Assembly (NCBI GenBank): GCA_020152595.1
Contig: JAIGNY010001174.1
Span: forward strand, 1,134,001-1,198,000
From: Chiridota heheva
Taxonomy: Eukaryota > Echinodermata > Holothuroidea > Apodida > Chiridotidae
Direction of reading: 5' to 3'
DNA: 64,000 bases
A program made the translations under genes and the position numbers. The notes under the pieces are model-generated. The model saw nothing but the letters and a program-made list of their open reading frames with translations. It was not told the origin of the DNA and made no database searches. Below are positions 1-64,000 of this stretch, piece by piece; the first letter of the stretch is position 1, and each line of letters starts with the position of its first letter.

Positions 1-618
1 CATTATTTAAAGAACAATTGTAAACTTGTTTCTGATCATTTGGTCTTAAAATTAGAATGAAGGAAAGTCCTGACGGCCTTCGCCACCAGTCTCCACCCCC
101 AACTTTGTTGAAAACAACAGCCCTGCACATGACATGTACACACACTTAGATTTAATGTATACACATCATTTTGTAAATATAGAAATATATTATATATTAA
201 ATAAGCATCGTTGGCAGTAGAGTGAGATAAAAAAAATATGCAGCAGGTCGGAACTTTTAAATATATCTTTACCAAGTACAGTAATTTTACACACAGATTA
301 ATGTACTCTAGTTAACTTAGGTTTTACTGGTACTTGCCCTACTTTCCATATGGGATAATCCATACTACATAGTGGATGTAGAATCCTTAATATCTCAAAA
401 CTAAAATCGAAATGAAAATATAAATAAGTGTAACAAAAAAATACTGCTTCAATGATAACTGATCAATTTACGAAACAGAAAGGCAATATTGATTCATGAG
501 CAGATTTGAAATCTATCTCTGAGTATTTAATTGGAGCTTCTCAATTTGCTCTTTTAATAAAGGGATGCAATGGAGAGGTCCAATTATTGTGGAATAAATG
601 TCACACCCAGGCTTCAAA
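1..618. other. AT-rich intergenic DNA, nothing recognised
   Basis: No coding region, RNA gene or clear repeat seen before the first MITE. Confidence 0.5.
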
Positions 619-1040
619 GGATTAGTTCAGTGGTCAAGCAAATGTATGTTATATGAAAGAGGACTTAAATAGAAACAAAACAGTGAAGAAACTAAGTTCA
701 ATATCTTATTCATGTGTGTAGAAATGACTGGTGTACTAAGTTTACCCACAGGAGGTTGGCGCCCTCATCCTCACATTATTTAACATACAGTAGTTAATGT
801 ATTTTAAGGAAAGTTAATAAGCTCTCCTTCTTTTTGTATTGTTTTTCCTCAAAACTTTCTTCAGGTGGTAAATTATGATTACCCTTACAAAATTCTGTTT
901 TACTACTTTCCTGGTAAATTTAATGGTTTTCAAGCCACAACATTGCAGGACCAAATATGAGGTTAAGGAATCTGAGTCAATGACATCACAAGTAGTCTGA
1001 TTTCAGTCGTTTATACACAAATGATACCAAACTTTATAGG
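619..1040. mobile_element. MITE family A, diverged copy
   Basis: It starts with aaggattagttcagtggtc, the terminal sequence shared by all family-A copies in this window. It then holds the family's interior blocks (gacatcacaa..., ctgatttcagtcg, gataccaaactt). The right end is worn and merges with the next copy. Confidence 0.75.
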
Positions 1041-1868
1041 AATAGTTCCAAAGTCAAAAAAGTATATATCATATGAAAGAAGACTTCAAAATAAACAAAA
1101 TGGTGAAGAAAGCATTCAAAAATCTTATTTTGTTGAGGAGATATTTCAGTTTAAAGTTTGGTAAAACTGGATCTATGAAGGGTATTTATAATATATATCA
1201 AGTTTAGAGCTCTGTCTAATCTGTGTAGAAATGACTAGTGTAGTAAGTCTACTATGGAAAGTTGGTGTCTGCATCCTCACATTCTTAACAATTGTTAATG
1301 TATTTTAAAGACAATTTATTTAATTTTTTCACTGTTTAAATCATTTTCCCTCAAACTTTCTTTATGGAGGTATATCATAACCCTTCCTAGATTCAGTTTT
1401 ACTACTTTTTGGACATATCCCATGGTTCTTAAAGGAGCACTAGAACCGAAAAGTGAGGCCGCTCGTTTTTGCAAATCTCACAGATATATTATCCACAACA
1501 GACAATAAACACCATGCCACCATAGCCCATAGAAGGCGTGAAGGCAACGGTCTAATGAATATTCATATTAACAGCAAATTAATATATGATTGCATGCTAG
1601 ATAAGCATTCAATTTGTTGGGTAACCCCCTAAAAATACGCCCTTACAAAATCGCAGGACAAAATATGATAAAATACATAAAAGACTGAGGAATCTGACGC
1701 TATGATGTCACAACTAGTCTTGATTTCAGTCACTTCTACACAAACTTTAACTTGAATTATCTTCTTCACCGAATACAACTTTTGAATGTTTTCTTTATCA
1801 TTCTGTTTCTTTTGAAGTGCTCTTTCATGTAAAATATACTTGCTTGACCTCTGAACTAATCACTTAAA
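1041..1868. mobile_element. MITE family A, copy with a secondary insertion
   Basis: It holds the family's left arm (gtgaagaaagcattcaaaaat near 1100) and the inverted right arm ending ctgaactaatcacttaaagg at 1868. About 210 bp of unrelated sequence (about 1434-1645) interrupts the point where other copies read gttttTAAgcctcaaaatcgc, next to a TTAA. That looks like a later insertion of another short element starting TTAAAGGAGCACTAG. Confidence 0.75.
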
Positions 1869-4130
1869 GGAGAACTCGACCAATAGGTGTTGGTGTCTTT
1901 TGTGACTGTTTCACAGTGATGGTGAATTTTTCAAATAATCACTGACCTGTTTTGCCTCCTAAAGTGATAGGGTGCTATTGTTTACAAATCTTAGATTACT
2001 CGATATAGATATTGGTGTTAAATATTGGTGTTAAATATATTGGTGTTAAATATTGGTGTTAAATATTGGTGTTAGAGAAGTCTTGGAGCTCTTCATGAGG
2101 GTCAAAAAGCTGAATATTTAGAGTATCTAGAAAATTGCACCCTCACTCTTCAGTCTACTTCCATACTTGCTTGGCAATAATACAATTCCCATTATAAAAA
2201 TTCTTTAAAAATATCTTTTTTATCATTCCCGAGGTCGGACTTCCGGAATGTTGTGGTGAACGGCGACGTAAGAATGATTTTTCGACGATCTCAAACTTCA
2301 GTCAAAGGGGAAAACAAACAGTCAGTTGTCATTGCAGTCAATGGGAGAAGAACCTATTTTTTGTCATTTTTCAACAAATACTGGACAAAATGTTTTTTTC
2401 TTCACAAATGTTGTGAATTGGATAATGATTTTCACCAACTGGCTAAGGCGACACAAATTATTCATCAACATTATCCCATTGACTGTAACTGTTAATAATA
2501 AAACTTTTCCCTCACAATTGGCAAACCGTACTGAGCATGTACATGGTTACATTGACTCCAACCTCGCGAATTAAAACTATCATTTCTACATAATAAAAAA
2601 AAAGAAAGGCACATGTTTATTTTGCAAAAAATAAAATTAAGTAAATATGAAAAACTTAACATTCAATTCCTTCAAAATAAACACTTCATAAAATTTAACA
2701 AATTATGAGAACATTTTAAATGTTTATTCAGGACGAATGAACCAATTTTTAGACTTACAAGTACTATTAGTATATTGCCTCATCTTATATGGCACTTTCT
2801 TTACAACATTTACTCATCCCAAAATTAAAAACCCATCTTAGAAACTGAAAACAAAATGTACATTCCTTTATCAATAAATAACGAAACTGCTGCACACAGG
2901 ACCATGCATATAGCCATATATATTTTTGTGTTATACCCTGAACAAATCCATTTTTAGTTATGGCAGTCATTCTCGCACGAAATCACATACATTTTTTTGT
3001 GACTTAACATTCCCTTATAAGCTTTCCCTACTGAAATGATCTATCTGGTCCGTCAAAGCAGAATGGAATGGAAGCAAAAAGGATGAAATCAAAAGACTTT
3101 TCGTAAAGGTACTGTATATGGACAGGTAGAGGAAACATGGCTTATAATGATTTAAAATCCACTAAACAACTTGAGAACAAAACATTTCATCAAAATCTGT
3201 TAAAAATTGGCTGTTTTACAGCATTTTGAAATTTTCTGGGCAAATATGTAAATACATTTTTGGGTTACTCTTGTGATGTTTGAACGGGAGGGACATAGCC
3301 TCCTCTTTTTCTCATGTAAATCAATTGTTTTTAAACCCTATGCCATATTCTCTTTGAAAAAGTGAAGATAATTTTGATGAAGAGGATTTGATCTTTACCT
3401 CAAGCTGGAGATGGCATTTTAAACATTTTCAGGGTCTAAAATACGAAGGGAAGCAATACAGTATAACGAAAAACAAAAGCATTTTGTAGTGCTTTTAGGT
3501 TCATACATCACATTAGTTTTAATATCACATTGTTTTTTAATATACAAAAAAAAAAAAAGAAGAAGATTTCTCATAACTTGAAAACTATGATATTTTCAAA
3601 CTCAGAATTGAATAATCTTTTCGATCAGTGGTTGAACAGAAAACTTGTGTATCTGTCCATAGACTTTTATCTTGCATGATAGATTCAAGCTATAGCAATT
3701 TGCAACATAAGTTGCAAGTATTAGAACCAGGTATCTCATCAGAGGAGGAAAATTCTTTCACTTTCACACTTACTGCTAAAAAATCGGAAAAGTTGAACGA
3801 CCTTTTCAAATCTGAATTTGGATTTTTCAGAAAACTAATTTAAATAATGTCACATGGCTAAAATTCATGTGTCCGTAATAAACCATTCGTATACTGGGGG
3901 AATCTTATCGACCAATTAAATACTAGGGTATTCTTGGCCGTTTGCACAGTTCACACAGAGTATAGGGTAAAGTGTATGAAAAATTTGTTCATACCCTAAT
4001 CATATACGTGTGTTATATATGAAGGTAATAGGTGCATGCGTACATTCATATTTACAACTTTTCCCGCAGCTGATTGGGTTGGTTACCACGGGAAAGTTCT
4101 CGGGCAGTTAATTGACGTATCTGAGTTAAA
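1869..4130. other. AT-rich intergenic DNA
   Basis: Apart from the short tandem repeat at 2009-2075, nothing is supported. Two overlapping ORFs of about 80 codons near 2253-2574 have no recognisable motif. There is a poly-A run near 3546-3559. Confidence 0.5.
2009..2075. repeat. 13-bp tandem repeat, 5 units
   Basis: Five units of atattggtgttaa with one 2-4 nt interruption. Confidence 0.9.
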
Positions 4131-4375
4131 AAACAAGCCATAATCACCATAGCAACGCGGTAACTAGGTGGAGAAAACAAACCTCAAATCCAAAATCATA
4201 AATGTGTAGATATTTGGATCTTTATGAGTCTAACCGCAAGTTTTGATCCATTTATGGCACTTCTCCAAATCTTTTGAGTTTTAAGCAAAAGAAATAAACA
4301 AAACTGCCTTTGTTAACCGTTCTGGGTAACAGGAATCAAATTTACAAAGCCCGTAGCAGGCCCGTAGGTGCAATT
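4131..4375 (+). repeat. Dispersed repeat, copy 1 of a direct pair
   Basis: Shares with 4975-5222 the blocks agcaacgcggtaactaggtgg, gaaaacaaacctcaaatcc, gatccattta, agcaaaagaaataaacaaaa, gttctgggtaacag and gtagcaggcccgta in the same order. No coding potential seen. Confidence 0.85.
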
Positions 4376-4974
4376 TTTGTTCACCAATTTGTCATTACTC
4401 AAGTTGTGTGTGGAATTTGTTTGTGTAGTATATGCATTGACTGCATGAGCGCGTGCCGCTAGCTAGCTGTACTGTACCAGTACCACATAGGATTTTTTCC
4501 CCACTTAGTTACGAAGACTTTGTTACTAGGCATATTCATGCGGTGATTGGTTGAAAAAGGAATCATCTAGCTCAGTGACGTTAATTGGTCGACATACGTG
4601 CGGCTTAAATCAGTTTAAAATGATCTATAGTAAAATTATATTGTATAGTACAACTACTTGAAATACAGATTAAAAAATAGATTTTCTACAAAAAAAAAAT
4701 ATTTCTATGACTTCATAAATATTATGGATATTATTTGAAATACAAATGGAAAAATAGATTTCAGTCATTAACTTAAATTTGGCGTCCTTGTTATCTTCCA
4801 CATACATGTAGATTCACTAATCTTCATTATGAGTTGGCATCGTTGTACTTTCTTGTTTGTTGAGAAGGCTATGAGAAAAAGAAGAAAACAAATTAAAAGA
4901 CGGAAGTTTCAAAATGGCTGTAAGGCTGTGAATGACTCTGGATTACCACTAATTAACCTCTCCAATTAAGGAAA
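4376..4974. other. Spacer between direct repeats, nothing recognised
   Basis: AT-rich, without ORFs or motifs that I can support. Confidence 0.5.
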
Positions 4975-5222
4975 TAAGCCACACCCACCACAGCAACGCG
5001 GTAACTAGGTGGGGAAAACAAACCTCAAATCCGCAATCATGCATGACCAATGCATTGACATTTAGACGTTCATATAGCCTGCCGCAAGCTTGATCCATTT
5101 ACTTCTCCGGATCTTTAGAGTTTTTAGCAAAAGAAATAAACAAAATTATGTTTTCTAACTGTTCTGGGTAACAGAAATCGGATTTATAAAAACTTGTAGC
5201 AGGCCCGTAATTTTTGTTCAAT
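4975..5222 (+). repeat. Dispersed repeat, copy 2, abutting a minisatellite
   Basis: Second copy of the 4131-4375 repeat. Its end (gtagcaggcccgtaatttttgttca) runs straight into the first unit of the 19-bp array. Confidence 0.85.
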
Positions 5223-7560
5223 TTTGCATCATCAGTGCAAAATCGCATAATTAATGCAGAATAGCATTACCAGTGCAGAATTGCTTTATCAATGCAGAAT
5301 CGCATTATCAATGCAGAATCACATTGTCAGTGGAGAATCTCTTTATATGTGGAGAATAGAATATCTTTATATGTGGAGAATCGCTTTATTAATGCAGAAT
5401 CGCATCATCAATAGAGAATTGCATTATCAATGGAGAATCGCATTATCAATAATGCAAAATCGCATAATGCAGAATCGCATTATCAATATAATGCAGAATC
5501 ACACTATCAACACAGAATCACATTATTAATGCAGAATGGCATTATCACTGCAGAATGGCATAATCAGTGCAGAATGGCATTATCACTGAAGAATGGCATT
5601 ATCACTGCAGAATGGCATTATCACAGAATCACATTATTAATGCAGAATGGCATTATCACTGCAGAATGGCATTATCAGTGCAGAATGGCATTATCAGTGC
5701 AGAATGGCATAATCAGTGCAGAATGGCATTATCACTGAAGAATGGCATTATCACTGCAGAATGGCATTATCAGTGCAGAATCGCATCATCAGTGCAGAAT
5801 CGCATCATCAGTGCAGAATCGCATTATCAGTGCAGAATCGCATTATCAGTGCAGAATCGTATTATCTGTGCAGAATCGCATCATCATTCCAGAATCGCAC
5901 TTTAAATGCAGATTCTCATTAACGCAGAATCGCATTATCAACGCCAAATCGCATTATCAGTGCAGAATCGCATTCATCAGTGCAGAATCGCATTATCAGT
6001 GCAGAATCGCATTATCAGTGCAGAATCGCATTATCAGTGCAGAATCGCATTCATCAGTGCAGAATCGCATTATCAGTGCAGAATCCCATTATCAGTGCAG
6101 AATCGCATAATCAATGCAGAATCCCATTATCAGTGCAGAATCCCATTATCAGTGCAGAATCGCATTATCAGTGCAGAATCGCATTATCAGTGCAGAATCG
6201 CATTATCAGTGCAGAATCCCATTATCAGTGCAGAATCCCATTATCAGTGCAGAATCCCATTATCAGTGCAGAATCCCATTATCAGTGCAGAATCCCATTA
6301 TCAGTGCAGAATCCCATTATCAGTGCAGAATCCCATTATCAGTGCAGAATCCCATTATCAGTGCAGAATCCATTATCAGTGCAGAATCCATTATCAGTGC
6401 AGAATCCATTATCAGTGCAGAATCCCATTATCAGTGCAGAATCCCATTATCAGTGCAGAATCCCATTATCAGTGCAGAATCCCATTATCAGTGCAGAATC
6501 CCATTATCAATGCAATATGGCATTATTAAGTGCAGAATTGCATCATCAATGCAGAATCGCATTATCAATGCAGATTCTCATTAACGCAGAATCGCATTAT
6601 CAACGCCAAATCGCATTATCAGTGCAGAATCGCATTCATCAGTGCAGAATCGCATTATCAGTGCAGAATTGCATAATCAGTGCAAAATCCCATTATCAGT
6701 GCAGAATCCCATTATCAGTGCAGAATCCCATTATCAGTGCAGAATCCCATTATCAGTGCAGAATCCCATTATCAGTGCAGAATCGCATTATCAGTGCAGA
6801 ATCGCATTATCAGTGCAGAATCGCATAATCAATGCAATATGGCATTATTAGTGCAGAATCGCATTATCAGTGCAGAATCGCATTCATCAGTGCAGAATTG
6901 CATCATCAATGCAGAATCGCATCATCATTGCATTATCAATGCAGATTCTCATTAACGCAGAATCGCATTATCAACGCATAATCGCATTATCAGTGCAGAA
7001 CTGCATCATCAGTGCAGAACTGCATTATCAGTGCAGACAGAATCGCATTATCACCGCAGAATCGAATTATCAAGACAGAATTGCATTATCAATGCAGAAT
7101 CGCCTTATCAATGCAGAAGTGCAGAATTGCATTATCAATGCAGACAGAATCGCATTATCAACGATAATCACATTATCAGTGCAGAACTGCATTATCAGTG
7201 CAGACAGAATCGCATTATCACCGCAGAATCGAATTATCAAGACAGAATTGCATTATCAATGCAGAATCGCCTTATCAATGCAGAATCGCCTTATCAATGC
7301 AGAATTGCCTTATCAATGCAGAATCTCATTAACACAGAATCGCATTATCAACGCATAATCACATTATCAGTGCAGAACTGCATTATCAATGCAGACAGAA
7401 TCGCATTATCACCGCAGAATCGAATTATCAAGACAGAATTGCCTTATCAATGCAGAATTGCCTTATCAATGGAGAATCGCCTTATCATCGCAGAATCGCA
7501 TTATCAATGCAGAATCACATTATCAATGCAGAATCAATGCAGAATCGCATTATCAATTGT
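5223..7560 (+). repeat. Minisatellite, 19-bp unit, about 120 copies
   Basis: The unit is gcagaatcgcattatcagt with variants (caatgcagaat, cccattatcagt, cttcattt-type slips). Outer units (5223-5560 and 7000-7560) are the most diverged; 6000-6500 is the most uniform, as expected if homogenisation acts in the middle. Higher-order repeats are visible: the marker attctcattaacgcagaatc recurs near 5910, 6572 and 6950, and a block with gacagaatcgcattatcaccg recurs near 7036, 7206 and 7395. All three forward frames lack stops in the main unit, so ORFs up to 282 codons are artefacts. Confidence 0.97.
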
Positions 7561-8387
7561 CAGAACTACCCCTCTGGTGGTTAAATTGATTCACCAAGGG
7601 TCTGACAAAATCACTAAGCCAAGTAAGAGACAGACTTTTCAATATTATAGTTAATGCACAGCTTTGCGCTTAGTTTATTTACAGAACATATAAATAGATA
7701 TACAGGGGGAAAATGGCCGATGGGGAATCTCAATTACCATTAAAGCTTAAATTTATACTACTATCATGATCATGAGATCTGGCCTACCTGGTTGATCGAT
7801 TACAAATTAATAAACGTCCCTATCTCTGAAAATTTGTTTGTTTGTTTGGTGAGGGCTTAACAGCACCACGACAACGAGGGTCAAATTGTGCCTGAGAGGT
7901 CACAAAAAGAGGAAGGAAGGAAAGGAAAAAGGGGAGAATGAGAGAAATACAAGAACAAAAAGTCAGAAAGCTGGGATTAAGAAAGGAGGTGCATGGGTGA
8001 AAAAAACAAAGTAGAGAGACGGGGTAGAAGAGGAGAACTAAATATGGTTGTAGAGGGAAGCATGATGAGGGAAGGAGATCATTTTATCCGGGCGGTTTTT
8101 CTGGAAGAACTCAGCAATTGAGTTGTGGGGAGCGAGGGAAGCTCTGGGAAGGTTGTATAGGTGGCAAGCAAAGAGAAAGTGATGGATTGTAAGGGTGCAA
8201 TGGCAATTGTTGCAGAGGGGTTGGGGGGAGCCAATAAGGAGGTGGGAGTGAGTGAAGTGGGTGTGACCTATTCTAAGATGGGTAATATGAACGTTGTCGA
8301 ATCGAGAGAGGTTGTTGATGGTGGGTTTGATCGAATGGTGGGCTGGATGACGTGGAGTTTGTTTTCAATTTGGGAGTTCCATGAGGT

Positions 8388-8954
8388 TTACCAGCGGTCA
8401 CGAACAAGGGAAGCGATAAGCGGTTTGATGTCAGAAAGGGTTTTGGGAAAAGGGATATGGGGGAGGTTGAAGGCAAGCTTAGCGGCTGCATCAGCCCTGT
8501 CATTGCCAGGGATGCCAACATGGCTGGGTATCCAGAAGAAAAGAATAATTTTCCTGCAGAGGGTGGGCAAAAGGAGTTTCCGGAGGAGGAGGTGGGATGT
8601 GAAGTTATCCCATTTAAGGTTGATTAAAGAAGTAAGAACAGCCTTTGAGTCGGAGAAAATGGCAAAGTGGCTAAGCAGAGAGTACTCAATAAAGTCAAGG
8701 GTGAGGAGGATGGCTTTTGCCCCGGCTGAAAAGATGGACGAGTAGTCGGGAAGTCTGCTACTGAGAGTGATGTCTTGGATGACGGCAGCAGCAGCTGTCT
8801 TGTTGCTTTCCTTGGAGCCATCAGTATAGATGGAGGTGTAGTTTGAGAGTTGGTCTTTGATTTGGCTGTGGAGATTGATGAAGAGGTTAGGGTGGGTTTG
8901 GGTTTTGTGATGAGTGGAGAGGCCCAGGTGGATAGGAGGGAGGGGGTGGCCCAA
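8388..8954 (-). pseudogene. LINE ORF2 RNase H domain (copy 1)
   Basis: Open for 188 codons. It shows YTDGSKESNKTAAAAV (first catalytic Asp), FSDSKAVL (second Asp), FFWIPSHVGIPGNDRADAAA (His and last Asp). The usual SAExxAI glutamate position reads SAGAKAI, so one carboxylate of the active site is missing. RNase H places the family in the I group of LINEs (I/Nimb/Ingi-like) and not Jockey or RTE. Confidence 0.88.
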
Positions 8955-9015
8955 GGAGGAAAAGTGGGCCAGGAGAAGGTGCCGAGAGTGGCGGGGTTGA
9001 TGCCGAGATGGAGGT

Positions 9016-9541
9016 CTAATTTAATGCGTAAGCTAAAGGGAGGGGATAGGATTTTAGTCCTATCAAAGAGGGTGGAGAATTGGGGTACCTAATGAGGTTG
9101 TAAACAGGGTTCTGGGTGTTGGTGAGGACTCTAAAAGCAGGGGGTTCGTTGGCTTCAACATGAAGGCTGGTGATTGGGGAGGTCCTGTAGGCACCTAGAC
9201 AAAGCCTGAGGGCTTCATTTTGGATGGTGTTGATGTGGTTGAGGTATGAGTTGTGAGCGACACAGTAGACAATATTGCCGTAGTCAAGCTTGGCCAAATG
9301 GTGAGCCTGAAGATTTTGAGGAGAGCACGGCGGTTCGCACCCCAAGTGGTATTAGAGAGGAGGTGGAGAAGTTGAGGGAGCTGTTGCATTTTAGTTTCAG
9401 GTTGGTGATGTGTTGCTTGTAGGAGAGCTTGGGGTCTAGAGTTAAACCTAGGAACTTTGTGTGTTCAACTTTAGGGACGCAATTGCCATTGAGCACGAGG
9501 TTCAGGTTGGGGTGGAGGTTGTTGAAATGACAGAAGTGCAT
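9016..9541 (-). pseudogene. LINE ORF2 RT thumb/C-terminal part (copy 1)
   Basis: Two overlapping frames carry FLGLTLDPKLSYKQHI (RT motif E region), then LDYGNIVY, IQNEALRLCLGAYRTSP and VEANEPPA. These are classic I/Jockey-group connector motifs upstream of RNase H. A frameshift lies near 9290-9340. Confidence 0.85.
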
Positions 9542-9989
9542 GCAGACTGTCTTGTCTTTATATAATTTAAATCCGTTATTGTTACACCAGACTTGCAGCT
9601 GGTTGAAGCTGAGTCATCCACGAGGGTACGTTTGATGCTGGGGAAGTCTATTTTGCCTTGGGGGACAAGAGTAAAGCTAGGTGGGAGGAGTAGAAGATGG
9701 TGAAGTCGATAGCGGTGTCGAGCGTAATTAACCACGTAAAGGGTACCATTTGATGTTGGGGCCAAGGTTGTCAGCGATGCAATAATGCTCAGGTTGAAGA
9801 GAGTTGTCAGAGGGGAAAGAGGATGCTGCCTTGGGGGCGCGAGGTGGTCAACGATTCTTCTTGAGGGTAGGGGTTGGAGAGGGTGTAACCATTCTCCAAA
9901 TCTTCTTAGTGGGGGTGTTGGTGGTGAGAGAAGAGATAAACTTGGAACTGCCTGGGTCGAGGTTCCAGAGAGGAAGTGGTTTTAGCTTG

Positions 9990-11085
9990 ATGAAGGTATT
10001 AGTGGAGTTGGTGTAGGGGCGGTAGGGGCTTTAGAGTAGGGAAGGGGGTTGAGGAGAGAAGTGGTGGAGGTGGTGTGGGTATTGGGTGTGATTGGGTTGT
10101 TGGAAATGGTGATGGGCTTAGGACTAGGTAAGAAGAGCCAGGTGAGGTCGGTTTGGGCATGGGAGTTAGTTTTGTTGTGTTAGTTGTGTTTGGGGCGGAA
10201 TTAGAGTTAGAGGAGACTACGTTTGAGTAGGAAGGCTTGGAGTTAAGGGAAGCAGGAATTGTTTCCTGGCCTCAGGGTAGGTTATGTTGGGGTTAGGGTT
10301 TTAAGTTTTGTTATTTGTTTTTCCTGAAGCCAGGTGGGACAGTCTTTCGAGAAGGAGGGATGGTTTGCTGGGTGTTTACCGTCACAATTTGTGCAGAGTG
10401 GGGGTTGGTGCAGGAGGTGTTGTCATGGTCGGGGCTCCGCGAGTTACCACAGCGCTTGGCTGTGGGGCAGGAGTTCTTCCCGTGGCCATACCTCTGACAA
10501 TTGTAGCAACGTGAAAAGGGTTAGGAATATAAGGCGACCTGGATTCTCAGGTAGCGGCAATGATGTGGGGGGAGAGTTGGAGTTGCGAAAGTGAGAAATA
10601 TGGTGTTGGTGGAGTTCGGCTCCGTCTCTCTTTAGAACGAGACGGCGGGCTCAAGCATGCATGTTGGTTAGCTAGTTCTTCTGGAGGTCGCGTCATCGGT
10701 CATGTACGCAAGATCGCGGGTGCGTATGACGCCTTTGCTGGAGTTTAGGGAACGATGGGGGGTGACTGTGATGTCGATACCAGAATTGGATAGGGTTTTG
10801 GTGGAAAGGAGGGTGGTGGCTTGTGTGTCCCTGGTGCAGTGCACCAGGAGATCACCGGATCTAAGGGTAGAGACTTTGGGAGGGTAACGGACAAGGCCAA
10901 AGAGGGCTTTATGGATGAGGAAAGGAGAAACTTTTTAAAGCTTTCCTGCTTGTTGGTGGCATGGATTATAAGGATTTTGGGATTGGGGTTGCAGAATGGT
11001 CAATGATGGTAGCAGGTGGGTCACGGGAGGAGGGGGTCAAGGTCAAGGTCACTGCATAGGCGCTTTGTCATTATGAAAGAAAAAC
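9990..11085 (-). pseudogene. LINE ORF1 (Gag-like, zinc knuckle), copy 1
   Basis: A CCHC knuckle, CYNCQRYGHGKNSC, is encoded near 10,510-10,470, followed by a Pro/Thr/Ser-rich tail, as in copy 2. Several stops and frameshifts. The putative start region (ATGACAAAGCG...) lies near 11,077. Confidence 0.7.
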
Positions 11086-11456
11086 CAAGGGCCGAGAGAC
11101 CCGAGGCAGCTAGAAAAAAATCGCGGAACCACTATATGGGGACCGCTGTATTAGTAAACGAAGGGCGTGAAAAGTCGGGACAGAACGAGGGAAAATATAA
11201 TAGAAAAAGAAAAGAAACGATCTCACCGAGGATAAAGCCCATCCACGAAAAGAAAATCCAAAATGAAGTTATAAAACAAAAGGTGCAAATTGAGAGAAAT
11301 TGGAGCGAAAATAGTTTAGGAGAATAGGATCAGTTGTCACGCCAAGCCTCGTAGTAAACCTAGAATCGTGTTGTTTGTAGGAGAGCTTGGGGTCTAGAGC
11401 TAAACCTAGAACTTTGTGTGTTCAACTTTAGGACGAATTGCCATTGAGCACGAGGT

Positions 11457-12083
11457 TCAGGTTGGGGTGGAGGTTGTTGAAATGACAGAAGTGCATGCAG
11501 ACTGTCTTGTCTTTATATAATTTAAATCCGTTATTGTTACACCAGACTTCTTGAGGGTAGGGGTTGGAGAAGATGGTGTAAAGGGTACCATTTGATGTTG
11601 GGCCAAGGTTGTCAGCGATGCAATAACAGGTTGAAGAGAGGGAAAGAGGATGCTGAACTGCCTGGGCCTGGGTGAGAGGAAGTTTTGAATAAAGATGGGG
11701 AGATGGCCTCTGAGGCCGATGGTGTGAAGTTTGCAGATAATGCCGTATTTCCAAGTAGTGACAAAAGTTTTCTCGAGGTCGAAAAAGATGGCAATGAGGT
11801 GTTCCTTTTTTGCAAAGGATTCCCGGATAGCAGTGTCGAGCGTAATTAACTGGTCTAGGGTATTGCAACGTTTCCGGAAGCCACTTTGGTGAGGGGAGAG
11901 GATTCTGTTGGTTTCAAGGAACCAGTTTAGTTTCTGATTAATGATCCTTTCCATAATTTTACAGGGACAGCAGGTGAGGGCGATGGGGCGGTAGCTGGAG
12001 GGGTCAGTACTGTCCTTCCCCTGTTTAAGGACGGGGGTGACAATAGCTGTCCTCCAGATAGGGAAAAGGAGTGTGAGGACCAA
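11457..12083 (-). pseudogene. LINE ORF2 reverse transcriptase (copy 2)
   Basis: Shows WRTAIVTPVLKQGKD, SYRPIALTCCPCKIMERIIN, LSPHQSGFRKRCNTLDQL and motif A IAIFFDLEKTFVTTWKYGI (usual AFD is TFV). The stretch that should carry the GxPQGS and YxDD boxes is deleted: the frame jumps from FIQNFLS-type sequence to the WCNNNGFKLYKDKTVCMHFC segment near 11,550. The enzyme cannot be active. Confidence 0.85.
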
Positions 12084-12736
12084 ATGTGGTTGAGGATGGT
12101 GAGTAGGGTAGTGGTGGCCTTGTTGGGGAGGTGTTTCAGGAACTGGTAGGGGATGTTATCTGGGCCCTTGGAGGTGCAGCCAGCGTCGAGGATGGCTTGG
12201 TTTAATTCAGAAAGGGTGAGAGGGGTGTTGTAGCTCTCGGAGTTGTCGGAGGGAAAGGTGATACTCCGGGCTTCATCGCAAGCTTTTTTGGTGTTGAAAG
12301 CATTGGAGTAGTTGGTCGAGGACGAAATGTTGCTGAAAGAGGCAGCGAGGTGGTTAACAATGTCCTTTTTCGCGGTGAGAAGGTCACCATTCCAGGAGAG
12401 ATGGGAGACTTGCCCACCCTGCCGTGGAAGCTGTTAACCATTTTCCAAATCTTCGTAGTGGGGGTGTTTGTGGTGAGAGAAGAGATGAAGTTCTTCCCAA
12501 GTGTTGGTTTTACTGTCCTTGATAGTGCGCCTGGCCTTGGCACGGCTGATGCGAAAGAGGTTGAGGTTGTGGGTGGTCGGGTTAGTTTTGAAGTTCCTGA
12601 GGGCTCTTTTCCTGTTCTTGATGGCGGTTTTGCAGTTATCAGAGAACCAGGGGTTGGGGGGATGATTAGGGGGTTTGGAGGTTTTGGGAATTGAGCAGGT
12701 GGCGATGTTGATTAGGATACTACTGAAGTTTGACAT
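12084..12736 (-). pseudogene. LINE ORF2 endonuclease-RT linker (copy 2)
   Basis: Encodes PWFSDNCKTAIKNRKRALRN and ISRAKARRTIKDSKTNTWEE, the usual basic linker of I/Jockey ORF2, then a region with GCTSKGPDNIPYQFLKHLP in another frame. At least two frameshifts. Confidence 0.8.
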
Positions 12737-12748
12737 GAAATCCTCACC

Positions 12749-13527
12749 CTAGAGGAGATGGGGGGAGAGGTGTGAGTCACAGAGGGTTTCGAAAAGGGGC
12801 CAGTCAGCCTTCTCGAGGTTCCAATTGGGGGTGTGGTTAGTGGGGGTTTGAAGGTTGGAGTGTATAAGAAGATGGTAATGGTCACTACCACAGAGGTCAG
12901 CAGTGACTCTCCAGCTAAAATCAAGGAGGAGGTTGGGGGAACAGATACACAGGTCAATACAGGTAAGGGAGCCTGCGGCAGGGTGAGGGTAGGTCGGGGA
13001 GTTAGTGTTGATCAAGGAGAGGCTGTGCTGTCAAAGAGCGTTTTCGATGAGCATGCCTCTGGGGGTGGTGGTAATAGAGCCCCACATAGGGTTGTGGGAG
13101 TCGAAGTCACCAAGAAGGATGAAGGGGGAGGGAAGCTGAGAGATGAGGTTGTTAAGGCTGGTTGGCTGAATGTTGGCATTAGGGGGAGATAGATATTGCA
13201 AAGAGTGAAGGTTTTGTGGAGGGAGATAGACATACAGATGGCCTGAAGGTCGGTGTGCACATGAACAGAGCTGTGTGGGATATCGTGTCTAATGAGAATG
13301 GAGACGCCCTCACAGGCCCTGTCGGCGTCCACTTGATGTTTGTGATAGCAAGCGAAGTTGTTGAGGGAGTAATGATGGTCAGTGGTTTTCAAGAAAGTTT
13401 CTTGTAGGCAGAAGACAACCGGGTTGAAGGTGGTGGCCAGAAGGTCAATTTCTTCAGAATTGGCCTTAAGGCTCCTTATGTTCCATTGTATAATGTTGTG
13501 AATGTTATTGTTTATGTTGCATGCCAT
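12749..13527 (-). pseudogene. LINE ORF2 APE-type endonuclease (copy 2)
   Basis: The N-terminal frame starts at a Met followed by IIQWNIRSLKAN (catalytic Asn), CLQETFLK (catalytic Glu) and GVSILIRHD. After a frameshift come GDFDSHNPMWG (Asp/Asn pair) and then SLTCIDLCICS and GSDHYHLLI (catalytic Asp-His). All main APE motifs are present but spread over frames. Confidence 0.88.
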
Positions 13528-13684
13528 AAGGAGGCAGGGGGTTATCTTGAGGAAGATCTGTTGGGTCTGAGTTGGCTTATTTTTTCTTTGGATCTGTCCC
13601 TGTTTCTTTGGGAACGGTTGTTTTTTAAAGTTGGACGAGAAGTATGTTCGGTATTAAACCGAACAATCCATGTTCTCGTCCGTG

Positions 13685-14850
13685 TCATATGTGTGGGTTT
13701 GGATGGTGGGCTGTTTGTTGATTGGTTGTTTCTTGGTTTGTTGATTGGATGATTGTTAGCCAGGTTGGCTTGAGTTTAATGGCATTAGAGGTGTTGGGGT
13801 AGGGGATGGCAGGAGTCTTAGAGGAGGAAGAAAGGTTGGGGAGAGAAGTGGTGGTGGTGCAGGTGGTTTGGGTAGTAGGTGTGGTTGGGTTGTTGGCAAT
13901 GGTGATGGGCTTTAGGACTGGGTAAGAAGAGTCAGGTGAGGTCTGTTTGGGTATGTGAGTCAGTTTTAGTTGTGTTAGGGGGGGGAAACGGGCGATATTG
14001 GTGTTAGAGGAGACTGCGCTCGAGTAGGATGGTTTAGCGTGGAAAGAAGCAAGAAATTGCTTCCTGGCCTCCTGGTAAGTGATGTTGGGATTAAGGGTTT
14101 TTAGTTTAGTTATTTGTTTTTTGAAGCCAGGTGGGGCAGTCTTTTGAGAAGGAGGGATGGTTAGCTGGATGAGTACTGTCGCAATTGGTGCTGTCATGGT
14201 CCAGGGCTCCACACTTGCCAAAGCGCACTTGGCTGCAGCAGGACTTCTTACCATGGCCATACTTCTGGCACTTATGACAACAGAGGGGGTTAGGACTATA
14301 AGGGGTAACTGGGATTCTCAGGTAGCCAACAGTGATGTGGGAGGGGAGAGTTGGTGTGGAAAACGTCAGGAAAATGGTATTGGTAGGTGTTTGGCACCGT
14401 CGTCTCTCTTGAGGACAAGACAACGGGCTTCAGTAACATGTTGATTTGCAAGTTCCCCTATGAGGTCTTAATCGGTCAGGTAGGCTAGGTCTCTGGTTCT
14501 GACCACACCTTTGCTGGAGTATAGGGAATGGTGGGGGGGTGACTGTAACGTCAATACCGGTATTGGCTAGGGTTTTGGTGTTGAGGAGGGTGGTGGCTTG
14601 AGTGTCTCTGGTGCAATGCACCAGGAGATCGACGGATCTGAGGGTGGAGACCTTGGGGAGGGTACTGACAAGGCCTTGGAGCGCTTTGTGAATTAGAAAA
14701 GGGGAAACTTTTTTTTAACTATCTTGTTTATTGGTGGCCTGTATTATTAGAATTTTGGGGATTGGGACTGAATAATGGTCAACAGAGGTAGCAGGTGGGT
14801 CACGGGGAGGGGAGGGAAGGTCAAGGTCAAGGCAGAAGCGTTTCGTCATG
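13685..14850 (-). pseudogene. LINE ORF1 (Gag-like) with CCHC knuckles, copy 2
   Basis: Starts near 14,850 with MTKRFCLDLDLPSPP. The middle reads LLNTKTLANTGIDVTVTP (RRM-like ORF1 region), then CHKCQKYGHGKKSC (CCHC), a second cysteine cluster with DHDSTNC, and CPTW. The C-terminal part is rich in Thr/Pro/Ser. Broken by frameshifts near 14,100-14,430. Confidence 0.8.
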
Positions 14851-14880
14851 ATGAAAAAAAAACCAAGGGCCGAGAGACCA

Positions 14881-14891
14881 GAGGCAACTAG
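14881..14891. repeat. Target site duplication, left
   Basis: gaggcaactag, identical to 15,822-15,832. Together they bracket the nested LINE. Confidence 0.92.
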
Positions 14892-15821
14892 ATTGATTGA
14901 TTGATGAGGTCTTAACGGCACCACGACAACGAGGGTCAAATCGTGCCTGAGAGGTCAGATCATTTTAGAGGTAGGAAGGAAAGAAAACAGGTGGAGAATG
15001 AGAGAAATTCAAGAACAAAGTCAGAAAGCTGTGATCGAGAGAGGAGGTGCATGGGTGAAACAAAAACAAAGTAGAGAGGGGGTGGAAGAGGAGAATTAAA
15101 TATGGTTGTAGAGGGAAGCATGATGAAGAAAGGAGATACTTTTATCCGGAGGATTTTTCTGGAAGAACTCAGCAATTGAGTTGTGGGGAGCGAGGGAAGC
15201 TCTGGGAAGGTTGTACAGGGGGCAAGCAAGGAGAACGTGATGGATAGTGAGGATGCAGTGGCAATTGTTACAGAGGGGTTGGGGGGAACCAATAAGGAGG
15301 TGGGAGTGAGTGAGGTGGGTGTGACCAATTCTAAGATGGGTAATATGAACGTTGTCGATACGAGAGAGGTTGTAGATGGTGGATTTGATCGGGATTGTGG
15401 GCTGGATGACGTGGAGTTTGTTATCAATTTGGGAGTTCCATGAGGTTTGCCAGCGGTCATGAACAAGGGAAACGATAAGCGGTTTGATGTCAGAGAGGGT
15501 TTTGGGAAAAGGGGTAGGGAGGAGGTTGAGGGAAAGCTTAGCGGCTGCATCAGCCCTGTCATTGCCAGGAATGCCAACATGGCTGGGTATCCAGAAAAAA
15601 AGAACACTTTTCCTGCAGAGGGTGGGAGAAAAGAGTTTCCGGAGGAGGAGGTGGCATGTGAGGTTTTTCCATTTAAGATTGAGTAAAGAAGTAAGCACAG
15701 CCTTTGAGTTGGAGAAAATGGCAAAGTGGCTGAGCGGAGAGTACTCAATAAAGTTGAGGGCGAGGAGAATGGCCTTAGCCCCGGCTGAAAAGATGGACGA
15801 GTAGTCAGGAAGTCTGCTACT
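14892..15821 (-). mobile_element. 5'-truncated I-type LINE nested in copy 2
   Basis: 930 bp. The 5' break lies inside RNase H (LPDYSSIFSAGAKAI) and the 3' end carries a (TCAA)n tail at about 14,892-14,905. A direct 11-bp duplication gaggcaactag flanks it (14,881-14,891 and 15,822-15,832). The 200-codon frame at 15,096-15,698 covers the last half of RNase H and the C-terminus (FFWIPSHVGIPGNDRADAAA, then PLCNNCHCILTIHHVLLACP). It is largely open, so this is younger than its host copy. Confidence 0.92.
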
Positions 15822-15832
15822 GAGGCAACTAG
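15822..15832. repeat. Target site duplication, right
   Basis: gaggcaactag. It lies inside the sequence that precedes ORF1 of the host LINE copy, where copy 1 shows the uninterrupted equivalent near 11,101-11,115. Confidence 0.92.
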
Positions 15833-16094
15833 AAAAAAAATCATGGAACTACTATAGGAGAACCGCTGTACAGGCACGAAAGTCTAGTCAAAACGGAAGG
15901 GAAAAAAAACAAAAGAAACAATCTCACCCAAAACAGATGCCCATCTACAGAGAGAGAATGCCGAAAAATGAAGGTATAAAACAAAATTTAGGTGGTAAAG
16001 TGCAAGGTGAAATGAAACGGAACGAAATAGTTGGAGAGAACAGAAACAGAAGTCACGTCGCTCTCGTTGCACGATAAAACATTATGAAACAGCA

Positions 16095-16576
16095 TTCACT
16101 TCTTATTCCGTTAAGGAGATATTCAAGTTTAAAGTTAAATTAGTGAAATTAGACTAGTTGTGACATCACAACCTCAGATTTCTCAAAATCTTGATGTATT
16201 CTATCATATTTTCCCAGTAATTTTGTGGCTTTAAAACTATAGGATATGTCAGGAAAGGAGTAAAACAGAATCGAGTAGGGATAATTATAATTTACCACAT
16301 GAAGAAGTTTGAGGGAAAATAATTCAAATAGTAAAAAAGTTAAATAAAGTTTCTTCAAAATACATTAACAATTGTTAAGAATGTGAGGATGAGGGTGCCA
16401 ACCTTCCACAGTAGACTTACTACATCAGTCATTTCTACACAGGTTAAACAGAACTTTAAACTTAAATATCTTCTGAACGGAATAAGATATTGAAGTAGCT
16501 TCTTACCCATCTTGTTTCTTTTGAGTCCCTCTTTCATACGATATCAATTTGCTTGACCACTGAACTAATCCTTTAA
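16095..16576. mobile_element. MITE family A, one end truncated
   Basis: The left end lacks the terminal block; it opens at ttattccgttaaggagatatt. The right end has ccactgaactaatcctttaa. The interior has tgacatcacaacctcagatt and, in reverse relative to the copy at 1041, gttaagaatgtgaggatgag. Confidence 0.85.
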
Positions 16577-17438
16577 AATTCAGTCTTCATTATCAAAGAA
16601 TTTTATTAAAGTTGAGTTATTTTGACAATTTCTTAATCTTAATGTCTTTAAAGAAGTGACCGCTTTATTCCGTTACATTTATTCCGTTACATATCTATTG
16701 TCTGTATGTATACAATGGTAAATTAAACCCTATTATCTTGGTGGTAAGAGGGAGTGCTCTACTCCTGAAGCCATGAAGGTTTTACAGAGCAGTTCCTTTC
16801 ACAACTCTTTCAATATTTGCTATACCTATGTGCTAATTATTATTCAAATATTGTGATGAAGAAATAAATAAATGAAAAAAAGAATTAAAGAAAAGGGGAA
16901 AAAAATAGATGGTTACAAAACACCATGGTGATAAAATACCCACTTCAGAAAATGAAGATGATATTTCTCATGAGGTGGTCTCTGGATTATCAAGCAAGCT
17001 GTAGGAAAGAAATTGCAATATTTTACAATTGGAAAAGCTATAAACCAATAAAAATACATCTTTTATTACTAATTTGCACATCTCAACAATTGGTGCAACA
17101 CTTTTTGAAGTGTTTTCCTGACATCTAACTTTGACATATGGAGGATAATTTAAGTTTCTAGAATGCCAAATCTGTAGAACAATCCAGAAGGATTAGAAAA
17201 GCTGTAGGGGGTCGCCCTTATGTGATATTACCCATAATGCCCCTATGCTCTCCCATAGAGTTAGAGTGTGGGTCAAACTTAAAGCGGTTGAGAAATTTGT
17301 TCTAGGGTTCAGTCCCCACACGGGATATGAGTATTCGGTTACTTTGAAAGTCAATGAACACAAAATTTATTCGTTGAAGGAATTTCAACACATTTAGATT
17401 TCAAGAAATTCGGCTCGGAAAATCCTGACCTTAACCTG
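16577..17438. other. Intergenic, nothing recognised
   Basis: AT-rich. A 67-codon ORF (16,925-17,128, plus strand) has no recognisable domain. Confidence 0.5.
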
Positions 17439-17714
17439 AATTTACCCCACTAAGCGTAGCGGGGATATTTACGAGAGTTAAACTTACCTTCCATGCTATA
17501 AATATGCAATCTGGTCCATGACCTGATTCTAACGCACTTCTAACCGACTTTAAAAACATAGTTACCAGCCCAGCCCTGACCTCCATAATACCTCTAATAA
17601 CCCTCACTTAACATTCCACTATTAGGCCTCAACGAGAGGGGAGGTGGGCTGGGATACATGGAAGGTTAAGTATAACTCTCGTAAATATCCCCGCTATACT
17701 TAGCAGGGTAAATT
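17439..17714. mobile_element. 276-bp foldback element
   Basis: Arms of about 57 bp: aatttaccccactaagcgta at 17,439 and its inverse at 17,658-17,714, sharing gcggggatatttacgagagtt and ending cttccatg. Short spacer, no ORF. The left spacer sequence is itself shared with the end of the larger unit at 23,530-23,660. Confidence 0.8.
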
Positions 17715-18169
17715 TACATCAAGTTATACCTTTAACCTTCCATGCTATAAATATGCAATCAGATTGCAACCGAGGAACGGAAGGAAGGGAGTTCAGGTCG
17801 AAGCTCAATTTTCAAAAGGCTGGTCCTAAAACTCGCACTAGCTTTATCCTATTTAAAGGATTAGAATCTGTATCCTCTTAAGGACGAAAAGCTTCGGAAT
17901 AGGAATTTACTATAAAATAGTAAACCACTCCTAGTTACAGTCAAACCGAACATGTCACTAGCCGTTAACAGTAACTGAGGCAAACGTTGCATGAATCCAA
18001 GTAAGAAACTCGGAAAACATGCCAATCGAAAGAGCATTCGGACATGATATAAACATCATAATAATGTCTAAAATAATGCAACAAAACTCACCGAGTCACG
18101 AAACGGAACCGGCTAGTAAAACACAATTGGGAAAGAAAGGTGTGTTAGTTAAAACGAATTGAAGGAATC

Positions 18170-18600
18170 CCAGGCCGGGGAAAAAATTCATCAGCGCGCA
18201 ACTTGGCAAGAGCAATAGTTATCGGGGTAACACGAACTTCGTAAAGTCAAGCAAAAAACAAGGGAATAAAAGCAGCTCTGGGCGAAATATGACAATGACC
18301 TTCTTTGGGAAAAAAAGGTGCACCAAAAGCACTTCTGTGCTTAGTAGAGTCTGCAAAAAGCAGAAAACTCTTAACTTAGGTGTCAACTCCCCAATTGGAC
18401 ATTTGGGGGGTGGCTCGAGCAGAGCGTCCCCCGTATGCTTAAGACAACTTGTGTGACCCACAGGGATGCAAGAAGCTAAAGAAGGTTTGTTTGTTCATCT
18501 CCCCAGTGGCCACGAGTCAGTGATCGTTGACCCAACTGGAAAACATTAGCGGATGGCTGTAATGGCTATCCTAGAGCCCGTGACTGAATATAAAAGGGTG
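18170..18600 (-). pseudogene. DIRS-like tyrosine recombinase fragment
   Basis: Spread over two frames: LEPPPKCPIGELTPK, then VKSFLLFADSTKHRSAFGA (position of the first catalytic Arg in the S-x-R-x-S-E-L region) and CHISPRAAFIPLFFA, resembling the PxFxPK block of DIRS recombinases. Stops and frameshifts make it a relic. Confidence 0.5.
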
Positions 18601-18749
18601 GGGGGGGGGGAGGGGGTAAACGATTTCTCAGAAAAGCCTTGTTAAGCTGAGGGAACCGCAGTTGGCCTGTTTAAGTGGGCGCTACCGGTCGTACATCACC
18701 TTACTTTAGTACCCTCGGTACCAACGCAAAAGGCGGAAAACGTAACTCA

Positions 18750-19330
18750 CATTTGAAAGTGAATGCGTCGATTCAAACGCGTGGGTCAGGAGGTAGAACG
18801 GCGAGAATCAATAGCTTGTGATCGTCAATGAACACGGACTGACCTACATCTGGGAGGCCGAATAAAGTCCAGAACGCTCTGGCCACCTAAGGGAAGCACG
18901 CCCAACCTGTGGGAGTCCCATTGAGGCAAGATGAAAGATCGGTTATCATGTTCTCTTAGCTCGAGAGGTGAGCGGCCTTAAGGCCGACATAGTTCCTCCT
19001 GCGCCGAGACGAGAGGAAGGATTCCAGAAACTCCTGGACTCCACTCCTTTCTGTCTGAATAGAGAGACCACCACAGAGGTGTAAAGTCGGCATGTATCTG
19101 AACTGTTTTGCTCAGCACTAGCAGTAAAAAAATGCCTGTGAAAAAGGCCAAGTACCTGCCCAAGTTCCTGTTATTGGGGATCACATGGAATGTGCTCCCT
19201 ACCCCATCCAAACGCATCCGTCATCACTGACAGTGAAGGTCTGACGGGTGGAAACTTTGCTACGCACGACAGGTGGGAATGTCCGCACCACCACAAAACA
19301 TGGGGAGGCCACTGTCTGAAGCGGGGGTAC
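18750..19330 (-). pseudogene. DIRS-like RNase H and downstream domain fragment
   Basis: Minus-strand reading in mixed frames: WMG*GAHSM and GTWAG (the usual GWGAH...GTW), VQIHADFTP with SLFRQKGVESRS (the DNTTVVxYxxxQGGxxS motif), GLKAAHLS (AxHxPG), then VARAFWTLFGLPDVGQS, which matches the FGxPxVDLFA block after RNase H in DIRS-type elements. Several in-frame stops. Confidence 0.65.
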
Positions 19331-20010
19331 TGAGGTGTCCTGGAAGGGACTGCCGAAGGTCTAGTAGAAGGGAGGGGGGGGGGGGCGTTGGTTCCACGTG
19401 CAAACTTTGCACATGGGGACTACGTTCACTAGACTGGCGAAGCAGACAAAGCGCTTCAGCCAGTCTCTCGCTAGAGACATTCGCAGTGAGAGGAGGGAAA
19501 GCACTATCACCTTCACCGCTAGAACTCTCTCTTCTGGCGGTCATAAATGGCCTTGTGTAAAGTCCAGGAGGGCCGAGGTCTCCGTGAGACCATTTTTAGC
19601 CCGAGGGTAGATTTCAACAATGTCCTCCCCATGGCTCGCAAAGTCTGGGAGTGTCGAAAGTATGCATCGGTTGCTGATGGCCGGTGGTGCGTGGGAGGCA
19701 GCAGCCTCTCCTCCATGGCCTGTGTAATCCACGACGGAAGCCTGGATAAAAGGAGTCCATGAAGAAAGGAAATATCCTTCCATGGATCAACACTATTCTT
19801 CTTCCTATGTCCACGCCTGGGCTCAGGTGGGTATGAAGGAAGTGGGTAGTAAGGGAAGGACGAAAATGTCCTCTCTTTAAGTGTTTCCTGCTTCTTTCTC
19901 AATCCCTCCTCTGGGACCTGCTCTGTTGTGGAGAGGACCGAGGGAGAGAATTGAGCAAAAAACCGAACGTTGAAAAACCCTCAGGGAGAAGTATTGTTGT
20001 GCGGGAAGAA
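19331..20010 (-). pseudogene. Probable decayed part of the same retroelement, unrecognised
   Basis: Minus-strand ORFs of 94 and 127 codons (19,260-19,544 and 19,519-19,902) lie where RT or Gag of a DIRS element should be. I cannot find RT palm motifs. The 127-codon ORF has a basic, Pro-rich N-terminus (PPEPRRGHRKKNS). A G-run (19,374-19,384) breaks the frame. Confidence 0.3.
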
Positions 20011-20279
20011 TCTTTCAAGATGGCTACGAATGTTGAGAAAACTAAATACAGTACGCTGTACGGGTAGTTAACTAACAAGCCATGAAGTCATGTGGAACTG
20101 CTTAATGAAGGTGGTAACGTATAGCGTAAACTATATGTGCTGTTGCCTATAACAGCTACCCTGATCGTGGGACTGTCTATCACACGGCCACCCTTTTGTC
20201 AAAAAACTAACTTACGTAGACTTAATTAATTTTTGAAAGGGGGTTTATTGTACTACATCAACTGTACGAGCCATTAACC

Positions 20280-21115
20280 CATTAAGTGGGATTGAAATTA
20301 CAAAATTGTTAACGTCCTGTGTAAACTATATGGGTAACCTATACGGGCTGCTAAAATCAACTTACCACGGAGCTAAGAAGCTAGTGGCTACGTGGGGACT
20401 ACTGCCGTACTTAGTATGCTTCCCTGTTAAAATAGAGCCGCATGGATCTACGAAAATGTCAACGTGCTATGTATGTTCTACGAGCCGTCCGCCCAGTCTG
20501 CCTCTGTTCACCATGGAGCAACGAAGCTAGTGGCTATGAGAGGGGGACTACTGCTGTCCCTAACATAATAGCTATCAGTAAAATGAACCTAATGGCTTTA
20601 CGATAACGTTAACATACTACATATGTTATATGAATTGTTACCTCAGTATACTTCTATTCACCATGGAGCCACTGAGTAAGTGGCTATGTGGAGGGGACTA
20701 AGCCGTACTCAATACACGTCCCTGTTGGAATAGCTAAAAATATACTGGAGCCATATGGAGCACGGTAAACTTCACGTGCTATGAAAGCTGTATGAGCTGT
20801 AAACTGTTTGTTTTACTACGGAGCTACGAAGGTGGTGGCTACATGTGGGAGGACTACCACTGTACTCAGTACGTGTCCCCGTGAGAATAACAGCTGCGAA
20901 ACTCTGTAGCTACTGTCTACTGATCACTTAACCACGCATCTGTGCTGCTGGTGTGTACCATTGATTATGTTTGTATCTATTCACCATGGAGCTCAAGCCG
21001 GTGGCTACGTGTGGGGGACTACGGTTATCTTCAGTACGCCCGGTACAAATAACAGTCACAGAGCTCCGCAGCACATGGCTACTCGCCGCTTCACCATGCA
21101 GTTGTGCTGCTGGTG
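20280..21115 (+). repeat. Ancient tandem repeat, unit about 150-168 bp, 5 copies
   Basis: Units start ttaccacggagctaagaagc (20,357), ttcaccatggagcaacgaag (about 20,509), ttcaccatggagccactgag (20,659), ttactacggagctacgaagg (about 20,813) and ttcaccatggagctcaagcc (20,981). Each continues with gtggctacgtg, ggggactac and gtactcagtacgtgtccctg. Strongly diverged. Confidence 0.8.
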
Positions 21116-21179
21116 GGTACGCTTCAAGGTTAACTGTACCTTGTACATTATCCCGTGTAGGGTCTATGGGGCCGTAACG

Positions 21180-22035
21180 GCCCGTTCACCGCAGCCTTGT
21201 AAAGTTTAGCTACGATACCATATGAACCGTACGAGACTGAACAACGGAACCAAATGGGCCGATAAAGTTTAGCTATGGAGCCGTATGGACCTGTACGGGT
21301 CTATTCAGTGGACCCGTAAAGTTGTGGCCCAGACTGTAACCTCATGTCTTCCAGCCGTAGGGACCAGTATGGGGCCGTTCAATGGGCCTGTAAAGCCGTG
21401 GTACTCCTGAGTTTACCATAAGTTATACGTTACCCTGTATCAATCTCCTTATAGTTTAGCGGAACGTCACGTACGGAAGTATATTCAGGTTAGTTCAGAC
21501 GGTCTTGGAACTACGTAGCTCTCGTGATGCTATACCTCCTGTGGAGATTGTTTTCTTATCACCTAGACTTCGTAGCTAGTGGGTCAACTTCCAAGTTTAT
21601 CGTACGTTGTACGTTATCCCATTCCAAAAACTATGGAGCCGTACGGACCCGTTCACCAGAGCCATATGGACCTGAACGGGTCCGTAAAACCAAGCCGTGG
21701 AGCCGTCAGGACCTAATCGCTGGAGCCGTAGGTATTCCAGACCCATACAGAGCCGTTCAATGGACCCATAGCTTTATTGTACGTTGTTCATTTAAAAGAT
21801 ATGGAGCTGTAAGGACCCGTTTACTGGAGCTGTATGGACCCCTAAAGCCTACGTACAGAGCCATAAGGACCCATACTGGGTCGTGCAATGGACCCGTAAA
21901 ACTTGGTTATGGAGCCGTATGGACCGGTCCAATGGGCCCGTACATAGCCGTAACATGGACCCATACGGAGCCGTGAAAACAAGCCATGGGGCCGCACGGA
22001 GCCAATCACCAGAGCCGTGCAGACCTGTAGGAGTA
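21180..22035 (+). repeat. Degenerate short-period repeat field (gagccgtayggaccygt)
   Basis: Dozens of variants of gagccgtatggacccgt interleaved with caatgggcccgtaaa and ttcaccagagccat. No single clean period. It encodes a chance ORF at 21,524-21,976, which I do not treat as a gene. Confidence 0.75.
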
Positions 22036-22177
22036 ATCTAATAGCTCAACTTTGAGAGCCGTAAAATTACTTGTAACTCACTTATGACACCTACTAATGT
22101 GGCCCTACCGGTCCCTACACGGAACTGTGGTCCACGGGGGTGTCAAAAGGAGTTACCCACCACTACCTGCGCCTTAC

Positions 22178-22418
22178 CGACTCAGTAGTTTGAGCCGGGG
22201 GTGCTGGTATTATGTGGTTTATCCTAAGCTACAGTACATCTTAAGACGCCACTTAGCTGATCAAAATAGTCTTCAGAAATAACTTACGTCCGGCAAACCT
22301 CAGCCTAGGGACCTTCCGACTCAGTAGCGTCGAGTCGGGACCCCTGGGGGGTAAGTCAGTATAAGTTAACAAAGTAGACTACTTCCTCATACCTCTGCGG
22401 CTCAGTAGCATCGAGCCG
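22178..22418 (+). other. Three copies of a short hairpin with a conserved loop
   Basis: Stem-loops at 22,178-22,197 (CGACTC/GAGCCG), 22,317-22,337 (CGACTC/GAGTCG) and 22,398-22,418 (CGGCTC/GAGCCG), all with loop agtag(c/t)... The last two stems differ by a paired change that preserves pairing. Confidence 0.55.
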
Positions 22419-22508
22419 TGGGTCGTGGTGTAAGTAGAAAACTCTGAGATACCATAATGATTTATATTTATATGGCATCTTGGTGTCTGAAAGTAAAAAT
22501 GTATAAAA

Positions 22509-22534
22509 CATATATATATATATATATATATATG
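22509..22534. repeat. (TA)n microsatellite
   Basis: Uninterrupted alternating ta run of about 12-13 units. Confidence 0.95.
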
Positions 22535-23529
22535 TGTTTACACCCAAACTCCCCTGCGGGGGTGTACTTACGACCCTTACGCGGGCGAGACAGGACTGCG
22601 GGAGACGTCAAACATAGTGAGGCAAGCCACAGCAATTTAGTACATCATAAAAATAAACAGACATTTTTATATCTGAGAAATTTATAAAACTTGAGACAAA
22701 AGCATGAAACATAAAAACTTTAAAAACGCAGGGATAGATTGGAAAACACAAACCACTGAACTTTTTGTCTGCGGAGATAAAAAGAAACATGTTAATTCTC
22801 CTGAAAAGAAGATGCCAGGGAGACCTCTTCAGGGTCTCTACAGCGCCCCATAAATTAAAAACTCTTGTCTTAATTATATGCAAGAAATATGAACATACAA
22901 AATGTACTGGTAACGTAAAAGAATATATAGGCTCTCTTGTAATGACTGTAGCTCTTTGAAGTTGAATGAAGCCGACTCCCGGCTTACCTTGTGGTGACTT
23001 CGACCTCTTGCGCATGCGTTAACATCAAAATGAGAAGTTGGCCTAATGCATACGAGAACCTGTACTGAAGATATCCTAACGTGTTAATACATTGCATAGT
23101 ATAATGCTAGGCTAACCTCGTGAAAAGGCAGGGGCCTAGGGTGAAAAACACACAAACCCAAGAGAATTGGGTCCTCTAAACAGGCACACCAGGTGCTCTA
23201 GGGACTAAAACACGCACCACGAGAGTTGGGCTCCCTCGAACTAGCCACCTGTTTTGTACGGATGGAAGTAAAAACACTCTAAACTTTAGTGTAAGCTTAT
23301 TGGGAAAGTCCTGCAAGCCGCACCAAAGAAATCCAGTGTCCCATGGCTACCTTGTCTTACCTCAGATGACTTGAAAAGGCAAGCAGAAAAGACAAACAGT
23401 ATAAAAACTTACGTCGTAGGATCTGCAAAGGAGAAAATTGTTAGAAAAGGTAAAAAATTAAAAGAAACTTTTTCTTGACCAGTTCCAGCGATGTTGTGAA
23501 AATAAATGCGCTGAAAAGAAGTGAGAATT
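22535..23529. other. Interior of the 6 kb unit, nothing recognised
   Basis: Contains a 135-codon minus-strand ORF (22,608-23,015) with no motif I recognise. No tandem pattern. Confidence 0.4.
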
Positions 23530-23664
23530 ATTAGACGTATTATGGAGGTCAGGGCTGGAATGGTCACTATGTTTTTAAGGTCGGTTAGAAGTGCATTAGA
23601 ATCAGGTCATGGACCAGATTGCATATTTATAGCATGGAATTTCAGGTATAACTTGAAGTAAATT

Positions 23665-24300
23665 CTTTGATTATTTGCGGTCAAGTGGCTAAATTGAAGA
23701 AGACCACTGAGCCCCTAGGTATCTTTACATGAAGATTGAAGAGAAATTACATTGATTATGGGTTCAAGTAATTGGAACATGAAAATGTTATCTCCTAACT
23801 GTGGGAGATCTTGGACTCTAGAATGTTAGTGTGGAGTGAAAATGAAGGTGATATTTCTCGTGCGATGGTCTCTGGATTAACATAATATGGAAATGAAAAA
23901 AACAAAAATATGAAAGGAAAATATTGGTAAGTTTTCGGTGATGCCAATGGCAGAATTGGCAACCCAAATACAACAGATATTTGACATAGGAGAAAAAAAG
24001 CCACATGGCCCCCCTTGGGATCCAATGGCAACATCAATTTTGATGACCTCAGAAGCTCTGCAAAAAGGTGTTATTTTCATCATCAAATAAGTCAAATATT
24101 TTATTTTGAAATTAACAGTTTAGATTAATTAATTTGGTTCTACATAAACTATATGACTTGTGTAGAATATGTAGGTAGAAACTATAAGGGAAGGTTTGTG
24201 TTGTATTTACTCATTTTTATGAATATTCTTTGGCATCAACATTTTGCTATTATTTCTGTATATTGTTTTGTCAACTGATTTGAAGCTAACAAAAAAACAA
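23665..24300 (-). other. 3' flank / probable 3' UTR of SLC37A
   Basis: No other gene seen. The minus-strand short ORFs here have no recognisable domain. A stretch near 23,840-23,885 resembles 16,945-16,995 (shared 'gtggtctctggatta'-type sequence), so part of this is an old dispersed repeat. Confidence 0.4.
24100..24105 (-). promoter_or_regulatory. Candidate polyadenylation signal AATAAA
   Basis: AATAAA on the minus strand about 195 nt past the stop of the transporter gene, in an AT-rich 3' flank. It is chosen only for motif and distance; other A/T-rich hexamers nearby could serve. Confidence 0.35.
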
Positions 24301-24420
24301 TCAATCATTTAACCAATCAAACCTGGCTTTTTCCTCAGGGTTTTGGACTGAAAGATTCACGGTGTCCGTTCTTTTACAGCAAATACTTCTAAGCTCCTTG
24401 TAAGCTTGCCTCATAATCAA
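24301..24420 (-). CDS. SLC37A1/2: SLC37A last coding exon with stop
   Basis: 120 nt, 40 codons including TGA at 24301-24303. It starts [12 protein letters not shown], continuing the last helix into a basic cytoplasmic tail with a CCKR patch, and ends RFDWLND. There is no obvious KKXX ER-retrieval signal. Confidence 0.85.
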   Translation of the reverse strand: MIMRQAYKELRSICCKRTDTVNLSVQNPEEKARFDWLND

Positions 24421-27400
24421 CTGTAGAAAGAAACAAATATCAGCATTCTATGTTTGCTGCATCTAAGAAGGACTCAATAAGTGTTACAATAAATCTCTAT
24501 TACAAAAAATGATATTACGCCCCCCCCTCTCCTTCTCCCACCTCCCTTACCCAGTAAAGAGGTTGATTAAAACAATGTCAAAGGGTTGCTATATTAGCAA
24601 ACAAAAAGAATTACATTTTGGTATTGGTATACACAGAATATGACTTAAATTTTAAATAATTTTAATGATATGAATTTTAATAATTTGGTTGAAATCTTGT
24701 AATTTGTTTTGGTAAATCTTGTAATGTGGCAGCACTTGAAATAGTGTTATCTGATTGGGCATTTCTTACCTTGTTTTAAGGCCCCAATAAAAGTGGCCAA
24801 AACCCTCAAGTGTATCCCATAAAAATTGCCCTTATTTTGTTCAAAGGTATTTCATCATATTTTTCATAAAACATCATCATAATTCTTCCAACTTTAGCTT
24901 TTTGTTATGAAAAGACTTTATGTTGCAGACTTCCAATGGGGATATAAACAACTCCATGATACCTTAACCTAAATATGGTTTTCATGCTTCATATCATTCT
25001 TTTAGAATGTGACCAAGGGTAGTGGCAAAATATGAAAGCTGTGTAATACACATCAGGGGTCGAATTTGCCACTGTCCCACTCTTTCGAAAACTACTTGTA
25101 TACAGAAACAGTACATTTTCAAACATAGCTGTTTCAGTGGAGCAGTGTTCTTTTCTCAAGCATGTGGCATCAATGATCAATAACTTAATTTCTGATGCAA
25201 AAAATTGCCACTGTCAAACAAGATTTTCATCAAAAGAATTTCTTCCACAAAGAAACGGGAACCAAAAGGTCTTGTTTCCGGCGTGATTTTTCATAAGCTG
25301 ATTGATTTGCAAAATTTGTATTAACTGTCATGTAACTGCACATCATAAAATATTTGTTTCACATTTATTCATAAGCCACATCTACCATGCAGATCAATAC
25401 ACATGTTGAAAACATTAGCACTTGCACAATAATTAACATCATCACTGCAAGAATAATGCAAAAATGATTCCTCATTTATCCAATTTCAAGAATTTGTCAG
25501 CAAGCCTCACCTACTCATTAACATTCATGACATCACTACCACAACATTAAAACATATGTACAGACCATGACCCATCTGTGTACCACATATAGCATAAATC
25601 TGATATATAGTTTAGTGTTCACATAATTTAGCACTTTCACATAAAGCCATGCCCAACATACATATTAATAACATGTTGATAACATAAGCATGTACACAAC
25701 CAACAAAATTATCATGCCCAATATGATGCAAAACAGACATAAACTTGCTCATTTATCACTTTTTCAAAATTTTCACTTTAATTCCCGCCCACTTATCAAT
25801 ATGCATGAAATCACCACCACAAACATTAGGCCATACTGTATCTGCAGACCATGGGCAATCTGTGTACCATATAATAAATTACCTGTTTATAGGCTCTTTT
25901 TATGAAAATCATATTAAGCCCCGCCATACGCAGATTAACGATGTTCAACATTTTTACATGTGGGAACATGTACACACCAGCTAACATAATTATACCAAAC
26001 ATGAAACAAAAACAGACATGTGGTTGTTAAAAAAATGAACATTGCAAAATTTTAACTTTAAGCCCTGCCTACTCATTATAATATGCATGACATCACCACC
26101 AAAAATAATAGGGCACATCTACAGACCATGGGCTATCTGTGTACCACATATGACATAAATCCAGTTTACCATTCTTGAGATACCGTGTTTACAAGCTCTT
26201 TTCAGCAAAACCATATTAAGCCCCACCCACTATGCATATTAATGAAATTAGGTGTTTTTACGCCGTGAACATGTACACACCAGCTACAGCATCATAATTA
26301 GCCAAATATGAAACAAAACAGACATGTAGTTGTTAAAATATGAAAATTTCAAGATTTTTACATTATGCCTGCATACTCATTAATATGCATGAAATCACCA
26401 TCAAAAACAATAGGGCACATGTACTAACCATGGGTTATCTGTGTACCACATGACATGAATCAGTGGCCGTCACATACACACACACATACACAACCATACA
26501 CGCCATCATGACTGCATAGGTTCCTGATGTTATCGCATCGGAACCAAAAAGCTTTTCCCACCTTGCCTGCAAATGCCAGCACAATTAACCATGAATACAC
26601 ATATGCAAGGCTGCTTGCACGTGTATAGCTATATGCAACTGGATGATACATCATTTACTCTACATGTAATACTAATAACTGACATACATGTTTGCACATA
26701 TTAACCAATAAAGTAGTAAATTAAGCCCTATTTGAAGAAAAAATTGTCTCGTTATCAGCAAAAAGTTGGAACAGTGAATTTTGATCTGGAACAGTATTAT
26801 TTGAGAAAGTACTTTCTATGGAACAGTGACAAATTTTTTAAAGTTAGACCCCTGCATACTGTTTTAAACCAGCTATTCCCTAAACAAAATTATTAAAGTA
26901 TGTTTCTCTTAAGATACCACAATGACTACTATATTATAAGAACATAGCTAATCAATATTCCATTCACAACCATCCCCATGAAGGGGGCATACAGCTACTG
27001 TAATACATCCACCAACTATCTTCTGTTCCACAAATTTGTAAAAAATGAATAAAAGATGGTGACCAGAAAGTGAGGGGGCATTTAATTCAGGTGAGTCTCA
27101 TGATAAATCGATTACTTTTCTTGCACCCAACTAAATAAACGGAATATCATAAACATGACTAAATCCCGACTTGAGTAATACAAATTTGTACATTTTTCCA
27201 TTGACTTTTTGGAATTTCTTCACTTGTGTGCGATGGGTGAAAATTTCTGTAAAAACAAACCGTGTGATGCAACTTCTATTGGTTAAAATCTACATAAATT
27301 GGGAAAACTAACACCCTCACTTTTTGGCTGGCAGTTCTTTAAGAAAAAAATCAAAGATTTATTCTACCCGCTTAAACATTTGTTTTACATGAACTTACAA

Positions 27401-30400
27401 GAGCGCCAATTAATTCTGCAACTGTTAACATCAGAAAGACCTCACGCCAGCCGGCAGTGTTCGTTGGGTCAATCATTCCAGTCAAGAGCGGTCCAATAGC
27501 AGCGCCTATGGTTCCTGTTCCATCTATGATTGCAGTAACTGTTGAGAGCGCTTTTGCATTGCCTTGTAATGAGGGGTGTGTCCCCTGTACAGAACAAAAA
27601 AAATAATTATCAGGTCAAACATTCAAATTTGCATACTTATTATTATTTGTTTTTGAAATATAAATTCAACGTTGTAAACAGACTTTCAAAGAGGTTGTGA
27701 AATTAATAAGAAGGAAATAATACTGGGAACAGATAAGGATGATGCAAAAGGGGTTAGGGAGAGTTAATAAAAATGGCAACATATAGCTGATTGTGATTAA
27801 AAAGCTGATTAAAAATGTTTTAATCAGAGTAAAGAAAAAATGCCAAAAGCTAAAGGAAGCTCAAGTATTTTGGACATGCTGTAAGGGGAGACAAACTACA
27901 GAAGCTAACTCATTACGGGGAAGGTGAATGGCAGACAGGCTCGTGGCACACCACGGAGGACCTGGCTGACTGTCATCAAAATTAGACGAGTCTCAACCTT
28001 AAGAAGTGTGTGAGACATGTGGATGATCGCCACTAATGGAAAAGGATAACTGCACACACTACTCTTGGTAGTTGTGATCTCAGATAATAAAAGGTGACCA
28101 GGGAGAGATGACCATGCTGGCAACATTCAGAGCAAGAATTAAAAATCTCCCAGACACTGTGAAAGCTGAGAGCAAAACAAAGTTAAGAAGGCTAGAGAAA
28201 GTTATGATGGTTGTTTTGTCTGTATGTGTGAAGGGAGAAGAGATGTTAATAAATAGATGATTGTTTGTTTGGTGAGGTCTAATGACACCACGGCAGCAAA
28301 GGTCAAATTGTGCCCGAAAGGTTAGATTATATCAGAGGTAAGAAAAAGTTACAAGAGGAAGTATCTGAGAAAAGGTTGAAAGCCAGTAGACATGAAGCTT
28401 AGATCATAAGAGGAAAGTGCAATGGTGTAAAAAAAAAAAAAAATGAAGGGATGGGAAAGAAAGACTAAATATAGTTGTAGAGGGAGGTACTGTATGATGA
28501 AGAAAGGAGATAATTTTATCCAGGGAATTTTTCTAAAAAGCTCGGCAATGGAGTTGTGAGGAGTGAAGGAAGCTCTGGGGAGGTTGTACAGGGGAAGTCA
28601 ATGAGGATATGATAGACATTGAGTGTGCAATGACAGTTATTGCAGAGGAGTGGAAAGAGCTGTTAAGGAGGTGGGTGTGGCCTATCCTAAGACTGGTAGT
28701 GTGGGCATTGTCTTTACAAGAGATTGTGGATAGTGGGTTTGGCCAAAATGGTGGGCTGGATATTGTAAAGTTCGTTTCAGCTGCTAAGCTTGCTTTCAAC
28801 CTCCCCTACCCCCTTTACCAAAACCAATTCTGACATTATAGCTTCCCTTGTTTGTAACCACTGGCAAACTACCAGAGTTTGACATAGAAGTATGAACATT
28901 CCTATCATACAATTTTGGGAAAGGGTTGATAAACATTAAGTTAACATAAGCAACTGCAACAGCAGAACATGGTGTTCTTGTGATGTCACAAAGTATTGTA
29001 CAATTTAGTTATGCTAATTTTGTACCAAAATTTCAAAATGCTACAAAATTGTCAACTTGTAATTGATTTGAACAGGCCTTTTTGCTATTTTGAGTATATT
29101 TAAAGCCATTTAGCTCTTTTAAGTTCCTGCAGGTCCAAAACGTGACTAAAATGTTTAGAATTAAGTTTTTCAAAATTAATTTCGTAACTTTCTTTTCGTT
29201 TTATATCAGTACAAGTTTGGTTTATATGAATGCTAATACAAAAACTTTTCAATAAAAAAGTCAAATTAAAGAAAATATTGACATAAATATGCAAATTTTA
29301 GACAAACTTAGGCCAATTTTGTTTAGTTTGTATTTTTGTTGTGAATGATGATTTTTTTATTTATACATATTTAGATTGTTTGTGAAATTTTCTTTCTAAT
29401 GATACCAGTCTTATTTTTTTTTCTCAAAGCAAAACCTGCAAAAACAATGAAAATAATTAATCAATGTTGTCATGGTGACTTGGAGAAAGAATTGCATGTT
29501 TTTGCTGTGAACTGCAAATATCACATGTGACTTTGGGGTTGCCAGTAAATATGCAACTTGTAATATGTGACATTTAGAATGAGAAGATTATCCTGTACAT
29601 GTTCTTTTTGGCCACATTCTCCAAACCCCAGAGTACCCCTCCCCTGCTTAGTGATCTCATACCTGCCGTCTGGGCAATGTAATAACTTTGCATAACTAAT
29701 AACTTTGCATATCTAATAACTTTGCATATCTAATATGGGTTAGCTGGACCATGTGACCCTGGCGACGTCCTATAACTAACATTCACCCAAAGACATTACA
29801 TAACCATTGTATTCAAATGGGAAAACAAAATCAGGCAAACTAACAATCTGCTTAAAAAATTGGTATATTTGGAACAAATACTTAACAAGTCTACCTTGTA
29901 AAAAGTCTTTTCTTACTTTAAAGTATATAGATGTGTGGAGACAACATTAGCCAAATTGCTTTAAAAGCCAAGAAATTCATCAACATCTTTGTAAAAGACA
30001 CCATTTTGAAATCCCAGGCATCAGTATGCAAATATTTATGCAAAACTGTGATGTATTACAAGGAAACTTGATATTTTTCATTGTCAATTTAAAAGATGCA
30101 GCAAATTCCTACCAAAAGTGTCTTCAACATACTTAGAAATCAAATTCTAGCAGGAACAGACTTTCCTATGACTTTCAGTGACTAAAGATTTTGGAAAAAT
30201 TTCTTTAAAGAATTACATTTATTTTGAGCTGTATGCCAAGAAATCCACCACAAATTGGGCATCAATGAAAAATTGATTGAACTTCTGTCAACCATTTTAC
30301 CAATATGAACATTGTTGCATGTTCACAGACCTTTAAGAATCAAATTAATCTTAATTAACTTCCTTACAGTTAACCATCAAAATAAACATAACCCTACACC

Positions 30401-33400
30401 AGAGTTGGAAGTAATCACAAAATTTCCCACGGTTTTGAATAAAGAGGTTAAAAATCTTACAACAAAAAATTGTGACAGAAATAATATTGATGTAGTAAAT
30501 ACATCTTTATATGCTCACATTTTACTACACGTTCCCCCTTTTGCAATCAAATACACTATTCATCGCACAATCACATGAAGGGGGTGATCTTTACAGCAAT
30601 GAACCCAAACATTATGACTGAAACCTTAACTTTTTTCCACATGTACTGCTACTTATTCAAGAAATACAAATAAATATATTTTTATACAAATTCACCAAAA
30701 ACTACACAAAATACTGCTTTCAGAAAAAAATTGCCCATCTCCAAAAGTTGGGTCTGTAACTGTGCCGACCTACACCATTCTTATCAGGATCCTGACATCC
30801 CAATTCCACATTGCTTTACAAACCACTCTCAGAAGTCACTTACCAGGTCAGCTGATACTGCCGTTGTTATTAGTGCATATGGACCGTTGACAAAGAAGCC
30901 GGTTGCCATCATTAGGCCTGTGAAACAAAAAGAAAACACATTAGGAAACAAAAACAAACAACGTCAAATGCATATTGTGTGTTCACAAGATTGCAATAAG
31001 TAAGATTAAGTCCTTTTTTTTCATAGAATTCCTTATTTCTTCTCATACTTTTTGAGGTTTTTTGTTGTTTTATTTTGTGAAGGAAACAAGAGATTGTGAT
31101 ATGGGCAATCATAAATCAATATGCTCAATGACATAGCACTTGTTTGATTATATTCCAGTCTTTAATAATAAAAACAAATAATAAAAAATAAAAATTGCAT
31201 TCTTCAAAAGAAGGCATATTCAAAACTGCTTTTTAACCAGAGCATTACTGATGCAGAAGCTCACACATAAAATTTTGAGTAAAAATTTGATTGTCCAGTG
31301 GCTGTGAACTGTTGTCATTACAAGAGAGAGATGTCATGATGAAGGTTATTGATGACAAGTCCCCAGTACTTCACCAAAATAACCTTAAAAATTTAATTCA
31401 GGGGTCAAACAAGTCTATCTTATATGAATGAGAGAGGACTTAAAAAGAGACAAAATGGTGAAGAAAGCATTCAAAAATCTTATTTTGTTAAGGAGGTTTT
31501 TTAGTTTAAAGTTTGGTATCATTTGTATAGAAACGACTGAAATCAGACTTGTTGTGATGTCATACCATCATATTCCTCAAAGTCTTGATGTAGTATATCA
31601 TATGTTGTCCTGCGATTCTGTGGCTTAAAAACCATGGGACATGTCAAGAAAGTAGTAAAACTTAATCTAGGAAGGGTATTTATAATGTACCACCTGAAGA
31701 AAGTTTGAAGAAAAGTACTTTAAATAGTGACAAAATTGAATAAACTTTCATTAAAATACATAAAGACTGAGGAATCTGAGGCTGTGACATCACAACTAAT
31801 CTGATTTCAGTTGTTTCTAAAAAGTAATACCAAAACTTTAAACTTAAATATCTCTTTAACGGTAAAAGATTTTTGAATGCTTTCTTCACTATTTTGTTTC
31901 TTTTGAAATCCTCTGTCATAGAAGATGAACATGCTTGACCACTGAACTAACCCTTTAAACAAAGATATTCAAGTGAAAGCAACTTATTGGCGTAGAAGTA
32001 AATTGAATGTGCAGCAGAGCAATCTAGATTATTAAAGTATTCCAATGCCTCTTTAGTGCCCCATAGCATTAGTGTTAGAACAAAATGCATTGTGATGTTA
32101 TCCAAAAAAGCAAGAAAATGGCACAAACTTTATCTATGCCAAAAATCACAAAATAGAACCCTTTTAGATCTAGAGGTTTTAGCAGTTGCAGTTTGTGATT
32201 TACAGCTAGATCCCAACTCATGTCTTTCACATTAGCTTTCCAGTGCATACGATCATCTGCACCATAACAGTAAACTTACCTATCTGAGCGGCAAAACTGA
32301 CACCTCCGAGAAGATTATAAATATAAACCTGTGGGGATTAGAAAGTAAAAAAAAAAAGATACTGAAAAAACTTTAAAATTTACACAGATAATTCTTTAAA
32401 CAAAAAGACTTCCGTGGCAGTGCGATAAAGCTTTCAGCTTTCCAATCTAGTGTCCTGGGTTCAAATCCCGGTGGGTCTCTAACCAGTGCTCCACGACTGG
32501 TTAATAAAACGGCCATGGGCGTCCTAATGTAAATACTCCATTGGAGGTCTGTTGGGACTTTATAAACCTTGCTAAAACCAAACTAAGTATATTACTTGAA
32601 AACTAAATTGATTTTTTTTTTTTCTTTCGTTGTTCTTTATTTATATGTTTGGTCTTGTAGAACATGCAAAATAATGAGTTGGCGATTCATGGTCCGTATT
32701 CCAGCCTACACACTGTGGAGGTTCAATAGGTCTTTTCAAACCAATTTTAGCAGAACATGATTACTTCAGTACTTCGAACAACCAACTGCTGGGGGAATTT
32801 TCCTTTATTCTCCAAGCAATCAGCTTTAGTGGCTGAAGGTAAATTTGTAGGCAACAATTTGTGCGCATATTACTTTCATGTAAAACACATGCACGATGAC
32901 CATTTTAAAAGCACTTTTTTTAATATGCTTAGTCTCATACTGTATGCAAATTGTGCAGACGGCCAAGTTTCTACCACTTTTTGATTGGTAGATATGATTC
33001 CCCCCAGTATAAGATTTGTTGAATTAAAGAGAAAGATTCCCCCCTGGACCCAACATGACATGGAAATTACACAACAAATGAAGTAGGCAATTATTATTAT
33101 TATTTTTTTTTTATTGCATGTGTAAAATAAAACAAAATGTGATGTTTTGAAATAAGAGCTAGACAGCTTAAAGGCTACACATCGTGGAAATGTGGATACA
33201 AAATACACAGTACAATCAAGTATTTCTGATTGGCTGAAATATTCACAAAATCACCAACAAGCCAATCATTTACCGCTGTAGTAGTGACGTTTCTGGCATG
33301 CATATGATTTATTGTTGCGGTGTCTATTCAATTCTTGAGACAAGATTCCCTCTTTGATTGAAGGATTAGTTCAGGGGTCAAGCAAACCCATCCTACATAA

Positions 33401-36400
33401 AAAAAAGGACTTTAAAAGAAACAAAATAGTGAAGAAAACAATAAAATAAAAAAAATTCCCAAGGAGATTTCTAAGTTTAAAGTGTCTTATCTGTGTAGAT
33501 ATGACTGGTGCAGTAAGTCTACTGTGGAAACTTGGCATCTTCATCCTCACATTTTTAACAATTGTTTATGTATTTTGAATAAAATTTATTTAATTTTTTC
33601 ACTATTTAAATTATTTTTCCTCAAAATTTCTTCAAATGGTACATTATAAATACCCTTACTAGATTTAGTTTTACAACTGTTCTTACATATCCCATGGTTT
33701 TTAAGCCTCAAAATCGCAGGACAAAATATGATAGAATACATAAAGACTGAGAAATCTGAGGTTATGACATCACAACTAGTCTGATTTAAGTTATTTCGAC
33801 TCAGATGATACCAACCTTTACACTTAAATATCTCCTTTAATGGAATAAGATTCTTTGACGCTTTCTTCACCATTCTGAAGTCCTTTTTATATAAGATTGC
33901 TTGACCCCTAAACTAATCCTTATAAGTGCATGAAATACTATCTCCTGTACATAACTTGTTACTTTAAATCTGAAATCTGAAAGAGACGAAGCTACACTAT
34001 TTCGTGCTGTGAAATCGTCTACCAACCTCTGCTCTAGTACTTACAAGCGGGGCAGCTGCGATGAGAGTAAGGAATGAGATGATACCACTTGACCCCGTCA
34101 AGTCTGCCATAAGCCCAGCTAAGATGCCTCCCAAAATTCCGCCAAAGTCAAAGAGCGTGGATAGGTTTGCAGCTTGACCATCTGTTATTTGTGGCTTCAC
34201 TACAACAAAAAAATACCAGTTTTTGTTTCCTTGAAAATTTTCTCCCTTTAAAGTGATATAAACTATTTGTGTATGTGAGTGGATGAAAAGAGCGAAAAGA
34301 CACAAATGGCACAAAGTAAAAAGAACTGAGTAAGGGTCACATGTTATAACTAGCACTTTACTAAGCCTCTCGGTTCTAGAGTTACTAATTTGACTTGATG
34401 AAACACGGTCTAGAGGTGAGGTAACGGATACAGGTGAATATTGCATGAGCATTGGCTCGAAAGCATAAACTATACTTACTTGTCTGTTCCAAATAGTATG
34501 GTAGCCAGAAAAGGAATGTGTAGCTAACAAGCTTGGCAAAGAAGAGACACATAGAAAACTCTATCACACCCTGCAAATAACAAGCGTTTATATTAGTTTA
34601 TATCTTTTCCCTGAAAAGCCTACTTTCTACAATCCCAAAATAGCACCAAGATGTACTGCTCCTTTGACATTAATTTCCTAAAATCAAATCAGTAAATTCT
34701 TTTCTTTGCACTGTTGTTTTATAATAGTAAACCTACTTTGTTGTTCCTTTTTGTAAAAAGAATAGTCATGCATATTTTCATTTATACAGTAGAAACCAAC
34801 AGGTTATCATCCTAATATATCAGGTCTTAATTCGATTTTTCCACAGCTATGCAGACAGATATGCCGAACATCAAAGTGGAAGCATTTTGTCTGCAGCTCC
34901 AATTCCTCATTCAGCTGTTGAGAAAAATTACAATGGTTGAATGGCGGAACACCATCATTCGGAGGGGAGGTTAAGCTGATGGTCCCAATGGCAGGAGAGT
35001 CACCCCTGCCTGGTTCTCTGAACACTATTCGAGAGGAGAAGCATGAAAACGCAGTGTTCATTCACTTTCCCTTTCAAATACTAAGTTCATGTGCGCACAT
35101 AGGCAGCCGGAGAAATAGTCTGTTAGTTGTAGAGCGCATTTTAATACTTCTTTAAACTAGAAAATGCGCCACATCAATTGCATTTAGGGGTTATTTCATT
35201 CAAAGATTCCAATAAAGTGTTGAAACGTGAACTGGCATGTTAAAGGACTATGGACAGCTAGAGGCAACATGGGCTTAATTGGTTTAAATATGATCTAAAC
35301 TATTAAAACAGCAAAATATTCCATTAAAATTAGTTAAAAATGGACCAATTTACAGCATTTCTAATTCTTAGCTGTAATTGTGCAATAATGTGTGACATCA
35401 ATGGGGGAAGGATCCTTCATCACCTTTTGTAAACCTTTGTTTGTTTGGTAAGAATTTAACGGCACCACAACAGCAAGGGTCAAATTGTGCGTGAGAGGTT
35501 AGATCATTCCAGAGGTAGGAAAAAGAGTAGACAGGGGGAGATTGAGAGAAATACGAGAACTAAAAGCCAGAAAGCTGGGATCGAGAGAGGTGTATGGATG
35601 AAAAAATAATGTAGAAAGAGCGGAGGTGGGGAAGGAGGACTAAATATGGTTGTGGAGGGAAGCATGATGTTTTTCATTCCTCTGTCAATGTTGTCTGAAA
35701 TATAGCATTGGACTTCAGGCAAATATTTTCAAAACTTGGTCATACCTCAAATCATCATATATCTAGAACAGATTCTGAAATTCACAAGTATCTGATTTTC
35801 AAGAACAAAATTTCAAGAATAAATTCTGCACAAATTAACAAATCTTGAAACTTTGCTTAGTCATAACTTGAAAATTAAATAAGCTTTATACAAATTGTAA
35901 AGACTTGTTTACTCAGAATTCCATGCTCATTCATATATTTTCAAGCCCTTTTTAAGTCTATTTTCACTGTTTGATATCATAACTGCAAATTTCTAATACA
36001 ATTTTTCATGTATTTCTTTGAAAATTTTCCTTTTTATTAAAAATATATGATACATGAACAGATGGACCTAACATGTTCTTGTAAAGTGCATGTTATACCA
36101 TATCTCGGTCATTAAACAAAAATGTTTCTAGTAGTTTATTAGAAACAGGTAATCATTCTTCAAAGAAATACATAAAACTTGTGCAGCTATGACGTCACAC
36201 TTTTGAAGAATACTTACAGGTATAAGCAGAGCTCTCCATAGCGATATCGCTGGTTGCTCTCCAATTGGTTTCTCAGCTACCTGTTTAAAAACAAATACAA
36301 TTTTAAAAGATCTATCAGGAAAAAATGTTTTTTATCATAATGATGTTCCATGTGATTTAAGGATGAATTCAGGTCAAGCAAGTCTTATCTTATATGAAAG

Positions 36401-39400
36401 AGGACCACAAAATCGTAGGACAAAATATTATAGAATACATAAAGACTTTGAGGAATCTAAGGCTATGACATCACACTAGTCTGATTTCAGTCGTTTCTAC
36501 ACAAATGATACCAAACTTTAAACTTAGATATCTTCTTAACAGAATAAGATTTTTGAATGTTTTCTTTACCATATTGTTTCTTTTGAAGTCCTCTTTCACA
36601 TAAGATAAACATGCTTTACCACTGACAAACCCCCAATCTAGCAAATTCTACCAAGAAAAGACTTTCCCATCATTTTCCATAAGTGAGAATTAGGATTTTT
36701 TTTTACAAAGATTGTGATGAAGATTTTGAGCTGTATGCCTGGTCATACATCACAAATTTCACATATATTAAAAATCGATTTAACTTTGATTAGCTATTAC
36801 TCAAAATTTAGGTGTTATTTTCAAAATTTAAAATCCAGACCCCAGCTTCGCTGTTTTACAGGGAGGGGGGGAGGGGGCGCCCTGCCCCCCTAAGGGTCCA
36901 CCCTGCCTCTCCTAAGAAATTTTTATTTTTTAGATTTAATTTTTTTTTAATAATAATCTTAATTAACCTCATAAATGAAAAACCTTAAAAGGATACAGAA
37001 CACAGGATAATAGCACAGTAAGCAATTGTCCTGTTTGGATCATGAATGGTCATTATCAATATCAGTCAGAATAGTTTCATTCTGAGGTAAGATTATAGCT
37101 AAAATCCCAGAGCTTCTTCACCATGGGATTGAGCCCCAGGACTCCATGCCAAAAAGACGCAGCGCTTTGCATGCACATTAATGTGCCCCTCAACAAGTCT
37201 AGCACCCTGCCTCTTTTTTAATCAAGCTAGCAGTTTGAAACCTAAACCAAAAGGTTTTGTGGTTCCAATGCTTTATTTATGCTGATTGCTTTTGTATTTA
37301 CTGTTATGTCACTGCATATTACAAAATATTTCACATGACATGAATCGTTCTTGAGTTATCCTGTTTACAAGCAGGGTTCTAGCTAGACAAGTTTTGAGTG
37401 CCGGGCTCCAGTGATAATCAATGGCATGCCCAGGATAACTGTTTAAATTTAGTCTACTCCTATTGATAAATTGTCAAAGAAAAATTACTATTATTTTGTT
37501 TTTTTTCTCGGAAACTCTTCTCTCAATTCCCATTGTTATCTATCTTGCCAAAACTTTTCACCGCTTTTATTTTTGTCCCAGTATTGTTCAACGAAAGCCA
37601 TACATTATTATAATCATTTGCAAATTAACTAGCAGCACATGTTCCTATGAACTATGCAAAGACTTTTGTCAATATCAACTCCCCCACAAATCCAAAGAAT
37701 ATAGATCAGTCCGTTATAATGTTAAGTGCATATGGGGTTTATAACAAATGTGATTGTTACTTACATTGGGCCTGGTCTATAAGCACACCTTGGGCCCTTG
37801 AGGGTGTAATATTTACTTTGTTAAAGTTTGTTTGTATGGTAAGTGACGAGCTTGGCAAGCTGCCAGCAATGATTCACAAGGATCAAAACGTGAACCTGAA
37901 CTGTGTGCATGTGAGTATGTTTATGTGTGACATGTATGGGTGATTATATAATAATATGTATGTTCAATTGCGTTAAATTCCTATAAAGTTCAGCTGTTTT
38001 GATCGGAATTTATTGTGCATAATGTATGTTATGTTATGTGTGTAATTATTGGATGACCTAAATAGAGCGAGAATAAAAGGAGATCTGTTTAAACACTTAA
38101 TTCGGTGAATTGAACTTTTGAGCACCAGGCAAAAGAGTAAATCTTAGAGCTGAGTGTCGGGGGGAATTCCGAGTCCTGAGCGGGCCCGCCCAGTGCCGCC
38201 CACCATAGCTAGAAGCCTGTTTACAAGCTCTTTTCAGCAAAATCATATTAAGACCCGCCCACTAAGCATATTGATGAAATTCAGTGTTTTATCAAATGAA
38301 CACGTACAAACTAACAAACTTCATAATTCATAAATATGAAACAAAACAGACATGTGATTGTTAAAATATGAGCATTTTATGATTTTTACAGTAAGCACTG
38401 CCTACTCATTAAGATGCATGACATCAACACCAAAAACAATAGTGCACTTCCACAGACCATGTACCACACATGGCATGAATCCAGTTTGTCCTTTTTGAGA
38501 TACCATGTTTACAAGGTCTTTTTAGCAAACCATATTAAGCCCTGCCTACTATGCATATTATTAGATTCAATGCTTTTATACAATGAGCGCATACACACTA
38601 GCTAACAACATAATTATACGAATATGAAACAAATAATTAAAGTGATGATGTATAATTTTCCTAAATATGAAACAAAACAGACATGCAATTTTTTAAATAT
38701 GAGCATTCCAAGAATTTCACATTAAGCCCCACCAATTTATTAACATGCATGACATCATCACCAAAAACAATTAGGCGCATCTACAGATCATGGGCTATCT
38801 GTGTACCACATATAACATGAATCCAGCTTACTGTTCTTGAGATAATAATAAATTATAATATTCTTTTAATACTTTTTTACCTGCTACATGTCCATAGACC
38901 TTTAACCCTCACTCTACCATGCGGCAATATTATCGCCATTTTGTGAGCCCCATCTTTGACCCGCCTCCCAAGCACGTTTTCAAAAAAGTGCTGGCAGAGT
39001 AAGGTTTAATAAACCCGCAACAAGTGCACCAGCTTAAAAGTATATGCAGCATGATCCCGGTGGGCGGCCCACTGGGTCACTGAAGTGAAACGAGCCCAAC
39101 TCTGCTGCTCGGAAGACAGAGGACCCTTCAATAATCAGCCTGTGTTTAACCAATACTCTACCATGCAGTGATATTATCTCTGTTTTAGGCGCCCCGTCTT
39201 TGACCCCGCCTCCTAAGCACATTTTCAAAAAAGTGCTGGTAGATTTAAGGTTAATCAAAGTACAAATAAAAAAGCAAAACAAGCTACGGAAATGTTGGAG
39301 AAAAAGAAAATGTAAAGAGTTATACCTGTACTTCCTTTGGTTCAGTGCAGTTCACATCTGCGGGGTCTACAAGAAAACAATAAACTTGATCAATTAAGGT

Positions 39401-42400
39401 TTATGGACAGGTAGAGATTTGTAGCATGCACAAAAGTGATGATATATAAACAGGAATATAGCTAAAAATCTTTCATGTATTAACAAAAGTGATGATATAT
39501 GAACAGCAATACAGCTAAAATTCTTTCATGTATTAACATAAGTGATAATATATGAACAGGAATACAACTAAAATTCTTTCATGTAGTTCTTTATATTTCT
39601 TTCCCAAATTTCAAACATCAAAGCTGTGTTCACTGCTAAATCTGGATCAAGGTAATAATAAACTCCAATTTTCTGTTCACTGTATGTAACTTCTTTCATT
39701 CATATATTTGGCAAAAGGACCGAAAAACAATTAGTTAGCATGTGTCCCATTCTGATTCTAATTAGTACTGTACCTAAGTTTCAAAATTGTGTAAAATGGT
39801 CAATTTGTAAGTGATTTTGATGGGATTTTTTGCTGTTTTCATGGTTTTCAGTACATTTGTAACCATTTCAGCTGTTCATGCTGTTGCTGTGTGTCCATTC
39901 AGGTTGTGACGGTTATCCGTTTAACTGCCCATTTGTTCTATTATCCGTTTAGGAAATCAAGTTCTGTGTATAAAACGAATGTTATCTTAATCTTTATGTT
40001 TTTTTAAAAGTTTGAATAAATTCACGAAACCATCTAAACCAACCTTTTTATTCTTGTGTCAACCTCTTTACCAACTAAGTTATTGCCTTCATATTTTAAC
40101 CAGGGTCCAAATGTGTGACACTACACATTTCCACAGTACCTGGGATCGGATGGAAAGCAGCTTGCTTGCGCTCATAAGAAAGGCCCAGGCTAATGCTCAT
40201 TAACATAACCTGTCAACTGCACACACAAGAAATTTCCACCCATAACCATTCACTAACAAATCACAGTACATTTTTCCTAACCACTGACCGGCCCCATGCA
40301 AATCTTTCGCTCACAGCCATGCTGTAACTCCTAATAAGGTCATAGGGATACTGTACTAACATGTTTTACATTCCACGTGGAAGAATCATAAGAGTTGGCC
40401 ACATAATATTCCTGGGAAATCCCACGTTAAATTCGAACTGCGCATGTCTTAGACACCTCTGGATATCTCAAGCGTGAGGTATTGCGGACTTGCTGTGTGT
40501 GAAGATGTGCAGTGTATTTTATGGCAGTTTTGGCCCACTTAACTGCTTAACTTTGTTGACAGTGCTTGGATTATTATCGGGATTATTAAAAATACTGTTT
40601 TGTTTTAAATTATTTTGCAGGATTGCTTACAATATGTTCCTTACATATTTTCTTCAATGAAAAACTAGGTTTGTTAGTGTGCAGTAGTGTAATTTTTGTG
40701 GTTGTTTTCATTCTCTTGAAGACATTCCATCATGTGTAATGAAAATGATTGAGCCCCGGTAATGTGTTTCCCTTTCCATTAGTACCATTTATTTTCCATG
40801 AACTTTTGTCTTGCATTTATCAGTTAGGATATAAATTTACCTCTCGTTTCCACTCGTTTATAGTATTTTACATGAAAACGTAATCCATCCCCAAAAAGGC
40901 AGTAGGGTTGCAAGTTTCAATGAGGGAATGACCGATACATGCATAATGTGAGTGATTACGCACATTAACAGTATGGAATATTTTGTCACTAGATAATTAC
41001 GTCATCATTTACGGGTAATCGATTAACCGAATGTAATGGTGACGAGTGTACGTTTATAAAAAAAGTGCTGACCGTCACAACCTTAGTGTCCATTTATCAC
41101 TGACAAAACAAATATCCCTCTGGCCAATCAAGCATGTGCATTCTGAATGTTAGAGGACAGACCAAGAAAGAAATTGTTGTGAAACCACTTTTAACACCTC
41201 ACCCCAATTCACGTTTAACAATCAGATACAAATTTTACATAAGGTCGGTAACAAATTCAGTGTGACACTTTCACATTTTCCAAAATATAAATATATATGT
41301 ATTTTTTTACTTTTAATTTTTTTCATAAAAACTTTTGAGTAAATTAGCAAATGGGCAAACCATGTTTAAAAAAAAATAAAAATTGTCATCTCACTCTCTG
41401 CCTCACATACCAAGCCACACCCTTAAGGAGGTAAGTAAGAAATGAAAAAAAAATCTTAAATTTTGAAACATAAAAATGCACATGTATAAGCACTACACCC
41501 TATCCAAAAAATTGAAGAAAAATCACTATTCCATTACCCCAAAATCGTAGTGCTTGAGTGTGGGGGTACAATGGAAAGATCTATATTTGTATATACGATC
41601 ATTGATGTGTAAGTTCATTTCTAGTGAATGCACTTGCATCTATATTAGTCTACTGTTGTTCTATTAAACCATTCACATATCTTGTTGATTTTCCATTACA
41701 TTTTTTTATTTTTTTATTTGTTTTCTTTAAAGTACCCAAAAATCCAGAATTCTGAGAAAATCCGAAAGGTGTACATCCCTGCACCCTACATACCATCACC
41801 ATATGCCACCCACCCTACATCTATACCCTGTCCCATCATCAATCCCACCCTTCATCTCATATGCCATTCTATTTTATAACCCACCATATTCCCAATGTGT
41901 GATTCAATTCATCATCCCATATGCCATACCACCCAGTCACATGCTTGACAAAAAAAATCAAACTCCAAGTTTTATAGGTTTAAATTCCTACGAGGTAAGT
42001 AATGCTTTGACTTCCTTTAATTTCTTGCATGTTTCAGCTAATCCTCAAGTGACACACGGTAACAGTTTGAAGTTGAGCAAAGAGTTTTCATGGATTGATA
42101 TCCGGCATGTCAGGTTTTTGCAAAAAGTTGATAAATGAGTGAGTGGAATGGTTTGCCTGAATAGAGCTCACGGATTGACATCCGGCATGTCAGCTTTTTG
42201 CAAAGAGTTGATAAATGAGTGGAATGGTTTGCCTTAATTGGTGGTTAGCTCCAATTCTATTTACATTTTTAAAGTCAACATTAAAAAGTTCTTTATCAAT
42301 TCAGTGGGTGTCTTTGATATTGTGTATTTTTCTTTTGTGGTTGTGGTGGTAGTGATAGTTTGGGATTTTTATGAGGTGCCTGACCCTCCTCATCCCGCCA

Positions 42401-45400
42401 CCTTCTTATGTTATGTAGATATACTTGATGAAATAATGCTGACTGCTATTAATGGAGTTGAGTAAACACAAACAATTACTGAGAGGAGTTTACTTACATA
42501 CTACTAGAAAAAGAAAGACGATTACAGCCATTACTGATATAATGATCCCTGGAACAACAAAAGACCAACCCCACGCTGTGTCGACAAAAGCACCCGCCAC
42601 GACGGAACCCAGTATGTTTCCAACGCTAGTGTGGCTGTTCCATACACCCATGATAAAACCCCGTCTGAATGCAAGAATATAAAAAACAAACATTATATAT
42701 CAGTAGTAACGTAATACATTATATATCAATTGTAACGTAATACACTATATATCAGTTGTAACGTAATACATTATATATCAATTGTAACGTAAGACATTGT
42801 ATATCAGTTGTAGCATAATATATTATATATTAGTTGTAGCCTTATACATCATTTGTAGCAAAATACATTATATATCAGTTGTAGCATAATACATCAGTTG
42901 TAGCCTAATACATCAGTTGTAGCATAATACATTATATATCAGTTGTAGCGTAATACATTATATATCAGTTGTAGCATAACACATTATATATCAGTTGTAG
43001 CATAATACATTATATATCAATTGTAGCATAATACATTATATATTAGTTGTAGCATAATTCATTATATACAGTATCAGTTGTAGCATAATACATTATATAT
43101 CAATTGTAGCATAATACATTATATATCAGTTGTAGCATAATACATTATATATCAATTGTAGCATAATACATTATATATTAGTTGTAGCATAATACATTAT
43201 ATACAGTATCAGTTGTAGCATAATACATTATATATCAGTTGTAGCATGATATATTATATATCAGTTGTAGCATAATACATTACATGTATATGTCAGTGGT
43301 AGATTAATACATTATATATCAGTTGTAGCATAATAAATTACATATCACATACTTCATATTAGTATGCCAATTACATACCTCACATTAGTATGTCCATTAC
43401 ATACCTCACATTAGTATGTCCATTACATACCTCACATTAGTATGTCCATTACATACCTCACATTAGTATGCCCATTACATACCTCACATTAGTATGCCCA
43501 TTACATACCTCACATTAGTATGCCCATAACATACAGTACCTTACATTAGTATACCCATTACATAAGATCAGTACACTTTCAAGCAGAATTTTGTTTGACC
43601 AAGGAAAGTTGTTGTTTTTTAATCATCATTTTCAGTTCACTTGTACATATTTATAGAGCACGTTTTGCTAAGGCTTTGAAGCACTGAAACTTGGTATGCC
43701 ATCACAAACAGAAACCTTTCTTATGTCCCTGGGAATTTCTTCTTCTTCTTATATATGACTATTTGCACAAGCTACAGTACCGCCCGCAATAAATTGGTCA
43801 TGGCAACGTGGAATATCGCGATGCCTCGTTAGTGACGTTAAAAAAAATTGACAAAAAAAACATACCCCAAAAGTCAAAGCATGACAATTCACGATAACCA
43901 CGTATGCCACGCAGCAATGATTTGCATAATATTCATTGTGACAGTTGCATGGCGGCCGTGGCGGCATGAAAAATGTTGAAAGGTTAGGTCGAAAATCATA
44001 ACATTGGTAATAACTTTAATATTACCGACGACGAGGCGTTGGAGTTTCGCAAGATTTGTTGCATGCAAATACTTTAAACCTTCAGATCAATAGCGTGTGA
44101 AATACACAATGGTCCATGCCGTTACTTGCTTTTTTAACTTGAAGCTTATTTTCATAAACTTTGAAGTATATCATTTCCTTAAAACTTTGTCATTCTTTTT
44201 CTGAATTTTTCTATGAATGTGCCTTTAGTTTTTCTCCAAACATTAATCTCCGGAAAGAATGTTTAGATAATGAGAACAGTTTTATTTTATGTAGCCTATT
44301 TTTAAACACGGCACACGCAACGGCCATTAACTAAAATGCTATCACATGATGAATTGCGAGACTGAAATATTTTAATTTGCCATGGCGCGGCGGCTTACAA
44401 ACCATCTTCCTGCACGCTCTAGACAGCATAGTCACATAGGCCTACATTATATTTGTTTGTCCTTGTGCCGATGAAAGTGAAAAATAAATTTAAAAAAATC
44501 TTTTTTATAATAATGTTGAAGATTTTGGCCCGTGGTTTAAATTTCAAAGGTGACCTATAAAATTCACAGAAATACAAATTCCCAACCCGATCTATTTTGA
44601 GAGTAACAAAAAATATGTACTTACTCATTTAGTGGAATTCTAAACTGAAATGCACAACTTTATTTACAATGTAATCCGATTATTAGTTATTTTGAACTTA
44701 AACGTACTCCATTTTTATGTTCCACGAGCTAAATATATTCCACAATAAATTACACCATTTAAATCAAGCTTTTTTAAATCCAAGATAATAAAAAAATATT
44801 AAAAAACAGGTCAATGTTTCACGAAGCTCCACAGTATTTTGCTGAAAACAGTAGCCACAAATATATGATGATGAATAACTTTTCTTAAGAACTGTCGGCA
44901 CTGATTTGCGCCCACCGTGAACGGTTTGTGAATTGTATGGGTCCAAATGTGATTTAAATACTTTAACAACAGTTCACAGAACTTTGCTGCAACTTTGTAG
45001 GAACTTGAAGGGAGGGGGGGGGGGAGGGAACTTGGTGAAAGTGTATAATTACTGTCGTCGTATGCTCTGCTTTTTCTGCGGTGTTAGTACATTTTACCTC
45101 TCAGTTTACCCGGAGCTGGGTTTTTTTTTCTTCAATTAAATGTTTGTGCATGGGTCATTTTAAAATTTATTTGGTGATATGTCAGTGATATCTTGTTTTG
45201 ATTATTTCTTAAAAAGTTACGTGACTCTTTTTGTTTGTATTATTATTTGGATTAAACTCCACACTACTCTGTAAGTTTATCTTTATTTCTTATTGTTCAA
45301 TTGAGTTGGGCCCCTATAAATTATTGTCACATTTATGAAAGAAATTAAAGCTTAATGTGGACGTCATTTTCAAATTGAATAATGTGGACCAGGATAATTT

Positions 45401-48400
45401 GTCTTACAAACTGTTTTGTTTGGAAATAGAAAAAAAATGTTGATGCCTATATCTAAATTAAATAAGTAGTGAATGGACGTGTAGGAACGTCCGCCACATC
45501 AAGCGGGGTGCTACATTGAAAGGACCACATGTCTTTAAGCCCAGGCGCGGACTAGTTTATTTCACCTTTATATATATTTTGGATGAATCTGAACATTTAC
45601 TATTGGCGTTTACAATTCCAGAACTTTAAGTCATTTACGAAGAATTTTAAATTCGGAAGATCACTGCAATAATTATTTATTATTCATGATGTTTTGTTTT
45701 TTCTTTATTTGAAGGTCTGGTATCAGAAGCTCAAGAAATTGGGTTCGGCTGCGAGGAAATTGAAATAAATCACACAATTTTAAGAGTGTCATTTCGTCTA
45801 CTTCGTAGTTCGCTCGTACCCTTCTTGGTTTTTATCTCTTTAAGTCGCTAGTTTTCTGAAGGAAAAAAAAAAATCCATACCCCTCTAGTCGATAGTAGAA
45901 ACTGATTTTAAATATTTGGCGTTAAAGATTAGGTTACAAAGAAGTCTGATCTGTACCATGTGTAAATTGCACCTTTTTCGTGATTTAATATACGCACAGC
46001 AAAATGGACTTGCTATATTATCACGTCCCATTTTAGTGATGTAAACATATACTTCTGGTATTTTTTTGCATTATAATCAAACGGTAGCACAACGAAAGTT
46101 GCAGTGCTACAGTGGGCCGATAACATTTTTTTTTTTGATTAGATTATCAAATGGGTGAATCGAATAAGCACAAACTGACAAAGTCGTTGCCCATTCCGTG
46201 ATTTGTGCACTTGTTTATGTAAATATTTCGCCCGCCACAGTGGTCACGATAGATTCATGATAGAGTTGCATCAATTATCTCGTTAATTAGCTACTGCTAC
46301 GGCACAGAATTTAGAACGAAATAGCGGCTATTTGAAGCTGATTTCTAACGTGACTAACGTGGTGTCACGATATTTCACATTGCCACGACCAATTTATTAC
46401 AGGCGCAGTACTGTATGTCTCGAAGACCCAACATTTAACTTGACTCGCTTTACATACACCGACAACAATAACCATCACCACAAATTAAACACTTCTTCAT
46501 TGGGCATGACTGAAGCCACACGCAACATGTCATCAAAAATGTTCTATCAATATTTGAAATACTTGTTGACAAAGACAATAATACACAAACAAAAATAACT
46601 AACTAACCATTATTCAACTTCTTTAGTGGACCTGAAAAGGTTATCAAAAGGGGGAGAGGGGGGATATTTGAAATACTTGTTGACAAAGACAATAATACAC
46701 AAACAAAAATGAATAACTAACCGTCATTCAACTTCTTTAGTGGACCTGATTTTTTTGCTGGGGATTTTTAAAAAAGGGAGGATTTCTTTTTGGAAAAAAA
46801 AAAAAGGCCAAAAATTTCACCTCCCAAAAAGAAGTTAAAATTGGCTGGAAAATGCCAAGGCATTTTTTCAGCCATTTTTTTTGGGCAGGAATTCCCCCAC
46901 CCCTCTTCAATTATTTTTGAGGGGGAATTTGATACTATGTGTGGGAAGCCTGCAATCAGGCACCAATGTGAACACTGCAGCCCAATCTATTCCAAATAAT
47001 CCAATAAGTTTTGCATCTCACTTACCTTCCCTTCCCAAACCAATTTGCAACAACCGCCACCACACTTGGCCATCCGGTGGCTTGAAACAGTCCTCCGATA
47101 ATCTGCATGAAATGAAATTTGTAATCAAATTCATAGAAACAAAAAACGCTGGTTGGTGAAGTTTAACTGCATCAGTGACATGGTCAAAACATGCTAGAGA
47201 GGTTCAATTAGATCAGTGGAGGAGAAAAGAGTGAGAGAAGGTAGTGATAGGGGTAGGATCGTAGACAGGTGTAAGGGGGAGGGGCCGGTCAGACGTCTGT
47301 TGTTGATGTGATGCAGGAAGGATAATTTTTCATTTATTTTTATTGAAAGAGCTCGGTGATGGAAGCAGAGGGATTGAGACGGGTCCTGTGGAGGGTCTTG
47401 AGGGGGAAGTCTATAAGAATGTGTCTGTGGCACCAGTGTTTCAAGTGTTCATGGCAATTAACAAAACTGTGGCAAATACAAAACTAAGATTCCTGCATAT
47501 TATCAAATAAAGGAAAAAAAAGACGTCCTATACAATGTACTTTCCACATATTGGTCTGACGTATGTTAAGAGTACTAACCATCTCCAACCACCTAGTTAC
47601 AAAAGTTTTGTTGAAGCACTCATAAAACTTACTTGTTGAAAATGTGATGCAATTATCAAAAATAATTTGTTTAAATTTAGTTATGTAATCTTGTATTGTA
47701 AGCTTCTTCTTTGAAAATTTGTTCCTATCAGTTTTCCTAACATGACCAGCATACATAGTCTACTTCAGAAGTGCGATGTCTTGTTCCTTCACTCTCTTCC
47801 AAAACATGTCTTCATATCCCTGTTTTACTGTCCACTACAATATTCAATGGCTGCAAGGTACAAATTATTTTTTTGAATACCTCAATTGACGTAATAGGCG
47901 CTCGTGGCACTTATGAAAAGAATTGCACCACTTTTTAGGCCTGAGGTTTCCTTATAATTAGCACTTATGCTATGGAGTCACGTACAAGAAATTATGTTAT
48001 CAGTAAACAAAGTAGTTTTGGTGGGCGCTTATTAGGACAGGGCGCTTATTAGGACAGGGCGCTTATTAGGACAGGGCGCTCATTAGGACGGGGCGCTCAT
48101 TAGGACGGGGCGCTCATTAGGACGGGGCGCTCATTAGGACGGGCGCTCATTAGGGACGGGCGCTCATTAGGACGGGCGCTATTAGGACGGGCGCTCATTA
48201 GGACGGGCGCTCATTAGGACGGGCGCTCATTAGTACGGGCGCTCATTAGGACGGGCGCTCATTAGACGGGCGCTCATTAGGACGGGCGCTCATTGGGTAC
48301 GGGCGCTATTAGACGGGCGCTCATTAGACGGGCGCTATTAGGACGGGCGCTCATTAGGACGGGCGCTCATTAGAGGGGGCGCTCATTAGGACGGGGCGCT

Positions 48401-51400
48401 CATTAGGACGGGGCGCTCATTAGGACGGGGCGCTCATTAGGACGGGGCGCTCATTAGGACGGGGCGCTCATTAGGACGGGGCGCTCATTAGGACGGGGCG
48501 CTCATTAGGACGGGCCGCTCATTAGGACGGGACGCTCATTAGGACGGGACGCTCATTAGGACGGGGCGCTCATTAGGAGGGGGCGCTCATTAGGACGGGG
48601 CGCTGATTAGGACGGGGCGCTCATTAGGATGGCGCGCTTATTAGGACAGAGCGAATAATATATAAAATATGGTATGCTTTCTGAGGGAGGTGTGGCTGTG
48701 ATGTTACTACTAGCTTGTCATTTCTACAATTACATGTACTTACTGTATTAGAACTTAAGCCTTCAATCTTTAGCGTGTTCCAAACGTGACTGCAATTATT
48801 ATTATTTATCTTTTTAAATCAATTTTCATAACTAAAATTCAAAAAAAAAAAAAAATCAACATAAGTTTGCAAATTTCAGGCAACAATTTTTTTTAAGCTT
48901 CTTTTGAGCTTGTAATTTTTCTTGTGAATAATGAAAATAGAGGTTTTTTTTAAATAATTAGATTGTTTGTGAAATTTCCTTTCCATTGATACCAGGTCTA
49001 AATGTTTTTCTCTCTCAAAGAAAAACATGCAAAAACAATGAATATAAAAAAGAAATAATCACCCCTGTAATTACTCACAAAAATTAAAGCTGTGTTTCCA
49101 GTTCGGTTGGAAAAAATCCAGTCATATTTTAAATCGCGTGAGTCTTTAAGGGTTAAAGCCTATTAGAGAATCTCTAAAAGGAAATGATTTTTTAACACTG
49201 TTCTGTATATTGTTCTCAATCTTATAAGATGAACATGATTGACCTCTGAACTTGTCCTTAAACAAATTATTTTTTTACAGAATTATGCCAGAAGTTGGCA
49301 CACTGATGGAAAAGCCACTGCAATTCATAGAGATCTTTTACATAAAACAAACATGTATAGCTATATAGTTATTTATCCAGACTCTTACCTGTATAATAAG
49401 AAAGAATGCAAAGGAATGTATGTTGTAAAAGTATGCCATGCCAACAGCAGCAGTGAAAACTCCGCTGAGCAACATTCCACCAGTCAGGAAATATCGCAGG
49501 TCCATTCGCTCAGCTATATGACCACTGAAAATAATGAAGTACATGATAATGTGAATAAAAGTAATAATGATAAATTACATGTCATATGTAAAGATTTTGT
49601 ATACAAGGATAAGATTTACAAATCAACCTGATAGTGCCTTGTCCACCTGCCACTGATCATGTATTTTGTCCACCCACGAATGATTTTTACAGGCACTGAC
49701 CACTGCATTTTGTCCACCAGGTACATGATCATTCACTGCATTTTGTCCACCAGGTACATGACCACTGCATTTTGTCCATCAGGTACATGACCACTGCATT
49801 TTGTCCACCAAGTACATGACCACTGCATTTTGTCCACCAGGTACATGACCACTGCATTTTGTCCACCAGGTATATGACCACTGCATTTTGTTAACCAGGT
49901 ACATGACCACTGCATTTTGTCCACCAGGTACATGACCACTGCATTTTGTCCACCAGGTACATGACCACTGCATTTTGTTCACCAGGTACATGACCACTGC
50001 ATTTTGTTCACCAGGTACATGACCACTGCATTTTGTCCACCAGGTACATGATCACTCACTGCATTTTGTCCACCAGGTACATGACCACTGCATTTTGTCC
50101 ACCAGGTACATGACCACTGCATTTTGTCCACCAGGTACATGATCACTCACTGCAGTTTGTCCACCAGGTACATGACCACTGCATTTTGTCCACCAGGTAC
50201 ATGACCACTGCATTTTGTCCACCAGGTACATGATCACTCACTGCAGTTTGTCCACCAGGTACATGACCACTGCATTTTGTCCACCAGGTACATGACCACT
50301 GCATTTTGTTTACCTGTACATTTATGGTTGTCCAGAGGAACATCAGGTCGTGGGGTAGATTACAGGTTGACCCAAAAGGTTGATGCGGGCAGACCTTATT
50401 CTTCTGTTATTTTTTTATTTTTTATTTAGGGCTGTCCAGATCTGATTATTGGGTGTTTTGGGCAGACGGACGAGTGATTAATCCATCTCTGTTTTAATTT
50501 TTATGGCTGAAAGTTCAAAAAGGGGGACAAATATTTTACAAAAAAACAATTGACTTAACATTTTAAAGACAATAAATTATTAGTTGGTTTGGTTTGGTTT
50601 GTTGAAGTTTAATGGCACCGCAACAAATTATTGAGGTGTGTTTTAAAGTGTGCCTGGTGCTTCCCTAGTGCTTTGTATCTGCTGTTGATCAAGGGATGGA
50701 CACATCTATCATTCTGCTTGCCTCGATTATGGCTTCCTTTTGTTCTTCTATGGTTTATATTTCATATCAATTTAGTTAATGCTGCTGCAACTCAAACAGA
50801 TATTTGAGTACCCACCATAGAATGTAAAAAACGTAGAAGGTCGAGCATTCTCCATTTACTATAATGCTACCCACATTGATTTAGAGAACTCACGGTACAC
50901 TGTGATATTGGGTCAAATTATTGGCGCCATGGTCTCCATAGTGCTCATCCCAATACATTCAATCCATTATGAAAACATCATCCAACAGATAGAACCATAT
51001 CAGTATTTTTCAATAACAGCATGACCTCACCGTCAACTTTACCAACAACATTGCAACAACACAAGATAAACATATCTATTGCAAGTTATTCAAATAACAC
51101 AAAATAAACAATGATCGCCACCCTTTGTTAAAATGATTTAACAATGCTATCACGAAACGCTTAATTTAAGAACACAGGTACAACGACGGACAGACATAAG
51201 ATCGACAACCAAGTCAATGTCCACGGCCTTTGACAAGATAAACAAGATAAATAAAAGATATATAGAGTTCAAGAAATACTAGGTGCAATCTGTTCTTTCT
51301 AAACTGAATTTCCATGCACATTTTCCATAAAAATGATGATTTATACTGTAGAAGTAAACTTTTTAAGATTTCAAAAGCAAAATTCCAGCATCTATTTGGG

Positions 51401-54400
51401 CAATGGAGTCAATACTTTTGATTTTTTTACTTTAAGTGGTTCTGCATGGGGGTCAGATCTTACCTTAAATATTTTATTTGAATTATTTGATTGGCAAAAA
51501 TGTACCTTTTTCTGCACAATTGGTTGCGAGAAAATCGCAAAAGAAAAAAGCATTTTTTCAGCTTGATGCAAAAATCCAGAATAAGGCTTAATACGCAATG
51601 ACGACATTTTGGGAATGACTGTATGTAAACAATGCATCGATGCCACATATGACGTGTGGCTACCATTGAAATTTCACAACTAGTATCAACAGCATCTCTG
51701 TTTGTTCTTCTAAAATATTACATTTTCCAAGCAAATATAAAACAAAATGCCACAGTGTTGTGTAGTTGGAGGATGCAGTAATATAAATTCTCAAATTAAA
51801 AGTCATTAATCAATGGCAAAGGGCAACAAAACGAGATAATTCTGGACGTGTTTTGTGCACTTGACATGAACCATGAGTTTTGGGGCTTACCGGGTACAGT
51901 GTCATATTCAGCTCATGCCAGATTGCTATCCCTGTTCTGTTCGATTTAAACAGCTTGACCGCATCATCTCTGACATAAAAATTAAACTGTTACTCGAGTA
52001 ATAAAATTCAAAGGAAAGAAACAGAGGAAGAAAATAAACTAGAATGGTAAATACCATCATGGTTCGCATGCCCATGCAAATTGACAGCCATATCATGACC
52101 CGACCAATTATACAAATGGCATCTAACACTAAGTTCCACATGGCATCCCATGTCCCACATGGCATCCCACCCCATGTCCCACATGGCATCCCACCCCATT
52201 TCCCACATGGCATCACCCCACCCCATATCCCACATGACATCCCATCCCATATCCCACATGGCATTCCACCATATCTCCCACATGGCATCCCACCCCATGT
52301 GCCACATAACATCCCATGTCCCACGTGGCATTCCATCATATGTCCCACAGTGCATCTGATCCTATGACCCACATGGCATTCCACCCTATGTCCCACATCC
52401 CATGTCCCAAATGACATCCCACCTCATGTCCCACATGACATCCCACGACTTGTCCCACATGGCATTTCACCATTTCTCCCACACAACATTCCACCATACA
52501 GTGTCCCACATGGCATTCCACCATATGTCCCACATGGCATCCCATGCTATGACCCACATGGATCCCATCCTACATGTATGTCCCACATTAATCCAACCAT
52601 ATGTCCCACATGGAATCCCTCCCTGTGTCCCACATCAGTGGCTTCCCACCTGTCCCAAATGGCATCCCACCATATGTTCCACAAGGTATCCCTCCCAATG
52701 TCCCATTGACATCCTACTTTATGTCCCACATGGCATTACATCCCATGTCCCCATGGCCTCCTACCCTATGTCCCACATAGCCTCCTACCCTATGTCACAC
52801 ATAGCATCCTACCTTATGTCACACATGGCATCCTACCTTGTCACACATGACATCCCAACCTTTGTCACACTCTTGTGTTACTGTGGCATCCCACCATGTC
52901 CCACATGGCATTCTACCCTGTCCCACATGGCATCCCACCCCATGTCCCACATGACATCCCATCCATAAGAAGTCTCATCCTAGCTATCAAATGTTTCCCA
53001 TATAACTTATATGCAAATGATGACATCCCATAGGACATTGCATCCCACCCTATGTCCTGCATGGCATTCATAAGAAGCATTCCACCATAAATCCTACATC
53101 TTATCCTGTTCCACAGCATATCACAGTCCCTGAATAAGTCCCATATACTAAGAAATCCTAGATACCACATATGCAAATGAGTTATTGAATAAGAAAAAAA
53201 GGTGGAGTCAAATAATTATGCCTGATTGGTTCGCATTATGCTTTGCATGCAAACCAATAAAAACAAGACTGTGAGATTCAAACTCAGAACCTCTCGCTCA
53301 AAAGACAAAGCTGACTGGGCTGCTTAATCAGTTAAAAATTTGTATAATTTATTTAGATATAGTGTGGAATATGATCGAACAAGGAAGAAATATCGATCAA
53401 ATAGAACTAAATTGTAATTATTGTCCATATGCCAAGCCGATCCTTTTAGCATATCAAAATTAAAAAATTAATTACCAAAATGCTCACAATTTCTTCGCAA
53501 ACTTTCAATTCAAGTGCAAAAATGCAAACAAAATTGCATGAATGAAGTATTAAGTTCATGTAGGCCTGTTGACTATTAAAACGTCAAGCAACAGAGACTT
53601 GCAGATTGATAAAGAAAAAACTTATATTTCATAAGACGTAAAAAAAAGAAGGTAGATGTTGTAACAAACACTTCAATTTAATTATGTTTAAGAAAATGTT
53701 GCTTGCAAAACAGTAAAAATTTCATGCCAACTCACACAGGCTTTGTACTGTAGGACTGTGTAAGGGTTGTAAGCCTGATTCTTCTTTCTTGTTTGCAAGC
53801 AGTTCAAATTCAAAAAGAATGACAGCCCTTTATTATGAGAATGTTCTTCATTCATACTGTAGCTTGAACTTGAAAATGACAAATTAAGATCTGGACAGCC
53901 CGAAAAACTTTCGCAATCAGACGCTATTTGTATGTGGTAAGTATGTGTGTGATGCATTGTTTACAATCAGCAGTCCCTGAAATGACGTAGCAAACTGTTA
54001 TGACATCACAAATCCCTTTCAATTTTTTTTTTTTTTTGAGTAAGCAATAAATGAAGTCTTTTTTCATCATGAAAATGGACTTAAAACCAATATTTCTTGA
54101 CGGAGGATATGAAAAACCTATATCAGGTTAAATCTCTAATTTTTTAGAAGGCATGGCAGGACCACTTTAATAGTAGGAAATCTAAAAACTGCATTGAAAA
54201 AGTACCATTTCAAGTGTATTTAAACAAAGAGTATTACAAATATATATATAAATATGCATCATTATTGATAATCAATTTTAATGTATTGCTAATCATTTTT
54301 ATAAAAATTGTAGCAAAACTGCTAATCAAATTTGTACAAACAAATTGCTACCTGGTTTAGTACCGTAATTTTCAGAAGTACACCAAAATTGCTCCAATTA

Positions 54401-57400
54401 CGATGCTAAGTAACAAAATCACGCAACCAGTATGGCAAAAGTATCAACTCCATTGCCCAAATAGACGTTGGAATTTTGCTTTCCAAATCGTGAAGTTTAG
54501 TTCTACAGTATAAATCATCATTTTTATAGAAAATGTGCATGAAAATTTGGTTTAGAAAGAAAAGAAAAGTTCCCATTAATGTCATTTAATCTTAACATTA
54601 CATAACTTTTTTGTCATACTCGCTACGGCTTTCAGTGAAAATCTTGCACACTGTGATACATCGGCGCCTCGCCGTTACCATTTTCAAAAGTACACCACCA
54701 CCCCGGAAATCCAGTTCATATCAGTCCTCTGGTAAAATGGCTGCAATGTTTGGGTAGCATACTGAATTTCAGCTCTGTTGAACACTTTTTGTTCGTTTAT
54801 TTTGCAATATTTTTTCTTTCTTGCAAAATTGATATGCCTCATCAGGTATTTAATAAGTAAATGTACTGATCACTCCAATAAAGTATTTTCACCATGTATT
54901 TTTTGGTCAATTTTACAACTTTTAAAACAGGTCTTGATCAAAGCCTATCATTATGTTAATGTCAGTTTCACTGTCAAGACTTGTTTACTACTGCACATCG
55001 TGGTGCATATCGCAAGTTGATACTCAGATTTTGACGAAATCAAAGTGCAAAATATCCCCATTCGGTAGTGATTACTGCGCATTTGTGATTCTCACATTTC
55101 AAAAGGATTATGCTAATTTGGTTAAGATTTTGTAACAGTCATTGAATGGAGTTTTGTCAGCCGAATGTGTGTGTGAATTAAATGATATTGATTTTCAACA
55201 ACAAGACTGACTATGAAAAATGATTATTCAAATTTAATACTTAGTACACATTCATTTGTGAACGTTTAGTGTATACACACTATACGGTCACAGCTCTAGT
55301 GCCATTCTCATTTGCATACACACATGTATACAAGAATAAATTAAAGTGTTCTTACCTGGCAAACATTCCAATGGCATATGCAAATAAGTATGCATAATCC
55401 AGACTGCCAAGAAGTTCTTTTGCATTTCCACCATCTAAAAAAAAAAAATGATGTAATAGCTAAAAATAGAGCAATGACTGAATAGCTAAAAAGAACAAAC
55501 TTCCTTGATGTATGTACAGTAAATCATTACAACTGCAGTAAGACACCAACCAATTTAAAAAGCTTGCACCTGAAAAACTTGTTCCATTACTAAATTTTCA
55601 ATGGTAAATGTCTGACCAGAAGAGGCCATTTTGACTGCTTTAGTTTGCACATGCCTGTAATGACATCACTGGCCGGCATCCATTCCTTAATCAAATATAT
55701 CTTTTTTATAATTAATAATGATAAGCAATTTATAACCTACTTTGAAAACCAAGGTTCATAAAATCACTTGTCCAGTTGCCCAGGACAACCAAAATCATTG
55801 TCAGGACAATCATAAGTCTAAATAAATATGCCTGGCATGCAGGCAAGCTCATCTCCAGTTGAACCACGTTTGAAACAATATTTTGAACCCACTATATACT
55901 GCATTACCATATTCAATGTATTAAGCGCCCCTGCTCTATTAAGCGCCCACCAGACATTGTTTTGGCTAATAACAGAAATTGCTTAAAGACCTACGATAAG
56001 TTCTGTTACATTATTTGCTTATTTTGCGTCATGATATTTTTGTGGAGGTACAGTGGTTGTTGTGAGGCTAGTATAGAACCAGTTCACACAATGAAGTGTG
56101 AAAAACACACTGTACGCAACACCAGACTTATTGGGAAGAAACTTTGGCCTTATAGAGTGGTGCAATTCTATTCCCGTAAGCGCCCCGGGCGCTAACGTCA
56201 AATAAGGTATTTAAAATTTCTTACTCCCTTCCATAAAGTCACCCTCACCCTGACTAACCAGACTTTTACCACCATAAGCTAAGTCAACCTCAGTTCACTA
56301 TCGGTTCAAATCACATAGTGCACATTTTCTAGTTTTGTCTGACTAACCAGACTTTTACCACCATAAGCTGAGTCAACCTCAGTTCACTATCAGTTCAAAT
56401 CACATGGTGCACATTTTCTAGTTTTAATTTTTTTCGCAGTATCCAAACGTACCACCTAGGAATTTTAAAGCGCTACATAAACTAATATATATGATATTGT
56501 TTGAGGATTTTTTTAAATATTCGCTTGGTAAACCTTCAAATCTTGATATCTCAGAAAGCACGGTTTTGCTGGTTGGTTTTTGAGCTATGTTAAAGGAGAC
56601 ATAAAGTCTGATATAATCCTTATTTCATATGATAGAGGATTACAATCTAAACCAAGTACCAAAAACAGCAAGTTAAAATCTCATTTCTATCTCAAGTTAT
56701 TCATCTTTAAAGTCAAGACACGGAGGCTGCCACTTTGCTCAATTCTGAATTGAAATCTTGTGAATGATGAAATTAGTTCTCCAAAATAGACTAAGGAATG
56801 CAATTTCTTTATAACTGTACATTATGTTTCCATTCCAAAATTATGTGACACAAAGTTTTAATAGCATGTTTTGACAATTCCATGTGTAGATTATAAAAAA
56901 ATACAAAGGATTCCAACATCCTGCTGGGCTGATGACATTTGCATGTTTTGAAATCAAAATGGCAGCTCCCATGCATGGTACTATTTAGTAGTGGGATTCA
57001 AGTTTTTAATAATTACAAAAAATGTGTTAAATTTATTCTTTGGTCAGAAGATTTGTTAGTTTTAATTCTATCCTATGAAATAAGGATTATGTCAGACTTG
57101 ATGTCTCCTTTAAACTGGGCTTCTACATGTGTTATATATAGAAAGTATACAATTTGGGGTTTATGTCTCAACTTTTCAAAGTACAGTTTAGAAGACTTGA
57201 GGGCACAACTTGCATGTTTCCATCAAGAGGGAGAGTTACACTTTAAAATTTTGACATTTATGTTTAAAGGATCAGTTTTGCAGGGTCTGGCAAGTTCATC
57301 TTGAGAGGTCAAAAAAAACAAAGTGGCAAAGCATTCCAAAATCATATTCAAGAAATATTTAAAGAGGTAGGTTCGTCTCAGTAAAATACGGTAAAAATGG

Positions 57401-60400
57401 GGGATCCTTTATTTTGACGTCACTTCCGATTGTGGAGGCAAGATCCGATCCTCTGTCTGTTTGTACCACACAGTACAGCCAGACACTAGCATGTACGTTG
57501 TGTGTGCAGAATTACATACACAGCGCATTACGTCACTGTGACGAGAAACTTATTTGTTTTTTTCAATGCTTTTTTGTCAGAAAGTGAAAGTGAAATTTTA
57601 GTATTATAATACTACAATGATAGTCACCAAATGAAAATTACTGAGAAAAAAAGAAGAAGATGAAAGCAAAAAGTCAAAATAAACAATTTTACCGGGGCTT
57701 GAAATCACGACATGATTTGAAAAAAAAACGTTACTTGTGATCGCCGCAACCATTTGGGCTATCTCGTGTGGTAACCTTCAAGGCATTTTAAATAACTATA
57801 TACCTTGCAATACAAGACAACAAATCACGCAGCAAAATTTCAACCAATCAAAAAATTTGAAAGGAATTCTAAATATTGTGCACATATGACAATATCGCCT
57901 CTTTAAGTTTAAAGTGTAAAATCATTTGTGTAGAAACGACTGAAATCTGACTAGAGATCAGAATCAGACATCACAGCCCCAGATTCCTCAATCTTTATTC
58001 TATCATATTTTGTCTTGCAAATAAACCAATGGATATGTCAGGAAAGTAGTAAAACAAAATCTATTAAAGGTAATTATAATTCACCAGTTGAAGTACGAGG
58101 ACAAAAATTCAAAAGGTAAAAAGTTAAATAAATTTTCTTCAAAATACATTAACAATTGTTAAGAATGTTAGGATAAGGGCACCAACCTTCCATAGCTGTT
58201 TTACTACACCTAGTCATTTCTACACAAATCTTTCAACTTGGATATCTTCTTAATGGCATATGATTTCTGAATGCTTTTTTTCATCATTTTGTTTCTTTTA
58301 AATTCCTTTCATATAAAGCAAATATCATGCTTGGGCACTTATCAAATCCTTTAAATGCACAAAAAGCATTTTTGTTGTTACCCCTTTGTTCCCTTGTTAT
58401 AAAACTAAAACAAGTTTAAATTTTTGCAGAGTCTTTTACACTCAGTTTTGATACCATACAGTGCAATCATAATAAAACATTAGTTACAGCACAAAGTATA
58501 TTTATATGAATTAAAGTGAAAGGAAATTTTTCTTAAAGAGCACTGATGGAAATGAAAGTTGAATCAGGGAGGTGAAACTACAGTAACTAATTAACCTAAT
58601 TATCAAAGTGACAAATGAGCTAGATAATTACTCCAAGAATTCCATTGTACTATATGACAGAGATCGCCTCTAAAATTGATCGCATCAATGAAACATTTAA
58701 AAGAATGCATTATTTAAAGATTTAAATCTAGAAGATATTTTATATCATCTAAAGCCAATCGCCATGATTTGACCCAATGTCTGACCATCACACAGTTAAT
58801 AATGAGTCAAGGTTTTTGTGGAAGAGTCCCTTCCTGTCCATCGTGAAAGATAGTGGATATTCACTTCCAGGTAAAGTTCTGTGCTACAAAATTATAACTG
58901 TTAGAATGCTACAACAGTATTTGACATTTCGGATAAAAAATACTATGCTTATAGTATCTTCATCAGGTAGAAAAGTACGCCACCACCTTAGAGACCATCA
59001 CAGTGTTCACATTAAGGTACGGTATTACACGATTCCTGCACATATTATCATATTCCCACTCAAAAAGATTTAAAGGGGGAGGGATTTCCCACAAAAAAGG
59101 CAAAAAATATCTCCCCAAAGAGCCAAAAATGTCCAATTTAGCATTTCCAGCCACATTTTGGCATTGTTTCTATTTTTGGGTGTTTTTGGCCTAATTTCTT
59201 TCTTTCTTCAAAATTCCTACCCCCAAAAAAATTACACAAAGGGGAAAACAAAATCATGTCAAGCCCTGCCCACTATGCATATTTATGAAATCTAACATTT
59301 TTACATCACAAATATGCATGTACACACCAGCTAACATCATAAATATACCAAATATAAAACAAAACAGACATGCGGTTGCTGAAATATAAATATTTCCAGA
59401 TTTTAACATTAAGCCCCACCTACTCATTAATATACATGACATCACTATAATAAAAACTATAGGGCACATCTACGGACTATGGGCTATCTGTGTACCCCAT
59501 ATGATATGAATCCTGTGTATTGTTCTTGCTATATCGAGTTTACGAGCTGGAATCACACACATACACACACATACATACATACACACATACGCCATCATGA
59601 CCGCATTGGTTCCTGATGCTATCGCATCAGAACCTAAAAGATGTCTTGAACTTGCATGTGGTCATTACAAACATAATGCACTGAGCGTGAAGCTCATTCA
59701 TCTAACATATCACAGAGGGATACTAAACAGACAGTGACTGAACTAACATGTTCACCCGGTCACATGATGTAAGTGTAGTATCAAAAGTGCAGTAGTTCCA
59801 GTTTCACTTTCACTCTGTAAAGGAAACATAACAATTACTGTATAGGAGATAAACACAGATACAAAGAATTATTTGCCCCACTGAAACCTATGAAAAGAGA
59901 ATCAAGTTCAGATTCCATTCTGTACCAGAATGTGAATGATTTGGGATATTTTGTAATGTTTTCAAAAAATGTATTATCTCAAATCTTTTGGATGAGAGTA
60001 ATTTCAGTAGGGGTTTTACCAGAGGTTTAGGCCCTTTTTCAGTTTGAAGTGAAAAAGGTGTTATGCACCCTTGTCGAATGACTCAAATTTTGGTATTGAT
60101 CCATGGCAAGTTAGCTTTCTATATAAACTTTTTCTAAAGCAAATCTGGTCCAGTTTGGACCTCCTGCAAAGTTAAGACCTATTTCTTTTCTACCATACCT
60201 GAAATTTTAAAGTCCTAAGCTTTCTGTTCCATGAAAAGGAGCTCCCGAGAATACTTGTATGCAAAGCGCCCTGAGCATCATTTACAGCAAAAACCAGCAC
60301 TTTTAAGAATGCGAACTCTCTGGAATTATCATTTTGGGCTGTTGGAGTAATACCTAATTAGTTCTGTGCTACCTGAACTGTATGTTTACCCCTTATCACA

Positions 60401-63400
60401 TGATATACAGACCCCAAGCGTTGCTGTTTCACAGAGGCGGCCCGCCCCTCCCCTCTGTGGGCCTGCCCTTTCCCCTAGGGATCCGCCCTGCCCCCTGGGG
60501 ATCCACCCAGCCCCTCATGAGAAAAAATGCTATTTGTTTTATTAATTTATTTATTTATTTTTTATTAATTATCTTAATCAACCTCATAAACGAAATACCT
60601 TACAATGATACAGAACACAGAATGATAGCATAGTAAGAAATACAAAAGTATTCTTGGAGTAATGATAATGGTGGATTAACATATAAAGTTGATAGACACA
60701 GTGCACTGATGGAAAACAAGGAGATGATAATGAACTTTTGTTGCAAAATTATAATTCAATTTTTTGCAAAATAAGTTAATTGCTTTGAGTAATAAAGAAA
60801 TTCAATATTGAGTTCCAGAAACCTAGACTCCACTTGAAGGTGGGAGGAGGAGGAGGAGGAGGGAGGGGGAGGCATAACAAGAAGGTACCACTTACTTACC
60901 TACTTAATGTACATTGTACATACTTTACATGTACATAATGTACATGTACATACTGTACATGTACATACTGTACACATGTACATACTGTACATACTGTACA
61001 TGTACATACTGTACATGTACAGTATGTACATGTACATACTGTACATGTACATATTGTACATCCTGTACATGTACATACTGTACATGTACATACTGTACAT
61101 GTACAGTATATACATGTACATACTGTACATGTACATACTGTACATGTACATACTGTACATGTACATACTGTACATGTACATAATATACATGTACATACTG
61201 TACAAGTACATACTGTACATGTACATACTGTACATACTGTACATGTACATACTGTACATGCACAGTACAAGTCCAAGAATTATTGCTGCTGAAATACACC
61301 ATCAATCAATGGGGAGGAGTGGGAGGGGAATTCCCCAACTTTAAAGAAAAACCTTTAATTTTGGGCAAAATTAATTAAGACCCAAAAAGCTCAAAAATAT
61401 ATCCAAAATACCGAAAAAAAATATCACCTGGCACATTTTTCAAGTCGATTACTAATTTTCTTGACAAATCAAAAATTGAACATAAGTCAGGATTAAAATT
61501 ATTTGCACAAAAATATCTTGACCCTGGAATATTTTTGCACTGTATCTTAAAGGATTAGTTCAGTGGTTCCAAAAGTTGATCTTATATGAAAGAAAGTTTT
61601 CTTATTATATGACAAATTTTTGGCATGCCCACTACAATGGGAGGCATATATTGGAACACTTCCTGTCCCCCACACCAATCAATGTTGAGAGTAAAAATGA
61701 GTGACGCATGTTGTCATAATGACAAACTGTTACAGGCAGGTGGCAATTATTGCAGAGTGGTAGGTGGTAGGGGAGGGACGGGGAAGGGAGGGGAGGACTG
61801 GTAAGTAGCTGGGAGTGGGAGAGGATGGTTGGTTGTTGGTTGGTTGGTGGGATTTGAAGGACAACATTGGTCGGTCAAAATTGTGCCAGAGGTTTAAATT
61901 ATATCTAATTTTCGGAAATAGTTGTAAGAAACTTGAGCTGTTTATAAATCATATTTTACAGTCCAAGGCTTGAGAACACCTGCTGCTACTCCCCTGAATC
62001 ATTGTTGTCACTCAGTTTTACTCCCAACATTGATATGGGGGTGTGGGACAAGAAGTGTTCCAATGTATACCTTCCACTGAAAAGCGAATACCAAAAATTG
62101 GTTCTGCATGGGAATAAAAGCTTCTTGATTTTAAGGGGAACAAAATTTGATTCTTGGGTTTCCTCCCCCTCTTCTTCCTCACATACTTGATTGACTACAG
62201 TCAATCAATTGACTTTGATTGACTCAGAAATCCGGCATTATAGGGAGAAAAATCTAGAAGGTCAATGATGCTCTCGCTCAACAGGACAAACTGAAACCTT
62301 CAACTTACTAAATGGCTTCCAACAACACCAGCAGTCATAATTTGAGCCGTTCTTGGTGGTATTGAAAACTGGAAATAATGGTGTTGATCCTCCATCTGGT
62401 ATCTCAGAGCAATTTCTATTAAGAACGCCCTATGGGTTGAAAAAAATAAAGAAAACAAAACACCCTTTAACAAAATTTTAGCGAGTTCTCTCTTCTATTT
62501 CACACTGAGATGATGATAAAGAAAAAGAAAAATTGTCTTTTATAATCCTTCGCTCGGAACACAGCTGACTACTGTATAATTAAGCAAACTAGCTATTTAT
62601 CAGTGTTCACACTAATGTGCATGATTGCAGCATTGCAGGATTCCGGCACATATTATCGAATTCCCTTTCAAAAATGATTGAAGGTGGAATTCCACCAAAA
62701 AATAATAATAATAATAATAATTGGCCCAAAAAATGCAAAATTTGGCCCTTTTTTGTATAAAAGAAATCCCCCTTTTTAAAATCCCAAAAAAATTCAACAA
62801 GGGGGGAAATCCTCTCCCCTCCCCCATTTTGAACTCTATGTGTTCCCACTGCTATTTATATTATAGAATTTAAAGACTTCGTTTCATGAATTTGACACTT
62901 TTTGGCACAAGCATGAATTTGTGGTATCATCAGATCAGATCGTTAACTCACTTCAAATCAACATCAAACTGGGAAAATACACTTTCATCATCATTGAAAT
63001 AATTATAATACCAAATTACTATACAGTGCTTTTCCACTGTTTTTGAAATCTTAAAGGATTAGTTCAGTGGTGAAGCATGTTCATCTTATATGAAAATAGG
63101 ATTTCAAACGAAACAAAATGGTGAAGAAAGCATTCAAAAATCTTATTTCCATTAAGGAGATATATATTAGTTTAAAGTTTGGTAAAACTGAATCTATGAA
63201 GGGTATTTATGATATACCACCTGAAGAAAGTTTAAGGAAAAAAAAATCATTTAAATAGTGAAAAATTAAATAAACTCTCTTTAAAATTCATAAAGACTTT
63301 GAGGAATCTGAGGCTGTGACATCACAACTAGTGTGATTTCAGTTGTTTATACCAACATGATACTAAAATTTAAATTTGAATATCTCCTTAACGGAATAAG

Positions 63401-63930
63401 ATTTTGCAATGCTTTCCTCACCATTTTAATTTCTTTATAAATCCTGTTTCGTATAAGATGAACATGCTTAACCCTGAACTAATCCTTTAAGGTATGACTT
63501 GACCGTGGATTGAACTCACAACCTTCCGGCTGGAAAGCTGGACGTGGGTGCTCTACCAATTGAGCTGACCAAATTATTTACAATAATAATTTACCAGTGT
63601 TTTTGTAAATAAGTCTACCACCTTACAAACAAAAAATTGCACTTTGCATGTTCAGTACCTGCCCTTAAAGTACCTAAAACCTCTCTTTGCATTATGACAG
63701 AAGTTCATAAAATTATCTTTCATCAACATTTATATCTATCTTCTGCATTTTCCATCTGTTTAAACTATTAAGATAAAACTGTACTTCTGCTTATAAGTCA
63801 ATATACCTTTGACACTCCAGCAAGTAAATAAAAAACTGTAAGTCTCACCTTCACAACACCTATAGGCTTTCTTGATATATGGTAACTCGTGTATGCAAAA
63901 AATGTCAAAACCAGAATGAAACCTTTATAC
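24301..63930 (-). CDS. SLC37A1/2: SLC37-family sugar-phosphate/phosphate exchanger, 14 exons, 5' end outside window
   Basis: Multi-pass major-facilitator transporter. Known SLC37 proteins exchange glucose-6-phosphate or other phosphate esters for phosphate, mostly at the ER membrane. Exons in transcript order: 63930-63849, 62429-62309, 55434-55356, 49524-49389, 47102-47026, 42664-42498, 39366-39326, 36280-36218, 34570-34480, 34199-34045, 32328-32280, 30917-30844, 27584-27399, 24420-24301. All junctions are GT-AG and all phases match, giving 479 codons plus one partial codon and a TGA stop. Family landmarks: SRKPIGVVK after TM1; [90 protein letters not shown]. The TM1-TM2 loop carries NCS, NTT and NGS sequons. 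From memory the human A2 protein is about 505 residues, so only about 20-25 N-terminal residues should be missing. The central TM6-TM7 linker is short. Assignment to A1 versus A2 is not resolved. Confidence 0.95.
24421..25480. other. Intron sequence, nothing recognised
   Basis: AT-rich intron DNA between the last two SLC37A exons. Only the start of a degraded copy of the 290-bp repeat (about 25,370) is visible. Confidence 0.5.
25480..26560 (+). repeat. Tandem repeat, unit about 280-300 bp, with microsatellite/hairpin end
   Basis: Anchor sequence ctcattaatatgcatgacatcacc recurs at about 25,494, 25,790, 26,073 and 26,373. Each unit also holds accatgggctatctgtgtacc, aagccccgcccac and gtacacaccagctaacat. 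The array ends in a (CA)n run at 26,468-26,500 and then gccatcatgactgcat plus an imperfect hairpin (ggttcctgatg / cgcatcggaacc). The same terminal order is present at 59,250-59,640, so it is a mobile unit with a fixed end. Confidence 0.85.
26561..27398. other. Intron sequence, nothing recognised
   Basis: No repeat family or coding signal that I can support. Confidence 0.5.
27399..27584 (-). CDS. SLC37A1/2: SLC37A exon: TM11-TM12
   Basis: 186 nt, 62 codons, phase 0. It starts [18 protein letters not shown], continues [18 protein letters not shown] and ends in a hydrophobic helix (VAELIGAL). Confidence 0.96.
27860..28087 (+). pseudogene. C-terminal fragment of a second LINE ORF2
   Basis: Plus-strand reading in three frames: [20 protein letters not shown], then [20 protein letters not shown], then [19 protein letters not shown]. 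This is the well-known tail of many LINE reverse transcriptases (LxYFGHxxR ... GRPRxTW ... RxAxDRxxW; RTE/CR1-like groups). It is unrelated to the RNase H-bearing family. Frameshifts and stops show it is dead. Confidence 0.8.
28260..28880. mobile_element. I-type LINE 3' end with inverted 5' part (twin priming)
   Basis: 28,260-28,770 is the family 3' end in minus orientation: tail at gtttgtttggtgaggtc, then frames equivalent to the last 90 residues. From 28,771 to about 28,875 the same ORF continues upstream but in plus orientation: AAKLAFNLP, then [20 protein letters not shown]. The break falls between QTxxxSQIDN and NKLHVIQP of the intact copies. Confidence 0.85.
29030..29470. repeat. Dispersed AT-rich repeat
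   Basis: Shares gattgtttgtgaaattt, ctttc, gataccag and cctgcaaaaacaatgaa with 48,840-49,060. It also shares the gtcaa(c/t)ttgtaa(t/g)tgattt ... ttttgct block with 39,785-39,870. Confidence 0.6.
29681..29731. repeat. 17-bp tandem repeat, 3 units
   Basis: Three units of aataactttgcatatct. Confidence 0.9.
29740..30843. other. Intron sequence, nothing recognised
   Basis: AT-rich; an 88-codon plus-strand ORF at 30,312-30,578 has no motif. Confidence 0.5.
30844..30917 (-). CDS. SLC37A1/2: SLC37A exon: TM10 region
   Basis: 74 nt: 2 nt plus 24 codons. It encodes [20 protein letters not shown] then SADL, one of the most conserved SLC37 blocks. Confidence 0.95.
31390..31958. mobile_element. MITE family A, near full length, in intron
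   Basis: Left arm ttaattcaggggtcaaacaa and gtgaagaaagcattcaaaaat; right arm gaatgctttcttcactatttt and gaccactgaactaaccctttaa. The halves pair over more than 120 bp each. The interior has two inverted cores around gacatcacaact. Confidence 0.88.
32280..32328 (-). CDS. SLC37A1/2: SLC37A micro-exon
   Basis: 49 nt: 16 codons plus 1 nt, encoding [16 protein letters not shown]. It matches the family's LYxYNxIG segment. Acceptor CACAG, donor GTAAG. Confidence 0.9.
32406..32560 (+). mobile_element. tRNA-derived SINE
   Basis: The head resembles a tRNA: A-box-like cgtggcagtgcg at 32,413 and a perfect T arm / B box (ctggg ttcaaat cccgg) at about 32,455-32,471. The D and anticodon arms do not fold well, so it is not a working tRNA. 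The tail (gctccacgactggttaataaaacgg) is non-tRNA. Confidence 0.6.
33358..33926. mobile_element. MITE family A, in intron
   Basis: Ends: gaaggattagttcaggggtcaa (left) and gacccctaaactaatccttataa (right). Includes the gactggtgcagtaagtctactgtgg and acaattgtttatgtattttg blocks also seen at 1225 and, reversed, at 16,380 and 58,150. Confidence 0.88.
34045..34199 (-). CDS. SLC37A1/2: SLC37A exon: TM8-TM9
   Basis: 155 nt: 2 nt plus 51 codons. It encodes [19 protein letters not shown] followed by a second hydrophobic segment ending AAAPL. The first two bases complete an ATG codon split by the intron. Confidence 0.95.
34480..34570 (-). CDS. SLC37A1/2: SLC37A exon: TM7
   Basis: 91 nt: 30 codons plus 1 nt. 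It encodes [19 protein letters not shown] and [10 protein letters not shown], a highly conserved SLC37 block. Confidence 0.95.
34571..35436. other. Intron sequence; one less AT-rich stretch
   Basis: 34,800-35,150 is more balanced in composition and holds overlapping ORFs on both strands (84 codons minus; 72 codons plus). The segment ggttaagctgatggtccca looks like part of a retroposon, but I cannot name it. Confidence 0.35.
35437..35668 (-). mobile_element. I-type LINE 3' end fragment
   Basis: Starts with tttgtttgtttggtaag, then aacggcaccacaacagcaagggtcaaattgtg in the same order as the 3' ends at 7840 and 14,900. It stops at the catgatg equivalent, giving a 230-bp tail-only insertion. Confidence 0.85.
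36218..36280 (-). CDS. SLC37A1/2: SLC37A exon: linker into TM7
   Basis: 63 nt, 21 codons, phase 0 at both ends. It encodes [21 protein letters not shown], equivalent to the family's AISFxxALxIPG start of the second MFS half. Confidence 0.9.
36358..36634. mobile_element. MITE family A, internally deleted
   Basis: Left terminal block gattcaggtcaagcaagtc and catgaaagaggac are followed directly by caaaatcgtaggacaaaat. The right half is complete to about gaccactgac. About 290 bp of the interior is missing compared with 33,358-33,926. Confidence 0.8.
36835..37030 (+). repeat. Dispersed repeat with C-rich block, copy 1
   Basis: Matches 60,400-60,645 in order: gctgtttcacag, C-rich 'cctgcccccctaagggtcca', an A/T tract, cttaat(t/c)aacctcataaa and gatacagaacacag. 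Confidence 0.8.
37372..38219. mobile_element. Non-autonomous hAT element
   Basis: 848 bp. Terminal inverted repeats CAGGGTTCTAGCTA and TAGCTAGAAGCCTG (one mismatch). Perfect 8-bp duplications tttacaag at 37,364-37,371 and 38,220-38,227. It is inserted in a copy of the 290-bp repeat, whose uninterrupted form elsewhere reads gtttacaagctctttt. There is no transposase; the 93- and 98-codon ORFs show no hAT motifs. Confidence 0.92.
38220..38870 (+). repeat. Two copies of the 290-bp repeat
   Basis: Anchors ctcattaagatgcatgacatc (38,405) and ttattaacatgcatgacatc (about 38,738) with intervening gcccgcccac/gccctgcctac and ctagctaacaacataattatac. Continues leftward beyond the hAT insertion to about 37,260. 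Confidence 0.85.
38911..39249. repeat. Direct duplication, period about 244 bp
   Basis: actctaccatgcggcaatat at 38,911 and actctaccatgcagtgatat at 39,155. Both continue tttgacc(c)cgcctcc and cattttcaaaaaagtgctgg over about 95 bp. Confidence 0.85.
39326..39366 (-). CDS. SLC37A1/2: SLC37A exon: short cytoplasmic linker
   Basis: 41 nt: 2 nt plus 13 codons encoding [13 protein letters not shown]. It matches the family's HPEDVxC stretch after TM6. Acceptor TTGTAG, donor GTATAA (a weak donor). Length and phase both fit the neighbouring exons. Confidence 0.85.
39430..39588. repeat. 53-bp tandem repeat, 3 units
   Basis: Units start at 39,430, 39,483 and 39,536 (acaaaagtgatgatatat). It sits just upstream (in transcript sense) of the short 41-nt exon. 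Confidence 0.95.
39900..41086. mobile_element. Second hAT-type element
   Basis: 1187 bp. Left end CAGGTTGTGACGGT; right end ACCGTCACAACCTTAG (13-bp inverted match with a 2-bp offset). Perfect 8-bp duplications tgtccatt at 39,892-39,899 and 41,087-41,094. No transposase. Left subterminal ttatccgttta is echoed (gggtaatcgattaacc) near the right end. Confidence 0.87.
41095..42079. other. Intron sequence, nothing recognised
   Basis: AT-rich. A C/A-biased stretch at 41,775-41,930 repeats ccatatgccac-like words but has no clean period. Confidence 0.5.
42080..42238. repeat. 80-bp tandem duplication
   Basis: ggattgatatccggcatgtca at 42,092 and ggattgacatccggcatgtca at 42,172, each followed by ttgataaatgag and gtggaatggtttgcct. 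Confidence 0.95.
42498..42664 (-). CDS. SLC37A1/2: SLC37A exon: TM5-TM6
   Basis: 167 nt: 1 nt, 55 codons, 1 nt. It encodes [20 protein letters not shown], a glycine-rich helix, WGWSFVVPG and a hydrophobic TM6. The donor T|GTAAGT is chosen over the upstream GTATG because it gives the phase needed for the next exon (TAC, tyrosine). Confidence 0.95.
42690..43345. repeat. Minisatellite, 26-bp unit
   Basis: Unit catta tatatcagttgtagcataata, about 25 copies with shortened variants (tagccttatacatc). It begins 26 nt into the intron upstream of the TM5-TM6 exon. Confidence 0.95.
43346..43570. repeat. Second 26-bp minisatellite, different sequence
   Basis: Unit cattacatacctcacattagtatgcc, about 8 copies, directly next to the first array with the same period. 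Confidence 0.93.
43571..46549. other. 3 kb intron stretch, no repeat family recognised
   Basis: No copies of the families seen elsewhere in the window. It contains CpG-bearing segments (43,780-44,060 and 45,470-45,560), a G-run near 45,015 and poly-T runs. A cis-regulatory role is possible but unsupported. Confidence 0.4.
46550..46749. repeat. Direct duplication, period 114 bp
   Basis: tatttgaaatacttgttgac at 46,550 and again at 46,664; both run to cttctttagtggacctga. Confidence 0.95.
46755..46990 (-). repeat. Dispersed repeat C, copy 1
   Basis: On the minus strand it reads like 62,610-62,850 and 59,025-59,240: cacata(t/g)tatc(a/g)aattccc then tcaaaaatgattgaag and a run of ggaattcc/ccaaaaa words. 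Confidence 0.7.
47026..47102 (-). CDS. SLC37A1/2: SLC37A exon: TM4 signature GWPSVV
   Basis: 77 nt: 25 codons plus 2 nt. It encodes [15 protein letters not shown] and [11 protein letters not shown]. The arginine codon is split across the intron (AG then A) and joins [11 protein letters not shown] in the next exon. Confidence 0.95.
47190..47440 (-). mobile_element. I-type LINE fragment (ORF2 C-terminus)
   Basis: The minus-strand frame reads [20 protein letters not shown] in one frame and [20 protein letters not shown] in another, equivalent to [20 protein letters not shown] of the nested copy. Diverged further than the other copies. Confidence 0.6.
47871..48690 (+). mobile_element. Repeat element whose end has grown into a minisatellite
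   Basis: 47,871-48,025 (tacctcaattgacgtaat, gaattgcaccact, ggtgggcgctta) matches, inverted, 55,915-56,215. 48,660-48,690 (atatggtatgc) matches the other flank of that copy. Between them lies the array at 48,025-48,655. Confidence 0.8.
48025..48655 (+). repeat. Minisatellite, 16-18 bp unit gggcgctcattaggacg, about 37 copies
   Basis: First three units read gggcgcttattaggaca (ancestral form). Later units read gggcgctcattaggac with 16-, 17- and 18-bp length classes; the last unit returns to cgcttattaggacag. GC-rich, unlike its surroundings. Confidence 0.96.
48840..49060. repeat. Dispersed AT-rich repeat, second copy
   Basis: Shares gattgtttgtgaaattt, ttgataccag and catgcaaaaacaatgaa with 29,260-29,460. 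Confidence 0.6.
49223..49262. mobile_element. MITE family A terminal fragment
   Basis: Only the right end survives: tataagatgaacatgattga and ctctgaact...ccttaaa. It lies about 130 bp from an SLC37A exon. Confidence 0.6.
49389..49524 (-). CDS. SLC37A1/2: SLC37A exon: loop 2-3 and TM3
   Basis: 136 nt: 1 nt plus 45 codons. It encodes the motif-A-like [17 protein letters not shown] followed by TM3, ending FFLIIQ. Donor GTAAGAG, acceptor TTTCAG. Confidence 0.95.
49690..50312 (+). repeat. Minisatellite, 29-bp unit
   Basis: Unit accactgcattttgtccaccaggtacatg, about 21 copies, with a 33-bp variant (atgatcactcactgca) recurring at intervals. ORFs on the minus strand are repeat artefacts. Confidence 0.97.
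50583..50650 (-). mobile_element. LINE 3' tail fragment
   Basis: ggtttggtttggtttgttgaag then tttaatggcaccgcaacaaa, matching the tail and first 25 nt of the I-type LINE 3' end. A very short, tail-only copy. Confidence 0.6.
50651..51292. other. Intron sequence, nothing recognised
   Basis: AT-rich, no repeats assigned. Confidence 0.5.
51747..51884 (+). pseudogene. THAP-like zinc finger relic
   Basis: ATG at 51,747 starts [12 protein letters not shown]. After a frame change come [20 protein letters not shown]. The order Cys-x-x-x-x-Cys, invariant Trp, basic stretch, Cys-x-x-His is that of a THAP domain. THAP fingers are found in P-type transposases and host factors. The segment between the second Cys and the Trp is shorter than usual, and there are stops. 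Confidence 0.4.
52132..53130 (+). repeat. Minisatellite, 24-bp unit (catcccaccccatgtcccacatgg)
   Basis: About 30 diverged units. Because 24 is a multiple of 3, all three plus frames stay open for long stretches (8-residue repeats such as HGIPPHVP), giving ORFs up to 188 codons. Decays gradually to the right. Confidence 0.93.
53262..53335 (-). other. Possible tRNA-derived remnant
   Basis: Minus strand: gaggttctgagtttgaatctc resembles a T arm / B box and agcagcccagtcagc an A-box region. The arms do not form a proper cloverleaf. Confidence 0.3.
54563..55355. other. Intron sequence, nothing recognised
   Basis: AT-rich; no families assigned. Confidence 0.5.
55356..55434 (-). CDS. SLC37A1/2: SLC37A exon: TM2
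   Basis: 79 nt: 2 nt, 25 codons, 2 nt. It encodes [20 protein letters not shown] and runs into IGMFAS, matching the family's start of TM2. Acceptor TTAG follows a T-run; donor GTAAGAA. Confidence 0.93.
55915..56215 (-). mobile_element. Seed copy of the 48-kb repeat element
   Basis: In inverse orientation it matches 47,871-48,025. At the position of the 48-kb array it has only two units (minus strand: ggtgggcgcttaatagagca, then ggggcgcttaatac), followed by the same flank (ttgaatatggtaatgc). Confidence 0.8.
56251..56424. repeat. 86-bp tandem duplication
   Basis: ctgactaaccagacttttac at 56,252 and 56,338; the two copies differ at only a few positions, so it is recent. Confidence 0.96.
56589..57113. 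mobile_element. MITE family B (TTAA-flanked palindrome)
   Basis: Ends: ttaaaggagacataaagtct on the left; agacttgatgtctcctttaa on the right. Inverted arms of about 48 bp (shared aatccttatttcata). 525 bp, no transposase. TTAA at both ends suggests piggyBac-type mobilisation. Terminal TTAAAGGA is shared with family A. Confidence 0.85.
57114..57894. other. Intron sequence, nothing recognised
   Basis: No repeat family assigned. Confidence 0.5.
57895..58356. mobile_element. MITE family A, left end truncated
   Basis: Opens inside the left arm (ctttaagtttaaagtgtaaa). It has the ccagattcctcaatctt and cattaacaattgttaagaatg blocks and a worn right end (cttatcaaatcctttaa). Confidence 0.82.
58357..59024. 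other. Intron sequence, nothing recognised
   Basis: No repeat family or coding signal assigned. Confidence 0.5.
59025..59240 (+). repeat. Dispersed repeat C, copy 2
   Basis: tgcacatattatcatattccc then actcaaaaagatttaaagggg, in parallel with 62,636-62,690. Confidence 0.7.
59250..59640 (+). repeat. 290-bp repeat unit with microsatellite/hairpin end, copy 2
   Basis: A single unit (aagccctgcccactatgcat ... catgacatcac) followed by a (CA)n/(CATA)n run at about 59,553-59,592 and then gccatcatgaccgcat and ggttcctgatgctatcgcatcagaacc. Same order and same end as 26,468-26,556. Confidence 0.85.
59641..60399. other. Intron sequence, nothing recognised
   Basis: No repeat family or coding signal assigned. 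Confidence 0.5.
60400..60645 (+). repeat. Dispersed repeat with C-rich block, copy 2
   Basis: Parallel to 36,835-37,030, with a longer C-rich segment (several ggatccgccctgccccct-like units). Confidence 0.8.
60905..61267. repeat. 15-bp palindromic minisatellite (tactgtacatgtaca)
   Basis: About 24 units built from TGTACA palindromes with 8-, 11- and 15-bp steps. Both strands read open in several frames (MYMYS/CTVCT-type ORFs), which are artefacts. A GGA-rich run (60,841-60,870) precedes it. Confidence 0.96.
61547..61592. mobile_element. MITE family A terminal fragment
   Basis: ttaaaggattagttcagtgg then ttgatcttatatgaaagaaag; the remainder is absent. Confidence 0.75.
61600..62110. repeat. Inverted repeat of about 110 bp flanking LINE pieces
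   Basis: 61,615-61,720 and 61,990-62,100 are inverse of each other (shared gaagtgttccaat, caacattgat, ccaaaaatt; about 80 percent by eye). The 260-bp centre holds two LINE-like pieces: gtggcaattattgcagagtgg (the PLCNNCH stretch) and ggttggttggtgggatttgaag... (a 3' tail). Confidence 0.7.
62309..62429 (-). CDS. SLC37A1/2: SLC37A exon: TM1-TM2 lumenal loop
   Basis: 121 nt: 40 codons plus 1 nt. It encodes the polar, cysteine-containing loop that starts GVLNRNCSE and ends DCWCCWKPF. Three N-glycosylation sequons (NCS, NTT, NGS) fit a lumenal position. The donor is GTAAG. Confidence 0.9.
62610..62850 (+). repeat. Dispersed repeat C, copy 3
   Basis: ggcacatattatcgaattccc, aaaaatgattgaaggtgg, a (ATA)n run and C-rich end. 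Matches 46,755-46,990 in inverse orientation. Confidence 0.7.
63051..63490. mobile_element. MITE family A, best-preserved copy
   Basis: 440 bp with intact ends: ttaaaggattagttcag at 63,051 and ctgaactaatcctttaa at 63,490, a perfect 17-bp inverted pair including the TTAA. The arms continue to pair imperfectly for over 120 bp. No ORF. Confidence 0.93.
63491..63572 (-). mobile_element. tRNA-like SINE head
   Basis: Minus strand: agctcaattggtagagc forms a perfect D arm and A box; ggttgtgagttcaatcc is a B box with a T-arm stem. The anticodon arm does not fold and there is no matching acceptor stem, so it is a tRNA-derived SINE or pseudo-tRNA. It abuts the MITE at 63,490. Confidence 0.55.
63849..63930 (-). 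CDS. SLC37A1/2: SLC37A exon (most 5' in window): TM1
   Basis: 82 nt: 1 nt plus 27 codons. The acceptor is GCAG and the donor GTGAG. It encodes a hydrophobic helix ([19 protein letters not shown]) ending in the family's SRKPIxxVK signature. It ends in phase 0. The start codon lies in an exon to the right of the window. Confidence 0.92.
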
Positions 63931-64000
63931 CTGCAAAAATAACAGAAAGAGAGACAATGTGAATGGAATATTTTGATTTTCTTACAAACATATCAAAATT

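Follow-up and report, generated by a model that had tools for sequence, protein, structure and literature searches.

Minisatellite growth at the 3' end of a MITE-like element in an SLC37A2-like gene of Chiridota heheva and elsewhere in its genome

Two copies of one element in an SLC37A2-like gene

The window, the whole stretch of 64,000 nucleotides of the Chiridota heheva genome analysed here (contig JAIGNY010001174.1, positions 1,134,001 to 1,198,000), contains exons of an SLC37A2-like gene on the reverse strand and two copies, A and B, of one MITE-like element, which sit in different introns of this gene. Copy B lies between the exons at 63798..63992 and 55355..55450, and the two copies are in opposite orientation on opposite sides of an exon. 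The main features are the following:

63798..63992, reverse strand: open reading frame with an SLC37A2-like exon, residues 19-50 (phmmer E 2e-6)
55905..56209, reverse strand: copy B, the same element with two units (55931-55948 and about 55914-55930), from alignment to copy A
55355..55450, reverse strand: SLC37A2-like exon, residues 79-104 (phmmer E 3e-4)
49338..49574, reverse strand: open reading frame with an SLC37A2-like exon, residues 102-151, on one side of the copy A stretch (phmmer E 9e-12)
47878..48674, forward strand: copy A, with TACC...GGTA ends, holding the expanded array (alignment to copy B and the family majority)
47878..47966, forward strand: 5' end of copy A, with terminal inverted repeat and subterminal palindromic unit (70 of 89 positions equal to the family majority)
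48023..48647, forward strand: minisatellite of 38 units, mostly 17/16 bp (TRF and unit list)
48023..48076, forward strand: array units 1-3, T-form CGCTTATTAGGACAGGG (unit list)
48077..48634, forward strand: array units 4-37, C-form CGCTCATTAGGACGGGG and variants (genome-wide dimer matches)
48635..48674, forward strand: unit 38, T-form again, a degenerate terminal unit, and the element 3' end (anchored alignment to copy B from 48634)
42490..42699, reverse strand: open reading frame with an SLC37A2-like exon, residues 176-230, on the other side of the copy A stretch (phmmer E 8e-20)

The last of these frames also matches Pfam MFS_1 (E 1e-6), under the curated cut-off. Rfam yielded nothing at gathering scores over the window, and no tRNA was detected by a scan of its 40-64 kb part.

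An earlier note, made from the letters alone, had described two copies of one element in one gene with matching flanks on both sides of the array, and both points survive proper alignment and comparison with the family. Between the 5' flank of the array and copy B there is a 93-column alignment at 73% (E 1e-9 in a search of the window), whose score none of 1000 dinucleotide shuffles reaches, and a 66-column alignment of A and B ending in the first units has 74% identity (E 6e-5). On the 3' side there is little sequence to compare: when the last unit is left out, the free local match of the flank is not significant (752 of 1000 shuffles reach its score), whereas with this unit included only 7 of 2000 shuffles reach the score and none of 2000 that of the anchored alignment. 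Copy B equals the family majority at 258 of 296 aligned positions, and copy A, which is without about 110 bp of the middle of the element, at 70 of 89 at its 5' end, 44 of 53 just ahead of the array and 31 of 41 at its 3' end. No other window match to an nhmmer model of the element 5' part was found at E < 0.1. A and B are separate insertions of one element of about 325 bp, not two states of one site, and B is a cousin of A, not its ancestor; seed and expanded state are indeed both present, as had been proposed, but not as two states of a single site.

Copy B has the two units that had been noticed, copies of an 18-bp motif lying 18 bp apart at the 3' end of the element. The large array that had been placed at the same position in copy A is there as well (period 17, 37.9 copies and 94% matches by TRF), with 38 unit starts instead of about 37 when cut at CGCT: 23 units of 17 bp, nine of 16, four of 15, one of 14 and a final piece of 26 bp that extends into the flank. 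Single-base length differences in these G-rich units could partly be assembly errors. The size and number of units (17/16 bp, 38 copies) agree with the limits for minisatellites or VNTRs given in a section of PMC6947457, namely units longer than those of microsatellites and up to about 100 copies. The change of form claimed along the array is there, from CGCTTATTAGGACAGGG in units 1-3 to CGCTCATTAGGACGGG(G) and its variants in units 4-37, but the last unit has the TTATTAGGACAG form again, and the T-form supposed to be ancestral was itself derived locally from the family unit (with GGACA in place of AGAGCA, and 17 instead of 18 bp). Units 4-37 differ pairwise by a mean of 8.6% of 17, as against about 12% for a copy relative to the majority (55 copies, with 87.9% mean identity) and about 21% for the 5' end of copy A.

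The element family and its unit number

The family majority is 325 bp long, as short as for a MITE, and carries terminal inverted repeats of about 26 bp (5' TACCGTATTCGACGTAATAAGCGCCC; 3', read inwards, TACCGTATTCAACGTATTAAGCGCCC), which in single copies are not significant by shuffling (156 of 2000 for B, 124 of 2000 for A). The element is dispersed in high copy number, with 3334 first-look candidates, of which 40 were scored, and 675 matches to a single pattern of the 3' end. Pfam identified no transposase gene in copy B: its longest open frame, 102 aa from stop to stop, gives just a DUF5389 match below threshold (15.8 bits against a cut-off of 25, E 0.015), and the opposite strand has a 63-aa frame with no match. 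Shortness, terminal inverted repeats, the lack of an internal transposase gene and high dispersed copy number are all features of MITEs. Of the 37 listed copies that have both ends, 27 show TA at each of them, with no longer repeat seen outside; this TA may be either a duplicated target or element sequence. At the 3' end lie two direct copies of the 9-bp GGGCGCTTA, 18 bp apart, one in the subterminal unit u1 (TTATTAGAGCAG) and one in u2 (TTAATACGTC), within the terminal repeat; u1 and u2 differ in sequence and their spacing is nearly constant. The family majority has five occurrences of the core GCGCTT/AAGCGC, which include both orientations. In viral contigs, two patterns gave nothing, and the 2 and 12 stretches met by two others appear to be unrelated repeats of microbes; blastn with an E limit of 1 matched none of them to copy B. 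Five motif strings had no match in the literature, a weak test given that sequences are rarely written out in running text.

Genomic copies, whose collection the earlier note had suggested, were sampled from the source genome (1.1 Gb) and their units counted by alignment. Copy A aside, 51 copies could be scored; 48 of these carry two units, a share that may be slightly flattering since the unscored L047 looks like 3-4 degenerate units, and one copy each has 1 (L071), 3 and 6. Given this prevalence, two units are most likely ancestral and copy B is not a collapsed array, which answers the doubt, already raised in the note, that the seed copy might be a contracted one.

Across the genome, the two-unit end has 675 matches and the end of three or more units 147 (the latter figure slightly inflated), with none for the reversed patterns in either case. 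A three-unit pattern had 2281 matches (control 0), and none were found for one different 18-bp stretch of the element doubled in tandem. Element sequence still flanks two further arrays, of 202.5 and 64.3 copies, on either side. A single genome offers unit numbers of 2, 3, 6, about 10, about 18, 38, 64 and about 200. Array birth is not confined to the SLC37A2-like gene and has recurred at other places in the genome. When 13 other expanded loci were followed one unit at a time, the final unit was of terminal-repeat type in 10 (degenerate in two of these), the stretch stopped within the array in two, and one had no such end unit. In 11 arrays of at least five units, the first unit carries a mean of 1.91 edits from the family unit against 1.03 in the interior (higher in eight arrays, lower in two, equal in one); the last inner units, which include the cut or degenerate ends of L099, L100 and L103, have a mean of 1.36, no clear excess over the interior. 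Part of the effect at the element end is general, because tandem arrays are widespread in this genome: in 58 loci totalling 185,796 bases, 30 arrays of at least five copies take up 8.9%.

Growth in place and alternative readings

All 18 genome-wide matches to a C-form dimer at up to three mismatches lie inside the copy A array, which indicates that the array grew in place, and both matches to a T-form dimer at 0-1 mismatch are at copy A. Other arrays also have variants of their own, AGAGCAA and CTTTATTAG in C868 and TTATTTGAG in C761. On a tree of the element body, 13 expanded rows (A and 12 others) need 13 changes of state, for a shuffled mean of 12.0. This tree is star-like and weakly supported, and its starred branches force only four separate changes, but the expanded copies fall on both sides of its sole deep starred split (97/100). 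Their scatter suggests that expansion was repeated and independent across insertions.

We consider it probable, at roughly 0.85, that a MITE-like end with two 9-bp direct repeats bred the copy A array in place and that such births recur elsewhere. Slippage or unequal exchange between the direct repeats, 18 bp apart, would duplicate u1 at some insertions, and the longer homology available after this first duplication would let the array grow between u1 and u2; the molecular step may have been slippage, unequal crossing-over or gene conversion. At copy A, the unit would first have shifted locally to the 17-bp T-form, after which a C-form variant would have taken over the interior, leaving T-form units at both edges; this order, and the neutrality of the process, are presumed, the comparison being one of copies within a single assembly. 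Folding scores carry no weight in this explanation (z on the array strand, C-form -0.57 on the forward and -1.19 on the reverse strand, T-form -2.56; two units of copy B, 0.04).

Alternatively, one copy may have gained an array and then transposed, so that array-bearing copies spread and births were not independent. The canonical unit GGGCGCTTATTAGAGCAG is common to many arrays, and with only four forced changes the tree is too weak to speak against some shared origins, but this unit is simply the u1 of the family, unit numbers differ, arrays have their own variants, and expanded copies are interspersed with two-unit copies and fall on either side of the 97/100 split, making a general spread improbable. 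Similarly, little probability attaches to the idea that extra end units were kept or favoured through transposase binding, short expansions being selected in transposition and long arrays arising as by-products. A like scenario is suggested for Tetris and Galileo in part of PMC4079207, and the repeated core in both orientations would suit it, but better-moving expanded copies should form clades, and they look scattered. Capture by copy A of a pre-existing satellite or other array, as proposed for miDNA4 of Xenopus in a passage of PMC12628747, is very improbable, as the array is built of u1-like units between u1 and the terminal unit and neither the C-form dimer (up to three mismatches) nor the T-form dimer (0-1) matches anywhere outside it. 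Equally improbable is a long array ancestral to the element, of which most copies including B would be contractions: tandem arrays do contract and a single-unit copy exists, but repeated contraction to one state, with u1 and u2 distinct at near-constant spacing in 48 of 51 scorable copies, is unlikely, and the units of copy A are private.

Related systems and the 5' end

Tandem repeats born in MITEs are already known as a kind, and the present element is a strong further case. Satovic and Plohl reportedly described MITEs with tandem repeats in the clam Donax in 2013. Others, as outlined in sections of two reviews (PMC12628747, PMC9659126), are miDNA4 of Xenopus tropicalis (Scalvenzi and Pollet 2014) and Xstir of Xenopus (Hikosaka and Kawahara 2004). 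As far as these accounts go, they share with our element a non-autonomous nature, a motif in few or many tandem copies and growth inside the element, whereas our monomer, of 18 bp, is situated at the terminal repeat, and at one and the same site most sampled copies have two units while arrays reach about 200. In Tetris/TIR-220 of Drosophila virilis, as presented in part of PMC4079207, arrays likewise derive from a duplicated part of the terminal inverted repeat, with unequal crossing-over proposed, but the units are of 220 bp, in a foldback element and in beta-heterochromatin, instead of 18 bp at the 3' end, with copy A intronic. The pair of 9-bp GGGCGCTTA fits the model of Haber and Louis (1998), set out in a section of PMC6947457, of slippage between direct repeats of 5-10 bp. 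Minisatellites from Alu and other elements similarly start, in that section, from a short direct repeat flanking the motif, with longer homology driving later growth; here, in contrast, the seed is the end of a DNA transposon, not of a SINE, and is apparently reused at more than 100 places within one genome. BrickBuilt of Porphyromonas gingivalis, by a partial account in PMC4596501, is a minisatellite in a MITE with tandem 23-bp units between leader and tail and inverted-repeat ends, but it is bacterial and present 19 times in one strain.

The start of tandem arrays is usually guessed from the finished array. With one defined seed at many separate insertions, the starting state, the position and intermediate sizes are visible in one genome, and the rate of first duplication, its dependence on seed integrity, turnover at edges versus interior and effects of genomic context become countable.

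It is conceivable, though doubtful, that both element ends give birth to arrays by two routes, the direct repeats at the 3' end, a half of this reading that is well supported, and a hairpin-forming palindrome at the 5' end (z -3.14 in copy B). Thousands of insertions would then be scattered seeds setting where new minisatellites appear in the genome. Arrays of terminal repeat plus host flank start at or near the 5' palindrome in four of 58 loci (L021, L024, L044 and L075). A widespread 5' hotspot finds no support in the genome-wide count of a gapped pattern of two 5' terminal repeats 20-50 bp apart, with 38 matches against 36 for the read-backwards control. The 37 matches to a 5'-side unit-duplication pattern (36 at three mismatches, one at two) look like reads into arrays of the 3' type. 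The 38 gapped matches lie in only five places, 15 of them at the L075 array, 17 in C790, three in C3737, two in C3539 and one in C2889, and the further repeats met in this way carry the terminal repeat in their unit.

Copies A and B in the host gene

On the minus strand, several stretches match successive parts of SLC37A2, a glucose-6-phosphate exchanger, and copies A (expanded array) and B (two units) lie between different pairs of them, as follows.

63.8-64.0 kb, minus strand: SLC37A2 residues 19-50
55905-56209, minus strand: copy B
55.36-55.45 kb, minus strand: SLC37A2 residues 79-104
49.3-49.6 kb, minus strand: SLC37A2 residues 102-151
47878-48674, plus strand: copy A
42.5-42.7 kb, minus strand: SLC37A2 residues 176-230
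near 34 kb, minus strand: SLC37A2 residues 329-379

Provided that these exons belong to one gene, A and B occupy different introns. Copy A is intronic, showed no sign of function and is most likely neutral.

By TRF, array A covers 48023-48647 (period 17 bp, 37.9 copies), and 38 units were counted one by one, in line with the roughly 37 reported by the earlier note. Its claim that the flanks of A and B match on both sides holds well for the 5' flank, which gives a good alignment, whereas the 3' match is short, and to reach significance it needs either the last unit or an anchored alignment. Copy A is missing about 110 bp from the middle of the element. The first units are indeed of the T-form, as had been noted, but this form stands at both edges (units 1-3 and 38), with the C-form (units 4-37) inside, in 17- and 16-bp blocks, rather than simply preceding it; such a layout would be expected if turnover were faster in the interior than at the edges. 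Array A contains 70 CpG (observed/expected 1.26, compared to 0.49 in the rest of the window), as would be expected after recent amplification or in unmethylated DNA. Among six other arrays measured, CpG numbered 0 to 2 in four, 5 in one and 64 in one.

The element family and its unit number

The genome assembly (1.1 Gb, 3744 contigs) was searched with copy B (3334 first-look candidates, 40 scored) and with the flank of A (614 candidates, 40 scored), and 30 loci were cut from each search; in the resulting 60 rows, L035 and L049 represent a single locus and L046 is A itself. The majority sequence, obtained from 29 copies, is 325 bp long, has ends inverted over about 26 bp and contains the core GCGCTT/AAGCGC five times. 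Thirty-seven copies were listed with both ends, and 27 of these have TA at each. Identity to the majority averages 87.9% (range 72.6-93.8%) over the 55 copies that align at more than 200 positions, and copy B equals it at 258 of 296 positions. In copy B the longest open frame (102 aa) has no Pfam match other than a sub-threshold one (E 0.015), to a family whose function is unknown. A second subfamily, distinct in its inner segment (L057, L063, L065, L074, L100, L104), forms a supported group (97/100) and includes two expanded copies. Eight metagenomic viral contigs (L003, L005, L006, L008, L010, L011, L013, L014) harbor 15-bp repeats built around AAGCGCC, which may be coding repeats, and had no blastn match to copy B.

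The earlier note had proposed counting units over genomic copies: leaving A aside, 48 of the 51 distinct copies that could be scored, B included, have two units at the 3' end, in a sample biased to B-like copies since B served as one of the two queries. Two units is most likely the ancestral state. The remaining three have one (L071), three (L017) and six units (L035). Seven further copies were unscorable at this end, including L047, which by eye and by TRF (3.4 copies of 18 bp) appears to hold three to four degenerate units; the automatic score also failed for A, owing to its degenerate terminal unit. Two patterns of equal length, differing at four places and allowing up to three mismatches each, were also run genome-wide. 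The two-unit end gave 675 matches and the version with an inner-type second unit 147, or 18% of the 822 in total; the latter number is slightly high, since among the 100 matches listed (82 with at most two mismatches, 18 with three) a few of the three-mismatch rows resemble two-unit ends or sit inside arrays. Reversed-pattern controls gave 0 for both, and a tandem pair made from a single other 18-bp stretch of this element, in one phase, had 0 matches genome-wide.

Expanded copies, their independence and growth

A three-unit pattern had 2281 matches genome-wide. Twelve array loci were picked from the 100 exact matches listed, and thus favour canonical units; two long arrays were added. Element sequence was seen by eye ahead of the array in 10 of the 12 (L094-L097, L099-L101, L103-L105), and none in the stretch taken for L098 and L102. 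The long arrays (202.5 and 64.3 copies) keep element sequence on both sides. Thirteen loci were walked unit by unit (the 12 and the two long arrays, minus L098, L101 and L102, plus L017 and L035), and in 10 the last unit is of the terminal type, although degenerate for L094 and L095; of the others, two stretches stop within the array and L103 has no terminal-type end. The array therefore grows between the subterminal and the terminal unit. In 11 other arrays of at least five units, the first unit lies on average 1.91 edits from the family unit, compared to 1.03 for interior units (higher in eight, lower in two, equal in one); the last inner unit is less clear (mean 1.36), including the cut or degenerate ends of L099, L100 and L103.

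With up to three mismatches, the C-form dimer has 18 matches in the assembly, all inside array A, which indicates that this array arose in place. The T-form dimer has eight, array A holding two exact matches and one T/C junction, and the other five lie elsewhere with two or three mismatches each. A tree was built from 48 two-unit and 13 expanded element bodies (61 in all), leaving off ten of the 60 rows (L046, as A was entered from the window, the duplicate L049, the seven unscorable rows and one-unit L071) and the weakly aligned L096, L098, L101 and L102. The expanded rows require 13 state changes, equal to their number, compared to an average of 12.0 for shuffled labels. The tree is star-like, and its five starred inner branches alone force four changes; independent origin of the expanded copies is therefore supported in kind, without an exact count.

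Two 9-bp direct repeats, GGGCGCTTA, lie 18 bp apart at the 3' end of the element. Such a pair is the requirement of the model in which minisatellites originate by slippage or unequal exchange (Haber and Louis 1998, recounted in PMC6947457). As this model predicts, the inner units look like the subterminal one, and the terminal one has remained single. The birth of tandem repeats in MITEs or at transposon ends has already been described for miDNA4 and Xstir (PMC12628747, PMC9659126), Tetris (PMC4079207) and BrickBuilt (PMC4596501), and the present element belongs with them; what makes it valuable is that a single defined seed has given many cases in parallel, and that one genome shows both the start and the end state.

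The 5' end and other repeats

An array cuts into the 5' end of the element in four of 58 loci, with a unit made of host flank and the 5' terminal repeat.

L021: 30-bp unit, array edge inside the end
L024: 40-bp unit (30 repeats at 100%, TRF), edge in the middle of the subterminal palindrome
L044: 78-bp unit, edge in the middle of the subterminal palindrome
L075: 47-bp unit, edge next to the palindrome

Arrays are common in the genome (30 in 185,796 bases sampled, 8.9% of bases), and by our own arithmetic about six array boundaries would be expected by chance in 58 elements, so that four is unremarkable; only the bunching of boundaries within the first ~40 bp stands out. An exact pattern of two 5' terminal repeats spaced by 20-50 bp matched 38 times, in five places (that of L075 among them), against 36 matches of its backwards control; this genome-wide count lends no support to a widespread hotspot at the 5' end. 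The 5' end is perhaps a second birthplace of arrays. Further arrays with the 5' terminal repeat in their unit occur on contigs C790, C3539 and C3737.

TRF identified further minisatellites in the window:

5226-7535: minisatellite
42690-43564: minisatellite
49690-50309: minisatellite
52136-52966: minisatellite
60908-61264: minisatellite

Thirteen array intervals picked from TRF total 6204 of its 64,000 bases. Pieces of non-LTR retrotransposons lie at 8000-16100 on the minus strand; their reverse transcriptase and RNase H matches exceed the Pfam cut-off, and an endonuclease match falls just short of it. Finally, an 89-bp unit in two tandem copies (96%) lies close beside copy B at 56250-56425 and may be a further array just starting.
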